Below, one piece after another: positions 1 to 50,700 of a DNA stretch of 50,700 bases (its first letter is position 1; the number at the start of each line of letters is the position of its first letter). Under the pieces are notes generated by a model. It saw only the letters and a program-made list of their open reading frames with translations. It did not search any database and was not told the DNA's origin. The position numbers and the translations under genes are program-made. Source of the stretch: a virus; IMG/VR virus record IMGVR_UViG_3300030419_003714, positions 1 to 50,700 of that record; one strand, 5' to 3'.

Positions 1-1095
1 AGTCTACACTATAATCCTTTGTCCATATTTTTGTATAGTCTGCAGAATAATCTTCAGCATAATTTTTTGTATATGTTTTATTATAATCTACACTATAATC
101 TTTTTCCCAATCCTTTGCCCAAATCTTAGTATAATTTTTAGCATAAGAAACAGTCCATGCTTTAGTATAAATTTTAGTATACGCTGTACTATAATCTTTC
201 TCATATGTTTTGTTATACTCACCTTGATAAATTACAGCATAATCTTTAGACCATACTTTAGTATAATCTACACTATAATCTTTCTCCCACATTTTAATAT
301 AATCTGCACTATAGTCTTTCGACCACACTTTAGTGTATTCTGTAGAATAATCTTTGTCCCAATCTTTAGACCATATCTTAGTATATGCTTTGTTGTAATC
401 TTTAGACCATACTTTAGTATAATCTGTTGAGTAATCTGCAGAGTAGGCTTTTACGTAACTCTTAGTCCATATCTTTGTATAAACTTTATCGTAAGCCTTT
501 GTATAATCTTTTTCATATGTAACTGTAAAGACATCGCCTTCGCCATCTTCATATGCTTTTGTATACCCTTTAGTATATGTCTTTTCCCAAAGTTTTGTAT
601 AATCAACAGAATAGTCTTTATCGTAAGTCTTTTCCCAATCCTTAGACCATATCTTGGTATAGACAGTTGTATAGTCTTTTGAATATGTTTTAGTATAATC
701 AGTAGAGTAATCAGTTGAATATGTTTTTGTCCATATCTTAGTATAGTCTGTTGAATAATCTTTTGTCCATACTTTAGTATATGAAGCACCATAACCTTTT
801 GTCCATATCTTAGTATAAACTTTATCATAATCCTTTGACCATATTTTTGTATAGTCACCAACATATTGCTTGACATAATTTTTTACATAACCCTTAGACC
901 AATCTTTACTATAATCAGCTTCATAATCAGTTCCACCATATTCTTTAGTATAAACTGTTGTATAGTCAGTAGCGTATGCTTTTGTCCATATCTTTGTATA
1001 TGCTTTATTATAATCTGTTGCATAGTCCTTCGACCAAATTTTTGTATAGACAGCAGTATAATCTTTAGACCAAATTTTTGTATAAGTGGCACTAC
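1..1095 (-). repeat. Coding tandem array of 12-bp/36-bp aromatic repeats
   Basis: The plus strand shows a recurring pattern of the type 'ccatactttagtataatc' at multiples of 12 bp, continuing to the left edge. Translated in the minus frame opening at 1600, each 12 bp is one tetrad [YW]-x-[K/x]-x. The DNA copies are diverged at third positions while the aromatic and Lys positions are kept. This points to selection on the protein rather than a recent DNA expansion. Confidence 0.8.
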
Positions 1096-1600
1096 CAGCA
1101 AAATTTTCTGATGTTGTATAAATCTTAGTATATGTTTTACTATAATTACCATCAGTTGTATAAGTTGCAGCACCTTCATAGTTAACATCACCAACATAAG
1201 TTTTATTATAGTCTCTAAGACCAATACTATAATTACCAGTTGCATCTGAAAAGACAGTTGAGAAATTAATAAATGTATCTTGTGCGTATTGTTTTAGATA
1301 TTCTAAACCACCCATAAAGGATGTGTTACCAGCCCATTGTTTGGTATAGTTTGTTAAAGCAATACCAACCCAAATTTTATTATAAACTGCTGTGTAAGGA
1401 ACTTCAGCTGCATATACTTTTGCAAAGCCATGTAGAACAGTAGATGTATCTTTTAACCAGTTACCAGTATAACCACCATACGTACCTTCGTAAGCGGTAC
1501 TATAAGAAGTCAAAGGGGTATGCGCAGTCGTACTTAGATACGACCGAACAAACTTTTCCTCTGCTCCTGTATATGATGATGCATACTGTCTAGTGGCCAT
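1..1600 (-). CDS. Tail-fibre-like protein with aromatic tetrapeptide repeats (partial, runs off the left edge)
   Basis: Reading the minus strand from the ATG at 1598-1600 gives an uninterrupted frame of about 533 codons to the window edge, so the C-terminus is missing. The first ~165 residues are mixed sequence rich in Gly, Thr, Tyr and Asn. From about residue 170 the protein becomes a near-perfect 4-residue periodic array with Tyr or Trp in position 1 and usually Lys in position 3 (YTKI-WSKD-YSTD, YTKV-WSKD-YNKA and so on), often grouped into 12-residue blocks (36 bp). I estimate 80-90 tetrads. Only a few spots break the register, for example an acidic EDGEGDVF stretch. It follows the S74 and small fibre genes by 12 bp, so a fibre or tail-appendage role is inferred from position. 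I do not recognise a named family. Other minus-strand frames here also look repetitive, but they are shadows of this array. Confidence 0.8.
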   Translation of the reverse strand, partial: MATRQYASSYTGAEEKFVRSYLSTTAHTPLTSYSTAYEGTYGGYTGNWLKDTSTVLHGFAKVYAAEVPYTAVYNKIWVGIALTNYTKQWAGNTSFMGGLEYLKQYAQDTFINFSTVFSDATGNYSIGLRDYNKTYVGDVNYEGAATYTTDGNYSKTYTKIYTTSENFAGSATYTKIWSKDYTAVYTKIWSKDYATDYNKAYTKIWTKAYATDYTTVYTKEYGGTDYEADYSKDWSKGYVKNYVKQYVGDYTKIWSKDYDKVYTKIWTKGYGASYTKVWTKDYSTDYTKIWTKTYSTDYSTDYTKTYSKDYTTVYTKIWSKDWEKTYDKDYSVDYTKLWEKTYTKGYTKAYEDGEGDVFTVTYEKDYTKAYDKVYTKIWTKSYVKAYSADYSTDYTKVWSKDYNKAYTKIWSKDWDKDYSTEYTKVWSKDYSADYIKMWEKDYSVDYTKVWSKDYAVIYQGEYNKTYEKDYSTAYTKIYTKAWTVSYAKNYTKIWAKDWEKDYSVDYNKTYTKNYAEDYSADYTKIWTKDYSVD

Positions 1601-1612
1601 TTAATTATCCCA

Positions 1613-1909
1613 CTAACTGTATGTCTGATACCAGATGTCACCATTTGCCCCACCTGATGGAGCGCTCGTACTAACGGTAACCGCATAAGCACCGTCATGG
1701 GATCCATCAAATGTTCTTGCAGTGAAGGATGAACTTAATGCATTATTAACTGTGGCTGTGGCCAGACCTTTTGTATCAACTGTGAGTGTAACACCATTAG
1801 CTCCAGAGCCGTATGTTCCATCTACACCTGATACTGTTGGAAGGGTGCCGGATTGTACGTTAGCTGTGCTGTTGACAATCTCAACATTATTAACCTTGAG
1901 TGCGCCCAT
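1613..1909 (-). CDS. Small fibre-associated structural protein
   Basis: This 98-residue protein begins MGALKVNNVEIV and is rich in Val, Thr, Gly, Ser and Asn, as expected for a beta-rich phage fibre or baseplate decoration protein. The C-terminal APSGGANGDIWYQ motif resembles the 'APS-G-GD-W' ends common in phage tail-fibre and virion proteins. The ATG at 1907-1909 is preceded by a good ribosome binding site (AAGGAGAG on the minus strand). The start lies inside the last 20 bp of the S74 gene, which implies coupled translation. The next gene, the aromatic-repeat fibre, begins 12 bp later. No enzymatic motif is visible and the exact role is unknown. Confidence 0.6.
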   Translation of the reverse strand: MGALKVNNVEIVNSTANVQSGTLPTVSGVDGTYGSGANGVTLTVDTKGLATATVNNALSSSFTARTFDGSHDGAYAVTVSTSAPSGGANGDIWYQTYS

Positions 1910-2570
1910 CTATCTCTCCTTTTAATTCTTCGACGTCTTGTTTTAAACTTTTGACTGCATCTATGAGTAAAGGAATTAGAGATTGATATTTTACAGCTAA
2001 CTTACCGTCTTCTCTTTCGCTGACCAAATATGGAAGAACCTGTTCTACTTCTTGAGCTATAACACCAATATCAGTTTGATCCTTTCTATGATCATCTACA
2101 TTCCATTCAAATAAATATCCATTTATCTGTTCAAGTATTTCCCATGTATCTGGAATAGCTCTTACATTAATTTTTAAAGTTTCATCAGAAGTATAGTTTG
2201 CTTCAACATCTCCAAAAGCTCTTACGTTATTTGCATAAACATTACCCCATGCTTTTGTTGCTGTGCCTAAATCTAATGTTAGGTTAGCACTAGGATGTGT
2301 AGCAGAAGCTATAGTTAAATTAGCAGAAGCTGATGTTGTTCCACCTCTCAATTGTGTATTAGCAATTAGATAATCACTAGAAAAATAACCATTAACATGA
2401 CCATTACCAGTTGTCTCAGCATGGTTTGTGCCACTAGGTTGGGACACAGCAGCTGTAGTTATAACAACAGTGCTCATATCATAGGTAATACGATTAGTAA
2501 GATCAACCCACTCTGTAAATGTATCTGTAGTTGGGGCTACATTAGCACCGGTGTATGTAGTTTTAGCCAT
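1890..2570 (-). CDS. Fibre protein with C-terminal peptidase S74 (intramolecular chaperone) domain
   Basis: This is a 226-residue protein. Residues 1-125 are a beta-rich, Thr/Asn/Ala-rich segment ending in an AWGNVYANNVRAFGDV spacer typical of phage fibre ends. Residues ~127-215 match the S74 intramolecular chaperone: the SDETLK box (Ser128, Asp129, Lys133), GYLFEWN, DIGVIAQEVEQVLPYLV, then YQSLIPLLIDAVKSLKQDVEEL as a C-terminal helix. In characterised family members the domain trimerises the fibre and then cuts itself off just before the Ser, using a Ser-Lys pair; both residues are present, so autocleavage after Thr127 is expected by homology. The gene sits between the DUF4815 protein and the repeat fibre. 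It is short for a fibre, so it may be a tip protein or may help neighbouring fibres fold. Confidence 0.85.
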   Translation of the reverse strand: MAKTTYTGANVAPTTDTFTEWVDLTNRITYDMSTVVITTAAVSQPSGTNHAETTGNGHVNGYFSSDYLIANTQLRGGTTSASANLTIASATHPSANLTLDLGTATKAWGNVYANNVRAFGDVEANYTSDETLKINVRAIPDTWEILEQINGYLFEWNVDDHRKDQTDIGVIAQEVEQVLPYLVSEREDGKLAVKYQSLIPLLIDAVKSLKQDVEELKGEIDGRTQG

Positions 2571-2778
2571 TTGTTCCTCTAAGTATACTATGCAACATTT
2601 GTTTTATTTCGTGCATATCTTGTTTCAAATCAGTAACATCTTGTACTAGATCGTTAGCTTTTTTATCATGCTCTCTCTTCGCTTTATACATTTTAAATGC
2701 AGTTCTATCAGTATTTATAACTGCCTGAGAATTAGTATCACGTACCAGGTTTTTTTCTTCTGTTGCTACTCTAGTCAT
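2563..2778 (-). CDS. Small coiled-coil protein in the tail-fibre cluster
   Basis: This is a ~71-residue charged helical protein starting MTRVATEEKNLVRDTN. Its C-terminal half (roughly residues 33-67, DKKANDLVQDVTDLKQDMHE) shows heptad spacing of Leu, Val and Met typical of a coiled coil. An in-frame GTG at 2787 would add three residues and overlap the stop of the DUF4815 gene; the ATG at 2778, just after that stop, is preferred. Its stop region overlaps the S74 gene start by 8 bp. Similar small helical proteins accompany fibre genes in marine T4-like phages, but no function is known to me. Confidence 0.6.
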   Translation of the reverse strand: MTRVATEEKNLVRDTNSQAVINTDRTAFKMYKAKREHDKKANDLVQDVTDLKQDMHEIKQMLHSILRGTNG

Positions 2779-2779
2779 A

Positions 2780-5700
2780 CTATACACTCAATGCTATTGC
2801 TCTGTAATCTTTTACAGCTGGGACTGTTGATATATCGTCAGTTAATAATACTATCTTAATAGCAAATACTTTGTATGTTGCAAATTTTGTTCCACCGCTA
2901 TTATAATAAGTAACTACTTTATCGTTTTGTGGATCTTTAAATGCTGTTTGTGGTAGATCAACTGTTGCTATATTAGCACCTGTATTATTTGCAAAATTAA
3001 CTGCTTCATCTAATACAATTACTGTACTATTAGAAGATGCTACAGTTGATATTTGATAATCAGTAATTGGATCGCTATTTGTAACCTTAACCACTTTACC
3101 AGCAGTTATTGTACTCGAAATATCGCTTGCTGTAGTAATAGTTGTGTTGCCGTATGTTTGACCTTTTTCAACAAATGTACTTGCAGGTGTTTGAGGTATC
3201 TGATATGTATATTCACGATAATCAAATCTGTTATCATCATTACTTCTCTCATCACTTCCTATTAGTTCTAACTCAGTCCAATGTCTATCATTAAATATAT
3301 CTGTATCAAGTTCATTTAAAATTTTAGCAAATACTTTGATATCACAATTATCAGCACCTGGTTTGAATGCAGTTAAAAATACTCTCAAATCTTCTGCATC
3401 TAAACCATCATCAAGTGTAACTACTCGAGAAACATATTTACTATCTGCATTACCGGTATTCAAATGTTCGTTTGTAGTATCATTATCAACAATATTTTCA
3501 TACAACAACGAACCAAGTGATGAAGTATCAATAGCTGGTGATACAGTATTAGAACCTGAGTCCAGCGTAAAGTATTGTTTCCACTTACCTGTCAAATCAT
3601 TACTTCTACTTTTAACCACTACTTCATCTTTAAAATAATTTCTATTGTTAGTTTTGAATGCTGTATTACCACTATCGCCTGATGCAGTATTTGCATGAAC
3701 TTTCATGGTTGTACTAGTTGTTGTTGGTTCTATTTTATACAACAATGGTTCAAAGTGACTTACTTTTTGGTTGTTAATCGATTCTATAGTAGCATTAGCT
3801 CCTGAGTCTGAACCTATAACTGAGGCCCCAGAAGCAAATTTAAATGTACTATTTGTAGCTTGTGACTCATCCAAATGTAAAAACTTATTTATACTATCAT
3901 AGAGGAAAACTTTACCAGTAACTGTATGGTGAGCAGCTATACCGGTTGTATTAGCGATTTGTGGAAACCCTTTTAATATTAAACTAGTTGCATTGGTTAC
4001 ACTGTTAATTTGTACAGTATCTTGAGCTGTACTATTTGAAAATGTAATAAATTGACCAGCAGCATATTCAGTATCAAATGCAGTACCAGTTCCTGTTACA
4101 ACATTATTGGATGTTGATATTACTACTGTACCTGTTGTTTGGGCTGATGCATTAGATTGGAATACTATTTCTCCATGTTTAAACACACCATTAATACTAT
4201 TAACAGTAAAATATTCATAATCTTTATTTTGTACTGAAACCGTTCCAGTAGTTGATGAAAAATCAGCTCTATATAAAGTAAATTTAATATCCTCGTCAAT
4301 ATTTGGTTCCCAAGCAGCATCATCTGTTGATAAGAACATTGATCCTTTAAAACCATCTTGATTAACTGGTTGACTATTAAATACATCTTTTCCACCAGTT
4401 TTTGAAGTCCAAACTATATAATCTGGATTAAAATTATCAGGTTCGATTACTATAGTATATTGTTCACCTTTATTTAAATATACTGGAGATTTAAATGTTA
4501 CAACTGTTGCTGTTTGAGCATCAGAGCTTATATTAACTTCTGATTGTTTTAAATGCACTCTACTAAATGGTAATACGTCTGGCGAAGGATATCCATTAAA
4601 AGTTTTACGAATTGTAACAGTAACACCTAACGATTCGTGTTTTTGTTTAAAGAATAAATCCATTTTTGTTATATACATTCCACTATGAATAATTTCATCA
4701 CCAATAGCAGTGAATGTTTGAGCAATTGGATCTTTGTTGTGTACTAAGAATCCGTTTGCAAAATATTCGTGATCACCATCTAATTCAAAATTATATATTT
4801 TTGTATCATTAGGTACTTCTTTTGTACCAATAGTTTCTATTATTGTATCATTACCATTGTGACCAATAATAGTATCACCAACTCGTAATTCACCAATAGC
4901 TCCAATATGATATTTTTGGCTGGCCATTTTTGCATTGATAGCTTTCCAACCATCTGGTGTTTTTAAAGGATGGTCTTCAGTGAAGAAATAATCACCACCA
5001 TTGATAGAACCTAATTTTCTTCCACCAGTAGTACCTGAATTTTGAAGTTTTAAGACTTCATTAGTACCACCATCGTGTCTATGAACTTTATCTCCAACGA
5101 CAACATCTTCAATATTCTTTTTGGTGTGGCCATCCATTATTATTTTGGTACCTTTTACAAAACAGGTGCCCACGCCGGTGCCGGCCGTGCCGGTGCCATT
5201 GCCGGGATTGAAGCCACCCCCAAATTGCGGTTGAGGTGGGTTTGGTGGTATATTTGTTACGGTACGATTTACTAATGTTTCTCTACCCTCAACCTCAGTT
5301 TCACGTCTAATATTTATATCCGTAGCTGTTCTTCTTCTTGCAAAATCAGTTGCTCTAGTTGTTAATGTAAGATCAGATTTATCGGCACTGAAGTTATAAG
5401 CATTATATGCAGCTTCTGCACTGGATATTGCAGACTCTTGAATATCACTAAACGTATCTACATCTGCTACAGCTAAAGCTCTTTCACCTACAAAGAATGT
5501 TCCTTGAGGTATTTCAAAAATACCAAACAAATCACCAGTACTATTAGAAACAAGATTTGCTCCTTTGACTCCAGTTGGATGAAAATTATCTCTTTCAACA
5601 CTCAAACCATCTGGAACTGTAGCTGGTCTTGTATTAGCATTTACATCTGTTTTATCAAAGAATACATAATGTCTTTTATTTGGTCTTAAACCATAACAAT

Positions 5701-8700
5701 GAAAATGTATAGTTTGTTCTCTTATAAACGGTGAGAAAGATATGTCCGTTACAAACTCTCCAACTTCCCTATGTGTTGTAGAAGTATCTCCATGAAATAA
5801 ATTTCTGCTTTCTGTTTCTGTAATTTCTCTCTCTATTTCAAATGAGTCTGTTCGTATAGTATCAGTTATACGTTGACCACCTCTTGTTCGTGAATCTGTT
5901 CTATTTGTTGAATTAACCAACCGTTCACCAATTACTTCATTAACTATATCAAGTCTTGTATCATGTAATGATGTTATTTCATTCAAAGCAGAAGCCAATG
6001 AAAGAGCTGAAGATGATAAATCTAAATCAATATTGATTTCGCCTTGAGGATTGTTTCTAGTCTCATAAAAATTATCATAGTTAGGATATAAATCCATTTC
6101 ACCAACAAAATTCCAAAATCTTTGGGAAGCAGAACGTGATGTTGTTGCAAAACGTTGTTCAAGTACTTTCTTATCTGTATAATCTAATGTAACTAAATCA
6201 CCTGTTTTTTTAGTATTACTATGTGATACTACATCTAAATCTATTTTATATTGTCTATGTCTTGGTACTAATGTTTGTTCAGTCTTGTTAATTGCTGCTT
6301 TATAATCGTTTTGTAATACTGAAGCAACAGAAAAATCTTTAAACGAATCAACCAAGAAACCTTGTTTAAATCTATCAACAGCATTATTTGATTCTGCTGG
6401 TATAACTAAATCCATAGTTTGTTTTTCTAACATATTCAATGAACTATAATATTCAAGACGATTAATTCTTTTATCAATTTGGCCTATATCTTCCATAGTA
6501 TAACGTCGAGGTTGTTTAGATGAAACAGTTACACCATAATCAATTCTCTGATCACTTACTGCCTCTTGCATACTAAGTGTAGGATATACTGGTAAGGTAA
6601 CAACACCAAGAGTCAAAGAACCTTTTCTTGTTTCCGGAGCTGAAGGTGTTTCTCCTGGTATACCAGTTATTACTTCCATAGAAGCATCAGGATTAAGAAG
6701 AACACGATCTATTCTAGGCATATAATATTGATAATCAAACACAAAGTTTTCATTTGGAGTAGCTATAGCATGATCACTTGCTGCAAAACTTTCAGTTGCA
6801 CTTGGATTAACTGTTGCAGCAGAGGCGGTTGTTTGTTGATCAGCTGTGTTAGCACAATATGGTCTAAAGTCAATTGCATTTCTTAAATCAACACTTTGAC
6901 CATCTACTGGTGATATAAAAGTTGGTATTTCTTGTGTTTTAATAAATTCATTTGTACTATTAGCTTCTGTATCATTTACAGGATAAGAATCTATATTAAA
7001 AAATCCTTTACCACCACCTGATGTGTCTTGTTTAAAATGCCTAACTTTTGCAACAAGTCTATCTGTTGATATTAATGTAACTGAGTTACCTGTGTTAGCT
7101 CCTAACTTTGCTAAACCATAAAAGCCATCTTTTTGACCTGTATTAATACTAAAGTTAGTTGTTTTATCTACTACAGTAGCATTTGCAGCTGTAGTTCCAT
7201 CCCAAAATGTATTATTACCAACAAAAACTGCTAATACATCATGTACATCTGGAATTCCTAACGAATAAGTACCAGTTGTTGTAGCACTATGACTTGCACA
7301 ATTAATTTTTACAAAAGATGTTGCAAGTGTCTTTTGGATTGGAGGTGCACTTGTCTTTTTAACATTATAGTATACATGCACTGGCAATGTTTGAGAACCA
7401 TGAAGTGCTTTACCTCTTGTTGCATTGATAGTTACAGTATTTGAATTACTACCTATGTAAACATTGGCAGCTGAATTATCAAAAATATTAATTGGCATAT
7501 CAACTGGGAAATAACGAGCGTGAGTTTTACCTGACACACTTGCACCAAAGTTGTTTGCTGTTACCATTAATGTATTATTAACAACAGATGTAATTCTATG
7601 AGTGTTTGCAGAATTAACTGTTATGAAATCTCCTACTTCATACTCAGCTGTAAATGTAGTACTTGAACCTGTTACATTGCCTTGGCCACTTGTTACAGCT
7701 ACTGTTCCAGTTAATGATACTGTTTGTGCTGTGTTATTATTTGCAACAATGATCCAATCTTTTTCTTGTGTTTCATTTAAAAAGGCTTCAGCGGTGTAAG
7801 GAAATGTTTCTGTTCCAGATACAGTAAATGTGATAGAACCATTTGTTGCAATAGACCCATCTGTCTTTGCTGTTCTGTATATAAATTGGTTATTGGATAT
7901 ACCATCAATACTTGCTGTTTTAATTCCTTCACGACCAATTGATGTGACTAGTTGTCTAAAATTTGTTTCTTTTAATGCTGCTTGATTATCATCATTTAAT
8001 ACAACATCAGCGATACCTTCAGCATTATACCATATGGATCTTACATCTTGATATCGTTTACCTTGGTTCATATTAACATCAAACAAATACAATCTGTATT
8101 GACCAGATGGTGTACCTGGTGTATTCTTTTCATAAACAGCTGATCTTATTTTAGCTGTACCAAGAATGTTCCCGGTAAATGAAGGACTTGTTCCTGTTAT
8201 AACTGTTGAGTTAGATGTATCAGGAACAGTTGGTACATCTGTACCTAATGAAGTTGAAATTCTATTACTAGCACCATCAAGTAATTTAACTTCGGCCGCA
8301 TGATTAAATGCAAAATGCCCAACTAACTCATCAACTTCTTGGTATTGACCATAATTAGTTGTAATAAGAGCAGATGAAACATTTTTTGTTGTTGTAGCTT
8401 TCTCGACTGGTAATGATGTTGTACCAAGTGTTTCAGTTCTAAACCCTCCAACATAACCCTTACCTGGGCCGACTGTTATATTAAGATGTGTTGTGTTACT
8501 AGCAATGTTATCTGAAGCTACTGTAAATGGCTTTACAATGTAATTACCGCTTTCCTCTCTTGTTCGTCTTGCTAATGTATCACCTAATTTATTAAGTTCT
8601 GTACTACCTTTTTGAATAATTGGTGTACCATTTGCCCATCTTTGAATAATAAAGAAGTTATTTGTTGATTCAGCATTAGTTACCGTATTAACAACAAGAG

Positions 8701-9739
8701 TCGGAGTTAGTTTTAATCTATATGCACCTGGTGCATTTTCATTATTAAAGCCACTAGCATTATCATTTAAACTAGTATCACTAGTATTATTTGCAATTGT
8801 TTCTGTAGTATTAAAACCCACTGCTATACCATCAGGTTTATTATGCCACCTATCAACAATAATAGATTGGCTTGAGACTTGAGTAAAGTGACCTTTTTGA
8901 TAAATTACACCATCATCAACAACCAACCTTGTAGCTGAACCTATTGTATTAAACTGCGCATTACCACTAGAGTCTTCAAAACTTGTATTAGCAATAGTTA
9001 CTATATTTTTTTTAGTAAGAGCAACAACAAAATTATCTGTATTAGCACTCGTACCGGTACTTGTTGTGATGGTAATAGTAGGTATATCAGTTACTCTGTA
9101 ACTATGGCCTTGTGATGCTGTGTTATTAAATGATGTACCAACAATACCACCAGTACTATTTGTAGTAAGGTTTGCAACACCATTAGATCCAAATGTAGAG
9201 ACAAAACTAATAGTATCATTATTTGAATATGCAGTACCAGTATTAGAGCTTAATGTAACTGCATTGATAGATGCATTTTGACTAAACACATCAAGCGTTT
9301 CACCAGCTGAAAAGCTAGTTACTTCAGTTCCAGAATTATTTCCAGTATTAACATAATTATAATAAATACCATTTAAATCTGGATTTGTTGCCTCGAAACC
9401 ACTGTAATTATTTTCCACCAAACCTATTAAGTTTGCAGAATTACGAACATATGTGTCTTCAAACTCTGACATTACTAATGCAGTACCGGATGTATTAGCA
9501 TCATTTAATTTAGCATAATTAATAAATTCGTTTTTAAATCCACAACCTTTTATAATAGAGCCTTCTTTGAATACATGATCACCAAAACGCTCAACCTGAT
9601 TTTGTAGGATAGTTTGTAATTGTGTTAACTCTCTTGCCTGAATAGGCACAGATGGACGGAACAATACTTTGTGAAATTTCTTGTCCTCATCATAATCATC
9701 AAAATATGGTGTTACGTTTAAATCTGTATTAATTGGCAT
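2780..9739 (-). CDS. Giant baseplate/tail structural protein (DUF4815-type) with an embedded Hint domain
   Basis: This 2319-residue protein is the largest in the window. Its N-terminus (NVTPYFDDYDEDKKFHKVLF, then PIQARELTQLQTILQNQ) is the signature of the DUF4815 family, found next to baseplate genes in marine T4-like phages. The middle is Thr/Asn/Ser-rich beta sequence. Residues ~1330-1360 contain a charged Arg/Glu-rich helical stretch (RITDTIRTDSFEIEREITET). A Gly/Asn/Thr linker (~1505-1525) leads into a ~143-residue Hint domain (Cys1526 to Asn1668), after which the structural sequence resumes (KDPIAQTFTAIGDE). It follows the gp8 gene by 9 bp and precedes the fibre genes, so a role as a baseplate-fibre connector is inferred. 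The length exceeds what I remember for cyanophage relatives. See the separate Hint entry. Confidence 0.8.
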   Translation of the reverse strand: MPINTDLNVTPYFDDYDEDKKFHKVLFRPSVPIQARELTQLQTILQNQVERFGDHVFKEGSIIKGCGFKNEFINYAKLNDANTSGTALVMSEFEDTYVRNSANLIGLVENNYSGFEATNPDLNGIYYNYVNTGNNSGTEVTSFSAGETLDVFSQNASINAVTLSSNTGTAYSNNDTISFVSTFGSNGVANLTTNSTGGIVGTSFNNTASQGHSYRVTDIPTITITTSTGTSANTDNFVVALTKKNIVTIANTSFEDSSGNAQFNTIGSATRLVVDDGVIYQKGHFTQVSSQSIIVDRWHNKPDGIAVGFNTTETIANNTSDTSLNDNASGFNNENAPGAYRLKLTPTLVVNTVTNAESTNNFFIIQRWANGTPIIQKGSTELNKLGDTLARRTREESGNYIVKPFTVASDNIASNTTHLNITVGPGKGYVGGFRTETLGTTSLPVEKATTTKNVSSALITTNYGQYQEVDELVGHFAFNHAAEVKLLDGASNRISTSLGTDVPTVPDTSNSTVITGTSPSFTGNILGTAKIRSAVYEKNTPGTPSGQYRLYLFDVNMNQGKRYQDVRSIWYNAEGIADVVLNDDNQAALKETNFRQLVTSIGREGIKTASIDGISNNQFIYRTAKTDGSIATNGSITFTVSGTETFPYTAEAFLNETQEKDWIIVANNNTAQTVSLTGTVAVTSGQGNVTGSSTTFTAEYEVGDFITVNSANTHRITSVVNNTLMVTANNFGASVSGKTHARYFPVDMPINIFDNSAANVYIGSNSNTVTINATRGKALHGSQTLPVHVYYNVKKTSAPPIQKTLATSFVKINCASHSATTTGTYSLGIPDVHDVLAVFVGNNTFWDGTTAANATVVDKTTNFSINTGQKDGFYGLAKLGANTGNSVTLISTDRLVAKVRHFKQDTSGGGKGFFNIDSYPVNDTEANSTNEFIKTQEIPTFISPVDGQSVDLRNAIDFRPYCANTADQQTTASAATVNPSATESFAASDHAIATPNENFVFDYQYYMPRIDRVLLNPDASMEVITGIPGETPSAPETRKGSLTLGVVTLPVYPTLSMQEAVSDQRIDYGVTVSSKQPRRYTMEDIGQIDKRINRLEYYSSLNMLEKQTMDLVIPAESNNAVDRFKQGFLVDSFKDFSVASVLQNDYKAAINKTEQTLVPRHRQYKIDLDVVSHSNTKKTGDLVTLDYTDKKVLEQRFATTSRSASQRFWNFVGEMDLYPNYDNFYETRNNPQGEINIDLDLSSSALSLASALNEITSLHDTRLDIVNEVIGERLVNSTNRTDSRTRGGQRITDTIRTDSFEIEREITETESRNLFHGDTSTTHREVGEFVTDISFSPFIREQTIHFHCYGLRPNKRHYVFFDKTDVNANTRPATVPDGLSVERDNFHPTGVKGANLVSNSTGDLFGIFEIPQGTFFVGERALAVADVDTFSDIQESAISSAEAAYNAYNFSADKSDLTLTTRATDFARRRTATDINIRRETEVEGRETLVNRTVTNIPPNPPQPQFGGGFNPGNGTGTAGTGVGTCFVKGTKIIMDGHTKKNIEDVVVGDKVHRHDGGTNEVLKLQNSGTTGGRKLGSINGGDYFFTEDHPLKTPDGWKAINAKMASQKYHIGAIGELRVGDTIIGHNGNDTIIETIGTKEVPNDTKIYNFELDGDHEYFANGFLVHNKDPIAQTFTAIGDEIIHSGMYITKMDLFFKQKHESLGVTVTIRKTFNGYPSPDVLPFSRVHLKQSEVNISSDAQTATVVTFKSPVYLNKGEQYTIVIEPDNFNPDYIVWTSKTGGKDVFNSQPVNQDGFKGSMFLSTDDAAWEPNIDEDIKFTLYRADFSSTTGTVSVQNKDYEYFTVNSINGVFKHGEIVFQSNASAQTTGTVVISTSNNVVTGTGTAFDTEYAAGQFITFSNSTAQDTVQINSVTNATSLILKGFPQIANTTGIAAHHTVTGKVFLYDSINKFLHLDESQATNSTFKFASGASVIGSDSGANATIESINNQKVSHFEPLLYKIEPTTTSTTMKVHANTASGDSGNTAFKTNNRNYFKDEVVVKSRSNDLTGKWKQYFTLDSGSNTVSPAIDTSSLGSLLYENIVDNDTTNEHLNTGNADSKYVSRVVTLDDGLDAEDLRVFLTAFKPGADNCDIKVFAKILNELDTDIFNDRHWTELELIGSDERSNDDNRFDYREYTYQIPQTPASTFVEKGQTYGNTTITTASDISSTITAGKVVKVTNSDPITDYQISTVASSNSTVIVLDEAVNFANNTGANIATVDLPQTAFKDPQNDKVVTYYNSGGTKFATYKVFAIKIVLLTDDISTVPAVKDYRAIALSV
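4736..5164 (-). other. Hint / bacterial intein-like (BIL) domain inside the DUF4815 protein
   Basis: Residues 1526-1668 of the giant tail protein carry the hallmarks of a minimal Hint fold without a homing endonuclease. Block A is CFVKGTKIIMDGHTKKNIED with VVVGDKV and the nucleophilic Cys1526. Block B is FFTEDHPLKTPDGW with the T-x-x-H motif. The C-terminal blocks F/G are IYNFELDGDHEYFANGFLVHN, ending in His-Asn. The next residue is Lys (HN-KDPIAQTF) rather than Cys, Ser or Thr. Normal intein splicing needs one of those at +1, so cleavage or non-canonical BIL-type processing is more likely than clean splicing. The preceding linker is GC-rich and Gly-rich, unlike the neighbouring DNA. Confidence 0.85.
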
Positions 9740-9748
9740 TGTCTATCC

Positions 9749-11530
9749 TTAAAATGTTATAACCAGTCGCACGGTTTCGGTTGTTGTATTCGAACGACTA
9801 ACTGCATCTATATTATTTAGGTATAATATCTCGCCAGCATTGCGAACTAAATCAGGATTTGTTTGCGCAGTTAGTTTACTTGTTCTTGATGTTGTCTGTC
9901 CTGTAACCACATTATCGGTTGATATGTTAAATGTTCCTCTCTGACTGGTAACTGCCATTGTGGTTGAATTAGCAAAATGCACATAAGCATTAGCATTTGT
10001 ATCGTCCTGTACTATTTTTTCATCTTCTTGCGGAGCACTTGCTGATGTTAAGTTATGTGTATACACATATCTTTGATCAAATCTATCAAATGCTTGTCTT
10101 GATCCTTCTGAGGTATTAACAAAAAATGATGTTACATTCATTGTTGCACCAGATGTTTGCCCAACAACATTAGCATGATTAGTAGAATTACCGACACTAA
10201 TTGCTCCTTGAACATTAGCTAACAATACTGCACTAGTATTAGAAGAGATAACATATCCAAAACTAGTAGTATTAGATTGTATTACCTTCTCACCAGCAGT
10301 CCATGAACCTGATACTGTTCCATTTACATGAACATTAGCAAACTTTGGATCTTTTAAAAGACCTACTTGTCTAAAATCATTATGTGTAGGAATATTACTG
10401 CTTTCTGTATTTGCAAAATCTAAACTAATTCCTACATGGTTACCTTCTAATTCGTTTATTGGGTCACTACCATGACCACCTGTTGGAGCTATTGGAGCTC
10501 TTACAGCAGCTAAGTTAGCTGAAGCCATGTTATTAGCTTCAATAGTTATATCTGCATATGTATAACCAGCTCCTCTTGTTACTACTTCTACATTAGCAAT
10601 AGTATTACTAGTAGTATTAACCATTGCTCTTGCTGTTGCATCTGTAGTACCATCACCTTTTATAGTTACACTTGGTGTTATTTCAAACACACTATCTGAT
10701 GTACTTGGATTAGTTGACCAAGCTGTTTCAAATGTTAATGTTTTACTACTACCAACATAATCTGTAATTTTATTTAATTGACCAGCACCAGTACCTGATT
10801 TAATATAAATGGCACAGTTGTTATAAAAATCATTGTTAGTAGATAATGTAAATGAACTACTATTAATTACTGCAGATGTTGAATTTGTTACTGTTACAAA
10901 ATCTCCATTACAGAATTCATTATAATTATTTCCAGAATTTGTAACAATATAATTATCTAGTGAACCAGACACTGCATTCGTTGATGCATTAGTATGAGCA
11001 TAATAAGGAATATAATTAGTTGTTGTAAATTTTGTATAGTTTGATCCTGTAATAGTATACATAAATCTCCACTGATATCCATCAGCAGTTTTAATATATA
11101 AATTATTCAAACTACTTGATACGTCTGAATATAAAGGTTTAGATGTACTATTACCACTACTTTGATTATTAGCTACACACTTCCATACATGATAATCACT
11201 ACCTTCTGATGTAACTACATGAAATTTAGTACCACTTAATGAACCATTTTGATCATCATATGCCTGGTATGCATTATTATTTGCCCAATCATTTCTTTTA
11301 ACCATATGTTTTACATCAGTGGTTGTAACTTGTTTACCCAATACCATTTCATCCCATACTTGATATTGGCTATTTGTAATTGAATTGGTCGGTGCAGGTG
11401 TAGTTGATTCAGTATATCCTTGAGGTTTACCCATAAAAATATAATAAACTGTATTAGATGCTTCGTCTAATGACTCGACAAATTGTCTTGCTGTATGTGT
11501 TTTAAATTCGTTTTTTATTAATGTACCCAT
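9749..11530 (-). CDS. 8: Baseplate wedge protein, gp8-like
   Basis: This 593-residue protein has the gp8-type opening (MGTLIKNEFKTHTARQFVES, then NTVYYIFMGKPQGY), followed by WDEMVLGKQV, VKRNDW and the YHVWKCVANN...KPLY and DGYQWRFMYTI segments that recur in phage baseplate gp8 proteins. In T4, gp8 forms a dimer in each baseplate wedge. This protein is much longer than T4 gp8 (334 residues); the extra C-terminal half is Thr/Asn/Ser-rich beta sequence, as in marine relatives. It lies directly after gp7 with a one-base gap and before the DUF4815 gene, keeping the T4 order 6-7-8. Confidence 0.8.
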   Translation of the reverse strand: MGTLIKNEFKTHTARQFVESLDEASNTVYYIFMGKPQGYTESTTPAPTNSITNSQYQVWDEMVLGKQVTTTDVKHMVKRNDWANNNAYQAYDDQNGSLSGTKFHVVTSEGSDYHVWKCVANNQSSGNSTSKPLYSDVSSSLNNLYIKTADGYQWRFMYTITGSNYTKFTTTNYIPYYAHTNASTNAVSGSLDNYIVTNSGNNYNEFCNGDFVTVTNSTSAVINSSSFTLSTNNDFYNNCAIYIKSGTGAGQLNKITDYVGSSKTLTFETAWSTNPSTSDSVFEITPSVTIKGDGTTDATARAMVNTTSNTIANVEVVTRGAGYTYADITIEANNMASANLAAVRAPIAPTGGHGSDPINELEGNHVGISLDFANTESSNIPTHNDFRQVGLLKDPKFANVHVNGTVSGSWTAGEKVIQSNTTSFGYVISSNTSAVLLANVQGAISVGNSTNHANVVGQTSGATMNVTSFFVNTSEGSRQAFDRFDQRYVYTHNLTSASAPQEDEKIVQDDTNANAYVHFANSTTMAVTSQRGTFNISTDNVVTGQTTSRTSKLTAQTNPDLVRNAGEILYLNNIDAVSRSNTTTETVRLVITF

Positions 11531-11531
11531 G

Positions 11532-14500
11532 TTACGCCTGACTTACACTCGAGTTAGCTACAGATATTGACATATTGGCTATTTGTGTTGTTTGCATACG
11601 TCCAAATAATTTTGTACCAGCAAGATGTACAATATCTTTTAGCGGTTGTTTATATTTATCTAATGGCAACTCGGATCTTACCTCATATGAATATTCTTGG
11701 TAATAATCATTATCATGTAGGTATTTATCATCATTCAATGACCCTCTATTAGTTCTATGAAAACCTGGAGCAACACCGTGATTATTAACTATCGCAGTAC
11801 CAGATATTGTTTCATCACCACCAGTCATAGTAACTGTTTCTCCATCCATATACCCATATCCTGATCTTACTATATCTAATGTGTTAATCAAACCAGTTGA
11901 TGTTGTAGCTACAACTCCTATGTTAGCACTTAGCCCTGCTCTTTCATCTAATCTCATACCAGTAGTTCTTGTTGTTGTACTTGGACTATGATAATAATAT
12001 TCTACTAAGTTTGCTTGTGAGCTATAATCTTCTAAATGCAATGTTGTGTTAACTTTAAAATCATACAATGTGTCATGCATTCTGACTTCCATAGTATTAT
12101 TATCTGTATTAGATGTCAACACTCTTCCTTTAATAAATCTATTTACAGTAGTAGTAGATTGTCCTGTTATATTACCTGTTGAACCGGAACTTAAACCTAC
12201 AAATGTATTACCAGTTGTCCATGTTATACTTGCATCTGTTGCAGTAACATTAACATAACCAGAACTTAATACTTGTCTGCGCTTACCATCTCTTACAGTA
12301 AATACAGTAGTGTTTGCTGCATGGATTGTTGCATAATTATTAACAGTTGAATTTACTACTTGAACAACACCTTCTCCAACAGTAAATGCTGCATCATTAG
12401 CACCGTTATGTGTTATAGCAACATAAGATTGTGGATGTGTTTGCATTACTATGTCACCAACTTCAAAATTACTTTTTACTCCTGACACAAAACTATCATA
12501 TGTGATATTTGCATTTCTTCTATTATTTTTATCTACAAATCTATTTTGTACTAATACAAAAGGTGGAGCAGTATAGTTATTACCACCACTAGTACTACTG
12601 AAAGTTTTTATTTGTCCTAATACATCTTGATTATATTTTAATACATCATTTATTACATTTGAATAACCACCACTATGTGTTGTATTAATTGTATTACCGT
12701 GTTTAGGTAAACCATATGCAAAATGCATAACGGGAGTTAATGCTCCACTAGAACCACCTGAAGTTGTAATTGTAATAGCTGGTGCATGATAATATCCATT
12801 ACCATGATTAGTTAATGTGACTCCAGTTATTCCACCACTTCCATTTGTAGTAACTGTACCAATTGCATTTGTTGTTGGTAAAGTACCATTAGTTATTCCT
12901 CCGTTTGCAAAAACTAATGCATCACCATTTGCATATCCAGAGCCAGCAGTGCTTACTGTAACTGAGTTTACAATACCAATGCCACTATTAGAACCATCGA
13001 TAACAACATCCAGTATATCAGTGTTCGCAGAATTATTTGACGACGAGATGAAATCTGTGTAGACATTTTTTGTTTCCGTATCGTTTTCCAAAGTACCTAT
13101 TGTTAAAGACGCACTACTTCCTAATCTCACTGCAGTGACGTTTGCTTGGGTATTACTATCTTTACCATATATAAAATTTTGTGTTGATGTATAAAAATCA
13201 TCTGTACTATTAGCTACAAGTCCTATTGCTGTGCTGTTAGCTCCTATAATTGTTCCAGTTCTATATGCATTAGATACAGCTGTTGAGTTTGCATTTACAG
13301 CTAATGTAGCAGCAAAGAATAATTTTTTAACTCCTGTCTGTACTACTTTACTTGCAGCACTTAAACCATTTGCTACTGCACCAGATCTCTCACCGGTTAC
13401 TTGTTGAGTAGCAACATTACTAAATCCATTTGCTGCAGCATTAATTATTAATACAGTTGTATTGGCTGCATTAAGATAACCTGTCACTGTTGAATTAACA
13501 CTAACCTTTTCTCCAACTTCGAAAGCCTTTGTATTAGATTGGTAATAGTAATGTATTTGATTTCCAAATGTACCCTCATTAACCATTAATGTTAATACAC
13601 CGTTTGCACCAGTGTTTGTTGCAACACTTACTTTACCATTAGCAAGATGGTTGGTTCCATTCAATGATGTAATACTACTATTTGTTCCTATAATATAAGA
13701 ACTTGTATTAACAGTATTTGCCATATTTGTAGTTGCAGTATAATATTCTACTATTTCAACTGGTTGTTTAATTTCTTCTAATGCAAAAAAAGTATTACCA
13801 CCATACTCAGTTCTTATTGTAGCATTGGCTTGAGTGTAATTATTAACAGCCAACGTTGCTGTTGATACTAAAACATTACTATGTGCTGAATTTGTACTAT
13901 AACCAAAGCCACCATCGTTAATTGTATAGCCTGCTCTACCAGTACCATCTGTAATACTAGTTACTCTTGCAAGACCTTGTGTTCCATATTTTGAACTAGA
14001 TACAACTAATTCATCACCAACTGATAACCCTGCTCCGTTAGCAGTAAGAGATATATCAGATAATGAACCAGTAATCATTGGCATGTATGATCCACCACTG
14101 TAACTTATAAGCTCACCTCTTTTAAATGTACCAAGTATTTTGCTTATAAACATTACATAAGTTATTAAACCATTAGATGTAGTTTTTAGACACGAATCAA
14201 CTGTTGCAGTTGCTCCTGTAATTGAACCAGTTATGTCCATACCAGCAAAATCTTGAAACTCAGAATCTTTTTCATAATCAATAGTTACTTCAATATACCT
14301 AGGTGTAAACCAATCTGCATCTGACGCATTCATTAAATGTTCACCTGGAATATATAATTCTGAGTCTACACCGTAAGCTAATCTTAAAAATAACTCAACA
14401 GCTCTAGGTGTTCCTTTGGATCTATATAAATCCATTATATGTTTTATTGTAAAAGGAATTCCTTGGTCAATTGATTTTGGAAACCCTTGAAGGTATTGTT

Positions 14501-14735
14501 TTCTAAAATGATCTAAAAACGTATCGACACTTTGGTCAACATCATTATATTCCATCATTTTTCTGGTTGTGTGTAAACCTTTATCTGCAGGTGTATCATC
14601 TGTACTATCTTGTTCTAAGTATTCATAGTATGCTTTTATAAACGCAACAAACTCAGGCCCATCATCTCTATAGATAGATGGAAACTGTTGTTCTATTAAT
14701 GGTGAAATGAAGTTTTCAAAATCATTTAAGGCCAT
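11532..14735 (-). CDS. 7: Baseplate wedge initiator, gp7-like
   Basis: This protein has 1067 residues, close to T4 gp7 (1032). The N-terminus (ENFISPLIEQQFPSIYRDDG, then EFVAFIKAYYEYLEQ, followed by FRKQYLQGFPKSID and LYRSKGTPRAVELFLRLAYG) is characteristic of the large wedge protein of marine T4-like phages. The middle is a long run of Asn/Thr/Ser/Gly-rich beta repeats. The C-terminus (LPLDKYKQPLKDIVHLAGTK) is a conserved closing segment. In T4, gp7 nucleates the wedge and binds gp10, gp8 and gp6. The gene is flanked by gp6 (4-bp gap) and gp8 (1-bp gap). The family call rests on the ends plus gene order, since the central region is low-complexity. Confidence 0.75.
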   Translation of the reverse strand: MALNDFENFISPLIEQQFPSIYRDDGPEFVAFIKAYYEYLEQDSTDDTPADKGLHTTRKMMEYNDVDQSVDTFLDHFRKQYLQGFPKSIDQGIPFTIKHIMDLYRSKGTPRAVELFLRLAYGVDSELYIPGEHLMNASDADWFTPRYIEVTIDYEKDSEFQDFAGMDITGSITGATATVDSCLKTTSNGLITYVMFISKILGTFKRGELISYSGGSYMPMITGSLSDISLTANGAGLSVGDELVVSSSKYGTQGLARVTSITDGTGRAGYTINDGGFGYSTNSAHSNVLVSTATLAVNNYTQANATIRTEYGGNTFFALEEIKQPVEIVEYYTATTNMANTVNTSSYIIGTNSSITSLNGTNHLANGKVSVATNTGANGVLTLMVNEGTFGNQIHYYYQSNTKAFEVGEKVSVNSTVTGYLNAANTTVLIINAAANGFSNVATQQVTGERSGAVANGLSAASKVVQTGVKKLFFAATLAVNANSTAVSNAYRTGTIIGANSTAIGLVANSTDDFYTSTQNFIYGKDSNTQANVTAVRLGSSASLTIGTLENDTETKNVYTDFISSSNNSANTDILDVVIDGSNSGIGIVNSVTVSTAGSGYANGDALVFANGGITNGTLPTTNAIGTVTTNGSGGITGVTLTNHGNGYYHAPAITITTSGGSSGALTPVMHFAYGLPKHGNTINTTHSGGYSNVINDVLKYNQDVLGQIKTFSSTSGGNNYTAPPFVLVQNRFVDKNNRRNANITYDSFVSGVKSNFEVGDIVMQTHPQSYVAITHNGANDAAFTVGEGVVQVVNSTVNNYATIHAANTTVFTVRDGKRRQVLSSGYVNVTATDASITWTTGNTFVGLSSGSTGNITGQSTTTVNRFIKGRVLTSNTDNNTMEVRMHDTLYDFKVNTTLHLEDYSSQANLVEYYYHSPSTTTRTTGMRLDERAGLSANIGVVATTSTGLINTLDIVRSGYGYMDGETVTMTGGDETISGTAIVNNHGVAPGFHRTNRGSLNDDKYLHDNDYYQEYSYEVRSELPLDKYKQPLKDIVHLAGTKLFGRMQTTQIANMSISVANSSVSQA

Positions 14736-14739
14736 GGTA

Positions 14740-16545
14740 TTACTCTCTCACGCCGGTAGCCGTAACTGTAACGTCCTCTGATTTTATTTCTACTACATCG
14801 TTTAATTTGCCAGCAATATCTGCTGTATTGCTTTGGCCAAATATTTTGATAGTTGTTCCTGTTGCTATTGCATTTATTGTTACGTTTGTAAATGTAACAT
14901 TACCAGTTGCATAATCAACACTACCTACATTACTATTTAATATTGTCAATGCTGAAGTATTAGCTACAACAATTTGTAATGCACCTGTCCCATCATCTCT
15001 AAATGTAGCTCCTGTAGTACTATCATATGTAAATGGAGCAGATTCAATTGCTGGTTCAGAATATGAAACGTAAGCACCTTGTGCTGAAGATACAGGATTA
15101 TCTGGTTTCAATGCTTGATTAAATGAAACACTATTAGTATATCCTTCGTTTAATGTTGGATTAATAGTTTTAATCATTTTTGTTTTAATACTATTACTTA
15201 GAATAGATGTATCACTTTCATTAACTTTTTCTATCAATTTACTTTGTCTAAATGTCTTGTTAAATTTACCAAGATTGTTTGTATTGAATGTTGTTATAGC
15301 TGACTCCACTGTGCCTTTCATGTCACTACCGTCTTTAGTAGTATCGTTAAAGTTAAACGTAACATCACAATCTATTTTAATTCTTAAAAATGTAGGATCA
15401 ACTATTTCTGGTTCAATTGACAAAGGTGATTTTGGTTTAAGAAAATCAATCATTTGTTGTTTTCTAAATTCTGGTAATGTGTCAAAAGTATTACTTGTAG
15501 CACTTAAAACAACTTTACCAAATCTTGGAGGGTCAGCATCTTCACCACCATAACTAATTAAATCTGTAATATCTCCAAATTCATTTTGTATTAATGTTTT
15601 ATAGTCGTTAGCAGTTACTGCTCTTTCTTGTACTGACAATGCACGTGGTGCAGCAAATTTAATATCATCTAATGTTTGTTCTGTTTGTCCTCCAGCTGCT
15701 CTAGTAACAACTGTTGCTGTAACAGTACTATATCCTGAAATAGATCCTGCACTTGTAAAACTATTTGCACCATCTGGATCTGAACCATTTGGAACTCTAT
15801 ACGTAGCTTCGACTATATTACCATCTGTTAATTTTCTTCCAAATGTATCATTACCAAATACCATTTCATAACCACCATTAGCTGCAGCTTGTACAAAGAA
15901 TACGTTTGATGAACTATTAATACCAAATAAAGAATTAGCTCTTGTCCATTCGCTATTTGTTGTGTCTGTATTAGACGCTCTTACATTGACTGTTATACTT
16001 GTTGTATCAACATCTGTGTTGTGAATATAAAATGTATTAGCTGTACTATTTGTTTCATAAAATTCTGTTATAATACTACCTTCATATAAAGCAAGGTTGG
16101 CAGCAAGGTAACTATTATTTGAATAAACAGTCACAGCAGAATTTGTTGAAAATGTGTATGTGTTATCTCCAACAGTAGATGTGAACTCTGTTAATCTTGG
16201 AATATCTATTTGATGTGGTGAGTCATCAGGTGTAATCTGTACATTAGCATATGCTACTGAGCTTCTATATGACGTTGGAAGATAATTTAATTTTTTAGCA
16301 TGTGAGTAAACACCATCTCTTGTTTGAGCACTATCCAAAAACATTTCAGTAGCAACGTGATTAAGGTATATATTATTATAATAGGTATTGTATGCAAGAA
16401 CATCCAACATAACATTCATATTAGAACCTTCAAAATCATAATCCTGAAATAATGATTGACTAGACAAATATGTTTTTAAGTTTGACTTGATGTCATTAAA
16501 TTCTAAATTTGCTACTATAAATTCACTATTAGATGCTGTTGGCAT
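14740..16545 (-). CDS. 6: Baseplate wedge subunit gp6
   Basis: This 601-residue protein has the classic gp6 N-terminal helical domain: FNDIKSNLKTYLSSQSLFQD, DYDFEGSNMNVMLDVLAYNT, YYNNIYLNHVATEMFLDSAQ, and R-DGVYSHAKKLNYLPTSYRS. A gpJ-like central part follows (SVQERAVTANDYKTLIQNEF, with RFGKVVLSA and IDFLKPKSPLSIEPEIVDPT). T4 gp6 is 660 residues and forms the inner baseplate ring together with gp25 and gp53. The start codon directly abuts the gp25 stop (16546), so gp25-gp6-gp7-gp8 read as one transcript. Confidence 0.92.
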   Translation of the reverse strand: MPTASNSEFIVANLEFNDIKSNLKTYLSSQSLFQDYDFEGSNMNVMLDVLAYNTYYNNIYLNHVATEMFLDSAQTRDGVYSHAKKLNYLPTSYRSSVAYANVQITPDDSPHQIDIPRLTEFTSTVGDNTYTFSTNSAVTVYSNNSYLAANLALYEGSIITEFYETNSTANTFYIHNTDVDTTSITVNVRASNTDTTNSEWTRANSLFGINSSSNVFFVQAAANGGYEMVFGNDTFGRKLTDGNIVEATYRVPNGSDPDGANSFTSAGSISGYSTVTATVVTRAAGGQTEQTLDDIKFAAPRALSVQERAVTANDYKTLIQNEFGDITDLISYGGEDADPPRFGKVVLSATSNTFDTLPEFRKQQMIDFLKPKSPLSIEPEIVDPTFLRIKIDCDVTFNFNDTTKDGSDMKGTVESAITTFNTNNLGKFNKTFRQSKLIEKVNESDTSILSNSIKTKMIKTINPTLNEGYTNSVSFNQALKPDNPVSSAQGAYVSYSEPAIESAPFTYDSTTGATFRDDGTGALQIVVANTSALTILNSNVGSVDYATGNVTFTNVTINAIATGTTIKIFGQSNTADIAGKLNDVVEIKSEDVTVTATGVRE

Positions 16546-16965
16546 TTATCGTGTCCTCTGAATTAAAACTTCTATTGTATCTGGCGTGCTATTATTTATT
16601 ATTGAAAATTGTATGGTTATAGCCAAACTATTCATATCCATACTAGGCGCGCATACTATATTATGAAGTATTGCTCTTGGTTCATATCTTTCTATACACT
16701 GTCGTACAATTGTTTCAGCTGTTATTTGTGTTGATGGTGTAAAATTTTCAAATAGTAATGCTTGCAAATCAGAACCAATATCTGGTTGAAAGGGTCTTTC
16801 ATAACGATCAGTTAATAATAAATTTCTTATAGATTGTTTGACAGCGTCTTCGTTTGTTTTAGTATTAAGTTGACCAGTATTAATATGCCGTGAAAAATCA
16901 GTAAAAAAATCTGAATATATAACAGATTTATTAGTATTAGCTGTTGTTGCAATTATTTTTGACAT
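16546..16965 (-). CDS. 25: Baseplate wedge subunit gp25
   Basis: This 139-residue protein is close to T4 gp25 (132). It shows the gp25/GPW family pattern: YSDFFTDFSRHINTGQLNTK, then DAVKQSIRNLLLTDRYERPF followed by QPDIGSDLQALLFENF, and ERYEPRAILHNI. The EPR motif and the RPF-x-P-x-x-G-S-x-L box are the most diagnostic parts. gp25 joins the baseplate wedges and acts with gp6 and gp53 at the point where sheath contraction starts. It lies immediately upstream of gp6. A candidate late-promoter octamer lies 29-36 bp upstream of its start. Confidence 0.93.
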   Translation of the reverse strand: MSKIIATTANTNKSVIYSDFFTDFSRHINTGQLNTKTNEDAVKQSIRNLLLTDRYERPFQPDIGSDLQALLFENFTPSTQITAETIVRQCIERYEPRAILHNIVCAPSMDMNSLAITIQFSIINNSTPDTIEVLIQRTR

Positions 16966-16993
16966 GAGCTCTGGCCTTTATTATTACTATTAT

Positions 16994-17001
16994 TATTTAT
17001 G
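16994..17001 (-). promoter_or_regulatory. Candidate T4-type late promoter upstream of gp25
   Basis: The minus strand reads CATAAATA, one mismatch from the T4 late -10 octamer TATAAATA. It overlaps the stop codon of the upstream gene and is followed by a ~30-base leader to the gp25 start. T4 late promoters need only this octamer (recognised by gp55 with gp33 and the clamp), so short matches in AT-rich DNA can occur by chance. Confidence 0.4.
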
Positions 17002-18199
17002 TGTCTGTTCCACCAAGGCTTGCATCCAATTCTTGAGCAGTGCTCAACAAATCTTTAGCAAAGTCTGGTAGTTGGTCCGGATCACCTGATTCAGCTATTT
17101 CTACAATTCCAAAAACACCACTAGCTTTAACAGGAATATCAAAGTCAATTCTATTTCCAATTACTTTTTGCAAATTTGTTGCAGTTGTTGCTAATCCTGT
17201 TTGTAACTCTTCTGCAGCTGATTCTAATTGAGGTTGTAATTGTTTTCCTACATCTAAAAGTTTTACTCTCATTTCTTCAGCAGTTTTTTCAAGTTCTTCT
17301 ACATTGATTGATTGTATAACACTGTCAATTTTTAATTGCGCACCTTGTGTATCTGAACTTACTTCAAATATTTTAGGAAGTTTAAATGTTGTTTGGTCTG
17401 TTGGAAAAGTTATATCTATTGTAGGTGGCGGCACTTCTGCTTTAGAATCAAACCTTGGTACTATAGAAGGAACACCTTTTTTAACTATTTCTTTTATAGG
17501 ACTACCATCACTATCAAATGCATCTTTTATATTAATGTTACCAAATGTTTTAAATGGGTTTTCAAGACCACCTGTTCCAATTTCTGTAAGATTTGTTGGT
17601 AGTTTATCAAGACTTCCAAATGCATCTGTAATTCCTGAAGTAAGACTAGTTGGTAAGCCTCCTGGTATTTCAAAACCTAAAGCACCGGTGCCTCCTCCAT
17701 TTATACCAGTAGCACCACCTAAGTTTATATCAGGCAACACACTATCAAACCCATTAACACCAACTTCACCTAATTTTACATCAGCAACTTTTAATGCTGA
17801 ACCTATATCAAATCCACCAAAAGAAGATGTTCCTATATCTAATCCTCCTCCAATATCTGGTAACCCTCCACCAGGTGGCTGTATCTGAAGATTGTCAGTT
17901 AGACTTTGTAAACTATCTTGAAGAGATGGATCGTTAATAGCCTCCATCATTTTTTCTGTCATTGATTCTAATTGAGGCTGTAACTCTTTTGCTTTCTCTA
18001 TACCAATATCAACTTGCTTAGTTATTTCTTCAGATGCTGCTTCTATCTCTGCTTTGATTGCACTAGGAGATAATGCTGAGAAATCCAGACTTTTAAATTT
18101 TTCAAGAGCTTCTTCTTGTTTTTTCTTTTGCTCTTGAAGTACAGGTTCCTCACCAACTGCTGCTAAATGTTTTTGTATTGCTCCTAATGATACTACCAT
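16997..18199 (-). CDS. Unknown protein between gp5 and gp25 (coiled-coil ends, Gly/Pro-rich centre)
   Basis: This protein has 400 residues. Residues ~1-95 are strongly helical and charged (LQEQKKKQEEALEKFKSLDF and onwards). Residues ~105-250 are Gly-, Pro- and Asp-rich with repeated GG-DIG, GGLPDIGGGLDIG and GGATGINGGGTG motifs. Residues ~295-350 return to helical heptads, and the end is acidic. The position between the gp5 spike and gp25 matches where T4 keeps the small PAAR spike-tip gene 5.4, but I see no PAAR repeats. The translated start has a good ribosome binding site (AGAGGAAC). A long antisense frame across 17304-17888 is a by-product of the low-complexity composition. Function unknown; a baseplate hub or assembly role is inferred only from location. 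Confidence 0.65.
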   Translation of the reverse strand: MVVSLGAIQKHLAAVGEEPVLQEQKKKQEEALEKFKSLDFSALSPSAIKAEIEAASEEITKQVDIGIEKAKELQPQLESMTEKMMEAINDPSLQDSLQSLTDNLQIQPPGGGLPDIGGGLDIGTSSFGGFDIGSALKVADVKLGEVGVNGFDSVLPDINLGGATGINGGGTGALGFEIPGGLPTSLTSGITDAFGSLDKLPTNLTEIGTGGLENPFKTFGNINIKDAFDSDGSPIKEIVKKGVPSIVPRFDSKAEVPPPTIDITFPTDQTTFKLPKIFEVSSDTQGAQLKIDSVIQSINVEELEKTAEEMRVKLLDVGKQLQPQLESAAEELQTGLATTATNLQKVIGNRIDFDIPVKASGVFGIVEIAESGDPDQLPDFAKDLLSTAQELDASLGGTDT

Positions 18200-18207
18200 T
18201 TGTTCCT

Positions 18208-19674
18208 CTACGAGTTTAAGTTAATATCACCACCATTAATGTCAACGCCGCTAGACCCATCAACATCAACTTTTTGTGGTGTTGTTATTTCAACATTTAA
18301 TGTGGCATCCATATCAATTTTTTCTGTTGTGTCAACATTAAGACTCTTTTCTATTTCCATATTTGTATTACTTGTAGATTTTATATTAATATTATTACCA
18401 GAAGATACTGTTGCGTTATCGGTTAATGCTGCAATAGTTATCTCATTAGTTACAGTTTGATTAGAATTATTACCAATTGTAACAGCTTTACTTCCAGTAA
18501 TAGTCTGTTCGTGATTACTACCAGATGTCACTGTTCCAATATCTTCTCTATGTGATCCACCAATATTAGTAACTCTATCTTTACTTACACGAAGACTTTG
18601 TTTACCATTAATTTGTGTTGAGCTATCTGTTATAACTTCTTTATGTTCTGATCCTTGAATCTTAGTTGTCATGTCACCTTTAATATTAAGATTGTAATCA
18701 CCATCACATTCAACATACATATCTCCACCTTTGCCAGGAGGATCACCAGGATTAACTTTTTCTTTATGAACATACAATCTAAGATCACCTTGATCAACAG
18801 TAATATTAACATTACCTCTAACAACCATATTTTTATTTTTCATAACTACTTCATAGTCATCACCAACTACTTTAGTTATTCTTGTCCCATCATTTTGTAT
18901 TTCATAGAATGTTCCACTACGGTGATACTGATGTATTCTACCAGCTCCTAATGTATCATCAGTTTCAAATACATGACCTGATTCACTTACGTGTACGTGA
19001 TTTAGAGGATATACTGATTTATATCTTGTGTTATCACCATACCTTGGATAAGGTTCGTCCCAAAATTCACGTTTAAAATATGTTATTGGATGTGTGCCAG
19101 GTGGTGAACCATCTTTTACAGCTGGAACTTTTGGTGGGACAGCCTTTGGTATACTTGTAGTTCTATCTCTTACTTTAGTATGAAAAGTTGTTTCTCCACT
19201 TCTAATAGTTGTTATCTTATCATCTGTTCCATTGTATATGTCATCACCTCTAGCTAATTTATTAATGTCGCTCTCACCAACACCAACCATTTTTTCTTCA
19301 ATTTTAGGATATATTCCATCAGGGTCACTAAACCCAACATCTTTGTTTGGTAAATCAGTTGGCGCGCCAATCATTGTACCAAGAACAATTGGTTGCTGCA
19401 GTTCTTTACCATCTAAAAATAAACCAAAGACCCATGTTCCTTCTACTGGACCTGTTGGACTTACTCCTACACCACTAGTTGATGCACTTGTATAAGGCAT
19501 GATTGGTGTAGCCCATGGAAGTTTATCTGTAGGTATATCACTTCTACTATCTGAATGTATGCCATAACATCTAACTCTTACACGACCAAGTTTCAATGGA
19601 TCGTTTCTATCTTCAACAACTCCCATATAGTATTGATAGTTTTTAAATGTCTCAGCTGAATATTGTCTATGCAT
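18208..19674 (-). CDS. 5: Baseplate central spike gp5-like, without a lysozyme domain
   Basis: This 488-residue protein starts with a gp5/VgrG-type OB-fold (YYMGVVEDRNDPLKLGRVRV, RCYGIHSD, LPWATPIMPYTSA, GTWVFGLFLDGKELQQPIVL). A linker and an HVHVSESGHVFETDDTLG segment follow, then a long C-terminal array of short beta-helix repeats (for example GNINITVDQGDLRL-like strands and DATLNVEITTPQKVDVDGSS), typical of the trimeric needle. T4 gp5 (575 residues) carries a lysozyme domain between OB-fold and needle; here the region is too short and lacks lysozyme motifs. The gene lies between the gp27-like hub and the unknown 400-residue protein. Confidence 0.85.
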   Translation of the reverse strand: MHRQYSAETFKNYQYYMGVVEDRNDPLKLGRVRVRCYGIHSDSRSDIPTDKLPWATPIMPYTSASTSGVGVSPTGPVEGTWVFGLFLDGKELQQPIVLGTMIGAPTDLPNKDVGFSDPDGIYPKIEEKMVGVGESDINKLARGDDIYNGTDDKITTIRSGETTFHTKVRDRTTSIPKAVPPKVPAVKDGSPPGTHPITYFKREFWDEPYPRYGDNTRYKSVYPLNHVHVSESGHVFETDDTLGAGRIHQYHRSGTFYEIQNDGTRITKVVGDDYEVVMKNKNMVVRGNVNITVDQGDLRLYVHKEKVNPGDPPGKGGDMYVECDGDYNLNIKGDMTTKIQGSEHKEVITDSSTQINGKQSLRVSKDRVTNIGGSHREDIGTVTSGSNHEQTITGSKAVTIGNNSNQTVTNEITIAALTDNATVSSGNNINIKSTSNTNMEIEKSLNVDTTEKIDMDATLNVEITTPQKVDVDGSSGVDINGGDINLNS

Positions 19675-19677
19675 TAT

Positions 19678-21072
19678 CTAATCTCCCGACGGATTATCTG
19701 TATGAGGTTCGTTTAAACCTGATTTTGATAAGTTAAGTGTAGTGTTCATCTTACTAGCATCAAACGAATGTTTAACTCCAGTAACAAACCAAAATCCAGA
19801 ATATAAACTATCTGTAGATTTTTTTTCATGTGATCCTGGCTCAGGTAAGTTGATAGATATAACATCACCTACGTTCAATCCTGTGTCCCCATAAACTACT
19901 ATTTGTAATTGGTATGAATTTAACATATCCATATATGCTAATCTTTTTCCTACTATATGTTCTACATGATCTTCAGAAGCAGTTGGATCTGTTAAAACAG
20001 TATATTCATATGGCTGTTCATTTGCAAATGCATCAAAAAATTTATCTGTTAAATTAAACTTTCCAGTTTGTTCAAAACTATCATATAAATCTTTCATATT
20101 AAATTTTATATCATTATGTTTCTTTTTAATATAATCTAATTTTCTTACTGAATGACTAAGCGTACCGTTTATAAGTCGATTAGCAGTACTTGGCATTTTG
20201 ATATCACCTAAAACCTCAATATGTCTGTAATAAGTACTATCATGTGTAACAGCCAAATGTTGAGCAGGGTTGTGATTGAACACTGCTCCCCTACCTTTAT
20301 TTAAATTAATTAACTGTTCGATATTTGCAAAATAAAAACCTTTTGAGTTTTCAAAAAATTCAAAATATGAACCTAAAGATGACCCACCAAAAGCCCTTCT
20401 AGCTAAAAAGTCAAATGCTGACATAGGATTCAATCCTGGAATTATAATATCTTCTATACCAATTGATGGTGGTGTAGTAGTAAATAAAGTTCGATCTTTA
20501 AATTGATCTATAGCTTTTAATTGTTTAGCTTTTGGTGAATTTTGAATATTATTAGAAAAAATGTTTTTTACTATTTCTGTTTCTGTTTCTTTAAAATGTC
20601 TATTAACTATTGATAAATCACTAAGTAATTTTTCTTTTGTAACACAAACTAGATCAAAAGCCTCATTTGAATTATTGTCTCCAATTGTTACATCACCAAT
20701 ATATACTACATAAAAAAGCAAATCAATTATTTCATCTTTATTTTCTCTTTTGGGTGATTGAATTTTACATTTAACAAATTCCTCTCCTTGAAGACCTTTA
20801 GAACCAAGTCGTTCAAGCATTCTTAATGAGTCAGCAACTCTTATTACTAATGTAATATTATTATCACTTAATGATTGTGTGATAGAATATGAATTTGTAT
20901 GTAGGCGTAAATCTACTGCTTCGTGAAATATAGATCCACCAGTATCATCTGATATTAATCTTCCTAACATCAATTCACTACAATTATACGCACCAGCTGA
21001 AATTAATTCTGTTTTGGTTGTTTTATTGTCTGCTCTAAATCTATCTATAGGGGGCTTTGTTAAATTAGCCAT
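19678..21072 (-). CDS. 27: Baseplate hub protein, gp27-like (gpD/VgrG hub fold)
   Basis: This 464-residue protein sits where a hub subunit is expected, directly before the gp5 spike (3-bp gap). The N-terminal half alternates beta strands typical of hub domains (ITLVIRVADSLRMLERLG, EFVKCKIQSPKRENKDEIID). The C-terminal segment GLNVGDVISINLPEPG, then YSGFWFVTGVKHSFD and MNTTLNLSKSGL resembles the ends of gpD, gp27 and late-control proteins, where a tube-like barrel is closed. T4 gp27 has 391 residues and binds gp5 as a trimer. Sequence similarity in this family is low, so the call depends on the C-terminal motif and gene order. Its start overlaps gp53 by 8 bp. Confidence 0.7.
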   Translation of the reverse strand: MANLTKPPIDRFRADNKTTKTELISAGAYNCSELMLGRLISDDTGGSIFHEAVDLRLHTNSYSITQSLSDNNITLVIRVADSLRMLERLGSKGLQGEEFVKCKIQSPKRENKDEIIDLLFYVVYIGDVTIGDNNSNEAFDLVCVTKEKLLSDLSIVNRHFKETETEIVKNIFSNNIQNSPKAKQLKAIDQFKDRTLFTTTPPSIGIEDIIIPGLNPMSAFDFLARRAFGGSSLGSYFEFFENSKGFYFANIEQLINLNKGRGAVFNHNPAQHLAVTHDSTYYRHIEVLGDIKMPSTANRLINGTLSHSVRKLDYIKKKHNDIKFNMKDLYDSFEQTGKFNLTDKFFDAFANEQPYEYTVLTDPTASEDHVEHIVGKRLAYMDMLNSYQLQIVVYGDTGLNVGDVISINLPEPGSHEKKSTDSLYSGFWFVTGVKHSFDASKMNTTLNLSKSGLNEPHTDNPSGD

Positions 21073-21583
21073 CGCTCATCAAATCTTTTAATTGTTTATC
21101 AATAGATGGTAAATAAACTCTATTAACTATTTTTAAATGCCGTCTATTATCATTAATTCTATCCCAATATGTATAAGCATCAATTGCATCATAATCGCTT
21201 GATGATACACCATTAGAGACTGTAAGTGAATCAGCTGATACAGTCAACTTTTTAGTTTTATGCTCACAATGTATTGTTGTTGCTTGAGCTGCAGCAATAC
21301 TTCCATATTTCTTTTTGATCCATTGATCAAAATCATAAGTATCCAATGGCCATTGAAAATAAGGATCAACTATTTTATTAGCTAAAAGTACTAGCCAGGC
21401 ATATTTTGAATCCTCATAATAATCATGTGCTATATGGTCTGGCTGCATTCCAGACTCTGCAACATAATCTAAAAACGATAATGCGTCTTGTTCTACCAAT
21501 TGATTTAATTTTACACCAATGGCTAAATTTACAATCTTTTGATTTAAAAATGTAGTTGTAGGTAATTCTCTAAACAATGACAT
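21065..21583 (-). CDS. 53: Baseplate wedge subunit gp53
   Basis: This 172-residue protein (T4 gp53 has 196) carries the gp53 signature DHIAHDYYEDSKYAWLVLLA, NKIVDPYFQWPLDTYDFDQW and IKKKYGS. gp53 completes the inner baseplate ring with gp6 and gp25 and is needed to join six wedges around the hub. A strong ribosome binding site (TTAGGAGTTG) precedes the ATG at 21583. It sits between gp48 and the gp27-like hub, in a minus-strand run that continues to the fibre genes. Confidence 0.88.
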   Translation of the reverse strand: MSLFRELPTTTFLNQKIVNLAIGVKLNQLVEQDALSFLDYVAESGMQPDHIAHDYYEDSKYAWLVLLANKIVDPYFQWPLDTYDFDQWIKKKYGSIAAAQATTIHCEHKTKKLTVSADSLTVSNGVSSSDYDAIDAYTYWDRINDNRRHLKIVNRVYLPSIDKQLKDLMSDG

Positions 21584-21594
21584 TATTTCAACTC

Positions 21595-22551
21595 CTAACC
21601 TCCATACCCCGGGTATCGGCTCGAATAATACCTGGTTTTATCAATATCTCTTCTAGTATGTATTGATGTTTCTTGTAAATCAAGTGTAAGTTGCACAGCT
21701 GTAGGTGCACCGGTTCCACCATAAAATGAAGGTCCTCCATCTGGTGTATAGTTAACACTTACGTTTCTTATTACTGCAGCTTTAAATGGAAAATGAAAAT
21801 ATTCAGCTTCTATATCACCAGTGCGATCCATGGTTCCTGCTATAGATATATCTATTTCATATGGATAACCTAAAGAAAACGTGCCAGTTCGTTCAGGTAG
21901 TGAAGCAACTTTAAATTTACGAATAATTGTTTCTAGTGTTCTATGTTCGGATGCGCTTCCAGGTACTAACTTCCAACTAAGATTATGTGTTTTTAATGCC
22001 ACACCTCTAAACATAGCTGTAAGATTTGGATTTGGTACTTTTCCAAAAAATCTATTTAACCCAAATGCTAAAGCACCTGTACCACTTCTAAATTTTGCTG
22101 TTATCGCTGTTGATATATCACTTTTATCCTCTAGTGATCCAAAGGCTTCACCTGCACCTAGCTTGCTTATATCTTTTCCTAATTCATAAGCTCCAGTTAT
22201 ATAATCCCCTGTAGCTTCTGCAACTTTGGCCAAAGGGTTCTTAGAGTTAGCTAACTCATCAGCTATTACCCCGCCAATAGCTCCAGTCTCTGCATCTTGC
22301 CAATTTAATTGAAGATTATCTATCAACTGTCCAGGAATTGGTAAAGCTATACCACCTCTTAGATATCGACGTGTGGTGCCTGCAGATTCCGTTCTCATCT
22401 CCTGTAAATTAAAATGCATAAAATGTGCACTTAAATCTTGTGGAAATACCCAGTTTGCCCCTGCTTGTTTAGCTGTTTGTCTTTTGCCCTTTATAACAGA
22501 CTCAACTGGCTCAACCATATCCCGTATTAAAAAGTTATTTTCTTCAGACAT
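21595..22551 (-). CDS. 48: Baseplate tube-cap protein gp48-like
   Basis: This protein has 318 residues (T4 gp48 has 364). Central and C-terminal segments fit the tail-tube/gp48/gp54 fold: NPNLTAMFRGVALKTHNLSW, KLVPGSASEHRTLETIIRKF, then YPYEIDISIAG, EYFHFPFKAAVIRNVSVNYT and GAPTAVQLTLDLQETSIHTR. gp48 forms the ring on the hub on which gp54 and then the gp19 tube assemble. It is the first gene of the leftward structural block, divergent from gp4 across only 21 bp. Its promoter must therefore lie inside gp4; an exact late octamer is present there (22638-22645). Confidence 0.75.
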   Translation of the reverse strand: MSEENNFLIRDMVEPVESVIKGKRQTAKQAGANWVFPQDLSAHFMHFNLQEMRTESAGTTRRYLRGGIALPIPGQLIDNLQLNWQDAETGAIGGVIADELANSKNPLAKVAEATGDYITGAYELGKDISKLGAGEAFGSLEDKSDISTAITAKFRSGTGALAFGLNRFFGKVPNPNLTAMFRGVALKTHNLSWKLVPGSASEHRTLETIIRKFKVASLPERTGTFSLGYPYEIDISIAGTMDRTGDIEAEYFHFPFKAAVIRNVSVNYTPDGGPSFYGGTGAPTAVQLTLDLQETSIHTRRDIDKTRYYSSRYPGYGG

Positions 22552-22572
22552 ATCTTCTTCCTAAATATTATT

Positions 22573-23004
22573 ATGAGTTACAAAGGTAAATATAAACCCT
22601 CAAACCCTTCTAAGTATAAGGGTGATCCCACTAATATTATTTATAGAAGTTTGTGGGAGCGTCGCCTTATGTCTTATTTAGATAAACATCCAGACGTTAT
22701 TCAATGGTCAAGCGAAGAATTTTGTATAGGATATAGAAATCCTATTGATAGTAGAGTTCATAGATACTTTCCAGACTTTTGGGTTAAGAAGAAAGATGCA
22801 AACGGACAGATAAATACTACAGTAATAGAAGTTAAACCAAAAGCTCAATGTGCTCCACCAAAAAAAGATCCTAAACATCCAAGAAGATATTTGAAACAAG
22901 TTAGAACTTATGGTATTAATGAAGCTAAATGGAAAGCAGCTAGTAGCTTTTGTAAAGATAGAGACTGGAAGTTTCAAATAATGACCGAGGATAATTTATT
23001 CTAA
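22573..23004 (+). CDS. 4: Head completion protein gp4-like (nuclease-fold)
   Basis: This 143-residue protein is close to T4 gp4 (150; also called 50/65). It has the conserved opening YKGKYKPSNPSKYKGDPTNI, then YRSLWERRLMSYLD, and the PD-(D/E)XK-like core HRYFPDFWV with TVIEVKPK (Glu29, Asp68, Glu86 and Lys88 by position). T4 gp4 is needed to finish the packaged head before tail attachment. The gene opens the rightward run, and its stop overlaps the next start (TAATG). T4 also keeps gene 4 next to gene 53. Confidence 0.88.
   Translation: MSYKGKYKPSNPSKYKGDPTNIIYRSLWERRLMSYLDKHPDVIQWSSEEFCIGYRNPIDSRVHRYFPDFWVKKKDANGQINTTVIEVKPKAQCAPPKKDPKHPRRYLKQVRTYGINEAKWKAASSFCKDRDWKFQIMTEDNLF
22638..22645 (-). 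promoter_or_regulatory. Exact T4-type late promoter octamer driving the leftward tail operon
   Basis: The minus strand reads TATAAATA, identical to the T4 late promoter -10 element. It lies inside gp4, about 87 bases upstream of the gp48 start, which is where a promoter for the leftward block must sit because the gp48/gp4 gap is only 21 bp. This placement makes it more believable than a random octamer. Confidence 0.5.
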
Positions 23005-23645
23005 TGGTAGCATTTATATTCCAAAAATTGTTAGATCAAGGTGGTCCATCTGGACCAAACGTACAATCTGCTGTTGATTGGTTTAGTGAACAAACATCAG
23101 TAATACCTACACGCCCTCAGCAAATAGTAAGAGGAGCTGATCCTAAACAACATACCCCTCAAAGATTCAAGAAGAGATTAAGACAAGGTAGATATGAATG
23201 GGGTAGAATGATAATGTTCCAATATGATCCTTTACATAAAAACAAAATGCCTTACTATGATAAATTTCCTATGGGGTTTATTGTTGATGTTCAATCTGAT
23301 AACTTTCTTATGATGAACTTTCATTATCTTCCACCAAGTCTAAGAGCAGTGATGATGGATGAATTATATCGTTATATGCCAGCAGCTGATAGTGAGGATA
23401 TGCGAGACGATGATAAATTAATGATGATGCCTCAGCCATATAGAATATTAAAACGATATAGAAGTCTAAGATGGTACAAAGGATGCCTGAAAAGATACCT
23501 AAATAGTAATATACAATCACGTATTGTAACCATATATCCAAAGGAATGGAATATAGCATTATTCATGCCTATGACAAGAACATTCCGAGGAGCTAGTAAA
23601 AATGCTATATGGAGAGATACATGGAGAAAAGGAAGAAAAGTTTAA
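23004..23645 (+). CDS. Conserved T4-like phage protein, possibly DNA end protector gp2
   Basis: This 213-residue basic protein carries the motif KMPYYDKFPMGFIVDVQSDN followed by FLMMNFHYLPPSLRA, then a C-terminal SRIVTIYPKEWNIALFMPMT and FRGASKNAIWRDTWRKGRK. I remember this 'PYYD-FP...NFHYLPP' family next to gp4 in marine T4-like phages. T4 places gene 2 (DNA end protector, 274 residues) next to gene 4, so a gp2-like role is plausible. I am not certain of the assignment and see no catalytic motif. It overlaps gp4 by one base and directly abuts gp54. Confidence 0.5.
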   Translation: MVAFIFQKLLDQGGPSGPNVQSAVDWFSEQTSVIPTRPQQIVRGADPKQHTPQRFKKRLRQGRYEWGRMIMFQYDPLHKNKMPYYDKFPMGFIVDVQSDNFLMMNFHYLPPSLRAVMMDELYRYMPAADSEDMRDDDKLMMMPQPYRILKRYRSLRWYKGCLKRYLNSNIQSRIVTIYPKEWNIALFMPMTRTFRGASKNAIWRDTWRKGRKV

Positions 23646-24608
23646 ATGGGATTACTTAGTCTTGGATCAGGAATTAGTGGAATAGCTGGATTAGGAGCTG
23701 GTCTTGCTCAAAATTTTTTTGGGTCAAAACGAGACGGTACAAAATCTAGAGTAAACATAGAAAGGCTTAAAGCTGAATTAAACACAACAGGCGGTCTATA
23801 TAAACCAAGTCTTTATGTTGTGCAAATTTCAAGAAAAAATAATATACCTTTTTTTGAAGGACATAAACCAATGGAAATGGTGTTAGCTAACTCTGCTGCA
23901 CTTCCTGGTGTACAAATAATTACTAATGATTATAAAAGACAAGGTTATGGTACATTTGACAGACGTCCCTTTGGTGTAATGGTTACAGATATACCTATAA
24001 CATTTTTTGTTGATAATAATGGTGAGGTTTTGAATGCATTTAATAAATGGGCCAATGATATAGTTTTTATTGGTGAAGGAACTAAAGGTAAGAATGGCAT
24101 AGTAGAAGAACATGCTATCAATACAGTACAAGCAAGTAGACCAAGTCGCGGAGTACCAAATAGCCAACAATTATTTGAAGTAGGATATAGAGACGATTAT
24201 CTATCAACTATTAGAATTTTTTGTCTTACAGGTGATAAAACCAATGAAGGAGAAAGCGAAGCTGATCTTTCAGGCATGTCTATGGTTGAATATACATTGA
24301 ACGAAGCATATCCAATACAAATTGGAGACATATCTGTTGCTTGGAATGATAATGATAGCTTTGCAACATTACCTGTACAATTTACATTTAGAACATATAC
24401 AATAACACATCATAATATCGAAAGAGATATGGTAAAAGAATCAAAGGGCACGAGAGCTTTTTCTCTTGGTGAAACTCTTGGTTTAATATCAGGAGCTGCT
24501 GGTCGAATAGGAGCATTTGAAGGAGCTTCTACACAATCGATTCTTACCAATGGAGTAAACATATTAACTAATCGTAGAATAGTTAGTGGAATAAGTAATA
24601 TTTTTTAA
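23646..24608 (+). CDS. 54: Baseplate tail-tube initiator gp54-like
   Basis: This protein has 320 residues, the same length as T4 gp54. The N-terminal ~25 residues are Gly/Ala/Leu-rich (LSLGSGISGIAGLGAGLAQN). The body follows the tail-tube fold shared by gp54, gp48 and gp19: KPSLYVVQISRK, MEMVLANSAALPGVQIITND, YGTFDRRPFGVMVTDIPITF, DNNGEVLNAFNKWANDI and the late SVAWNDNDSFATLPVQFTFR. gp54 binds the gp48 ring and starts tube polymerisation. The ATG immediately follows the stop of the previous gene. It is on the opposite strand from gp48, unlike in T4 where 48 and 54 are adjacent. Confidence 0.8.
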   Translation: MGLLSLGSGISGIAGLGAGLAQNFFGSKRDGTKSRVNIERLKAELNTTGGLYKPSLYVVQISRKNNIPFFEGHKPMEMVLANSAALPGVQIITNDYKRQGYGTFDRRPFGVMVTDIPITFFVDNNGEVLNAFNKWANDIVFIGEGTKGKNGIVEEHAINTVQASRPSRGVPNSQQLFEVGYRDDYLSTIRIFCLTGDKTNEGESEADLSGMSMVEYTLNEAYPIQIGDISVAWNDNDSFATLPVQFTFRTYTITHHNIERDMVKESKGTRAFSLGETLGLISGAAGRIGAFEGASTQSILTNGVNILTNRRIVSGISNIF

Positions 24609-24640
24609 CAACGTGAACATATTATTAAGGAGATAATATT

Positions 24641-25348
24641 ATGGGTTTACCTAAAGTACAACACCCAACATTTGAATTGACTATACCATCAAGTAAAGAA
24701 AAGTTAAGGTATAGACCATTTTTGGTCAAAGAAGAAAAAATACTTTTACTTGCCCAACAAGCTGGGGACACCAACGAGATAATGGTAGCAGTTAAACAAA
24801 TTATTAATAACTGTATTATTGAAGGCAATGTTGATATGGATACTATGCCATCATTTGATATGGAATATATTTTTCTTATGTTGAGAGCAAATTCAGTTAG
24901 TGACATTGCAAAAATAAACTTTACTGATGAAGAAACAAAGAAAAAAGTAGAAGTAGAAATTGATTTAACAAAGATTGAAGTTGAATTTCCAGATGGACAT
25001 GAGACTAAAGTTAAAGTTAATGACGAACTTATGTTAGAAATGAAATATCCAACATACAGAGATGTTTTAGAGATAACACAAGAAACTGGCATTGAATCAA
25101 CATTTAGTATGATTAAAAAATGTGTTGATAAAGTTTATAGTGGTCCAGAGTTAGATAAGGTTGATAGCCTTAATGATTATTCACAAGATGAGATTAATGA
25201 ATTTGTCGAATCGTTTAGTAATGATGTATTTGATAAGATACAAAAGTTTTTTTACACGATACCAAGATTATCTCATACTGTTGAATATCAAGTAGGAAAG
25301 AAAACTAAATCTCATACATTCTTAGGTCTGAATGATTTTTTTTCCTAA
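24641..25348 (+). CDS. 26: gp26-like baseplate hub / tail assembly chaperone, unshifted product
   Basis: This 235-residue protein (T4 gp26 has 208) has the family features LPKVQHPTFELTIPSSKEKL, then YRPFLVKEEKILLLAQQAGD, VKQIINNCI, FDMEYIFLMLRANSVSD, PTYRDVLEI and a Cys/Val segment TFSMIKKCVDKVYSG. It reads like the short form of a tail assembly chaperone. A strong ribosome binding site (AAGGAGATAA) lies at 24628-24637. The last codons are GAT-TTT-TTT-TCC-TAA, so it ends on a run of eight T (25336-25343). A -1 slip there opens a frame that continues into a conserved-looking C-terminal extension (next entries), giving a 292-residue fusion. Confidence 0.82.
   Translation: MGLPKVQHPTFELTIPSSKEKLRYRPFLVKEEKILLLAQQAGDTNEIMVAVKQIINNCIIEGNVDMDTMPSFDMEYIFLMLRANSVSDIAKINFTDEETKKKVEVEIDLTKIEVEFPDGHETKVKVNDELMLEMKYPTYRDVLEITQETGIESTFSMIKKCVDKVYSGPELDKVDSLNDYSQDEINEFVESFSNDVFDKIQKFFYTIPRLSHTVEYQVGKKTKSHTFLGLNDFFS
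25336..25342 (+). promoter_or_regulatory. Probable programmed -1 frameshift site (T TTT TTT)
   Basis: In the gp26 frame the last codons before the stop read GA(T TTT TTT) TCC TAA, a canonical X-XXY-YYZ slippery heptamer made only of T. After a -1 slip the next codon is TTC at 25342-25344. The shifted frame then stays open through the ATG at 25372 to the stop at 25516-25518. Many long-tailed phages express tail assembly chaperones this way just before the tape-measure gene. I did not identify a clear downstream pseudoknot. Confidence 0.7.
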
Positions 25349-25518
25349 GCCTGAGCCATATTAATACGACAATGTATTACCAACAAATATTTACGTTGGC
25401 TAATCATTATAATTACAGTATAAGTGAATTGGAAAATATGTATCCATTTGAACGTGACATATATTATGGATTATTAACCAATTATGTAGAAAAGACACGG
25501 AGACAAGATGGCAACTGA
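25342..25518 (+). CDS. Frameshift-encoded C-terminal extension of gp26 (gp51-like position)
   Basis: The -1 frame from 25342 encodes FLSLSHINTT and then MYYQQIFTLANHYNYSISEL, ENMYPFERDIYYGLLTNYVE, KTRRQDGN, ending at TGA 25516-25518. The segment 'L-E-x-M-x-P-F-E-R-D-I-Y' with a following Tyr is the type of motif seen in the T-domain of tail assembly chaperones. It may also start independently at the ATG at 25372 (48 residues), but I see no good ribosome binding site there. Its end overlaps the next gene by 11 bp. In T4 the gene after 26 is 51 (a hub assembly factor), so this may be its reduced counterpart. Confidence 0.65.
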   Translation, partial: FLSLSHINTTMYYQQIFTLANHYNYSISELENMYPFERDIYYGLLTNYVEKTRRQDGN

Positions 25519-25771
25519 AAATAAATATCAAAGATGGGTTGATTTAGCTCATATGGTAGACCAATGGAGAATATTTCCAAGGGTCTTTATTTGTACATAC
25601 ATTTATTTGTTATACAAAGTAGTTACATGGTATATGGCTTTACAAGATCCTACCATGGAACAAAGTGGATTAGTAAGTATTGTTGTTGGTGCCGGAGCTG
25701 CGTGGTTTGGTTTATATACTGGTTCAGGCAGTAAGACAAAAACAGAACGTCCACCGAGACATATTAACTAG
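25508..25771 (+). CDS. Small two-helix membrane protein, holin-like
   Basis: This 87-residue protein has a charged N-terminus (MATENKYQRWVDLAHMVDQW). Two likely membrane helices follow, at ~24-44 (PRVFICTYIYLLYKVVTWYM) and ~53-72 (GLVSIVVGAGAAWFGLYTG), then a basic hydrophilic tail (KTKTERPPRH). This topology and size fit a class II holin; similar 'RIFPR...VVGAGAAWFGLY' proteins in marine phages have been suggested as holins. The location between the chaperone and the candidate tape measure is structural rather than lysis-like. The cell-wall hydrolase gene is ~6 kb away on the other strand. The start follows GGAG with good spacing. Confidence 0.5.
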   Translation: MATENKYQRWVDLAHMVDQWRIFPRVFICTYIYLLYKVVTWYMALQDPTMEQSGLVSIVVGAGAAWFGLYTGSGSKTKTERPPRHIN

Positions 25772-25783
25772 GAGGAATTATAT

Positions 25784-27835
25784 ATGCCAGGCCCATTAGC
25801 ATTACTGGCGCCACTGGCGCCAGCGGTAGTAGGATTTATAGGCAGAATGTTGGGTATGGCAGGTGCTCGACAATTACCAAGATTTTTAGGTGGGGCTGGC
25901 GTGAGATCTATTGGTGGAGGCCGACATGGAGCAGCAGCACGTCAGTTTCAGCGGCTCCAAGGTCGCGGGAGCTATAAAAATGTTCCAGCATCTTTACGTT
26001 CCAGACTTGCTGCACCAACGGTACGTGGAAGAAGAGGCTTATTAGGGCCTGCATTAGGTCTTGGTGGAGCTGGGTTATTAGGTAATATGCTTGCCGGAGA
26101 CGGTGATGATGGTGGATTTGGTGGAGGTGGTTACGGTCCTGGTGGAGGCGGTCTAATGGGTATGGGTGCTGGACTAGGCGCAGGTCTAGCTGGCATGAGT
26201 GGTTTATCAGAAGGTAGTGGTGCAGGTGTAACTGGAAAATCTGGACCAACAGGTATTGTACAAAGTAGTGAATTAGCTGCTTTAATTCAAATTCAAAAAA
26301 TTCTAATAGGAATGGCCCAACAGCTTAAAGGTATTGAAACACATACCGGTAAACTGATTGCAGGCATGCCAGAAGGGTATGAACAGGCAAGAGGTTCATT
26401 AGATCCTGCAGCAACAACAAAAAGACGTGGTTTTGGATTACCAGCAATGCCTAGTATGGCAAGATTAGGTCAAGCTGGTCTTGGTGGATTGGGTGCTCTT
26501 GGATTGGGTTCAGCGCTTGCTGGCTATACAGCAGAAGAATTAACACCTGATGAGGGTGGCTGGCTTGATAATTTTTGGCAAGGTAAAGATTCTGAAGGTA
26601 ATTCATTTTTACCTGATTGGATGACTTCTCCAGTATGGAAAGACGGTGAATCACCTTTATGGAAAGATCACATTAAACCATTTCTTAATACTATATGGAC
26701 TGGTCGTGATAAGGATGGTAATGCATGGGTACCTGAATGGATGCTCAAGCCTCTTCCAGATTTATGGACAGAGGATATTAAACCACTAGTAGATAAAGGT
26801 TGGAAATGGACAACCGAAACATTCAACACATTGTGGACCGGTCGTGATAAGGATGGTAATGCATGGCTACCTGAATGGATGATTAAACCTCTTCCAGATT
26901 TATGGACACAAGATATTAAACCAGTAGTAGATAAAGGTTGGAAGTGGACGACTGAGACTTTAAATACATTATGGTCTGGTAAAGATAAGGATGGTAATGC
27001 ATGGTTGCCTGAATGGATGATTAAACCTGTTGGGGAGCTATGGAAAGATGATATTAAACCAATAATAGATAAAGGATATGCATGGTCGACGGATACTCTT
27101 AAAGATATATGGAACGGTGAATATAATGGTAAATCATTCCTTCCTGATTGGATGACAAAGCCTCTTGATGAATTGATTCCTGAGTTAGCAGACGATGCAA
27201 CTAGTTGGTATCAAGAAAAATTAGGTCCTAAGTTATTGCGATTAGGTCAAGGTATTAAGGACTGGTTTAGTTCTCAAGAAGAGTCTGCAAGAGGTATGTT
27301 AAAAGGTTTATGGGAAGACACTAAAGAAGCGTATACAACATTAGATAAATTAGGTGAAAAATATATAGATGAGCCTATAATAAGAGGGTACAATAAGGCT
27401 ATGAATTGGTTGTTTGGTGATGACGAAGAAGAAACTACAGAGCCGCATACTGCAGGTTCCCCTGGCTATAGTCAACCAGATGTTAAAAAGCCTTTTGGAT
27501 TAAGATTGTTGAGAGATCAACCCACCTATCGTGGAAATCCCCCAACTTCACCAGAGGATTTTGACATTGATCTGGGAGCAAGTGCTAGTGCCGATAAACC
27601 ATCAGCAAGCATACAACTAGCAGCTGCTAATATGAACTTAGTTGAGCAAAACCAAATATTAAAAGATATTAATAGCAATTTAGCTAATGGAGGAAGTCGT
27701 CAAGCTAATGTGGATGCTAGTGTTAATATTATTGGTAATAAACAAGGTGGTGATCAACCTGCAACTATAGTTAGCTACGCAAGCGCTTTGGGACCTCATG
27801 CGCATGGCCATATGGCTAGAAGAATGCAAGCATAA
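25784..27835 (+). CDS. Candidate tape-measure protein (Gly-rich N-terminus, 46-residue Trp repeats)
   Basis: This protein has 683 residues. Residues 1-150 are hydrophobic and Gly/Ala/Leu-rich with basic patches (GGAGLLGNMLAGDGDDGGFG). A short helical part with QIQKILIGMAQQLKGIETH follows, then another Gly/Leu stretch (GLGGLGALGLGSALAGYT). Residues ~265-485 contain five copies of a ~46-residue unit (WTGRDKDGNAWLPEWMIKPL, then DLW-DIKP-VDKGWKWTTET). The C-terminus is helical (AAANMNLVEQNQILKDINSN). Hydrophobic parts, internal repeats and a place just after the frameshifted chaperone all suit a tape-measure protein analogous to T4 gp29 (590 residues). I see no direct gp29 signature. A strong AGGAGGAATT ribosome binding site precedes it. 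Confidence 0.55.
   Translation: MPGPLALLAPLAPAVVGFIGRMLGMAGARQLPRFLGGAGVRSIGGGRHGAAARQFQRLQGRGSYKNVPASLRSRLAAPTVRGRRGLLGPALGLGGAGLLGNMLAGDGDDGGFGGGGYGPGGGGLMGMGAGLGAGLAGMSGLSEGSGAGVTGKSGPTGIVQSSELAALIQIQKILIGMAQQLKGIETHTGKLIAGMPEGYEQARGSLDPAATTKRRGFGLPAMPSMARLGQAGLGGLGALGLGSALAGYTAEELTPDEGGWLDNFWQGKDSEGNSFLPDWMTSPVWKDGESPLWKDHIKPFLNTIWTGRDKDGNAWVPEWMLKPLPDLWTEDIKPLVDKGWKWTTETFNTLWTGRDKDGNAWLPEWMIKPLPDLWTQDIKPVVDKGWKWTTETLNTLWSGKDKDGNAWLPEWMIKPVGELWKDDIKPIIDKGYAWSTDTLKDIWNGEYNGKSFLPDWMTKPLDELIPELADDATSWYQEKLGPKLLRLGQGIKDWFSSQEESARGMLKGLWEDTKEAYTTLDKLGEKYIDEPIIRGYNKAMNWLFGDDEEETTEPHTAGSPGYSQPDVKKPFGLRLLRDQPTYRGNPPTSPEDFDIDLGASASADKPSASIQLAAANMNLVEQNQILKDINSNLANGGSRQANVDASVNIIGNKQGGDQPATIVSYASALGPHAHGHMARRMQA
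26576..27240 (+). repeat. Five in-frame repeats of ~46 codons in the candidate tape-measure gene
   Basis: Units begin at the Trp codons at 26576, 26696, 26834, 26972 and 27110. The last three spacings are exactly 138 bp (46 codons) and the first is 120 bp. Units 2-4 are nearly identical (W-x-G-[RK]-D-K-D-G-N-A-W-x-P-E-W-M). Units 1 and 5 are diverged. This pattern indicates duplication from the centre. Confidence 0.9.
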
Positions 27836-27840
27836 AAAAA

Positions 27841-27864
27841 GGGTGGGCCAAGAAAGGCCCACCC
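27841..27864 (-). terminator. Rho-independent terminator after gp32
   Basis: GGGTGGGCC (27841-27849) pairs perfectly with GGCCCACCC (27856-27864) around a 6-base loop. Seven A at 27834-27840 become a T-tract directly after the hairpin on the minus strand. It therefore terminates transcripts of gp32 reading leftward. The plus-strand side has no T-run, so termination of the convergent tape-measure transcript would be weaker. Confidence 0.85.
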
Positions 27865-27875
27865 CCTAGATGATA

Positions 27876-28757
27876 TTAATCAGCTAGTTTCTTAAAGAAA
27901 CTTAAACTTTCATCATCATCTTCTGCAGAATCTACTGCATCTACTTGAGGTGCAGGTGCTACAGAGTTGTCCACAATCTCGTCTTCAGCCGTTGCAACTG
28001 GAGTTTGAGGACCACCATCAAGAGCAAGTACTCTATATAGTCTGGATTTCAACTCATCATAAGATTTAAATTGTGATGGGTCGATCTGTTCTTGGAGAGA
28101 ATGTTCGCTTTTCCAGACCTCTTCAAGTTTGGCATCATCATCAAATAATGGCCCGGGGGAGTCGAACTCGCTCTTGTCATAGTTACGGAACCCTTCTACA
28201 TTACGCATCTTTAGTCGGAAGGATGCCCCTTCCCACAAATCAAATGGGTTAACCGCACTTTCATCGTCAAACTCTGGATTCATCATATCATTGAGCTTGT
28301 CGAATATCTTTTTACCGTACTTATACAGAAACACCTTACCCTCATTATGAGGATTAGCTGGATCCTTTAATACGTAAATATTAGAAATAAAACTCAAGCG
28401 ACGTTTCTGTTTACGTGCTTGGTCTTTATTAGATTCAACACCACTGTTCCATAGTGTTGTGTTATATTCAGACACTGGATCGTTCTGTCCAAGAGTAGTC
28501 AAAGACTTCTCAATAAACCAACCACCAGGTCCTTGAAACCCATGATCAAACACTCTAACAAAAGGAACGTCCTCATTATTAGGCGCTGGTAGGAATCGGA
28601 TAATAGCATGTCCGTTGCCAGACTTATCTACTTCTGGTTTCCAAAACCTATCATCTCCTTGGGGTGCTCCAGATCCTTGGAGCTTAGATACTTCAGAGCT
28701 CAGCTTCTCAATTTGAGACTGACGGCTCTGCTTCATTGCTGCAAAACTATTTGCCAT
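27876..28757 (-). CDS. 32: Single-stranded DNA binding protein gp32
   Basis: This 293-residue protein (T4 gp32 has 301) matches gp32 through its OB-fold: GDDRFWKPEVDKSGNGHAII, RFLPAPNNEDVPFVRVFDHG, NSGVESNKDQARKQKRRLSF, YVLKDPANPHNEGKVFLYKY, GKKIFDKLN and WEGASFRLKM. An acidic C-terminal tail follows (residues ~255-293), which in T4 recruits replication and recombination proteins. No cysteine occurs anywhere, so the T4 zinc ribbon (three Cys and one His) is absent; the NSGVESNKDQARKQKRRL form resembles marine phage gp32. It is followed by a strong terminator and preceded by its own sigma70-type promoter inside gp59, suggesting high-level expression. Confidence 0.93.
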   Translation of the reverse strand: MANSFAAMKQSRQSQIEKLSSEVSKLQGSGAPQGDDRFWKPEVDKSGNGHAIIRFLPAPNNEDVPFVRVFDHGFQGPGGWFIEKSLTTLGQNDPVSEYNTTLWNSGVESNKDQARKQKRRLSFISNIYVLKDPANPHNEGKVFLYKYGKKIFDKLNDMMNPEFDDESAVNPFDLWEGASFRLKMRNVEGFRNYDKSEFDSPGPLFDDDAKLEEVWKSEHSLQEQIDPSQFKSYDELKSRLYRVLALDGGPQTPVATAEDEIVDNSVAPAPQVDAVDSAEDDDESLSFFKKLAD

Positions 28758-28797
28758 TCGTATTCTCCTATATTCGTTATATTACGTTGTATTCGAT

Positions 28798-29391
28798 TTA
28801 TTCGAACCTATCTCTTATTATACTCTTAATACGATCTAGGTCAACACTATTTATAAAAAAAGGTTCATATTTTTTTAGTTTCTTGTATTCATCAGGCCAT
28901 ACTATATCTTCACCCAATGCCTTGTTCCAATATGAAAAGAACCCGGTCAACTTATTCAACACTATTATTGTCTCTGCACTAATTACTTTTCTGATGTATA
29001 ATACCAATAATCTAGGGTGTTGTTCGTCCTGTACAATGATGTTGGTATCATAGCTATCATTCATGTGCTCTACCTCTTTACTGATAAGGTATGAAAGGGT
29101 ATCACGGCGTTTAACCCAGTTATTATAGATACTCATCGACTGCTCATCATTGACATCTCCAGACCAAAAATTAGGATTAGCAACCATATTGGCAACCATA
29201 TAATCTACTGGGTGTCTCATTTTAGATATCTTATAGAAATGAAACTTATCTTTCCGAGTTTCAAACTTGGTTCTGTCACCCTTTAGCTTTCCATGATATT
29301 GAAAGTAGTCATAACTATCACTCTTAAAATGTGTTCTTAAAGCTAAGTACTTTTGATATGTTTCATATGGATCCATTTTTATCAAGCTCAT
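28798..29391 (-). CDS. 59: Helicase loader gp59-like
   Basis: This 197-residue basic protein (T4 gp59 has 217) shows the gp59 opening DPYETYQKYLALRTHFKSDS, YDYFQYHGKLKGDRTKFETR and KDKFHFYKISK, then VDYMVANMVANPNFWSGD. In T4, gp59 binds gp32-coated forks and loads the gp41 helicase. It sits directly upstream of gp32, as in T4. The second Met (29376, MDPYETY) is an alternative start; neither has a strong ribosome binding site. The start region overlaps the upstream gene by 29 bp. Confidence 0.82.
   Translation of the reverse strand: MSLIKMDPYETYQKYLALRTHFKSDSYDYFQYHGKLKGDRTKFETRKDKFHFYKISKMRHPVDYMVANMVANPNFWSGDVNDEQSMSIYNNWVKRRDTLSYLISKEVEHMNDSYDTNIIVQDEQHPRLLVLYIRKVISAETIIVLNKLTGFFSYWNKALGEDIVWPDEYKKLKKYEPFFINSVDLDRIKSIIRDRFE
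28817..28844 (-). promoter_or_regulatory. Sigma70-type promoter for gp32
   Basis: On the minus strand TTGACC (28839-28844) is followed after 16 bases by TATAAT (28817-28822), a perfect -10 box. It lies within the last codons of gp59 and about 60 bases before the gp32 start. This gives gp32 expression separate from the upstream operon. Confidence 0.75.
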
Positions 29392-30202
29392 ATTGTATAT
29401 AATCCTGTAGTTTATCTACTAAATTAATTGTTTCACCTTTACCATTCTTACCCATCATCCATATATCACATGGTTCTAAACCAACTGTTCTACAATGTTC
29501 TATTTGTATTGGTTTAGCTACCTCAGTAATATATGTCGCCTTAAACTTAGTCAATACTCTCTTTGCTAGTTGTACAGCACATGAATTATAATAGCTATAA
29601 TTATACCAGTGATCTATTGGTACAGTCAACGTTTTAGATAGGTCATCACCAAATACAATACCTGCTCTAAACCCTCCTAACAAGAAACATTTACTAAGAC
29701 TAAATGCTACACAATCAAATACTTCATCATAAACATTCATTCTATCTAATGTGGTACCAAAGAACGCACAATCAAGAAATATTTTTGTGTTGACCTTTCT
29801 ACAGTGTTTAACTAACTTTTCAAACCATGGTGTAATTCCACCTTCGTGATTTGGTTGACTTACAATCACATAACTATTTGGTAAAATAGTATCAATCAAA
29901 TCTTCTTCTATTTCTATAAAATTATATGGCTCTAAGATTACTGGATAAAACCTATAGTCAGTTTTGAATATGTAAAATGTGTTAACTGTTTTAGATCGAT
30001 AAGCTATTTGCTGAATAAGTGCATCATGTATTCCATTACATATAGCCCATTGCTTATACTTTTCACTACCACTAAAATCTTCAGTCCAACTCAACCACAG
30101 ATCTCTATATATTCTTAGATCGTTTTGGTCACCTTTATTTTTTAGATTAATTTTATCGATAGCGTGCTTTATTTGATCCGGACAAAAGCTCCATGCTGTC
30201 AT
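29363..30202 (-). CDS. PLP-dependent aminotransferase-fold protein (compact)
   Basis: This 279-residue protein looks like a short fold-type I PLP enzyme. The NGIHDAL segment (~56-62) fits the phosphate-binding turn. VSQPNHEGG (~114-122) fits the Asn contacting the cofactor. IFLDCAFFGT (Asp144) is the conserved Asp and aromatic pair. FSLSKCFLLGGFRAGIVFG (Lys171) is a textbook Schiff-base lysine region with the downstream Arg. Such enzymes are usually 350-450 residues, so the C-terminal small domain is reduced. The gene is inserted between gp33 and gp59 in an otherwise T4-like order and is ATGA-coupled to the kinase-like gene before it. The amino substrate is unknown; sugar or amino-acid metabolism are both possible. 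Confidence 0.7.
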   Translation of the reverse strand: MTAWSFCPDQIKHAIDKINLKNKGDQNDLRIYRDLWLSWTEDFSGSEKYKQWAICNGIHDALIQQIAYRSKTVNTFYIFKTDYRFYPVILEPYNFIEIEEDLIDTILPNSYVIVSQPNHEGGITPWFEKLVKHCRKVNTKIFLDCAFFGTTLDRMNVYDEVFDCVAFSLSKCFLLGGFRAGIVFGDDLSKTLTVPIDHWYNYSYYNSCAVQLAKRVLTKFKATYITEVAKPIQIEHCRTVGLEPCDIWMMGKNGKGETINLVDKLQDYIQYELDKNGSI

Positions 30203-30753
30203 ATCATACTCTCTAATATATTTGGAAGGTTCTTATCTATCTTTGAAATATAATCGTGATAACATTCAATTTCTTTTTTCTTCCAAAATGTATTAAGGGG
30301 TGCTTTTTGAGCCCACTTAAAATCAAACGCAACAACCTTATTATTTTTAAGACCCATATTACTTAACGAACTATTAATCTTATAACAATTATGCTGCTTA
30401 AAAAACTCATGCATTCTAGTTACTTGCTCAACGATATCCGGAATACGTTTATGTAATGTTTTATTCATATAATAGGTTAAAAGATCTGGTCCACAATACT
30501 CTTGAATTATAATTTGTTTAGATTGATGTACTTCTAACAATTCAGGTAACCAACGACCACGTAATGTATGACACCATTCAACTTCATTCTTAAAGCACGC
30601 ATCAACTACTTCAGCTGGATACTTTGTTTTCTTACCTGAAACTGTTACACCATCTTCTTTAAATATTTTTTTAACAACAGATTTACTCTGATCAAGATAT
30701 ACTTCTGCTATTGTTCCATCTTGTCCGGACCATTTTAATCTTTCCCAAATCAT
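30199..30753 (-). CDS. Small kinase-like (protein kinase fold) protein, possibly a pseudokinase
   Basis: This 184-residue protein has a pattern resembling a minimal kinase fold. KSVVKKIF carries the ATP-site lysine (Lys28/29), NEVEWC gives the helix-C Glu57, and QIIIQEYCGPDLLTYYM forms a hinge. INSSLSNMGL occupies the catalytic-loop position with the conserved Asn132. VVAFDFKWA holds the metal-binding Asp144 (DFG-like). The usual HRD/HGD catalytic Asp appears to be replaced by Asn127, which suggests reduced or altered activity. Related small kinase-like proteins occur with glycan genes. It is ATGA-coupled to gp33 upstream and the aminotransferase downstream. Confidence 0.55.
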   Translation of the reverse strand: MIWERLKWSGQDGTIAEVYLDQSKSVVKKIFKEDGVTVSGKKTKYPAEVVDACFKNEVEWCHTLRGRWLPELLEVHQSKQIIIQEYCGPDLLTYYMNKTLHKRIPDIVEQVTRMHEFFKQHNCYKINSSLSNMGLKNNKVVAFDFKWAQKAPLNTFWKKKEIECYHDYISKIDKNLPNILESMI

Positions 30754-30986
30754 ATTGGCAGCTTTGCACTATTAATTTTCAACAATCTTTGATCCTCTGC
30801 ATCTGCTTGAATTTTGCTTTTGAGAACTTGGCTACCCTTAATCAAACTAGCAATGGTTTCTATTTCAATATTTGCAGTGCGTGCATAATCCAAACACGCA
30901 TCCAGATACGTCATCTTTTTTTCTTTAACTATTTTTTCTACCTCTGCAACGAATTGCGTTGGCGTTCTTATGTTGTTTTGTATCAT
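30750..30986 (-). CDS. 33: Late transcription coactivator gp33-like
   Basis: This 78-residue protein starts from the ATG at 30986, which overlaps the upstream stop in an ATGA. A longer frame would start at 31040 inside the upstream gene. The pattern TPTQFVAEVEKIVKEKKMTY, LDACLDYARTANIEIETIAS, LIKGSQVLKSKI, ending SAKLPI, matches the small gp33 of marine T4-like phages; T4 gp33 has 112 residues. gp33 bridges host RNA polymerase and the sliding clamp so that late promoters (TATAAATA) can be used, in line with late octamers seen elsewhere in the window. Confidence 0.7.
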   Translation of the reverse strand: MIQNNIRTPTQFVAEVEKIVKEKKMTYLDACLDYARTANIEIETIASLIKGSQVLKSKIQADAEDQRLLKINSAKLPI

Positions 30987-31594
30987 TTGTAAAATATATG
31001 ATCTTGTATTTTCACTACCTCTTGCATATGACGAGCCCAATTAGGATATACATATATTGCATGGTAATGGGTTGCTCCTTCTAAGTAATCATGTGGTATA
31101 TTAAATTCTGAGGTATTGTAGAGGCCGGTTGCTAACCAATCAGCAACTATCATACTATCTTCCCATGTAGGTCCATACTTAGGTTTATCTGATTTACCAT
31201 CACACCAATAACTAAATTGACATTTAAATTTTATAGGATGAAATACTCCATTCTTTTTCCATGACTCTCTTACAGGTCCTTGGTGTACGACACCACATAT
31301 TGTGTTTGGATATCGTGGCTCATACATTCTATTAATAATTACTTGACCAACAGCAATCTTACCAATTAGAGGTTGATTGCCAGCTTCGAAGTATATAGCT
31401 TCTGCCATACAATATGCTTCGTTATGCCAAGGTGATTCTTCCGGAAGCCAATCATCAGAATTAGTTGATTGAACATCCTCATCAAAACTTGCTGCTTGAA
31501 CTTCGTTATTTACTTGCTTAATCCAAAATGTAGCTGCATTGTATATAACAATACCCACTACACCTGCTATAACCAATTTCCATACTATCTTCAT
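30983..31594 (-). CDS. SleB/CwlJ-type cell-wall hydrolase with N-terminal membrane anchor
   Basis: This 203-residue protein starts at the ATG at 31594 (ATGA overlap with the upstream stop; the longer frame would need a TTG). Residues 4-25 form one hydrophobic helix (WKLVIAGVVGIVIYNAATFW) with no cleavage site, like a signal anchor. Residues ~58-203 match the SleB hydrolase family: YCMAEAIYFEAGNQPLIGKI, AVGQVIINRMYEPRYPNTIC, GVVHQGP, FSYWCDGKSD and a late ATHYHA motif. The Glu in IYFEA is the likely catalytic acid. It is probably the endolysin or a spike-independent wall-degrading enzyme, because gp5 here lacks a lysozyme domain. Confidence 0.85.
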   Translation of the reverse strand: MKIVWKLVIAGVVGIVIYNAATFWIKQVNNEVQAASFDEDVQSTNSDDWLPEESPWHNEAYCMAEAIYFEAGNQPLIGKIAVGQVIINRMYEPRYPNTICGVVHQGPVRESWKKNGVFHPIKFKCQFSYWCDGKSDKPKYGPTWEDSMIVADWLATGLYNTSEFNIPHDYLEGATHYHAIYVYPNWARHMQEVVKIQDHIFYK

Positions 31595-32370
31595 ATTACT
31601 CTTCTCCAAGGAAACGTCACTAAACGCTTTTTAAATTTTCTATCTTTATCATCATTCCTTTTACGAACAAAGTCAACAGTTCTGCCAAGGCTTTTTACAT
31701 GCTCTGTTGCTTGATTCAAATAACTGCGATTTCTATTTGGCTTTCTTACATGAATAGTAAGTCTATCTTCTATATCCGGATGAAACAAATTATAGTCGTA
31801 GGTGTCCTTATCTAAAGACAGAAAGAATTCTGCATCGCCGTGTCTCATACCTGTAAACTCTACATCATATCCACCACCAGACCAAAAACATGGCTTTGTC
31901 ATTAGCCAAGTGTTAGGGTGTGCCTTATACTTTAGAATTTTCTTAGGATCGATATCCAAGTCATCATAATCTTCTGGATTATCTGGGTGATCAAATTCTA
32001 CATTAAATAAGTACATTTGTTTTTCACTCAATTCAGTATTGATCATAGCATCTAACAATGGTGTGTCAATAAGAACATCTATATCCATTAACATATTCCA
32101 ATGAGTTTCACTCTCCATCATCATCAAATTACGACAACCATGATTATTAAACCCTACATCTACAGTAGCCTTATACCCTTTAATCTTTAAATCATCATAC
32201 CCTGATAATACTGATTCAAACAAACCAGCATCATTATATCCGTCATTAATTATCTGAAGAGTAACGTGCTCTCTTAATTCCCTACTTGAATTACGAAAGA
32301 AGTCTAATTGATATTGTAGTCTTTCAATCTGACCATAGTAGGTCATACTAAAGGTTATATCATTGGCCAT
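31591..32370 (-). CDS. GT-A type glycosyltransferase-like protein
   Basis: This 259-residue protein opens like a nucleotide-diphospho-sugar transferase (DITFSMTYYGQIERLQYQLD, then VTLQIINDGYND). It carries a DxD metal/sugar-nucleotide motif in HWNMLMDIDVLID (Asp-Ile-Asp) after GFNNHGCRNLMM. A later GGGYDVEFTGMRHGDAEFFL resembles the acceptor-side motif of GT2/GT27-like enzymes. The C-terminus is basic. It belongs to a run of three glycosyltransferase-like genes with overlapping ends. The sugar and acceptor cannot be read from the sequence. Confidence 0.65.
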   Translation of the reverse strand: MANDITFSMTYYGQIERLQYQLDFFRNSSRELREHVTLQIINDGYNDAGLFESVLSGYDDLKIKGYKATVDVGFNNHGCRNLMMMESETHWNMLMDIDVLIDTPLLDAMINTELSEKQMYLFNVEFDHPDNPEDYDDLDIDPKKILKYKAHPNTWLMTKPCFWSGGGYDVEFTGMRHGDAEFFLSLDKDTYDYNLFHPDIEDRLTIHVRKPNRNRSYLNQATEHVKSLGRTVDFVRKRNDDKDRKFKKRLVTFPWRRVI

Positions 32371-33049
32371 TCTTCATATCCAGCTCTTCATCTTTCCATA
32401 GATGAGAATACATAGTTTCTTGATAATCATCAAACCATGGACCACCATCAGTATAATGTATTGCCTTGGGTTCAGTCAAGTGATAATAACCATCTAAACA
32501 ATTCCATTCAAGAGGTAAGCTACCTATCTTGTCTGTCCAATTTATATGATGAAAGTCAATTCCAGGTCTCCAGTCGTTTAGACGCTCTGGTGTTAACCAT
32601 TGGTTATCTGGATGTGCGTTATTGAATACCATTAAGCTAGCCCAATTCTTTCTATATGATCTATGCTGGACTATCTTATCCATCTTTACTAATGAATGTG
32701 GAATATACTCTGGGTGCTTGACTAATGATACAGCACAATCTGGATCAATATATTTCTCTAACTCCCATATAGGTGCTTGAAACAAAAAGTCACAATCCAC
32801 AAATACACTATACCCTTTATACTTACTTAGGTAAGGCACCCAAAATCTAGTAAATGTAAAGTCAGTTGATTGAGGTTCACCCCAATCTCTTTTGTATTCT
32901 GATATATCCTGACTTCTTAATTTTATAATTTCAATATCAGTAGGCGTACGTTGTTCAATACTAAACTTACAAACTTCGTATGCCCTATGTTCTCTTTCCT
33001 CGTAACCTATGTAAATTTGGGATATTGAGGTATTGTTCAAATTGTCCAT
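32360..33049 (-). CDS. GT8-like glycosyltransferase
   Basis: This 229-residue protein resembles small phage and bacterial GT8-type transferases. It has QIYIGYEEREHRAYEVCKFS at the start, FTFTRFWVPYL, the DxD motif in YSVFVDCDFLF (Asp-Cys-Asp), SLMVFNN and a C-terminal IHYTDGGPWFDD that matches the H-x-x-G-x-x-P-W region of the family. The start overlaps the upstream gene by 65 bp, unusual even here, but no later Met would keep the first strand. Its end overlaps the GT-A gene by 11 bp. Probable role: adding sugar to a phage or host surface component. Confidence 0.65.
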   Translation of the reverse strand: MDNLNNTSISQIYIGYEEREHRAYEVCKFSIEQRTPTDIEIIKLRSQDISEYKRDWGEPQSTDFTFTRFWVPYLSKYKGYSVFVDCDFLFQAPIWELEKYIDPDCAVSLVKHPEYIPHSLVKMDKIVQHRSYRKNWASLMVFNNAHPDNQWLTPERLNDWRPGIDFHHINWTDKIGSLPLEWNCLDGYYHLTEPKAIHYTDGGPWFDDYQETMYSHLWKDEELDMKNGQ

Positions 33050-33797
33050 CTAATTCACCTAACCTATTTAATGATTTATCTCTCAATTGCTGAGGGTTCT
33101 TAGAAATCAAATCTTTGATCTCTAATTTGCTACTTACTGTTGCCCATTGAAATGATCTAGCTGTTATTTTCTTTTCTGAGTATATCAACATAGGGCATCT
33201 AAGATATCTTGCAACCCACATTGTTGAACCATGATATCCGATAGCTAAAAAACATTTTCTGTATATATCTATTACGTCTGCAATTGGTGTTTCATAACCA
33301 ACATGCTTTACTTCCATACCCCACTTGTCATTGATCTCTTGCTCTAATTGCTGCCACTTAACTAACCCTGCTGGGTCTTTCCACGTCTTAGACTTACCAC
33401 CATACTCTTCTAATGTTTGCTTATGTGTTGCAGTAGTGTTCATTGCAATATAAGGTCTACTATTATCCATGTTACGGATTCTAGCATGCCAAAAATTATG
33501 AAACATATCACTATCATCATAATTAGTATGATTGAAATCTAACTTAGATTGAAATTTGTGATTGATTTTAACTTGGTGGTAGTTAACTGGACTTGCTATT
33601 TTGGCAAGATGTTTTGCTCTTTGATCTAATGATTCTGGATCTTCGGGTTTATATTTCATACCTTTTTTATGAGGCCAATGAAATATTAACTCTACATCAC
33701 AACAATTTTTTTGGGCCATTGAATGAGCATAGCAGATTGGTGAAACAATATCTCCATAACCAATCTTACCCTTCCAATCAATCTTTACTACCTTCAT
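32985..33797 (-). CDS. GT-B type glycosyltransferase-like protein (heptosyltransferase/GT9-like)
   Basis: This protein has 270 residues starting at the ATG at 33797, which overlaps the IscA stop in an ATGA. The N-terminus (MKVVKIDWKGKIGYGDIVSP) resembles the glycine loop of GT-B heptosyltransferases. The C-terminal IYRKCFLAIGYHGSTMWVAR, then YLRCPMLIYSEK matches the nucleotide-sugar site of GT9-like proteins. Between them are TTATHKQTLEEYGGKSKTWK and a Trp-rich helix. Subfamily assignment is uncertain. It is the first of three glycosyltransferase-like genes in this operon. Confidence 0.55.
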   Translation of the reverse strand: MKVVKIDWKGKIGYGDIVSPICYAHSMAQKNCCDVELIFHWPHKKGMKYKPEDPESLDQRAKHLAKIASPVNYHQVKINHKFQSKLDFNHTNYDDSDMFHNFWHARIRNMDNSRPYIAMNTTATHKQTLEEYGGKSKTWKDPAGLVKWQQLEQEINDKWGMEVKHVGYETPIADVIDIYRKCFLAIGYHGSTMWVARYLRCPMLIYSEKKITARSFQWATVSSKLEIKDLISKNPQQLRDKSLNRLGELDGQFEQYLNIPNLHRLRGKRT

Positions 33798-34120
33798 ACA
33801 CCAAAACTTTCTCCACACCCACAACTACTACTAGCCATTGGGTTCTTTATAGTCAAATATGATCCTTCAATTGATTTATTGTAATCAACAGTACTTCCTA
33901 GTATATACATTTCACAGACTGGGTCAACAAGTAATATATCCTCTACTTCGATCCACTTAGTCTCAACATCTTTTTCTTTCCACTCATCAGTTGTACCCCA
34001 CTTATAGGTAAACCCAGCGCACCCACCACCATTGATTGTCAATGTGATGTGTCCGTCATCTGGCCTTACGCTGTCGAGGTAGTCCTTTGCAGCATCTGTC
34101 ATTTCTACTATTTGTGACAT
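33794..34120 (-). CDS. A-type Fe-S cluster carrier (IscA/ErpA/HesB family)
   Basis: This 108-residue protein has the full IscA pattern: EMTDAAKDYLDSV, then LTINGGGCAGFTYKWG (Cys34) and the C-terminal SSSCGCGESFG (Cys100 and Cys102). These three cysteines bind or transfer the Fe-S cluster in characterised members. Phage copies are known from marine myoviruses. Here it precedes the glycosyltransferase genes, but it could serve the four radical SAM proteins further right, each of which needs at least one [4Fe-4S] cluster. The stop overlaps the next start (ATGA). Confidence 0.9.
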   Translation of the reverse strand: MSQIVEMTDAAKDYLDSVRPDDGHITLTINGGGCAGFTYKWGTTDEWKEKDVETKWIEVEDILLVDPVCEMYILGSTVDYNKSIEGSYLTIKNPMASSSCGCGESFGV

Positions 34121-34315
34121 TTACCCTTCTCTGAAACGAGGCATTTTAGGATTGTCTTCATATCCTTCATGCTCATTTAAAATTATTTTTGTTTCACCCT
34201 GAAGTGAATTATAAGCCTCTTCAGTTAGACCACACCAGTTACATGGTTCGTTTTTTCCAACACCCATTTCTGTTCTCTCTACTCTACAGTAGTGTTCCCA
34301 CATTTCTTGTCTCAT
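34121..34315 (-). CDS. Small protein with a Cys-x-x-Cys motif
   Basis: This 64-residue protein (MRQEMWEHYCRVERTEMGVG, then EPCNWCGLTEEAYNSLQ) has one CNWCG pair plus Cys10, hinting at a small metal-binding or thiol site, and an acidic C-terminus. It directly abuts the IscA gene. A ribosome binding site (AGGAGG) lies ~7 bases upstream of the start. I do not recognise a family. Confidence 0.6.
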   Translation of the reverse strand: MRQEMWEHYCRVERTEMGVGKNEPCNWCGLTEEAYNSLQGETKIILNEHEGYEDNPKMPRFREG

Positions 34316-34335
34316 TGTAAACCTCCTATATCTAT

Positions 34336-34758
34336 TTAGAATGGTTTATCAACAGATAATAACTCCTCATCAACGTAATCAAAAAATACACCCTGTCCAA
34401 CTATACAAGATAATCCCGTTGCACTGTTCTCAACAACCGAGAATGTTCTTGACAGAGGATTCACATACATCACTGTTAACATTGTTGATACACCCATCAT
34501 ATTATAATTCATGCCATAAGTAAACGGCTCTTCACCATATTTATTTTTAAGGTAGTTCTTAACTACCGGTGTATCATTGCATGTTAAGTATTTTACCATC
34601 TGAAATATTTGACCATACGGTCTTCCATTTGGACTTTCTATTTCAGGCATTGTCTTTTGACCTGGCGGACTCTCAAAGTTAGGTGGTATCTCTTGTCCTT
34701 TAACTGGAGTCACATAAACTACAAGACACACTATCATAATTAAGATGTATTTTAACAT
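34336..34758 (-). CDS. Small secreted or lipid-exposed protein with signal peptide
   Basis: This 140-residue protein opens with a clear signal-like segment (MLKYILIMIVCLVVYVTPVK) ending at a small-residue site before GQEIPPN. The mature part starts Pro/Glu-rich (ESPPGQKTMPEIESPNGRPY) and contains two Cys (KYLTCND and GLSCIVG) that could form a disulfide. It probably acts in the periplasm or envelope. A good GGAGGAG ribosome binding site precedes the start, and a late-promoter-like octamer lies just upstream. I do not recognise a named family, although similar short secreted proteins occur in marine phages. Confidence 0.65.
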   Translation of the reverse strand: MLKYILIMIVCLVVYVTPVKGQEIPPNFESPPGQKTMPEIESPNGRPYGQIFQMVKYLTCNDTPVVKNYLKNKYGEEPFTYGMNYNMMGVSTMLTVMYVNPLSRTFSVVENSATGLSCIVGQGVFFDYVDEELLSVDKPF

Positions 34759-34783
34759 CTTCTCCTCCTTCTATGTGCCTTAA

Positions 34784-34791
34784 TATTTATG
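34784..34791 (-). promoter_or_regulatory. Candidate late promoter for the secreted-protein gene
   Basis: CATAAATA on the minus strand, one base from the T4 late octamer, lies 26 bases upstream of the start of the signal-peptide gene and overlaps the end of the gene before it. Spacing to the AAGGAGGAGAAG ribosome binding site suits a short late leader. Confidence 0.4.
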
Positions 34792-34996
34792 TTAAATTGA
34801 TAGCATCAGCTACATCTTCACCAATATGTCCAAGCCCTATTTTGGATCTTTCATTCATCCATTGTTGGGCTTCTTCGCGTGTCTGAAATTCTACTGTATG
34901 AAGATAATAGTGAGACTCCCGGTGATTTGCATCACCGGGGCGCTCAACTACTTCAGATATTTCAATCCGAATATAAGGACTATGCAGCTTCTGCAT
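34787..34996 (-). CDS. Small protein downstream of DUF932, unknown
   Basis: This 69-residue protein starts at the ATG at 34996 (MQKLHSPYIRIEISEVVERP), overlapping the last 17 bp of the DUF932 gene. The longer frame reaching 35086 is not favoured. It has a beta-strand start, then a His/Tyr-rich HYYLHTVEFQTREEAQQWMN that looks like a small beta-alpha unit. Its coupling to the DUF932 gene suggests shared expression. Function unknown. Confidence 0.6.
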   Translation of the reverse strand: MQKLHSPYIRIEISEVVERPGDANHRESHYYLHTVEFQTREEAQQWMNERSKIGLGHIGEDVADAINLT

Positions 34997-35963
34997 ACTC
35001 GACTGCTTTCTCGAGAGCCTTAACCTTAACACTCTTGTTAAGACCATACCAGGCTGAAGTAAGCCTAGACTCTTGTGTCTTACCAATAACGTGATCAGTC
35101 ATATATGTAACTGCGTTATAAGCATTCCACCAAGAACCAGGAGCATAGTTTGCACCAGGCTGTGTCTCAAGAATGTCAAGAGCACCCATTGCATTACGAG
35201 AAAGACCTAATGCTTGAATCTGAGCATCTGTAAGAGTCTTTACATCATTAGCTTGGTCGATAGCTCTTTTGCTGTAACCAGGAAATACTTCCTTCATGTA
35301 TTCAGCAACAATCTCTTTCTTGTATGATTTCTCACCCAAGAACTTAGCCATCTCTTTGTACTTAGCCATCTTTTCAGATGCAATACCAAGAGTCTCTTTC
35401 ACCATTTCTGGATCAAACTGAGAACGGTGATTCAAACGAACCTTATTATCAGTTGCTGTTCCAAGTGAAAGCTGCAAAGTGTTATTGCAAACAACACGAG
35501 TAGGTGTGAAACGAATCTCAACACCACGACCATAAATGTGTGGGTTTGAGAAAAGTAGATAGCTATCTACCTTATCGCCACCAAACAGTTCAAAGGATTC
35601 TTTCACCTTTGCAAGACACCAAACCCATTGGCCATCTCTTAGAGATCCAGCTGTGTGCATCTCCATTGAACCTTCCTCAACAAACTGACGAAAGAACTCA
35701 AAAGCCTCTGAATTTTGGACTGGGTTCCATTTGTCGGTGATCATAGTAAGAACTTTGGAATCGCTATCGCGAACCAACATCTGGTGATCAGATGTGATCT
35801 TTTGACCATTGTATTCTCCGAATACTGGAACAGGAACCACTTTCCAATCCAATCCGGATTCTTTTAGCATATCATCAATGCTAATGTCGTTTGATACTTT
35901 CGTACCTAGACCATGCCAAGGCACCTCGCCTGCATAAGCCATTGTTTCAACTGCTGCTACCAT
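34980..35963 (-). CDS. DUF932 (phage/plasmid-like TIGR03299) protein
   Basis: This 327-residue protein has the DUF932 family hallmarks: AYAGEVPWHGLGTKVSNDIS near the start, VFGEYNGQKI, YNPVQ-like DKWNPVQNSEAFEFFRQFVE, then EMHTAGSLRDGQWVWCLAKV, SNPHIYGRGVEIRFTPTRVV with CNNTL, and AYNAVTYMTDHVIG. Members are widespread on phages and plasmids; the biochemical function is not established to my knowledge. The gene has a long structured leader behind a strong sigma70-type promoter, suggesting early expression. The start has an AAAGGAA ribosome binding site ~12 bases upstream. Confidence 0.85.
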   Translation of the reverse strand: MVAAVETMAYAGEVPWHGLGTKVSNDISIDDMLKESGLDWKVVPVPVFGEYNGQKITSDHQMLVRDSDSKVLTMITDKWNPVQNSEAFEFFRQFVEEGSMEMHTAGSLRDGQWVWCLAKVKESFELFGGDKVDSYLLFSNPHIYGRGVEIRFTPTRVVCNNTLQLSLGTATDNKVRLNHRSQFDPEMVKETLGIASEKMAKYKEMAKFLGEKSYKKEIVAEYMKEVFPGYSKRAIDQANDVKTLTDAQIQALGLSRNAMGALDILETQPGANYAPGSWWNAYNAVTYMTDHVIGKTQESRLTSAWYGLNKSVKVKALEKAVEYAEAA

Positions 35964-36002
35964 AATAAATATATTCCTTTCATTGCAACATTAGAGAATG
36001 GT

Positions 36003-36156
36003 GAAGGTTTTTGAAACAGAACCTTCGAAACTGTATTCCAGGCCTTTCTGATGGGGCTGCGTCCCCCCTGCCTAAAACTTCTGGACCGGAAATATAATTC
36101 TCCAGAAGCTCCCTATATCACCTTGCTTCGACATAGCTTTCAATTCATATAGGGAG
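36003..36156 (-). ncRNA. Structured leader RNA upstream of the DUF932 gene
   Basis: The 359-bp gap between DUF932 and the HNH gene holds several perfect inverted repeats on one transcribed strand. These are a 10-bp stem (36109-36118 with 36147-36156), an 8-bp stem (36078-36085 with 36101-36108) directly abutting it, a GGGG/CCCC hairpin (36053-36056 with 36063-36066) and a 7-bp stem (36003-36009 with 36020-36026). The region is also GC-richer than its surroundings. A sigma70-like promoter would start transcription near 36225, giving a ~260-base leader. It does not fold as a tRNA by eye. It may be a cis-regulator or a processed small RNA. Confidence 0.55.
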
Positions 36157-36231
36157 AACCTACTCGCGCTTTTTGTGTCTTGAACTCTATACTAAGTCAT
36201 TTATATGTCCTTGTTGATCTCTCATAGTCTT

Positions 36232-36260
36232 AATATCGCATATAACACGTTTCCGGTCAA
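36232..36260 (-). promoter_or_regulatory. Sigma70-type promoter for the leader RNA / DUF932 gene
   Basis: On the minus strand TTGACC (36255-36260) and GATATT (36232-36237) are separated by exactly 17 bases. The predicted start near 36225 lies ~260 bases before the DUF932 start codon, so the transcript begins with the hairpin-rich leader. Confidence 0.65.
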
Positions 36261-36322
36261 CAGCGAAAATGAAAATAATTTATTTTTTTTATCGCAGTAT
36301 TCTGCCATTTTGTTAATTATTT

Positions 36323-36775
36323 TTATCTCCAACCATTACTATCACCACAAACATCTGTTTTAAATTTATGTTCTTGTTTTGTAACAGTTTGTATATTCTC
36401 TTTTCTATTATCATAATGATCACCATTAATATGATCTGCCTCAAAACACTGCATAGTTCTTCTAATTAATTCTCTCTTTGTTAAAGACTCTTTAATTATA
36501 CCTTGTTTTACAAAATGATCATTAATTTTTCTAACTTTAAAATATTCATCCTTAAATGTTATTCCCAAGAACGCAGTTGGTACAGACAAATGTTCTCTAT
36601 ATTGATCTCTGTTAAAGTTTGCCGAATCAATTCTACCACTTATCTTATACATATGATGTTTCACACAATGTATTGTTTTTCCTTTTATATCATATTGACC
36701 TGTGTATGTCACAGCTTTGTTAGTACATCCCCGTGCCCTACATTGACCTTTACCTTTATCTATAAAATTTTTCAT
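36323..36775 (-). CDS. HNH endonuclease (homing-type)
   Basis: This 150-residue basic protein has paired Cys and His residues near the N-terminus (GQCRARGCTNKAV, then IHCVKHHMYK), likely a zinc-binding DNA-contact module. A C-terminal HNH motif follows: CFEADHINGDHYDNRKENIQ, with DH, ND and NRKENIQTVTKQEH in the usual spacing. Free-standing HNH enzymes are common mobile genes in T4-like phages and often sit between conserved genes, as here. Upstream, TTGACT and TATAAT occur on the minus strand, but 20 bases apart, so a promoter there would be suboptimal. The structured RNA downstream is not clearly a group I intron. Confidence 0.85.
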   Translation of the reverse strand: MKNFIDKGKGQCRARGCTNKAVTYTGQYDIKGKTIHCVKHHMYKISGRIDSANFNRDQYREHLSVPTAFLGITFKDEYFKVRKINDHFVKQGIIKESLTKRELIRRTMQCFEADHINGDHYDNRKENIQTVTKQEHKFKTDVCGDSNGWR

Positions 36776-36875
36776 TTTTTAGCCCTTTCCTTATATTATT
36801 ATAGTCCCATGATAATGGAATTCAGTCAACAGCTAATATCAAAAAGATACATAAATATATGTAAGGAGTACGAAT

Positions 36876-37202
36876 ATGGCAGATATACTACAATTTCCTA
36901 AAAAGAGGTATGTAGCCCCACCTCAGAATGAGGAGGAGCTTGCTGCATCTATTGAGAAAGTAAGAACACAGTTTGTTACACAAGCTGCTGTTGAGATAGC
37001 ATTTGATGTATTCCGAACTATGGAAAAGAATGGGTGTGATATTCATGCAAACAAAATGTCACATCACGATCTCGTTCTTGTAAGTGAATCAATCAAATCT
37101 GCTATGTATAGATCTCTAGGGATGAAACACCCCTTACAAAAATTTGCTGTGGATGTTATTGAGGTATCAAAAACCGATACTGATTTTGATATGCCAAAAT
37201 AA
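36876..37202 (+). CDS. Conserved small protein upstream of RNase H, unknown
   Basis: This 108-residue protein begins MADILQFPKKRYVAPPQNEE and has a helical core (ELAASIEKVRTQFVTQAAVE, then IAFDVFRTMEKNGCDIHANK) plus an acidic end. A good GGAG ribosome binding site precedes it, and a CATAAATA octamer at 36850-36857 could be a late promoter. Proteins with the 'ILQFPKKR' opening are common in marine T4-like phages; I know no function. It starts the rightward gene run. Confidence 0.65.
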   Translation: MADILQFPKKRYVAPPQNEEELAASIEKVRTQFVTQAAVEIAFDVFRTMEKNGCDIHANKMSHHDLVLVSESIKSAMYRSLGMKHPLQKFAVDVIEVSKTDTDFDMPK

Positions 37203-37205
37203 CTG

Positions 37206-37234
37206 TTGACTGGTGTTAGCTATATTCATATAAT
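37206..37234 (+). promoter_or_regulatory. Strong sigma70-type promoter for the RNase H gene cluster
   Basis: TTGACT (37206-37211), a 17-base spacer and a perfect TATAAT (37229-37234) lie 30 bases upstream of the RNase H start. It is the best promoter seen in the window and probably drives the early run through the PD-(D/E)XK nuclease. Confidence 0.85.
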
Positions 37235-37263
37235 ATAGCATAATAGAATGAATGGAGATTATT

Positions 37264-38115
37264 ATGATATTGGTTGATTTAAACCAGGTTATGATATCCA
37301 ATTTGATGGTCCAGATTGGTGGCCAAAAAAATGTGGAGCTTGACGAAGGCTTATTTCGTCATATGATTTTGAATAGCCTGAAGGCTGCTAGAAAAAAGTT
37401 TAATGGGAGTTTTGGTGAATTAGTGATTTGCTGTGACGACAAAAACTTCTGGCGCCGTCAAAGGTTCGAATACTATAAAGCGAACCGTAAAAAGTATAGA
37501 GAACAATCTGATATAGATTGGTCAAATGTATTCAACATCCTTAACAAAGTTAGAGATGAGATTGATACATATTTTCCTTACAAAGTAATTAGAGTTAGTA
37601 CAGCAGAAGCTGATGATATCATTGCTACGTTGGTCAAACTTAATCACGAAGAAGCAACATTGATATTGTCTGGTGATAAAGACTTTATTCAATTACATAA
37701 GTATCCTAAGGTAAAACAATATGATCCAGTCCATAAAAGATGGATCAAAGATAAGGATCCTAGCAGATATCTAATTGAGCATATAGCAAGAGGAGATAGA
37801 GGTGATGGTATTCCTAACTATATTTCATCAGACTCATGTTTTGTCAATGGAACAAGACAGAAACCTTTACGAGCTAAATACCTTAGTAAGTTGGAAGGAA
37901 CTGTTGACCAAGTTGAGAATTCGTTTGAAGATGAAGAAGAAAAACGTGGTTGGATTCGAAATAGAATGTTAATTGATTTGGAATACATACCAGAAGACAT
38001 ACAGCAACAAGTAGTAAATAAATTTGATGTCCCGGATAAGGGTCGTGATAAGATGTTTAACTACTTTATTAAATTTAAACTTAAACATTTAATGGAAGAT
38101 ATAAGCGAGTTTTAA
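37264..38115 (+). CDS. rnh: RNase H / 5'-3' exonuclease (T4 Rnh-type, FEN family)
   Basis: This 283-residue protein is read from the ATG at 37264, preferred over 37252 because GGAG lies 7 bases upstream. FEN-type active-site motifs are present: ILVDLNQVM (first Asp), VICCDDKNFWRRQRFEYYKA, STAEADDIIATLV (Glu and Asp pair), LILSGDKDFIQL and the ARGDRGDGIPN helix-3-turn. In T4 (305 residues) it removes RNA primers and flap DNA during lagging-strand synthesis, stimulated by gp32. The next gene starts 2 bases after its stop. Confidence 0.92.
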   Translation: MILVDLNQVMISNLMVQIGGQKNVELDEGLFRHMILNSLKAARKKFNGSFGELVICCDDKNFWRRQRFEYYKANRKKYREQSDIDWSNVFNILNKVRDEIDTYFPYKVIRVSTAEADDIIATLVKLNHEEATLILSGDKDFIQLHKYPKVKQYDPVHKRWIKDKDPSRYLIEHIARGDRGDGIPNYISSDSCFVNGTRQKPLRAKYLSKLEGTVDQVENSFEDEEEKRGWIRNRMLIDLEYIPEDIQQQVVNKFDVPDKGRDKMFNYFIKFKLKHLMEDISEF

Positions 38116-38117
38116 TA

Positions 38118-38558
38118 ATGAGTGGAAACACAATGGGCATGGCTGAGGCCCTTAAAGCAGCCCGCAAGACTAAGAATGTTACTCAGAAAGTAGAAGCCTT
38201 ACAGGCACTACCCGAGGAAACAAAACAACACCTGCATGGTGTTTTTCAACTAGCATACAATCCTCATATTTCATGGTTGTTACCTCCTGGTACACCTCCA
38301 TACAAACCTTTGGATCCTGATACTGATCAAGAGGGTAGGTTGATTGCTGAGTTAAAAAACTTTTCATATTTCATAGCAAATGATGGAAAACCTGTGCAAC
38401 CAGATGCTAAGCAAATGAGGCGCGAACAATTGTTTATTAGAATACTAGAATCGATTGAGCCTGAAGATGCTGAGCTTGTAATTCAAATGAAGGATAGAGA
38501 AATAAAAGGAGTAAGTAAAAACGTAGTTTCAAAAGCGTTTCCAGAATTAGGTTTGTAG
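38118..38558 (+). CDS. Conserved T4-like phage protein (DUF6433-type)
   Basis: This 146-residue protein (MAEALKAARKTKNVTQKVEA, then LQALPEETKQHLHGVFQLAY, FSYFIANDGKPVQPDAKQMR, REQLFIRILESIEPEDAELV) matches a family I remember as DUF6433, common beside replication genes of T4-like phages. The predicted fold is all-helical with a conserved C-terminal GVSKNVVSKAFPE. Function unknown. It follows the RNase H gene by 2 bp. Confidence 0.7.
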   Translation: MSGNTMGMAEALKAARKTKNVTQKVEALQALPEETKQHLHGVFQLAYNPHISWLLPPGTPPYKPLDPDTDQEGRLIAELKNFSYFIANDGKPVQPDAKQMRREQLFIRILESIEPEDAELVIQMKDREIKGVSKNVVSKAFPELGL

Positions 38559-38586
38559 TATACACTAGCCCAGAGGAGGACAACCA

Positions 38587-38787
38587 GTGGCGAAGACTAA
38601 AGAACTAATGTTTCATTCCAACAATTTTTTTGACGAACAAGCAATTAGAGAAGATGAAGGAGTCTCTAAGAAGCAATTAAAAAGAACCAAACTCCGAAAA
38701 ACCAAAAACCGAATAGACCGAGCATTGAAGAACCGTGATTGGGATCAGCTCGAAGAGCTTGAAGGTTATAACATTAACGTAAAGTGA
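38587..38787 (+). CDS. Small basic helical protein, unknown
   Basis: This 66-residue protein starts with GTG (38587-38589) behind a strong GAGGAGG ribosome binding site. The sequence is a very basic helix (KKQLKRTKLRKTKNRIDRAL, then KNRDWDQLEELEGYN) after an acidic/aromatic start (MFHSNNFFDEQAIREDEG). It could bind nucleic acid, but no family is recognised. It sits between the DUF6433-type and FmdB-like genes. Confidence 0.6.
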   Translation: MAKTKELMFHSNNFFDEQAIREDEGVSKKQLKRTKLRKTKNRIDRALKNRDWDQLEELEGYNINVK

Positions 38788-38793
38788 ATTAAT

Positions 38794-39039
38794 ATGCCTT
38801 TATACGATATTAGAAATAAGAACACCGGTGCGGTGGAAGAAATGCAAATGACAATTGCCGAGAAAGAAGAATTTCTGAGACAGAATGAGCACTTAGAACA
38901 AGTATTAGGAATGCCTAAAATTGTTTCTGGTGTTGATGGATTACGTAAGACTGATGATAGTTTCAGAGATATACTTAGAAATATTGATAAAAAACATAAG
39001 AGTCGAAAGAACACTATGAACAAGAATGCAGATTTCTAA
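38794..39039 (+). CDS. FmdB-like small protein lacking zinc cysteines
   Basis: This 81-residue protein begins MPLYDIRNKNTGAVEEMQMT, which resembles the FmdB/zinc-ribbon opening (MPLYEY-C--C-) but has no cysteine. The later part (AEKEEFLRQNEHLEQVLGMP, KIVSGVDGLRKTDDSFRDIL) is typical of the phage version of this family. Function unknown. Its stop overlaps the next start (TAATG). Confidence 0.65.
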   Translation: MPLYDIRNKNTGAVEEMQMTIAEKEEFLRQNEHLEQVLGMPKIVSGVDGLRKTDDSFRDILRNIDKKHKSRKNTMNKNADF

Positions 39040-39698
39040 TGTTTGTTCATAAAGAAGGGTTCGATTACCAAGAACTAAAGACAAAGAATATAGACGGTAA
39101 AAGACACTATGTTACACCTAATGGTAATTACCCTTCAGTTACTACTGTAACATCTCTTGCTATTAAAGATGGTATTAAAGCATGGAGAGAGCGTGTAGGT
39201 GAACAAGAAGCAAACAAGATTTCTAACCAAGCTGCTCGTAGGGGTACAAAAGTTCATAAGATATGTGAAGATTATTTAAATAATATAGACATTGATTATT
39301 CTGAAATTGAACCTATCAATCACTTTCTTTTCAAACAAATTAAACCAATATTAGATATACGTCTTGATGAGGTGTATGGTTTAGAAGTGCCTTTATATAG
39401 TGACTTCCTTAGAGTTGCTGGTAGAGTCGACTTAGTTGGTAAGTGGGATGGTAAGGCCTCAATTATAGACTTCAAAACTGCATCAAAGAGAAAAAGACGA
39501 GATTGGATTACTAACTACTTTATGCAAGAATCTGCATATGCGGTTATGTTTGAAGAGATGTTTGATATACCTGTTAGTCAAATAGTAACTATTATAGCTG
39601 TTGAAGCTGATGAGCCTCAATTATTTGTTGAGAAGAGAGATGATTGGATTAGTGGTTTTATAGAGTTAAGAGATAGATGGGAAGCTACTGCCAATTAA
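39039..39698 (+). CDS. PD-(D/E)XK exonuclease (RecB/Cas4-like)
   Basis: This 219-residue protein has the RecB-nuclease layout: ARRGTKVHKICEDYL (His for metal), EVYGLEVPLYSDFLRVAGRV and DLVGKWDGKASIIDFKTASK (Asp ... Asp-x-Lys core), then a basic KRKRRDWITNYFMQESAYAV that carries the Gln/Tyr motif. Such phage nucleases act in recombination and host-DNA degradation. Its last 14 bases overlap the end of the convergent 2-oxoglutarate oxygenase gene. Confidence 0.82.
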   Translation: MFVHKEGFDYQELKTKNIDGKRHYVTPNGNYPSVTTVTSLAIKDGIKAWRERVGEQEANKISNQAARRGTKVHKICEDYLNNIDIDYSEIEPINHFLFKQIKPILDIRLDEVYGLEVPLYSDFLRVAGRVDLVGKWDGKASIIDFKTASKRKRRDWITNYFMQESAYAVMFEEMFDIPVSQIVTIIAVEADEPQLFVEKRDDWISGFIELRDRWEATAN

Positions 39699-40692
39699 GA
39701 AGATTCTTAACTTTTCTTTCACCGTCAACCTTATCAGCAAATTGATCTTCGGTAATATAATTACCATTCCATAAAACTTTATCTCTAGGTTTACCTGTCT
39801 CTGGATATATTCTATCCAAGTATGTAACCATTCGTACTAGTGTTCTTTTATTGCCATGCTGTACGTTTGTTGGTCTTGCATGTAAAGTGATCACTTGATC
39901 CATAAACATTATCTGGCCATCTTCCCAATCGTGAACATATATGTATTCAGGTTTGTTTATTTTACTCCAGATATATTTTTTTAAGTCTGCACTCTCATCA
40001 ACAGACATTCCTCTAAACTTATAAAAGCTATGGCTTGGAAATTTAATTCCTTCAACACCTGATGCTGTTTTATCTTTTAGTGGTGACTCCATGCCATCTA
40101 ATGGAACTTGATTGTATCTAATAATTTCTTTTTGGTCTGGATCAAGATCATTACACATTGTTCCATCATCCCATTTGTAAACACTTATAAGCTCATCTAC
40201 CATAGACTTATCTTCGTGATTCAAACTCTGATAGGCATTTGCTGTACATAAGAATGATGTCTGGCTATTCTTTGTGCCATACAACGACATCAATGCTATT
40301 ACTTTTTGTGATTGGTGATTAGCTTGTTGGTCACTATGCCAATCTAATTCACCACTAGTGAATAATCCTAAAGGCTTGTTTGTCTTTTCATCTCTATCAA
40401 AGCTGACTCTACTATAATGTACATTTTCTTTGAACCTATCTTTATAAGGCTTTGTAATATAGCTAAGATTAACAAGATGCTTTCGCCAGTGTCTACCAGT
40501 AAGTTTCTTTTCTAAAATATATGTGTGAATTAATTCACGTGATGGTTGACCCCAAAGATTTAGTATCTGTTGTAGTCTAGGTTCTTCAACACTATCATTT
40601 ACAAATACTACACAATTACTAGCAACTGTTTTACCTAGTTCTGTGCATTGCCAATCATCTCGTAAGTCAACTTCAATAGGTTTTATTTCCAT
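39685..40692 (-). CDS. TauD/TfdA-like 2-oxoglutarate/Fe(II) dioxygenase
   Basis: This 335-residue protein has the double-stranded beta-helix iron site HSD (SGELDWHSDQQ; His119 and Asp121), a distal His271 in MFMDQVITLHARPTNV and an Arg shortly after (NKRTLVRMV) for binding 2-oxoglutarate. TauD-type enzymes hydroxylate small molecules or amino-acid residues using O2 and 2-oxoglutarate. The N-terminal ~100 residues and a YVHDWEDGQI strand are also consistent. It is the last gene of the long minus-strand operon, overlapping the previous gene by 10 bp, and its end runs convergently into the nuclease gene. Confidence 0.8.
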   Translation of the reverse strand: MEIKPIEVDLRDDWQCTELGKTVASNCVVFVNDSVEEPRLQQILNLWGQPSRELIHTYILEKKLTGRHWRKHLVNLSYITKPYKDRFKENVHYSRVSFDRDEKTNKPLGLFTSGELDWHSDQQANHQSQKVIALMSLYGTKNSQTSFLCTANAYQSLNHEDKSMVDELISVYKWDDGTMCNDLDPDQKEIIRYNQVPLDGMESPLKDKTASGVEGIKFPSHSFYKFRGMSVDESADLKKYIWSKINKPEYIYVHDWEDGQIMFMDQVITLHARPTNVQHGNKRTLVRMVTYLDRIYPETGKPRDKVLWNGNYITEDQFADKVDGERKVKNLLNWQ

Positions 40693-41330
40693 TCCTTTGC
40701 TCCCGGATATACTTCAGCATACGTTGGAGCATGCCCCCAAATATATCTATATATTTTTTTCTTAATTCTGTCTTCTGTGTTCTTCCAAAGGTACATTGTA
40801 ATTACTGCTCTAGGTATAGGAGCATTCCATGGTGTACCACAATGATACTCATCCCAATCAAACACACACATTCTATTAGGTTTAATTCTACATATCTTTG
40901 GATCTTCTGTTTCGTTTTTCCATCTTCCATAAAATTCAGTATTGCCACCCCATCCTTGCTCCCATTTTGGAACACAGTAGAATAATATTCTTTTCATTTG
41001 ATCTTGCTTACCAATATATTGATCTTCAAAGAAATCATAATGACGTGTATGAGCAAAATCTTTTGGGTGCATAAGTAAACCTACAAAGTCATCAAGTATC
41101 TCATAGTCAGGATACATCTCTTGTATTGTATGTAAAAAATTACTTGCTTTATGTAAAGGAAATCTTGCTAAAGGAAAGTATTTAATTGGTTCTTGTCCTC
41201 TGTGTTTCAAAACCATATTCTGAAACCTAAGAGTAGGAGATTTTGTTTGGAAGGTCCATTTATTAGTAGTAAAGTAATTATATAATTTATTTACTTCTTC
41301 CATTGATATGACATTATCAACAATGTTCAT
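40683..41330 (-). CDS. Prolyl-4-hydroxylase-like 2-oxoglutarate/Fe(II) oxygenase
   Basis: This 215-residue protein has the HxD site in FAHTRHYDFFED (His97, Asp99), a central FYCVPKWEQGWGGNTEFYGR typical of P4H-like enzymes, then PNRMCVFDWDEYHCGTPWNA with the distal His163 and PIPRAVITMYLW with Arg174. This class hydroxylates Pro, Lys or other residues in proteins or small molecules. It lies between the GNAT-like gene and the TauD-like gene with overlaps on both sides. Confidence 0.82.
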   Translation of the reverse strand: MNIVDNVISMEEVNKLYNYFTTNKWTFQTKSPTLRFQNMVLKHRGQEPIKYFPLARFPLHKASNFLHTIQEMYPDYEILDDFVGLLMHPKDFAHTRHYDFFEDQYIGKQDQMKRILFYCVPKWEQGWGGNTEFYGRWKNETEDPKICRIKPNRMCVFDWDEYHCGTPWNAPIPRAVITMYLWKNTEDRIKKKIYRYIWGHAPTYAEVYPGAKEWK

Positions 41331-41922
41331 TTTTTAACAATCCACCTTTATCAATCCACCACGAGGCGTTTTCTTCTATTAACTTAAATATAACTTGTTC
41401 TTTATAAAATAAAACACAAGTCCCTAATTCATCCCACATAGGAGGAATACCTCTCCTCTTACAATATTTAACCTCGTTTAATCTTGTTACTCTCGCTATC
41501 TTATCCATTTGAGGACTACTGTCGTTTCTAACATTAGCAGTCAACATTAATCTTTTAGCCCCTCTTGCAAAACACCATCTTCTTAATGGCTGCGCAAGTT
41601 GTTGAACATATAAATTATGTCCCATATATCTATTGAATGGCATAACATGATAGTATTCTGGTAGTGTGGCAGCTCTAAAAAATAATCTAAAGTCTTTATC
41701 CTTAATAATACTATCAGCGTTACTAGCAAACAATTCTTGAGCTCCTGCTACAGAAGCTATCTCACCATCAACAAATATTAACCAAAACTGAACATTTGGA
41801 TCTTCGAGTTTCATTGCCTCGAAAGACTCATTGAGTCTCCAACCAAGTTGTTTGCATTTATTACAAAATATTGCTAACTCAGGTTTGTATTCTTCACTGT
41901 ATCTTACTACCTCAATGCCCAT
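41317..41922 (-). CDS. GNAT-like N-acyltransferase
   Basis: This protein has 201 residues from the ATG at 41922; a longer frame to 41970 would overlap the previous gene more. The opening (MGIEVVRYSEEYKPELAIFC), QFWLIFVDGEIASVAGAQEL, FRLFFRAATLPEYYHVMPF and WCFARGAKRLMLTANVRNDS follow the strand-helix order of the GNAT fold, although the acetyl-CoA pyrophosphate loop (R/Q-x-x-G-x-G/A) is not clear. It may act on an amine or amino-sugar in this pathway. Start and end overlap both neighbours (11 and 14 bp). Confidence 0.55.
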   Translation of the reverse strand: MGIEVVRYSEEYKPELAIFCNKCKQLGWRLNESFEAMKLEDPNVQFWLIFVDGEIASVAGAQELFASNADSIIKDKDFRLFFRAATLPEYYHVMPFNRYMGHNLYVQQLAQPLRRWCFARGAKRLMLTANVRNDSSPQMDKIARVTRLNEVKYCKRRGIPPMWDELGTCVLFYKEQVIFKLIEENASWWIDKGGLLKNEHC

Positions 41923-42166
41923 TTTTCTTGGTATTGAATATCTTATCGAATGATGTCCAAGCATTATCAACGATTCTCATTTGCCTTCTTGTAAGAGCAA
42001 TACCGTCATCATCTTTTAAATCTTGAAACATAATTAACAGATCTTGATAAAAACGTGTTATGTCTGCATCATCCCAAGTCTTCAGATTAACTTGTAACCT
42101 CGAAGTAGTTTTTAATATGTTCTGCTTCTCTTCATATTGAGCAGCCCATTCTAATCCTCCACTCAT
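41912..42166 (-). CDS. Small helical protein in the radical SAM operon, unknown
   Basis: This 84-residue protein starts at the ATG at 42166, which overlaps the GT4 stop in an ATGA and has an AAGGA site upstream; the longer frame is not favoured. The sequence (MSGGLEWAAQYEEKQNILKT, then WDDADITRFYQDLLIMFQDL, RRQMRIVDNAWTSFDKIF) is a compact helical fold with a few Trp. It may be a partner or carrier of the modification genes, but nothing is recognisable. Confidence 0.5.
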   Translation of the reverse strand: MSGGLEWAAQYEEKQNILKTTSRLQVNLKTWDDADITRFYQDLLIMFQDLKDDDGIALTRRQMRIVDNAWTSFDKIFNTKKNGH

Positions 42167-43173
42167 AATAATCCTTCCAACATAGCTTTCCATTGCATAG
42201 CTCTAACATCCCAATTGTAAAAACCATTGGTATATCTTTGCTGCATGTTAAGCCTATCTTTCATAAATTGTTGATCTACCACTTTAACTGCATTAAGCAA
42301 ATTATCGGCAAATATGTTACAGTGCTTTTGAGGATCCTCAGTTATAGGATACATCATTGTCCAATTTGCTGCTGTTTCTGGCAATGCAGCAAATGCACTA
42401 TGGACACACAACAAGCCAGCTGACATCGCTTCTATCAAAGCTATACATGATGTCTCAGGCCATATTGATGGGTACGCGAAGATATGCATCTTCTCTAATT
42501 CTTTTTTCATATCTTTATTAGTTAGTGTATGATTATATGTAATGAAGTCATGGTTTCTACATTCATCAAATAATTTTACGTAAGGTTTATTTCTTTCTGG
42601 CCATCCATATATGTTAAAGTCTGAATACACATGAAGATGAACAGGCTTATCCATTTTCTTAAAGTATTGGTCATGCAATTGTTTGAACGTAGGAACAAGA
42701 AGTTCAAGACCTCTATGAGGTGTTGTGTGATAACATATGTTAATTACATCATCAGGTTTCTTATGTTCTGGTATAGGTTCAATTGCATTCTGCAATACAA
42801 CACTTTTACTATATGGAATATTAAGAAAGTTTTTAAACTGCTGTAATTGCCAATGACTAACAAAAACCAACTTCTCAAACTTTAAGTCTTCTGCCTTAAC
42901 ATTTTCCAAATGTTTAGTTTCAGGATCCCCAGCAAGATCATGGTTCCATAGAATTGGAATTCTGTCTGGATCAATATCTCTTACTCTGGATGGAATTATT
43001 TGAAACTTTTCTAATAGCTCTTTAGGTAGCCTTTCATACAGGCCATACTTCATTAACTCAGTACCACCCATTGCATTTCTATCAAGCTCATTCTGTTCTA
43101 TTATTTGTTTATCTTTAGGCAAATTGCCTTTAGTGCCTTTGCCTTTAGAATCTTCAATAATCAACTCAACCAT
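42163..43173 (-). CDS. GT4-type glycosyltransferase (GT-B fold)
   Basis: This 336-residue protein has GT4 features: RNAMGGTELMKYGLYERLPK (acceptor-side N-terminus), KLVFVSHWQLQQF, the linker VVLQNAIEPIPEHKKPDDVI, YHTTPHRGLELLVPTFKQLH and the donor site YPSIWPETSCIALIEAMSAG with the E-x7-E pair. It transfers a sugar from a nucleotide donor. Its start overlaps the glutaredoxin stop by 8 bp, and its end is ATGA-coupled to the small protein after it. It is a relative of LPS and glycan transferases rather than a DNA-modifying enzyme as far as can be judged. Confidence 0.8.
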   Translation of the reverse strand: MVELIIEDSKGKGTKGNLPKDKQIIEQNELDRNAMGGTELMKYGLYERLPKELLEKFQIIPSRVRDIDPDRIPILWNHDLAGDPETKHLENVKAEDLKFEKLVFVSHWQLQQFKNFLNIPYSKSVVLQNAIEPIPEHKKPDDVINICYHTTPHRGLELLVPTFKQLHDQYFKKMDKPVHLHVYSDFNIYGWPERNKPYVKLFDECRNHDFITYNHTLTNKDMKKELEKMHIFAYPSIWPETSCIALIEAMSAGLLCVHSAFAALPETAANWTMMYPITEDPQKHCNIFADNLLNAVKVVDQQFMKDRLNMQQRYTNGFYNWDVRAMQWKAMLEGLL

Positions 43174-43411
43174 GTTCTCTAAAACTTTCTGTATAATCTA
43201 AAAGATCCTCAAAGCCACCAATTAGTTTACCATCTGGTGCAAAGATTTGAGGATACGTTAATCTCATTTCATTCAATCCTGATCTAGCTATCAACTCTTC
43301 TCTAGTCTTTTGTGTTTGAGATATTTCCTCAAACGGAAGTTCAAGTCTATCTAACTCAGCTTTTGCCATGTCACAATAGTTACACAGCTCTCTAGTATAT
43401 ATCTGGTACAT
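43166..43411 (-). CDS. Glutaredoxin
   Basis: This 81-residue protein shows the glutaredoxin fold: MYQIYTRELCNYCDMAKAEL with the CNYC active site (Cys10, Cys13), LPFEEISQT, a cis-Pro in RLTYPQIFAPDGK and GGFEDLLDYT. It reduces disulfides with glutathione. Here it may serve the neighbouring oxygenases and radical SAM proteins, or ribonucleotide reductase as in T4. The gene overlaps radical SAM protein A by one base. Confidence 0.9.
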   Translation of the reverse strand: MYQIYTRELCNYCDMAKAELDRLELPFEEISQTQKTREELIARSGLNEMRLTYPQIFAPDGKLIGGFEDLLDYTESFREHG

Positions 43412-44721
43412 TATTCAAACTCCTTAAATATGGGAAACGTGTCATAGAAACTCGTTCCTCTTATTTTATCTAACTCAGTATGCCATTGTTTAAATACAGT
43501 ATAGTGATCTTGCCCATGTAGTTCTCCTAGATATTCATTATCCTGTAAAAGATTTGGAAGTTGCATTGTTGCATTAAGACTCCATTCAAAATTATCTCTT
43601 ACTTCTTTTATGTTGCTATCACAATCAGTAGTAAATTTACTAAACCACTTATTGTATTTTTCTATTATAATATCATTTGCTTTTTCAGGCAACGTTTTTA
43701 TTCCACATCTTTCCGGAAAATGTATTATATTTATTATTGGCATCCCACCAAAATTTCTACCAACTTTTTGAAATCTTTGTTTTATAACCCAATCGATAAA
43801 GTCTGGATAATAATATAAGTTATAATTTCCAATAGATGGCATTAACTCAAATGAAATATTATCATCTTTATTATTATCAGACCAATTTAAAAACTTTAAA
43901 AACTGTGACCACTTTACAGGATAGCGAACATAATCATTTCTCTCTCCTACATCATCTACAGATAAGTTAACAGTTATGTATTTAAAGTTTTTCCATAATT
44001 CAATTATTTTATTAGGTATCGATTGAGCACAATTAGTATTGTAATATAATATTTTATCTTTGGCTATATTTTTTTCAATACAATGTTCTAATATCTGTTC
44101 TGTTCTTTTTGTTATAAATGGTTCCCCACCTGACACAGCTATAAAATCTGATCTTTCTATTATTGGATATATTTTTTTCTCCCACATTGCATTGTCTTTA
44201 ATCCAATTAAAATCTCTAACGTCAAGTCCGTCCCATCCTAAATTATTATTAATTTGCTTATGGAGGGATCTCAATGCAGAACTATTCCAGGGTGAACATG
44301 GAACACATTGACCAGTGCACGTATTGCCTAACGATATTTGTAAAGTACTTGATTGATTAGACACTCTACCATCTTTATCAGTAACATCATTAACAAACTT
44401 TCGGTAGTATTTCATATCTCTACCTGCTCGTATTCTAGAATTACTAATATATTGTTGTCTCATAGACATACCATCTATATTTTTCTCTTCATTATAACAC
44501 ACATTACATGGCTTGCTCTTTCGCCCTGCAAGCATATTCAATCTGATCTCTCTCATTTCAGAGCCATTCCATTCCATATCACCACGAGCAGGACCAAAAC
44601 TTCTACAGCACAAACTTTCTGAACCATCTGTTTCAAAGTATTGATGTTCCCAAGGTACTGGACAAAAGGTAGGTGATATAGTATCAGTCTCACTTTTAAT
44701 ATTAAATGCAGTGTGGCTCAT
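43411..44721 (-). CDS. Radical SAM protein A with N-terminal cysteine-rich twitch-like domain
   Basis: This 436-residue protein has the radical SAM [4Fe-4S] motif CxxxCxxC at Cys135, Cys139 and Cys142 (ISLGNTCTGQCVPCSPW), followed by FIAVSGGEPFITK (SAM-binding GGE) and NLSVDDVGERNDYVRY. In front of it lies a ~110-residue region with Cys20, Cys38-Cys39 and Cys72/Cys75 (SKPCNVCYN), the pattern of an extra Fe-S cluster domain of the SPASM/twitch kind, here at the N-terminus. Two neighbours share this layout. The C-terminus ends in helical IRGTSFYDTFP-type sequence, also shared. Substrate unknown. Confidence 0.82.
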   Translation of the reverse strand: MSHTAFNIKSETDTISPTFCPVPWEHQYFETDGSESLCCRSFGPARGDMEWNGSEMREIRLNMLAGRKSKPCNVCYNEEKNIDGMSMRQQYISNSRIRAGRDMKYYRKFVNDVTDKDGRVSNQSSTLQISLGNTCTGQCVPCSPWNSSALRSLHKQINNNLGWDGLDVRDFNWIKDNAMWEKKIYPIIERSDFIAVSGGEPFITKRTEQILEHCIEKNIAKDKILYYNTNCAQSIPNKIIELWKNFKYITVNLSVDDVGERNDYVRYPVKWSQFLKFLNWSDNNKDDNISFELMPSIGNYNLYYYPDFIDWVIKQRFQKVGRNFGGMPIINIIHFPERCGIKTLPEKANDIIIEKYNKWFSKFTTDCDSNIKEVRDNFEWSLNATMQLPNLLQDNEYLGELHGQDHYTVFKQWHTELDKIRGTSFYDTFPIFKEFE

Positions 44722-45698
44722 ATTTTTCTCTTAGAGACTATCATATCAGTATCACAAAAACAAAGTTTGTATGGACATATAGTTGGTTCTGTTGGCCATT
44801 GTATGTTTTCGAGATCATTAATATTACCAAAAAAATTTAATTCGTAACCATCACAAGTAGCTCTTGCTATTCTACCATCTCCTTGAATCCACAAAGACTT
44901 GATACCTACATCACACTCCCATCCTTTAAAATTATTTTGACGTGAGCGGGATAGCTTTGCAACATTAAAAAAAGCATCATAATCAGTATTAACCTGAGTG
45001 TGGTCAGAATATTCTATTATAGATTTGCTAGGTATAAATTGATCACTTGGTGCACCAAATCTAATATCTAATTCATCAATAATTTTATTTTGTTCGTCTG
45101 TGTAATAAGTATCAGCCAAAGCAGGGTCTTCCATAAAGTTTGTTTTAAGATGTACAATTCTTACAGGCTCTACTACTTTTATGTTTGCAGTACTTAATGT
45201 TTTGTGTATTTCTAAGCAATGATCCCAATGGTTAGGATCCATCATTACTCTTACTATTATAGGTATGTCTTTTGCTAAGGTTTCAACTTTTGAAAACCAT
45301 ACTTCTCTTTGTTTATCTGTTTTGATTACATTTGAGTGATAAGTTGCAGCTATGTATCCTACTCTTCCAATCCAGCTCTTATATGCTTCTAAATTTTTAC
45401 TTACATTTGAAATCACACCAGTAGTGAAACCATTATTGTGAAACTTATCAATTAATTGATTTATATAAGGAAATGTAGAAGGCTCACCACCTGTAAAGTC
45501 AATATGACCATACTCAAATCTTTTGATAACCTCATCAGCCATTCTATCATATACGTCCCAGGAAAATGGTGCTGTCTCTTTACTACCCCAAGTAAATTCA
45601 TCACAATAAAAACATTTAAATGGGCAATGTAAATTAACCTGCCATTGAATCCATTTGAAAGGCTTATCATTAAAATATGTTGATATACTTTTTATCAT
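44718..45698 (-). CDS. Radical SAM protein B (shorter, C-terminal Cys cluster)
   Basis: This 326-residue protein has CxxxCxxC near the start (WQVNLHCPFKCFYCDEF; Cys25, Cys29, Cys32), FEYGHIDFTGGEPSTFPYIN and the HxxxxT-type SNVSKNLEAY strand. It lacks the N-terminal Cys-rich domain of its three neighbours. Instead it carries C-terminal cysteines (GWECDVG, RATCDGY, ICPYKLCFC) that look like a twitch/SPASM auxiliary cluster in the usual place. It is ATGA-coupled to both flanking radical SAM genes. Different architecture suggests a different reaction within the same pathway. Confidence 0.82.
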   Translation of the reverse strand: MIKSISTYFNDKPFKWIQWQVNLHCPFKCFYCDEFTWGSKETAPFSWDVYDRMADEVIKRFEYGHIDFTGGEPSTFPYINQLIDKFHNNGFTTGVISNVSKNLEAYKSWIGRVGYIAATYHSNVIKTDKQREVWFSKVETLAKDIPIIVRVMMDPNHWDHCLEIHKTLSTANIKVVEPVRIVHLKTNFMEDPALADTYYTDEQNKIIDELDIRFGAPSDQFIPSKSIIEYSDHTQVNTDYDAFFNVAKLSRSRQNNFKGWECDVGIKSLWIQGDGRIARATCDGYELNFFGNINDLENIQWPTEPTICPYKLCFCDTDMIVSKRKI

Positions 45699-46939
45699 AT
45701 CAGTTTATATAATTCCGGAAACGTCTTATCGAATTTTGTACCTCTAATGTCATCCATTTTTTGTGTGTATTTTTTAAACTCACCAAAATGTTTTGATTTG
45801 TCTTCACTCATCATAAAATCTTTTACTGCATATATTTGGTTAAGACCATACCATGGTTCACTAAAACTATTATACCAATCATCATATTTTTTAGCTATCA
45901 CTTCTTTAATATTTATAGGTAAAACTTTACAGTTCATATATGTAGGTCCATGAACATAACCAATAAATGGAAGACCTCTAAGAGGTGAATTATTTTGTTT
46001 ACCTATTTTAACAAACTTTTGATTTTGTATCCATTCAACAAACTCTGGCATATAGAAAACATTAATAGCATTGATAGTACAATTCATACGAGGTCCAATA
46101 TTATCTGGTGTGTTATCTACTATATATAATGTGTCAAGTATGTCATTCCAACGATCCGGGTATCTTATATAACTATTCTTATCTTCATAACAATCTATTG
46201 ACATACTCAGATCTATGTGTTTGAATTCATTCCAAAGTTCAAATATTCTATTTGTTGGTGTGATGGTAGCATTGGTATGATATCTTATTTTTATATTCTT
46301 GGCACAACCTTCTTCTACTATTTTTTCTAGTAATGGAATATGCTGTTTAAGGTACATAGGTTCACCACCAGCAAGAATTAAATGTTTTACATTTGGAAGT
46401 AATGGTAAGAATTGTTCATTCCAAAAATCTTGATCTTCAACCCAATTAAACTTACTTGTATCCCATTCATTAATTTGTCCTAACTTCTTAGCTAAGCCAA
46501 CCCATTTACTACTATCTTTAGGACCGCACATTACACATTGTAAGTTACAAGTATTACCTAATCTAAAATCAAACGATATAGGTGATGCATCTAATGTACC
46601 ATCGTTGTTTGTAAAATCTAAAAGCATCTCTAAATAACTTGGACCTATATGACCTTCATTATCACCTTCTTCATCTATCCATAAATGGTTTTGAATTTCT
46701 CTATGAGACTTTACACCACCTGCTTCTTCATCATAGCACTTAGTACACGCACTAACTTTTTCACCTTTAAGCATCTTTAATCTTGCTTGTTTATAATGCT
46801 CACCGTTCCATATATCTGTTATTGTATCTTTATTAAGATTACCAGCACTCTCTTTAGCTACACAGCACATGAGAGCATCACCAGTAGTATATGTTGCCAT
46901 ATGAACCCAAGGCTTAATGCAAAACGTATCACTTATCAT
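45695..46939 (-). CDS. Radical SAM protein C with N-terminal cysteine-rich twitch-like domain
   Basis: This 414-residue protein has a radical SAM motif at Cys131, Cys135 and Cys138 (RLGNTCNLQCVMCGPK), then HLILAGGEPMYLKQHI and DLSMSIDCYEDKNSYIRY. Its N-terminus has Cys7, Cys25-Cys26 and Cys65/Cys68 (SACTKCYDEE), aligning with proteins A and D. The closing DDIRGTKFDKTFPELYKL matches the end of protein A. The start overlaps gene D by 11 bp, and the end is ATGA-coupled to gene B. A, C and D appear to be paralogues that have diverged within the operon. Confidence 0.83.
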   Translation of the reverse strand: MISDTFCIKPWVHMATYTTGDALMCCVAKESAGNLNKDTITDIWNGEHYKQARLKMLKGEKVSACTKCYDEEAGGVKSHREIQNHLWIDEEGDNEGHIGPSYLEMLLDFTNNDGTLDASPISFDFRLGNTCNLQCVMCGPKDSSKWVGLAKKLGQINEWDTSKFNWVEDQDFWNEQFLPLLPNVKHLILAGGEPMYLKQHIPLLEKIVEEGCAKNIKIRYHTNATITPTNRIFELWNEFKHIDLSMSIDCYEDKNSYIRYPDRWNDILDTLYIVDNTPDNIGPRMNCTINAINVFYMPEFVEWIQNQKFVKIGKQNNSPLRGLPFIGYVHGPTYMNCKVLPINIKEVIAKKYDDWYNSFSEPWYGLNQIYAVKDFMMSEDKSKHFGEFKKYTQKMDDIRGTKFDKTFPELYKLI

Positions 46940-48221
46940 CTTTTATCATTTCATAAACATCAGGAATATAATCCTTAAACTTTTGTTTGCGTTTGTTGTC
47001 TATAAGATCAGTCATGTCCCAAAAGTCTGTAATGTTTTCTTTCCAATTTTCATTTCTATTATTTTCCAATACATTGAGATACGAATCAACTGAGTTTTTT
47101 GTTATTTGAGATTTTTCATATAACCATGACTCTTGTACTCTTTGTAATTTTAAAAAAGCTAGGTTTCTTACTTCTTCGTTAAAATTGGATACATCGAGAT
47201 ATGTTGGATGTGTGACATATAAAAAGTCAATGTCAATTACTCTATCTTGTTTTCTACTAACCTCTTCACCAAACTCAATTATTTTATCTATATTCAATAT
47301 GTTGAATATTTGAATTGCTGGTGACATATTTAATTTGACATTGGGTAGGCGACCCAACGCTATAAAGTTCTTTTTGATGGTCTGCCAATGTGACGGTGCT
47401 CTTATATAATCATTAACAAGACCTGTACCATCTATACTAGCTTGTATTTGTACGTGTCTAAACTTACTTAACATTTCTAAAAATCTTGGTTGTGCATTAG
47501 TACAATTTGTATTAAACATTAAGTCTACTTTATCCTGGACACCTTTATCAACCATCTCTTGCATGAAGTCATAAGTAGATTGAAGTAATGTAGGTTCACC
47601 ACCTGTAAAATAAACTTTTTTCAAATTAGGAACATAGCCATTTAACTCATTCCAAAATTCTGGAGCTTCAACCCAATCCATAGGAAACGGATCACTGTCC
47701 GGACTTGTATGTGGCCATTGCTTAGCCCACATATCAACATACCTATTACTTTTCCTTAATGAGTGATGTTCTTTTTCTATCTGATTACTATTAAATACAT
47801 TACACATTCTACATTTAAGATTACATAAATTACCTAATCTCAAATCAAGATAATCTGGAGGAGTAGATAAGTATCCATCATTCTCTTCTGTTTCCTTCAC
47901 ACGTCTTAATATTTCTTCTTTACCTAATCTTTGTGTCCATTCACTATTGTGTCTATGTCTATAGCTATCCTTACCAGTGTCTTCTTGAAACCAACACTTA
48001 TTACATACATCTAATTTCTCACCTTTAACCATTGCCTTTCTAACATCACGAAGGCTTTTTGCATTCCATGCTTCTGTTGGTGTTGTATTACCAGCATACA
48101 CTGCCTTACCTTCATCATCAAGTAAGTGTGCACGCCATGCTATACAACAAAAGCCATATGTTCCAGGATTGTTGACCATAAGGTTGGTCCATGGGTGTAC
48201 GCAAAATGTTTTGGATATCAT
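46929..48221 (-). CDS. Radical SAM protein D with N-terminal cysteine-rich twitch-like domain
   Basis: This 430-residue protein starts at the ATG at 48221, which overlaps the AspH-like gene stop in an ATGA. N-terminal cysteines are Cys7, Cys25-Cys26 and Cys73/Cys76 (DVCNKCWFQ). The radical SAM motif is Cys133, Cys137 and Cys140 (LRLGNLCNLKCRMCNVF), with KKVYFTGGEPTLLQ and HVQIQASIDGTGLVNDYIRA after it. It is the first of the four radical SAM genes. Like A and C it has an insert of ~40 residues between the two cysteine regions and a long C-terminal helical tail. Confidence 0.83.
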   Translation of the reverse strand: MISKTFCVHPWTNLMVNNPGTYGFCCIAWRAHLLDDEGKAVYAGNTTPTEAWNAKSLRDVRKAMVKGEKLDVCNKCWFQEDTGKDSYRHRHNSEWTQRLGKEEILRRVKETEENDGYLSTPPDYLDLRLGNLCNLKCRMCNVFNSNQIEKEHHSLRKSNRYVDMWAKQWPHTSPDSDPFPMDWVEAPEFWNELNGYVPNLKKVYFTGGEPTLLQSTYDFMQEMVDKGVQDKVDLMFNTNCTNAQPRFLEMLSKFRHVQIQASIDGTGLVNDYIRAPSHWQTIKKNFIALGRLPNVKLNMSPAIQIFNILNIDKIIEFGEEVSRKQDRVIDIDFLYVTHPTYLDVSNFNEEVRNLAFLKLQRVQESWLYEKSQITKNSVDSYLNVLENNRNENWKENITDFWDMTDLIDNKRKQKFKDYIPDVYEMIKDDK

Positions 48222-48790
48222 TTCAGTACAACACACAATAAATTATATCTGTGATCTAGGCCTGCATTAAATGCTGTGTGAGGTTTGGTTGTATCTACCA
48301 TATAGGCGCTGCCATCAGCTGGTAGAAAATATGCCCTATCATTTACAACAAGTTTGTTGCCAGGGTTAGATATAATTGGTATATGAATACGTTTAGTGGG
48401 ATCTTTATGTAATGTGAGACAGTGTAGAGCATGTATTTTTACAACACGCATACGTCCTATGGTATATTGTGTATTAAGCTCTTTAAACACCTCATAAAAA
48501 TATGTGTGTTTTGCTTTATCAATAAATTCAAAGAAGTCTTGTTCAACTAACCCAGGTGGTGGAACTTGCCTTCTTGCTACCCCTTGTGTTGTAGCAAAAT
48601 ATTCGTATGCTAATGAACCTGCACCTTGATAATAATAATCATCCGGATGTGGTTTGGCAAATGGAGCGTGTGTCAAGCATAGCTGATTTACTCTATTAAT
48701 ATCTGCATGTTCTAATAACCAGTCTAATGATTCTTTTAGTTTATCAACATCAAATTGGAAATCAAGTTTCTGTACGTTTTTGTCGTTCAT
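48218..48790 (-). CDS. Aspartyl/asparaginyl beta-hydroxylase-like (AspH cupin) oxygenase
   Basis: This 190-residue protein ends in the AspH/LpxO-type catalytic region. RVVKIHALHCLTLHKDPTKR carries His128 and Asp130, IHIPIISNPG is the following strand, and MVDTTKPHTAFNAGLDHRYN carries His171 and Arg181. AspH-like enzymes use iron and hydroxylate Asp or Asn residues or lipid A chains; some members need only two His. This is the third 2-oxoglutarate oxygenase in the operon and directly precedes radical SAM D. Its start overlaps the DUF6356-like gene by 29 bp. Confidence 0.75.
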   Translation of the reverse strand: MNDKNVQKLDFQFDVDKLKESLDWLLEHADINRVNQLCLTHAPFAKPHPDDYYYQGAGSLAYEYFATTQGVARRQVPPPGLVEQDFFEFIDKAKHTYFYEVFKELNTQYTIGRMRVVKIHALHCLTLHKDPTKRIHIPIISNPGNKLVVNDRAYFLPADGSAYMVDTTKPHTAFNAGLDHRYNLLCVVLK

Positions 48791-49145
48791 TGTTTAGCCT
48801 ACGAAGTTCTATAAGATCCGGATGCATATATCCAGGTTTCTTATGTTTAGTTGCTAGAAGCTCTTCGTCGAGTTGTTGTATGAACTCAAAACTTAATATA
48901 CGTTGAAGTTCTTCTCTGTGTCTACGAGACTCAACTAGCTTCTTAAACGATTTAATAATAAAGGTAGACGTGTTAAATGGAAAGAGATATGGGACAAAAC
49001 CATGTATAATACCCACAAGCATATACCATAAACCCCTAGTAGAATTAACAACACTGAAAACCCCATGAGCCCAATAGCTCTGAGGATTGTCTGTAGAGCG
49101 TGGATGCTCGACGAATATTCTGTAAATCCATTCATTTATTCTCAT
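48762..49145 (-). CDS. Small membrane-associated protein (DUF6356-like)
   Basis: This 127-residue protein has an N-terminal segment with EHPRSTDNPQSYWAHGVFSV, a hydrophobic stretch (RGLWYMLVGIIHGFVPYLFP) and NTSTFIIKSFKKLVESRRH. This resembles DUF6356 proteins, where 'SYW-H-F...HALLPFLF' precedes a Lys/Arg-rich end. The C-terminal half is charged and helical. It may be an inner-membrane or membrane-surface protein. It overlaps the next gene by 29 bp and the previous by 14 bp. Confidence 0.6.
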   Translation of the reverse strand: MRINEWIYRIFVEHPRSTDNPQSYWAHGVFSVVNSTRGLWYMLVGIIHGFVPYLFPFNTSTFIIKSFKKLVESRRHREELQRILSFEFIQQLDEELLATKHKKPGYMHPDLIELRRLNNERQKRTET

Positions 49146-49329
49146 CTTCTTCAGCCCATTTTAACATTTCAATTGGTATACCAGATTTTTCAGAAGCCCG
49201 CTCATACATCAAATCTTTTGGAATGAAGGTCTGACCACTTTTAGGATCTTCGTATAATACAGCATGCTTGGCTTCTTTCAAAGCAGCTAATGCACGAGCC
49301 TTTACAGTCATGGTCATTCCTTCAGTCAT
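49132..49329 (-). CDS. Small charged protein, unknown
   Basis: This 65-residue protein (MTEGMTMTVKARALAALKEA, then KHAVLYEDPKSGQTFIPKDL) starts in an ATGA overlap with the upstream stop. It has a basic helix followed by a short strand and an acidic C-terminus. No family recognised. It lies between two small genes in the run leading to the radical SAM cluster. Confidence 0.55.
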   Translation of the reverse strand: MTEGMTMTVKARALAALKEAKHAVLYEDPKSGQTFIPKDLMYERASEKSGIPIEMLKWAEEDENK

Positions 49330-49694
49330 TCTATTTGTTGTTCTTTCTCCTGCTGACTTCTAATATCTCGTTGTTTTTCATCTCTATAAAGTTGGTAGTC
49401 TCTTGGTTCTATTGCTTCTTCAGGTCCTATTCTCCATGTCTTACCATCATCATCTTCTGGTGTGCGTTGTGTTGTATCACATCCTGCAGAGTGAATTTTT
49501 ATTTCATCTGGATTAGTTGTCTCAAAATCTATTCTTTCATCATAATAAGGACCGACTGTGTTTTGAAATGTATATACTAACATCTGTTGACAAAAGTCTG
49601 CACTTATATTTTTCTTATATGGGGCACTTTCAAATTTAGTACAATCACCTTGAAAGCACATTATTATCCATGCCACATACCAAACGGTTGGCAT
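49326..49694 (-). CDS. Small Cys-containing protein with hydrophobic N-terminus
   Basis: This 122-residue protein begins with a hydrophobic run (MPTVWYVAWIIMCFQGDC) that may be a short membrane anchor or signal. The rest is hydrophilic with two Cys (SADFCQQ and SAGCDTT) and a Glu/Arg/Gln-rich end (YRDEKQRDIRSQQEKEQQIE). If exported, the cysteines could form disulfides. The start lies immediately after the previous stop (TAAATG). Function unknown. Confidence 0.55.
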   Translation of the reverse strand: MPTVWYVAWIIMCFQGDCTKFESAPYKKNISADFCQQMLVYTFQNTVGPYYDERIDFETTNPDEIKIHSAGCDTTQRTPEDDDGKTWRIGPEEAIEPRDYQLYRDEKQRDIRSQQEKEQQIE

Positions 49695-49949
49695 TTATTC
49701 CTCCGTGGAAGTACTCTCGTCCTCCTGTTTCGGGTCGCGATCACCGGTCGTGGTTGCCAAAATGGATACCAATAAAGGATCGCGCTCCTTACGTAACCAT
49801 GTTTGGATATAATTCATTTCCATTTCATCAAGACCAAAATCTTGAACATGGAATCTAATAGTAGTGTCAATTAAAGCTGCTAGCTTTAGCACCTTCTTAT
49901 CAACTGCATCCATATTTGTATCTGGATTGCTGTTATCATTATCAGCCAT
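49695..49949 (-). CDS. Small acidic protein, unknown
   Basis: This 84-residue protein has acidic ends (MADNDNSNPDTNMDAVDKKV and DPKQEDESTSTEE) around a helical core (LAALIDTTIRFHVQDFGLDE, MEMNYIQTWL). A ribosome binding site (GAGGAAT) precedes the start. A late-promoter octamer lies 22 bases upstream, so expression may be late. No family recognised. Confidence 0.55.
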   Translation of the reverse strand: MADNDNSNPDTNMDAVDKKVLKLAALIDTTIRFHVQDFGLDEMEMNYIQTWLRKERDPLLVSILATTTGDRDPKQEDESTSTEE

Positions 49950-49970
49950 AATAATTCCTCTTTTGTTAGT

Positions 49971-49978
49971 TATTTATA
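49971..49978 (-). promoter_or_regulatory. Exact T4-type late promoter octamer for the small-gene/radical SAM operon
   Basis: The minus strand reads TATAAATA, identical to the T4 late -10 element. It is 22 bases upstream of the small acidic protein, in the only sizable gap (85 bp) of the right-end operon. It would place the radical SAM genes under late control. Confidence 0.55.
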
Positions 49979-49984
49979 AAGGTA

Positions 49985-50011
49985 AAGTGGATGGCATTAC
50001 GCCACCCACTT
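49985..50011 (-). terminator. Hairpin after the winged-helix gene, possible terminator
   Basis: AAGTGG-A-TGGC pairs with GCCA-C-CCACTT around a 5-base loop, a 10-bp stem with one mismatch. On the minus strand only short, interrupted T-runs follow, so termination may be partial. It separates the winged-helix gene from the late promoter and the operon that follows. Confidence 0.5.
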
Positions 50012-50033
50012 CAACCAAAAGGAGAGCTATTGC

Positions 50034-50285
50034 TTAAGCACCAAGTGCTGCATAGCCAGCCGCTACAACCTTACGAGATGGAGCACCGATACGATACTTC
50101 ATAGTTGTACGACCTTGAGAATCAGTATGCCTATTATTGTAAATAGCATAACCTTCTCTACGTAGTTCAGACACACGAGCACCAACAGTGGTAACTGATG
50201 TCTTAAAACGAGCAGCAAATTGCTTTGCTGATACTTCGTTACCTTCTTTCAAAGAAGAAAGGATTTTACTTTTCAAACTTGTCAT
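50034..50285 (-). CDS. Winged helix-turn-helix DNA-binding protein
   Basis: This 83-residue protein has SAKQFAARFKTSVTTVGARV, then SELRREGYAIYNNRHTDSQG, a helix-turn-helix followed by the wing, and a conserved GAPSRKVVAAGYAALGA C-terminus. Proteins of this form are common small regulators in marine T4-like phages. An imperfect-to-perfect dyad (GTTATG-A-CATAAC, 50303-50315) directly upstream of the ribosome binding site is a plausible operator. The upstream terminator at 50323-50338 isolates it from the previous genes. Confidence 0.7.
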   Translation of the reverse strand: MTSLKSKILSSLKEGNEVSAKQFAARFKTSVTTVGARVSELRREGYAIYNNRHTDSQGRTTMKYRIGAPSRKVVAAGYAALGA

Positions 50286-50302
50286 AATAATTAACTCCTT
50301 GT

Positions 50303-50315
50303 GTTATGACATAAC
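50303..50315 (-). promoter_or_regulatory. Dyad-symmetric operator candidate upstream of the winged-helix gene
   Basis: GTTATG and CATAAC are perfect inverted repeats around one base. The site sits between the T-tract of the upstream terminator and the AAGGAG ribosome binding site, so a bound repressor would block the gene. No matching site was looked for systematically elsewhere. Confidence 0.35.
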
Positions 50316-50322
50316 AAAAAAA

Positions 50323-50338
50323 CATGGTTGCAACCATG
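50323..50338 (-). terminator. Rho-independent terminator upstream of the winged-helix gene
   Basis: A perfect 16-base palindrome, CATGGTTGCAACCATG, is followed on the minus strand by seven T (A at 50316-50322). A second stem (CGATTCTC, 50341-50348, with GAGAATCG, 50357-50364) lies just before it and overlaps the end of the preceding gene. Together they should stop transcripts entering from the right. Confidence 0.75.
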
Positions 50339-50346
50339 CACGATTC

Positions 50347-50478
50347 TCAATGAGTCGAGAATCGATTTCTCAATCTAGAAATTACTGACATCCAATAATT
50401 CCTAGACCATTCAGAGGTAGAGGCCTCATATGCTTTATGAGCCTTCTCTACACGCTCCAAAACTTGTTCTTCGGTCAT
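50347..50478 (-). CDS. Short helical protein, unknown
   Basis: A 43-residue frame starts at the ATG at 50478, two bases beyond the stop of the previous gene (MTEEQVLERVEKAHKAYEAS, then SEWSRNYWMSVISRLRNR). Earlier starts up to 50553 would overlap the previous gene by 74 bp and are less likely. The protein is a single amphipathic helix with a Trp/Arg-rich end. Its stop lies in the second stem of the terminator hairpins. The coding call is moderate because of its size. Confidence 0.45.
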   Translation of the reverse strand: MTEEQVLERVEKAHKAYEASTSEWSRNYWMSVISRLRNRFSTH

Positions 50479-50479
50479 A

Positions 50480-50692
50480 CTATTCAACGCTTGGTCCACC
50501 TGCTGAGTCGATAATAACTCGAGCATCTTCCAAGTCGCGTTCTCGTTTTGCATTAACCTCGTCCTCTAATTCATTAAATGCAACACTAGACCTTACATGA
50601 GCATACAGTGCTCTGTTCTTTCTAATCTGCTGAATCAAGATATCGTTAGCTCCACCAATAGGATATTCAAGCAATGCATATACTCTATACAT
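50480..50692 (-). CDS. Small protein at the right edge, unknown
   Basis: This 70-residue protein (MYRVYALLEYPIGGANDILI, then QQIRKNRALYAHVRSSVAFN) starts 8 bases from the window edge, so the ribosome binding site is outside view. It ends acidic and basic mixed (ELEDEVNAKRERDLEDARVI). No family recognised. It overlaps the longer form of the next frame but not the preferred short form. Confidence 0.5.
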   Translation of the reverse strand: MYRVYALLEYPIGGANDILIQQIRKNRALYAHVRSSVAFNELEDEVNAKRERDLEDARVIIDSAGGPSVE

Positions 50693-50700
50693 TGTACCTA

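Follow-up and report, generated by a model that had tools for sequence, protein, structure and literature searches.

The block of eleven genes described here, from a T4-like marine phage, is in our tentative reading, held at close to even confidence, a mosaic cassette for tailoring the sugar transferred by a GT4-type glycosyltransferase (GT4), set upon an ancestral pair of glutaredoxin (Grx) and GT4, and it probably yields an exotic sugar-chain decoration on the surface of the host or the virus. In the pathway that we infer, the order of its steps included, the GT4 would transfer the sugar, the radical SAM enzymes (those with an N-terminal SPASM/twitch domain, N_Twi, and those of the B type) would introduce hard-to-reach changes on the sugar, its precursor or its substituents (C-H oxidation, epimerisation, deoxygenation and C-C bonds being the candidates), the 2-oxoglutarate (2OG) oxygenases would hydroxylate, and the GNAT-like enzyme would add or alter an acyl-type group, a step that in relatives may be taken by a GNAT plus a desaturase, or by a carbamoyltransferase. 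The product would reside on a glycan or lipid of the host envelope, or on the virion, and could there alter recognition, superinfection or protection. A sequence-only reading had suggested a post-translational or small-molecule modification system; as to its target, the present evidence leans, among protein, sugar, lipid and DNA, to sugar.

The block lies in a window (i.e. the whole stretch of DNA that was analysed) of 50,700 nucleotides, where its eleven open reading frames (81-436 aa) occupy positions 39685-48790 of the minus strand as originally placed (Table 1); the earlier heading counted ten genes, and the eleven of its text are correct. All starts are ATG, and the junctions from P0001 to P0011 overlap by 4, 11, 4, 4, 1, 8, 4, 11, 14 and 10 bp, so that the proposed one-strand run with overlaps of 1-29 bp stands, with 1-14 bp inside the block and 29 bp between P0001 and an upstream gene of 127 aa. 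The run does not begin at 48790, as had been assumed, since the overlapping chain continues upstream to 49949; among the four small genes involved, those of 84 and 122 aa recur as cassette flanks. The convergent genes at the other end form the fixed edge of the insertion site, since relatives have this flank whether they carry the cassette or not. The cassette thus adjoins replication genes (RNase H, nuclease). An A-type Fe-S carrier elsewhere in the window is a possible supplier of Fe-S clusters. The enzyme families read from the sequence (four radical SAM proteins, three 2OG oxygenases, a GT4, a glutaredoxin and a GNAT-like protein) were confirmed by Pfam, NF033640 and fold, and every motif examined in the block is intact.

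Table 1. Genes of the block and associated features in the window
Feature	Coordinates	Strand	Evidence
P0001, 2OG oxygenase, Asp_Arg_Hydrox family, 190 aa	48218..48790	-	Pfam PF05118 E 1.9e-6
P0002, radical SAM A, N-terminal SPASM/twitch (N_Twi)	46929..48221	-	NF033640 355 bits
P0003, radical SAM C, N_Twi	45695..46939	-	NF033640 375 bits
P0004, radical SAM B, C-terminal cysteines, not N_Twi	44718..45698	-	PF04055 30.4 bits
P0005, radical SAM D, N_Twi	43411..44721	-	NF033640 270 bits
P0006, dithiol glutaredoxin, ancestral GT4 partner	43166..43411	-	PF00462 E 1.9e-9
P0007, GT4-type glycosyltransferase, cassette anchor	42163..43173	-	PF00534 E 2.5e-10, phrog_2170 E 2e-44
P0008, conserved 84-aa protein, unknown fold (longer ORF from 42193)	41912..42166	-	
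P0009, predicted GNAT-fold acyltransferase, 3' module I	41317..41922	-	AF2 model + Foldseek
P0010, 2OG-FeII_Oxy_3 oxygenase, 3' module I	40683..41330	-	PF13640 E 2.3e-8
P0011, TauD-type 2OG oxygenase, optional	39685..40692	-	PF02668 E 1.3e-15
Four small upstream genes, same overlapping chain	48762..49949	-	overlaps 0, 4, 14, 29 bp
Convergent flank: T4 RNase H homologue, two small genes, PD-(D/E)XK nuclease	37252..39698	+	Pfam
A-type Fe-S carrier	33794..34120	-	PF01521 E 1.8e-11

Radical SAM proteins A, C and D score above the curated cutoff (170 bits) of NF033640 (N_Twi_rSAM) and are thereby members of that family, for which literature searches yielded no described function, whereas B is outside it because it reaches only 17 bits. 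The earlier description of A, C and D as diverged paralogues with an N-terminal cysteine-rich domain is accurate, be it that the N-terminal SPASM match lies above its cutoff in A and C and below it in D. The CxxxCxxC motif (C131/C135/C138), the GGE motif and C7, C25, C26, C65 and C68 show no variation across an alignment of 52 N_Twi proteins, and for A itself the CxxxCxxC and five N-terminal cysteines are likewise invariant. The AlphaFold2 model of C has a pLDDT of 93.7. In B, the auxiliary cysteines are C-terminal, as had been noted, and invariant in three sequences (C262, C282, C308, C313 and C315, next to C25/C29/C32).

SPASM/twitch radical SAM enzymes typically modify peptides, and the closest solved folds are mostly peptide maturases (CteB, SkfB, SuiB and anSME), at low TM-scores (~0.32-0.40). 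This would argue against a sugar and for the unlikely alternative that a virion protein is modified, with cross-linking or oxidation of a phage tail protein by radical SAM chemistry and further decoration by the oxygenases, GNAT and GT4. A speculative candidate for such a substrate is the repeat protein encoded at window positions 2-1600, which consists of YTKIWSKDY-like units rich in Trp/Tyr-x-Lys: Trp/Tyr/Phe-x-Lys amounts to 12.9% in this protein and 10-11% in N_Twi-bearing G816, against 5-6% in the homologue on a contig without N_Twi (G009) and 0.1% in cyanophage C48C1, a comparison of two carriers with two non-carriers that is confounded by phylogeny and lysine content. Because most other N_Twi-rich contigs have no such protein, it was rejected as a general N_Twi substrate and is possible for the window's lineage only; moreover, the cellular N_Twi fusions (see below) point to polysaccharides. 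It is quite improbable that the cassette hardens the phage's own tail, with N_Twi enzymes forming Trp/Tyr-to-Lys cross-links across hundreds of repeats of the YTKIWSKDY type, besides Asp hydroxylation, acylation and glycosylation. We know of no earlier virion protein that is massively modified by radical SAM enzymes, and tail hardening, if true, would be the first case.

The HxD...H triad and distal arginine of 2OG oxygenases are present in P0001 (H128/D130/H171/R181, invariant in three sequences) and in P0010 (H97/D99/H163/R174, invariant), and those of P0011 are conserved in its homologue in L012, the only cassette locus besides the window that has this gene. The nearest solved relative of P0001 is the beta-hydroxylase Cpz10 of caprazamycin (7v4f; profile match, E 9e-21), which works in a nucleoside antibiotic pathway on an aminoacyl nucleoside. 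The PHROG label 'DNA endonuclease V' for P0010 was judged a misannotation because its oxygenase residues are intact; a tblastn search with P0010 against phage isolates gave no matches. Pfam matches to TIP41, RNA12 and Staphostatin fell below cutoff and were taken as chance. For P0009, the weak initial GNAT call is backed at the level of predicted fold, in that the best Foldseek matches of its AlphaFold2 model (pLDDT 78) are all GNATs (PaiA, FeeM and aminoglycoside acetyltransferases). P0007 has a GT-B C-terminal domain with an EX7E motif, the residues of which (E240/E248) are invariant in four sequences.

Around twelve separate viral contigs carry the cassette genes in this order at the same site, so that chance is not the explanation. 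The usual core consists of P0001, A, C, Grx, GT4 and P0008, the latter, wherever present, being located immediately 3' of the GT4, whereas any of B, D, TauD and the GNAT/oxygenase module can be missing. Two mutually exclusive modules occur at the 3' end; each encodes a 2OG oxygenase together with a GNAT, and module II combines these (the oxygenase being of the Asp_Arg_Hydrox type) with a fatty acid desaturase. A further contig of 128 kb follows the same plan, with a carbamoyltransferase, six N_Twi genes, a B-type gene, Grx, GT4 and a small protein, and then the same nuclease flank. The composition of module II, together with the fact that LpxO, OlsB and OlsC fall in such families, would fit a remodelling of membrane lipid or lipid A, in which an acyl chain, or a molecule resembling an ornithine lipid, would be the substrate of the GNAT, the Asp_Arg_Hydrox-type hydroxylase and the desaturase, and the GT4 would add a head-group sugar; we hold this to be rather improbable, as module I of the window has no desaturase and Cpz10 acts on an aminoacyl nucleoside.

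Forty-odd related contigs, and phage isolates as well, have the Grx-GT4 pair but no radical SAM gene. Glutaredoxin and GT4 are the older, ancestral residents, around which the other genes were inserted as a mosaic cassette in one GT4 clade. Since the pair stands alone in most relatives, the link between GT4 and radical SAM enzymes rests on co-inheritance: GT4s that have an N_Twi gene close by group in a single clade (support 93/86; 92% of bootstrap trees), in a tree that holds 14 cassette-bearing GT4s, several of them from shared metagenomes. When N_Twi loci were compared with other loci, in a set picked by GT4 and not at random, a B-type radical SAM gene was present in 50/69 against 0/38, and a 2OG oxygenase in 45/69 against 2/38 (both significant). 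The claim of one pathway hence holds as far as co-occurrence is concerned and fails for a single fixed set. It is highly improbable that these are auxiliary genes of independent origin that share no pathway and lie side by side because the genome is compact. The 3' modules, like B, D and TauD, are gained and lost separately, but co-occurrence in phages is significant, whole modules are exchanged between relatives, and in Bdellovibrionota N_Twi goes with the B type (11/20 vs 0/18). Neither of the objections that the sequence-only reading had itself raised, i.e. independent acquisition and degraded cysteine motifs in relatives, can therefore be maintained.

N_Twi relatives are encoded in at least ~590 viral contigs, with ~21 matches in a single 328-kb phage, and a marine phage in culture, Vibrio phage K566, has N_Twi genes too. 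A close-relative search of genome contigs with radical SAM A recovered no cellular relative, and a broader profile (A2) did. The family was found in 1/398 genomes of Pseudomonadota (a seed genome), 1/244 of Cyanobacteria (the seed) and 41/144 of Bdellovibrionota, where N_Twi, B-type and oxygenase genes co-occur as they do in phages. In cells, N_Twi enzymes occur as fusions with Wzt, a polysaccharide exporter, in a setting of rfbC/rfbD/wzm-like genes (L198), with a carbamoyltransferase (L181) and with a sulfotransferase (L196, L203). Among the genes next to N_Twi in Bdellovibrionota are those for GT2, DegT/DnrJ aminotransferase and Polysacc_synt_2. Relatives thus supply the sugar-modifying partners that, next to the GT4 of the core, characterise a surface-glycan cluster, although carbamoyltransferases and sulfotransferases can act on non-sugar substrates too, and the enrichment of glycosyltransferases around cellular N_Twi is modest (6/130 neighbours vs at most 2/130 in controls).

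The polysaccharide-type partners also speak against DNA as a target, a reading in which the GT4 would add its sugar to a modified base and the remaining enzymes would alter that base further as a defence against restriction. GT-B enzymes glycosylate T4 DNA, the location next to replication genes would suit such a role, and the mosaic variety would fit an arms race; nevertheless, we hold this to be very unlikely, as neither a T4-type base hydroxymethylase (thymidylate-synthase/hydroxymethylase family) nor a TET/JBP enzyme (no Tet_JBP above cutoff) was found in the window, itself a genome fragment, or in the large GT4 contigs (127 and 149.5 kb). Sets of radical SAM enzymes, oxygenases and acyltransferases are typical of natural-product clusters, and viral N_Twi neighbourhoods contain, as judged by eye, amidinotransferase-like, PP-loop and aminotransferase-like genes. 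A peptide (RiPP) or small-molecule product, secreted or used in the infected cell, is all the same distinctly unlikely: within the block no exporter was found, and there is no short precursor peptide gene, as the overlapping chain leaves no gap for one. The only small protein, P0008, was rejected as precursor, as it has no conserved core-peptide signature and a weak homologue also follows an N_Twi-free GT4 (L082).

Radical-SAM-rich T4-like marine phages are already known. The sections consulted of Nishimura 2017 (PMC5332604) describe such genomes, one with 12 radical SAM genes, which like the window combine T4-like genes with an A-type Fe-S carrier, a glutaredoxin and many radical SAM genes; there, the latter are treated as Fe-S auxiliary genes, and neither a cassette anchored on a GT4, nor oxygenase modules, nor a link to glycans is mentioned. 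Given this and the number of N_Twi contigs, the set is not unusual for a marine T4-like phage, contrary to what had been thought. In pelagimyophages, radical SAM cassettes vary between close genomes (PMC7029224), and the LPS-type glycosyltransferases, the Asp/Asn hydroxylase core gene and the desaturase of freshwater members resemble the cassette, but there the cassettes sit in the host-recognition (tail-fibre) cluster instead of beside replication genes. The baseplate protein gp6 of the window is ~36% identical to that of HTVC008M and equally close to those of Cr30 and DLP6. As in the window, phages DLP6 and phiM12 have a GT4 homologue (42-48% identity) with a glutaredoxin next to it or close by, whereas these neighbourhoods (in DLP6 a methyltransferase, a nucleotide-sugar transferase, a GT29-like gene, Grx and GT4) have no annotated radical SAM or 2OG genes. 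The GT4-anchored modular architecture, the N_Twi fusions and the link to Bdellovibrionota appear to be new.

In marine T4-like phages, radical SAM genes are among those that are common but still without explanation, and few cellular genomes outside Bdellovibrionota carry the N_Twi family. A defined and conserved set of genes, in which modules are exchanged around an anchor enzyme, makes this a testable pathway. Should it produce exotic sugars for a surface, or modify the tail, it would add a new chemical layer to the contact between phage and host and be a source of new enzymes.

The window (50.7 kb, from IMG/VR) belongs to a T4-like phage and encodes a Peptidase_S74 tail-fibre protein, a baseplate protein resembling gp6 and a homologue of T4 RNase H. 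The families of its radical SAM gene block (see the table) were tested against Pfam, PHROGs and NCBIfam. The sequence-only reading had noted a cysteine-rich N-terminal domain in the radical SAM proteins A, C and D, and this proved to be a SPASM/twitch domain sited N-terminally: the three score 355, 375 and 270 bits, respectively, with the NCBIfam model N_Twi_rSAM (cutoff 170 bits), and B stays under that cutoff. Across 52 aligned N_Twi proteins, neither the cysteines of the radical SAM motif nor five N-terminal ones vary, the iron and 2-oxoglutarate residues are retained in all three oxygenases (P0001, P0010 and P0011), and the GT4 retains EX7E. P0009 matches Pfam below the cutoff at best, but its fold is that of a GNAT. 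The closest solved relative of P0001 is Cpz10, which hydroxylates an aminoacyl-nucleoside intermediate; this likeness would fit small-molecule or sugar chemistry but is no proof for the block.

Features and their locations
Feature	Location	Strand	Remarks
Radical SAM gene block	window 48790 to 39685	-	eleven genes; neighbouring overlaps 1-14 bp; first gene overlaps the gene upstream by 29 bp
Repeat protein, tail region	window 2-1600, runs off window	-	~12-aa YTKIWSKDY-type repeats
Second conserved cluster	window 29363-33824	-	aminotransferase-like, GT2-like and other, unassigned proteins, adjoining A-type Fe-S carrier; several genes recur in cassette relatives
138-bp tandem repeats	window 26694-27075	+	within 683-aa ORF (25784-27835); higher GC
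Small MIP18/PaaD-like protein (by eye)	L006, cassette-bearing contig, 1497-1790		agrees with published paaD observation
Radical SAM cluster	L007, Vibrio phage K566 (GenBank genome), 11971-21978		few genes upstream of gene annotated lipid A modifying PagP
Enlarged cassette (L256)	G816:C1:14000-33000		six N_Twi genes, carbamoyltransferase, PhyH oxygenase, QueC-like protein

Among the IMG/VR relatives the block is bounded by the same small conserved genes on one side and by a convergent nuclease/RNase H flank on the other. The usual core comprises P0001, A, C, glutaredoxin, GT4 and the 84-residue P0008, whereas B, D, TauD, an Asp_Arg_Hydrox protein of ~538 aa and two 3' modules vary from one relative to another. 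Module I (GNAT and 2OG-FeII_Oxy_3, with or without TauD) occurs on ten distinct contigs, the window included, and module II (fatty acid desaturase, Asp_Arg_Hydrox and a different GNAT-like protein), for which lipid remodelling is plausible, on five; none of the contigs compared carries both, although viral contigs are fragments and gene absence therefore weighs little. The same plan appears on the 128-kb contig G816, with a NodU-type carbamoyltransferase, six N_Twi, one B-type, glutaredoxin, a 58% identical GT4 and a 77-aa protein.

Forty-odd further GT4 contigs lack N_Twi, yet most retain glutaredoxin directly before or near GT4, as do the phage isolates DLP6 and phiM12; the pair is thus older than the cassette. 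The 14 GT4s that have N_Twi nearby group in a single clade of the GT4 tree (support 93/86; 92% of bootstrap trees). The enzymes that define DNA hypermodification were not found in the large GT4 contigs, and a RiPP pathway comes without a precursor. An unexpected lead towards modification of a virion protein is the repeat tail protein at the left end of the window (Tyr 16%, Lys 13%, Asp 9%, Trp 5%), relatives of which reach 3160 aa. Aromatic-x-Lys makes up 12.9% of its positions and 10-11% in N_Twi-bearing G816, against 5-6% in a homologue on an N_Twi-free contig and 0.1% for cyanophage C48C1, but this contrast is two versus two and confounded by descent and lysine content; moreover, the protein is missing from most N_Twi-rich contigs.

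Because single-linkage clustering fused some families (cluster c1), counting was done with separate HMMs. In a comparison set picked by GT4, a B-type radical SAM gene accompanies 50 of 69 distinct N_Twi loci versus none of 38 GT4 loci without N_Twi, and a 2OG oxygenase 45 versus two. N_Twi is multi-copy in phages (~21 matches in one 328-kb genome). In cells it occurs in 41 of 144 Bdellovibrionota and is rare elsewhere (1/398 Pseudomonadota, a seed genome; 1/244 Cyanobacteria, the seed). In these relatives of predatory bacteria the genes are clustered and multi-copy (e.g. L173, L182, L184, L194), and a B-type gene is among the neighbours in 11/20 loci versus 0/18 control regions. The recurrence of this partnership in phages and bacterial chromosomes argues for genuine multi-enzyme chemistry.

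T4-like marine genomes with many radical SAM genes, A-type carrier, glutaredoxin and PaaD have been described (PMC5332604), and so have pelagimyophages with radical SAM cassettes (PMC7029224). As far as the consulted passages of these papers show, the GT4 anchor, the mutually exclusive modules, the co-occurrence statistics, the cellular fusions and the Bdellovibrionota distribution appear to be new.

The strongest clue to function comes from cellular N_Twi fusions. In L198 the fusion partner is Wzt, the ATPase of the O-antigen exporter (ABC_tran + Wzt_C), beside rfbC/rfbD-like and permease-like genes (named by eye); in L181 it is a carbamoyltransferase, and in L196 and L203 a sulfotransferase. 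Bdellovibrionota neighbours include GT2, DegT/DnrJ and Polysacc_synt_2 proteins, with modest enrichment save for other radical SAM genes (19/130 versus 2/130), and in DLP6 glutaredoxin-GT4 is immediately preceded by genes for a methyltransferase, a nucleotide-sugar transferase and a GT29-like protein. This evidence favours the proposal, unproven and in our judgement just short of an even chance, that the cassette tailors a GT4-linked sugar, the product of which would sit on either the host envelope or the virion.
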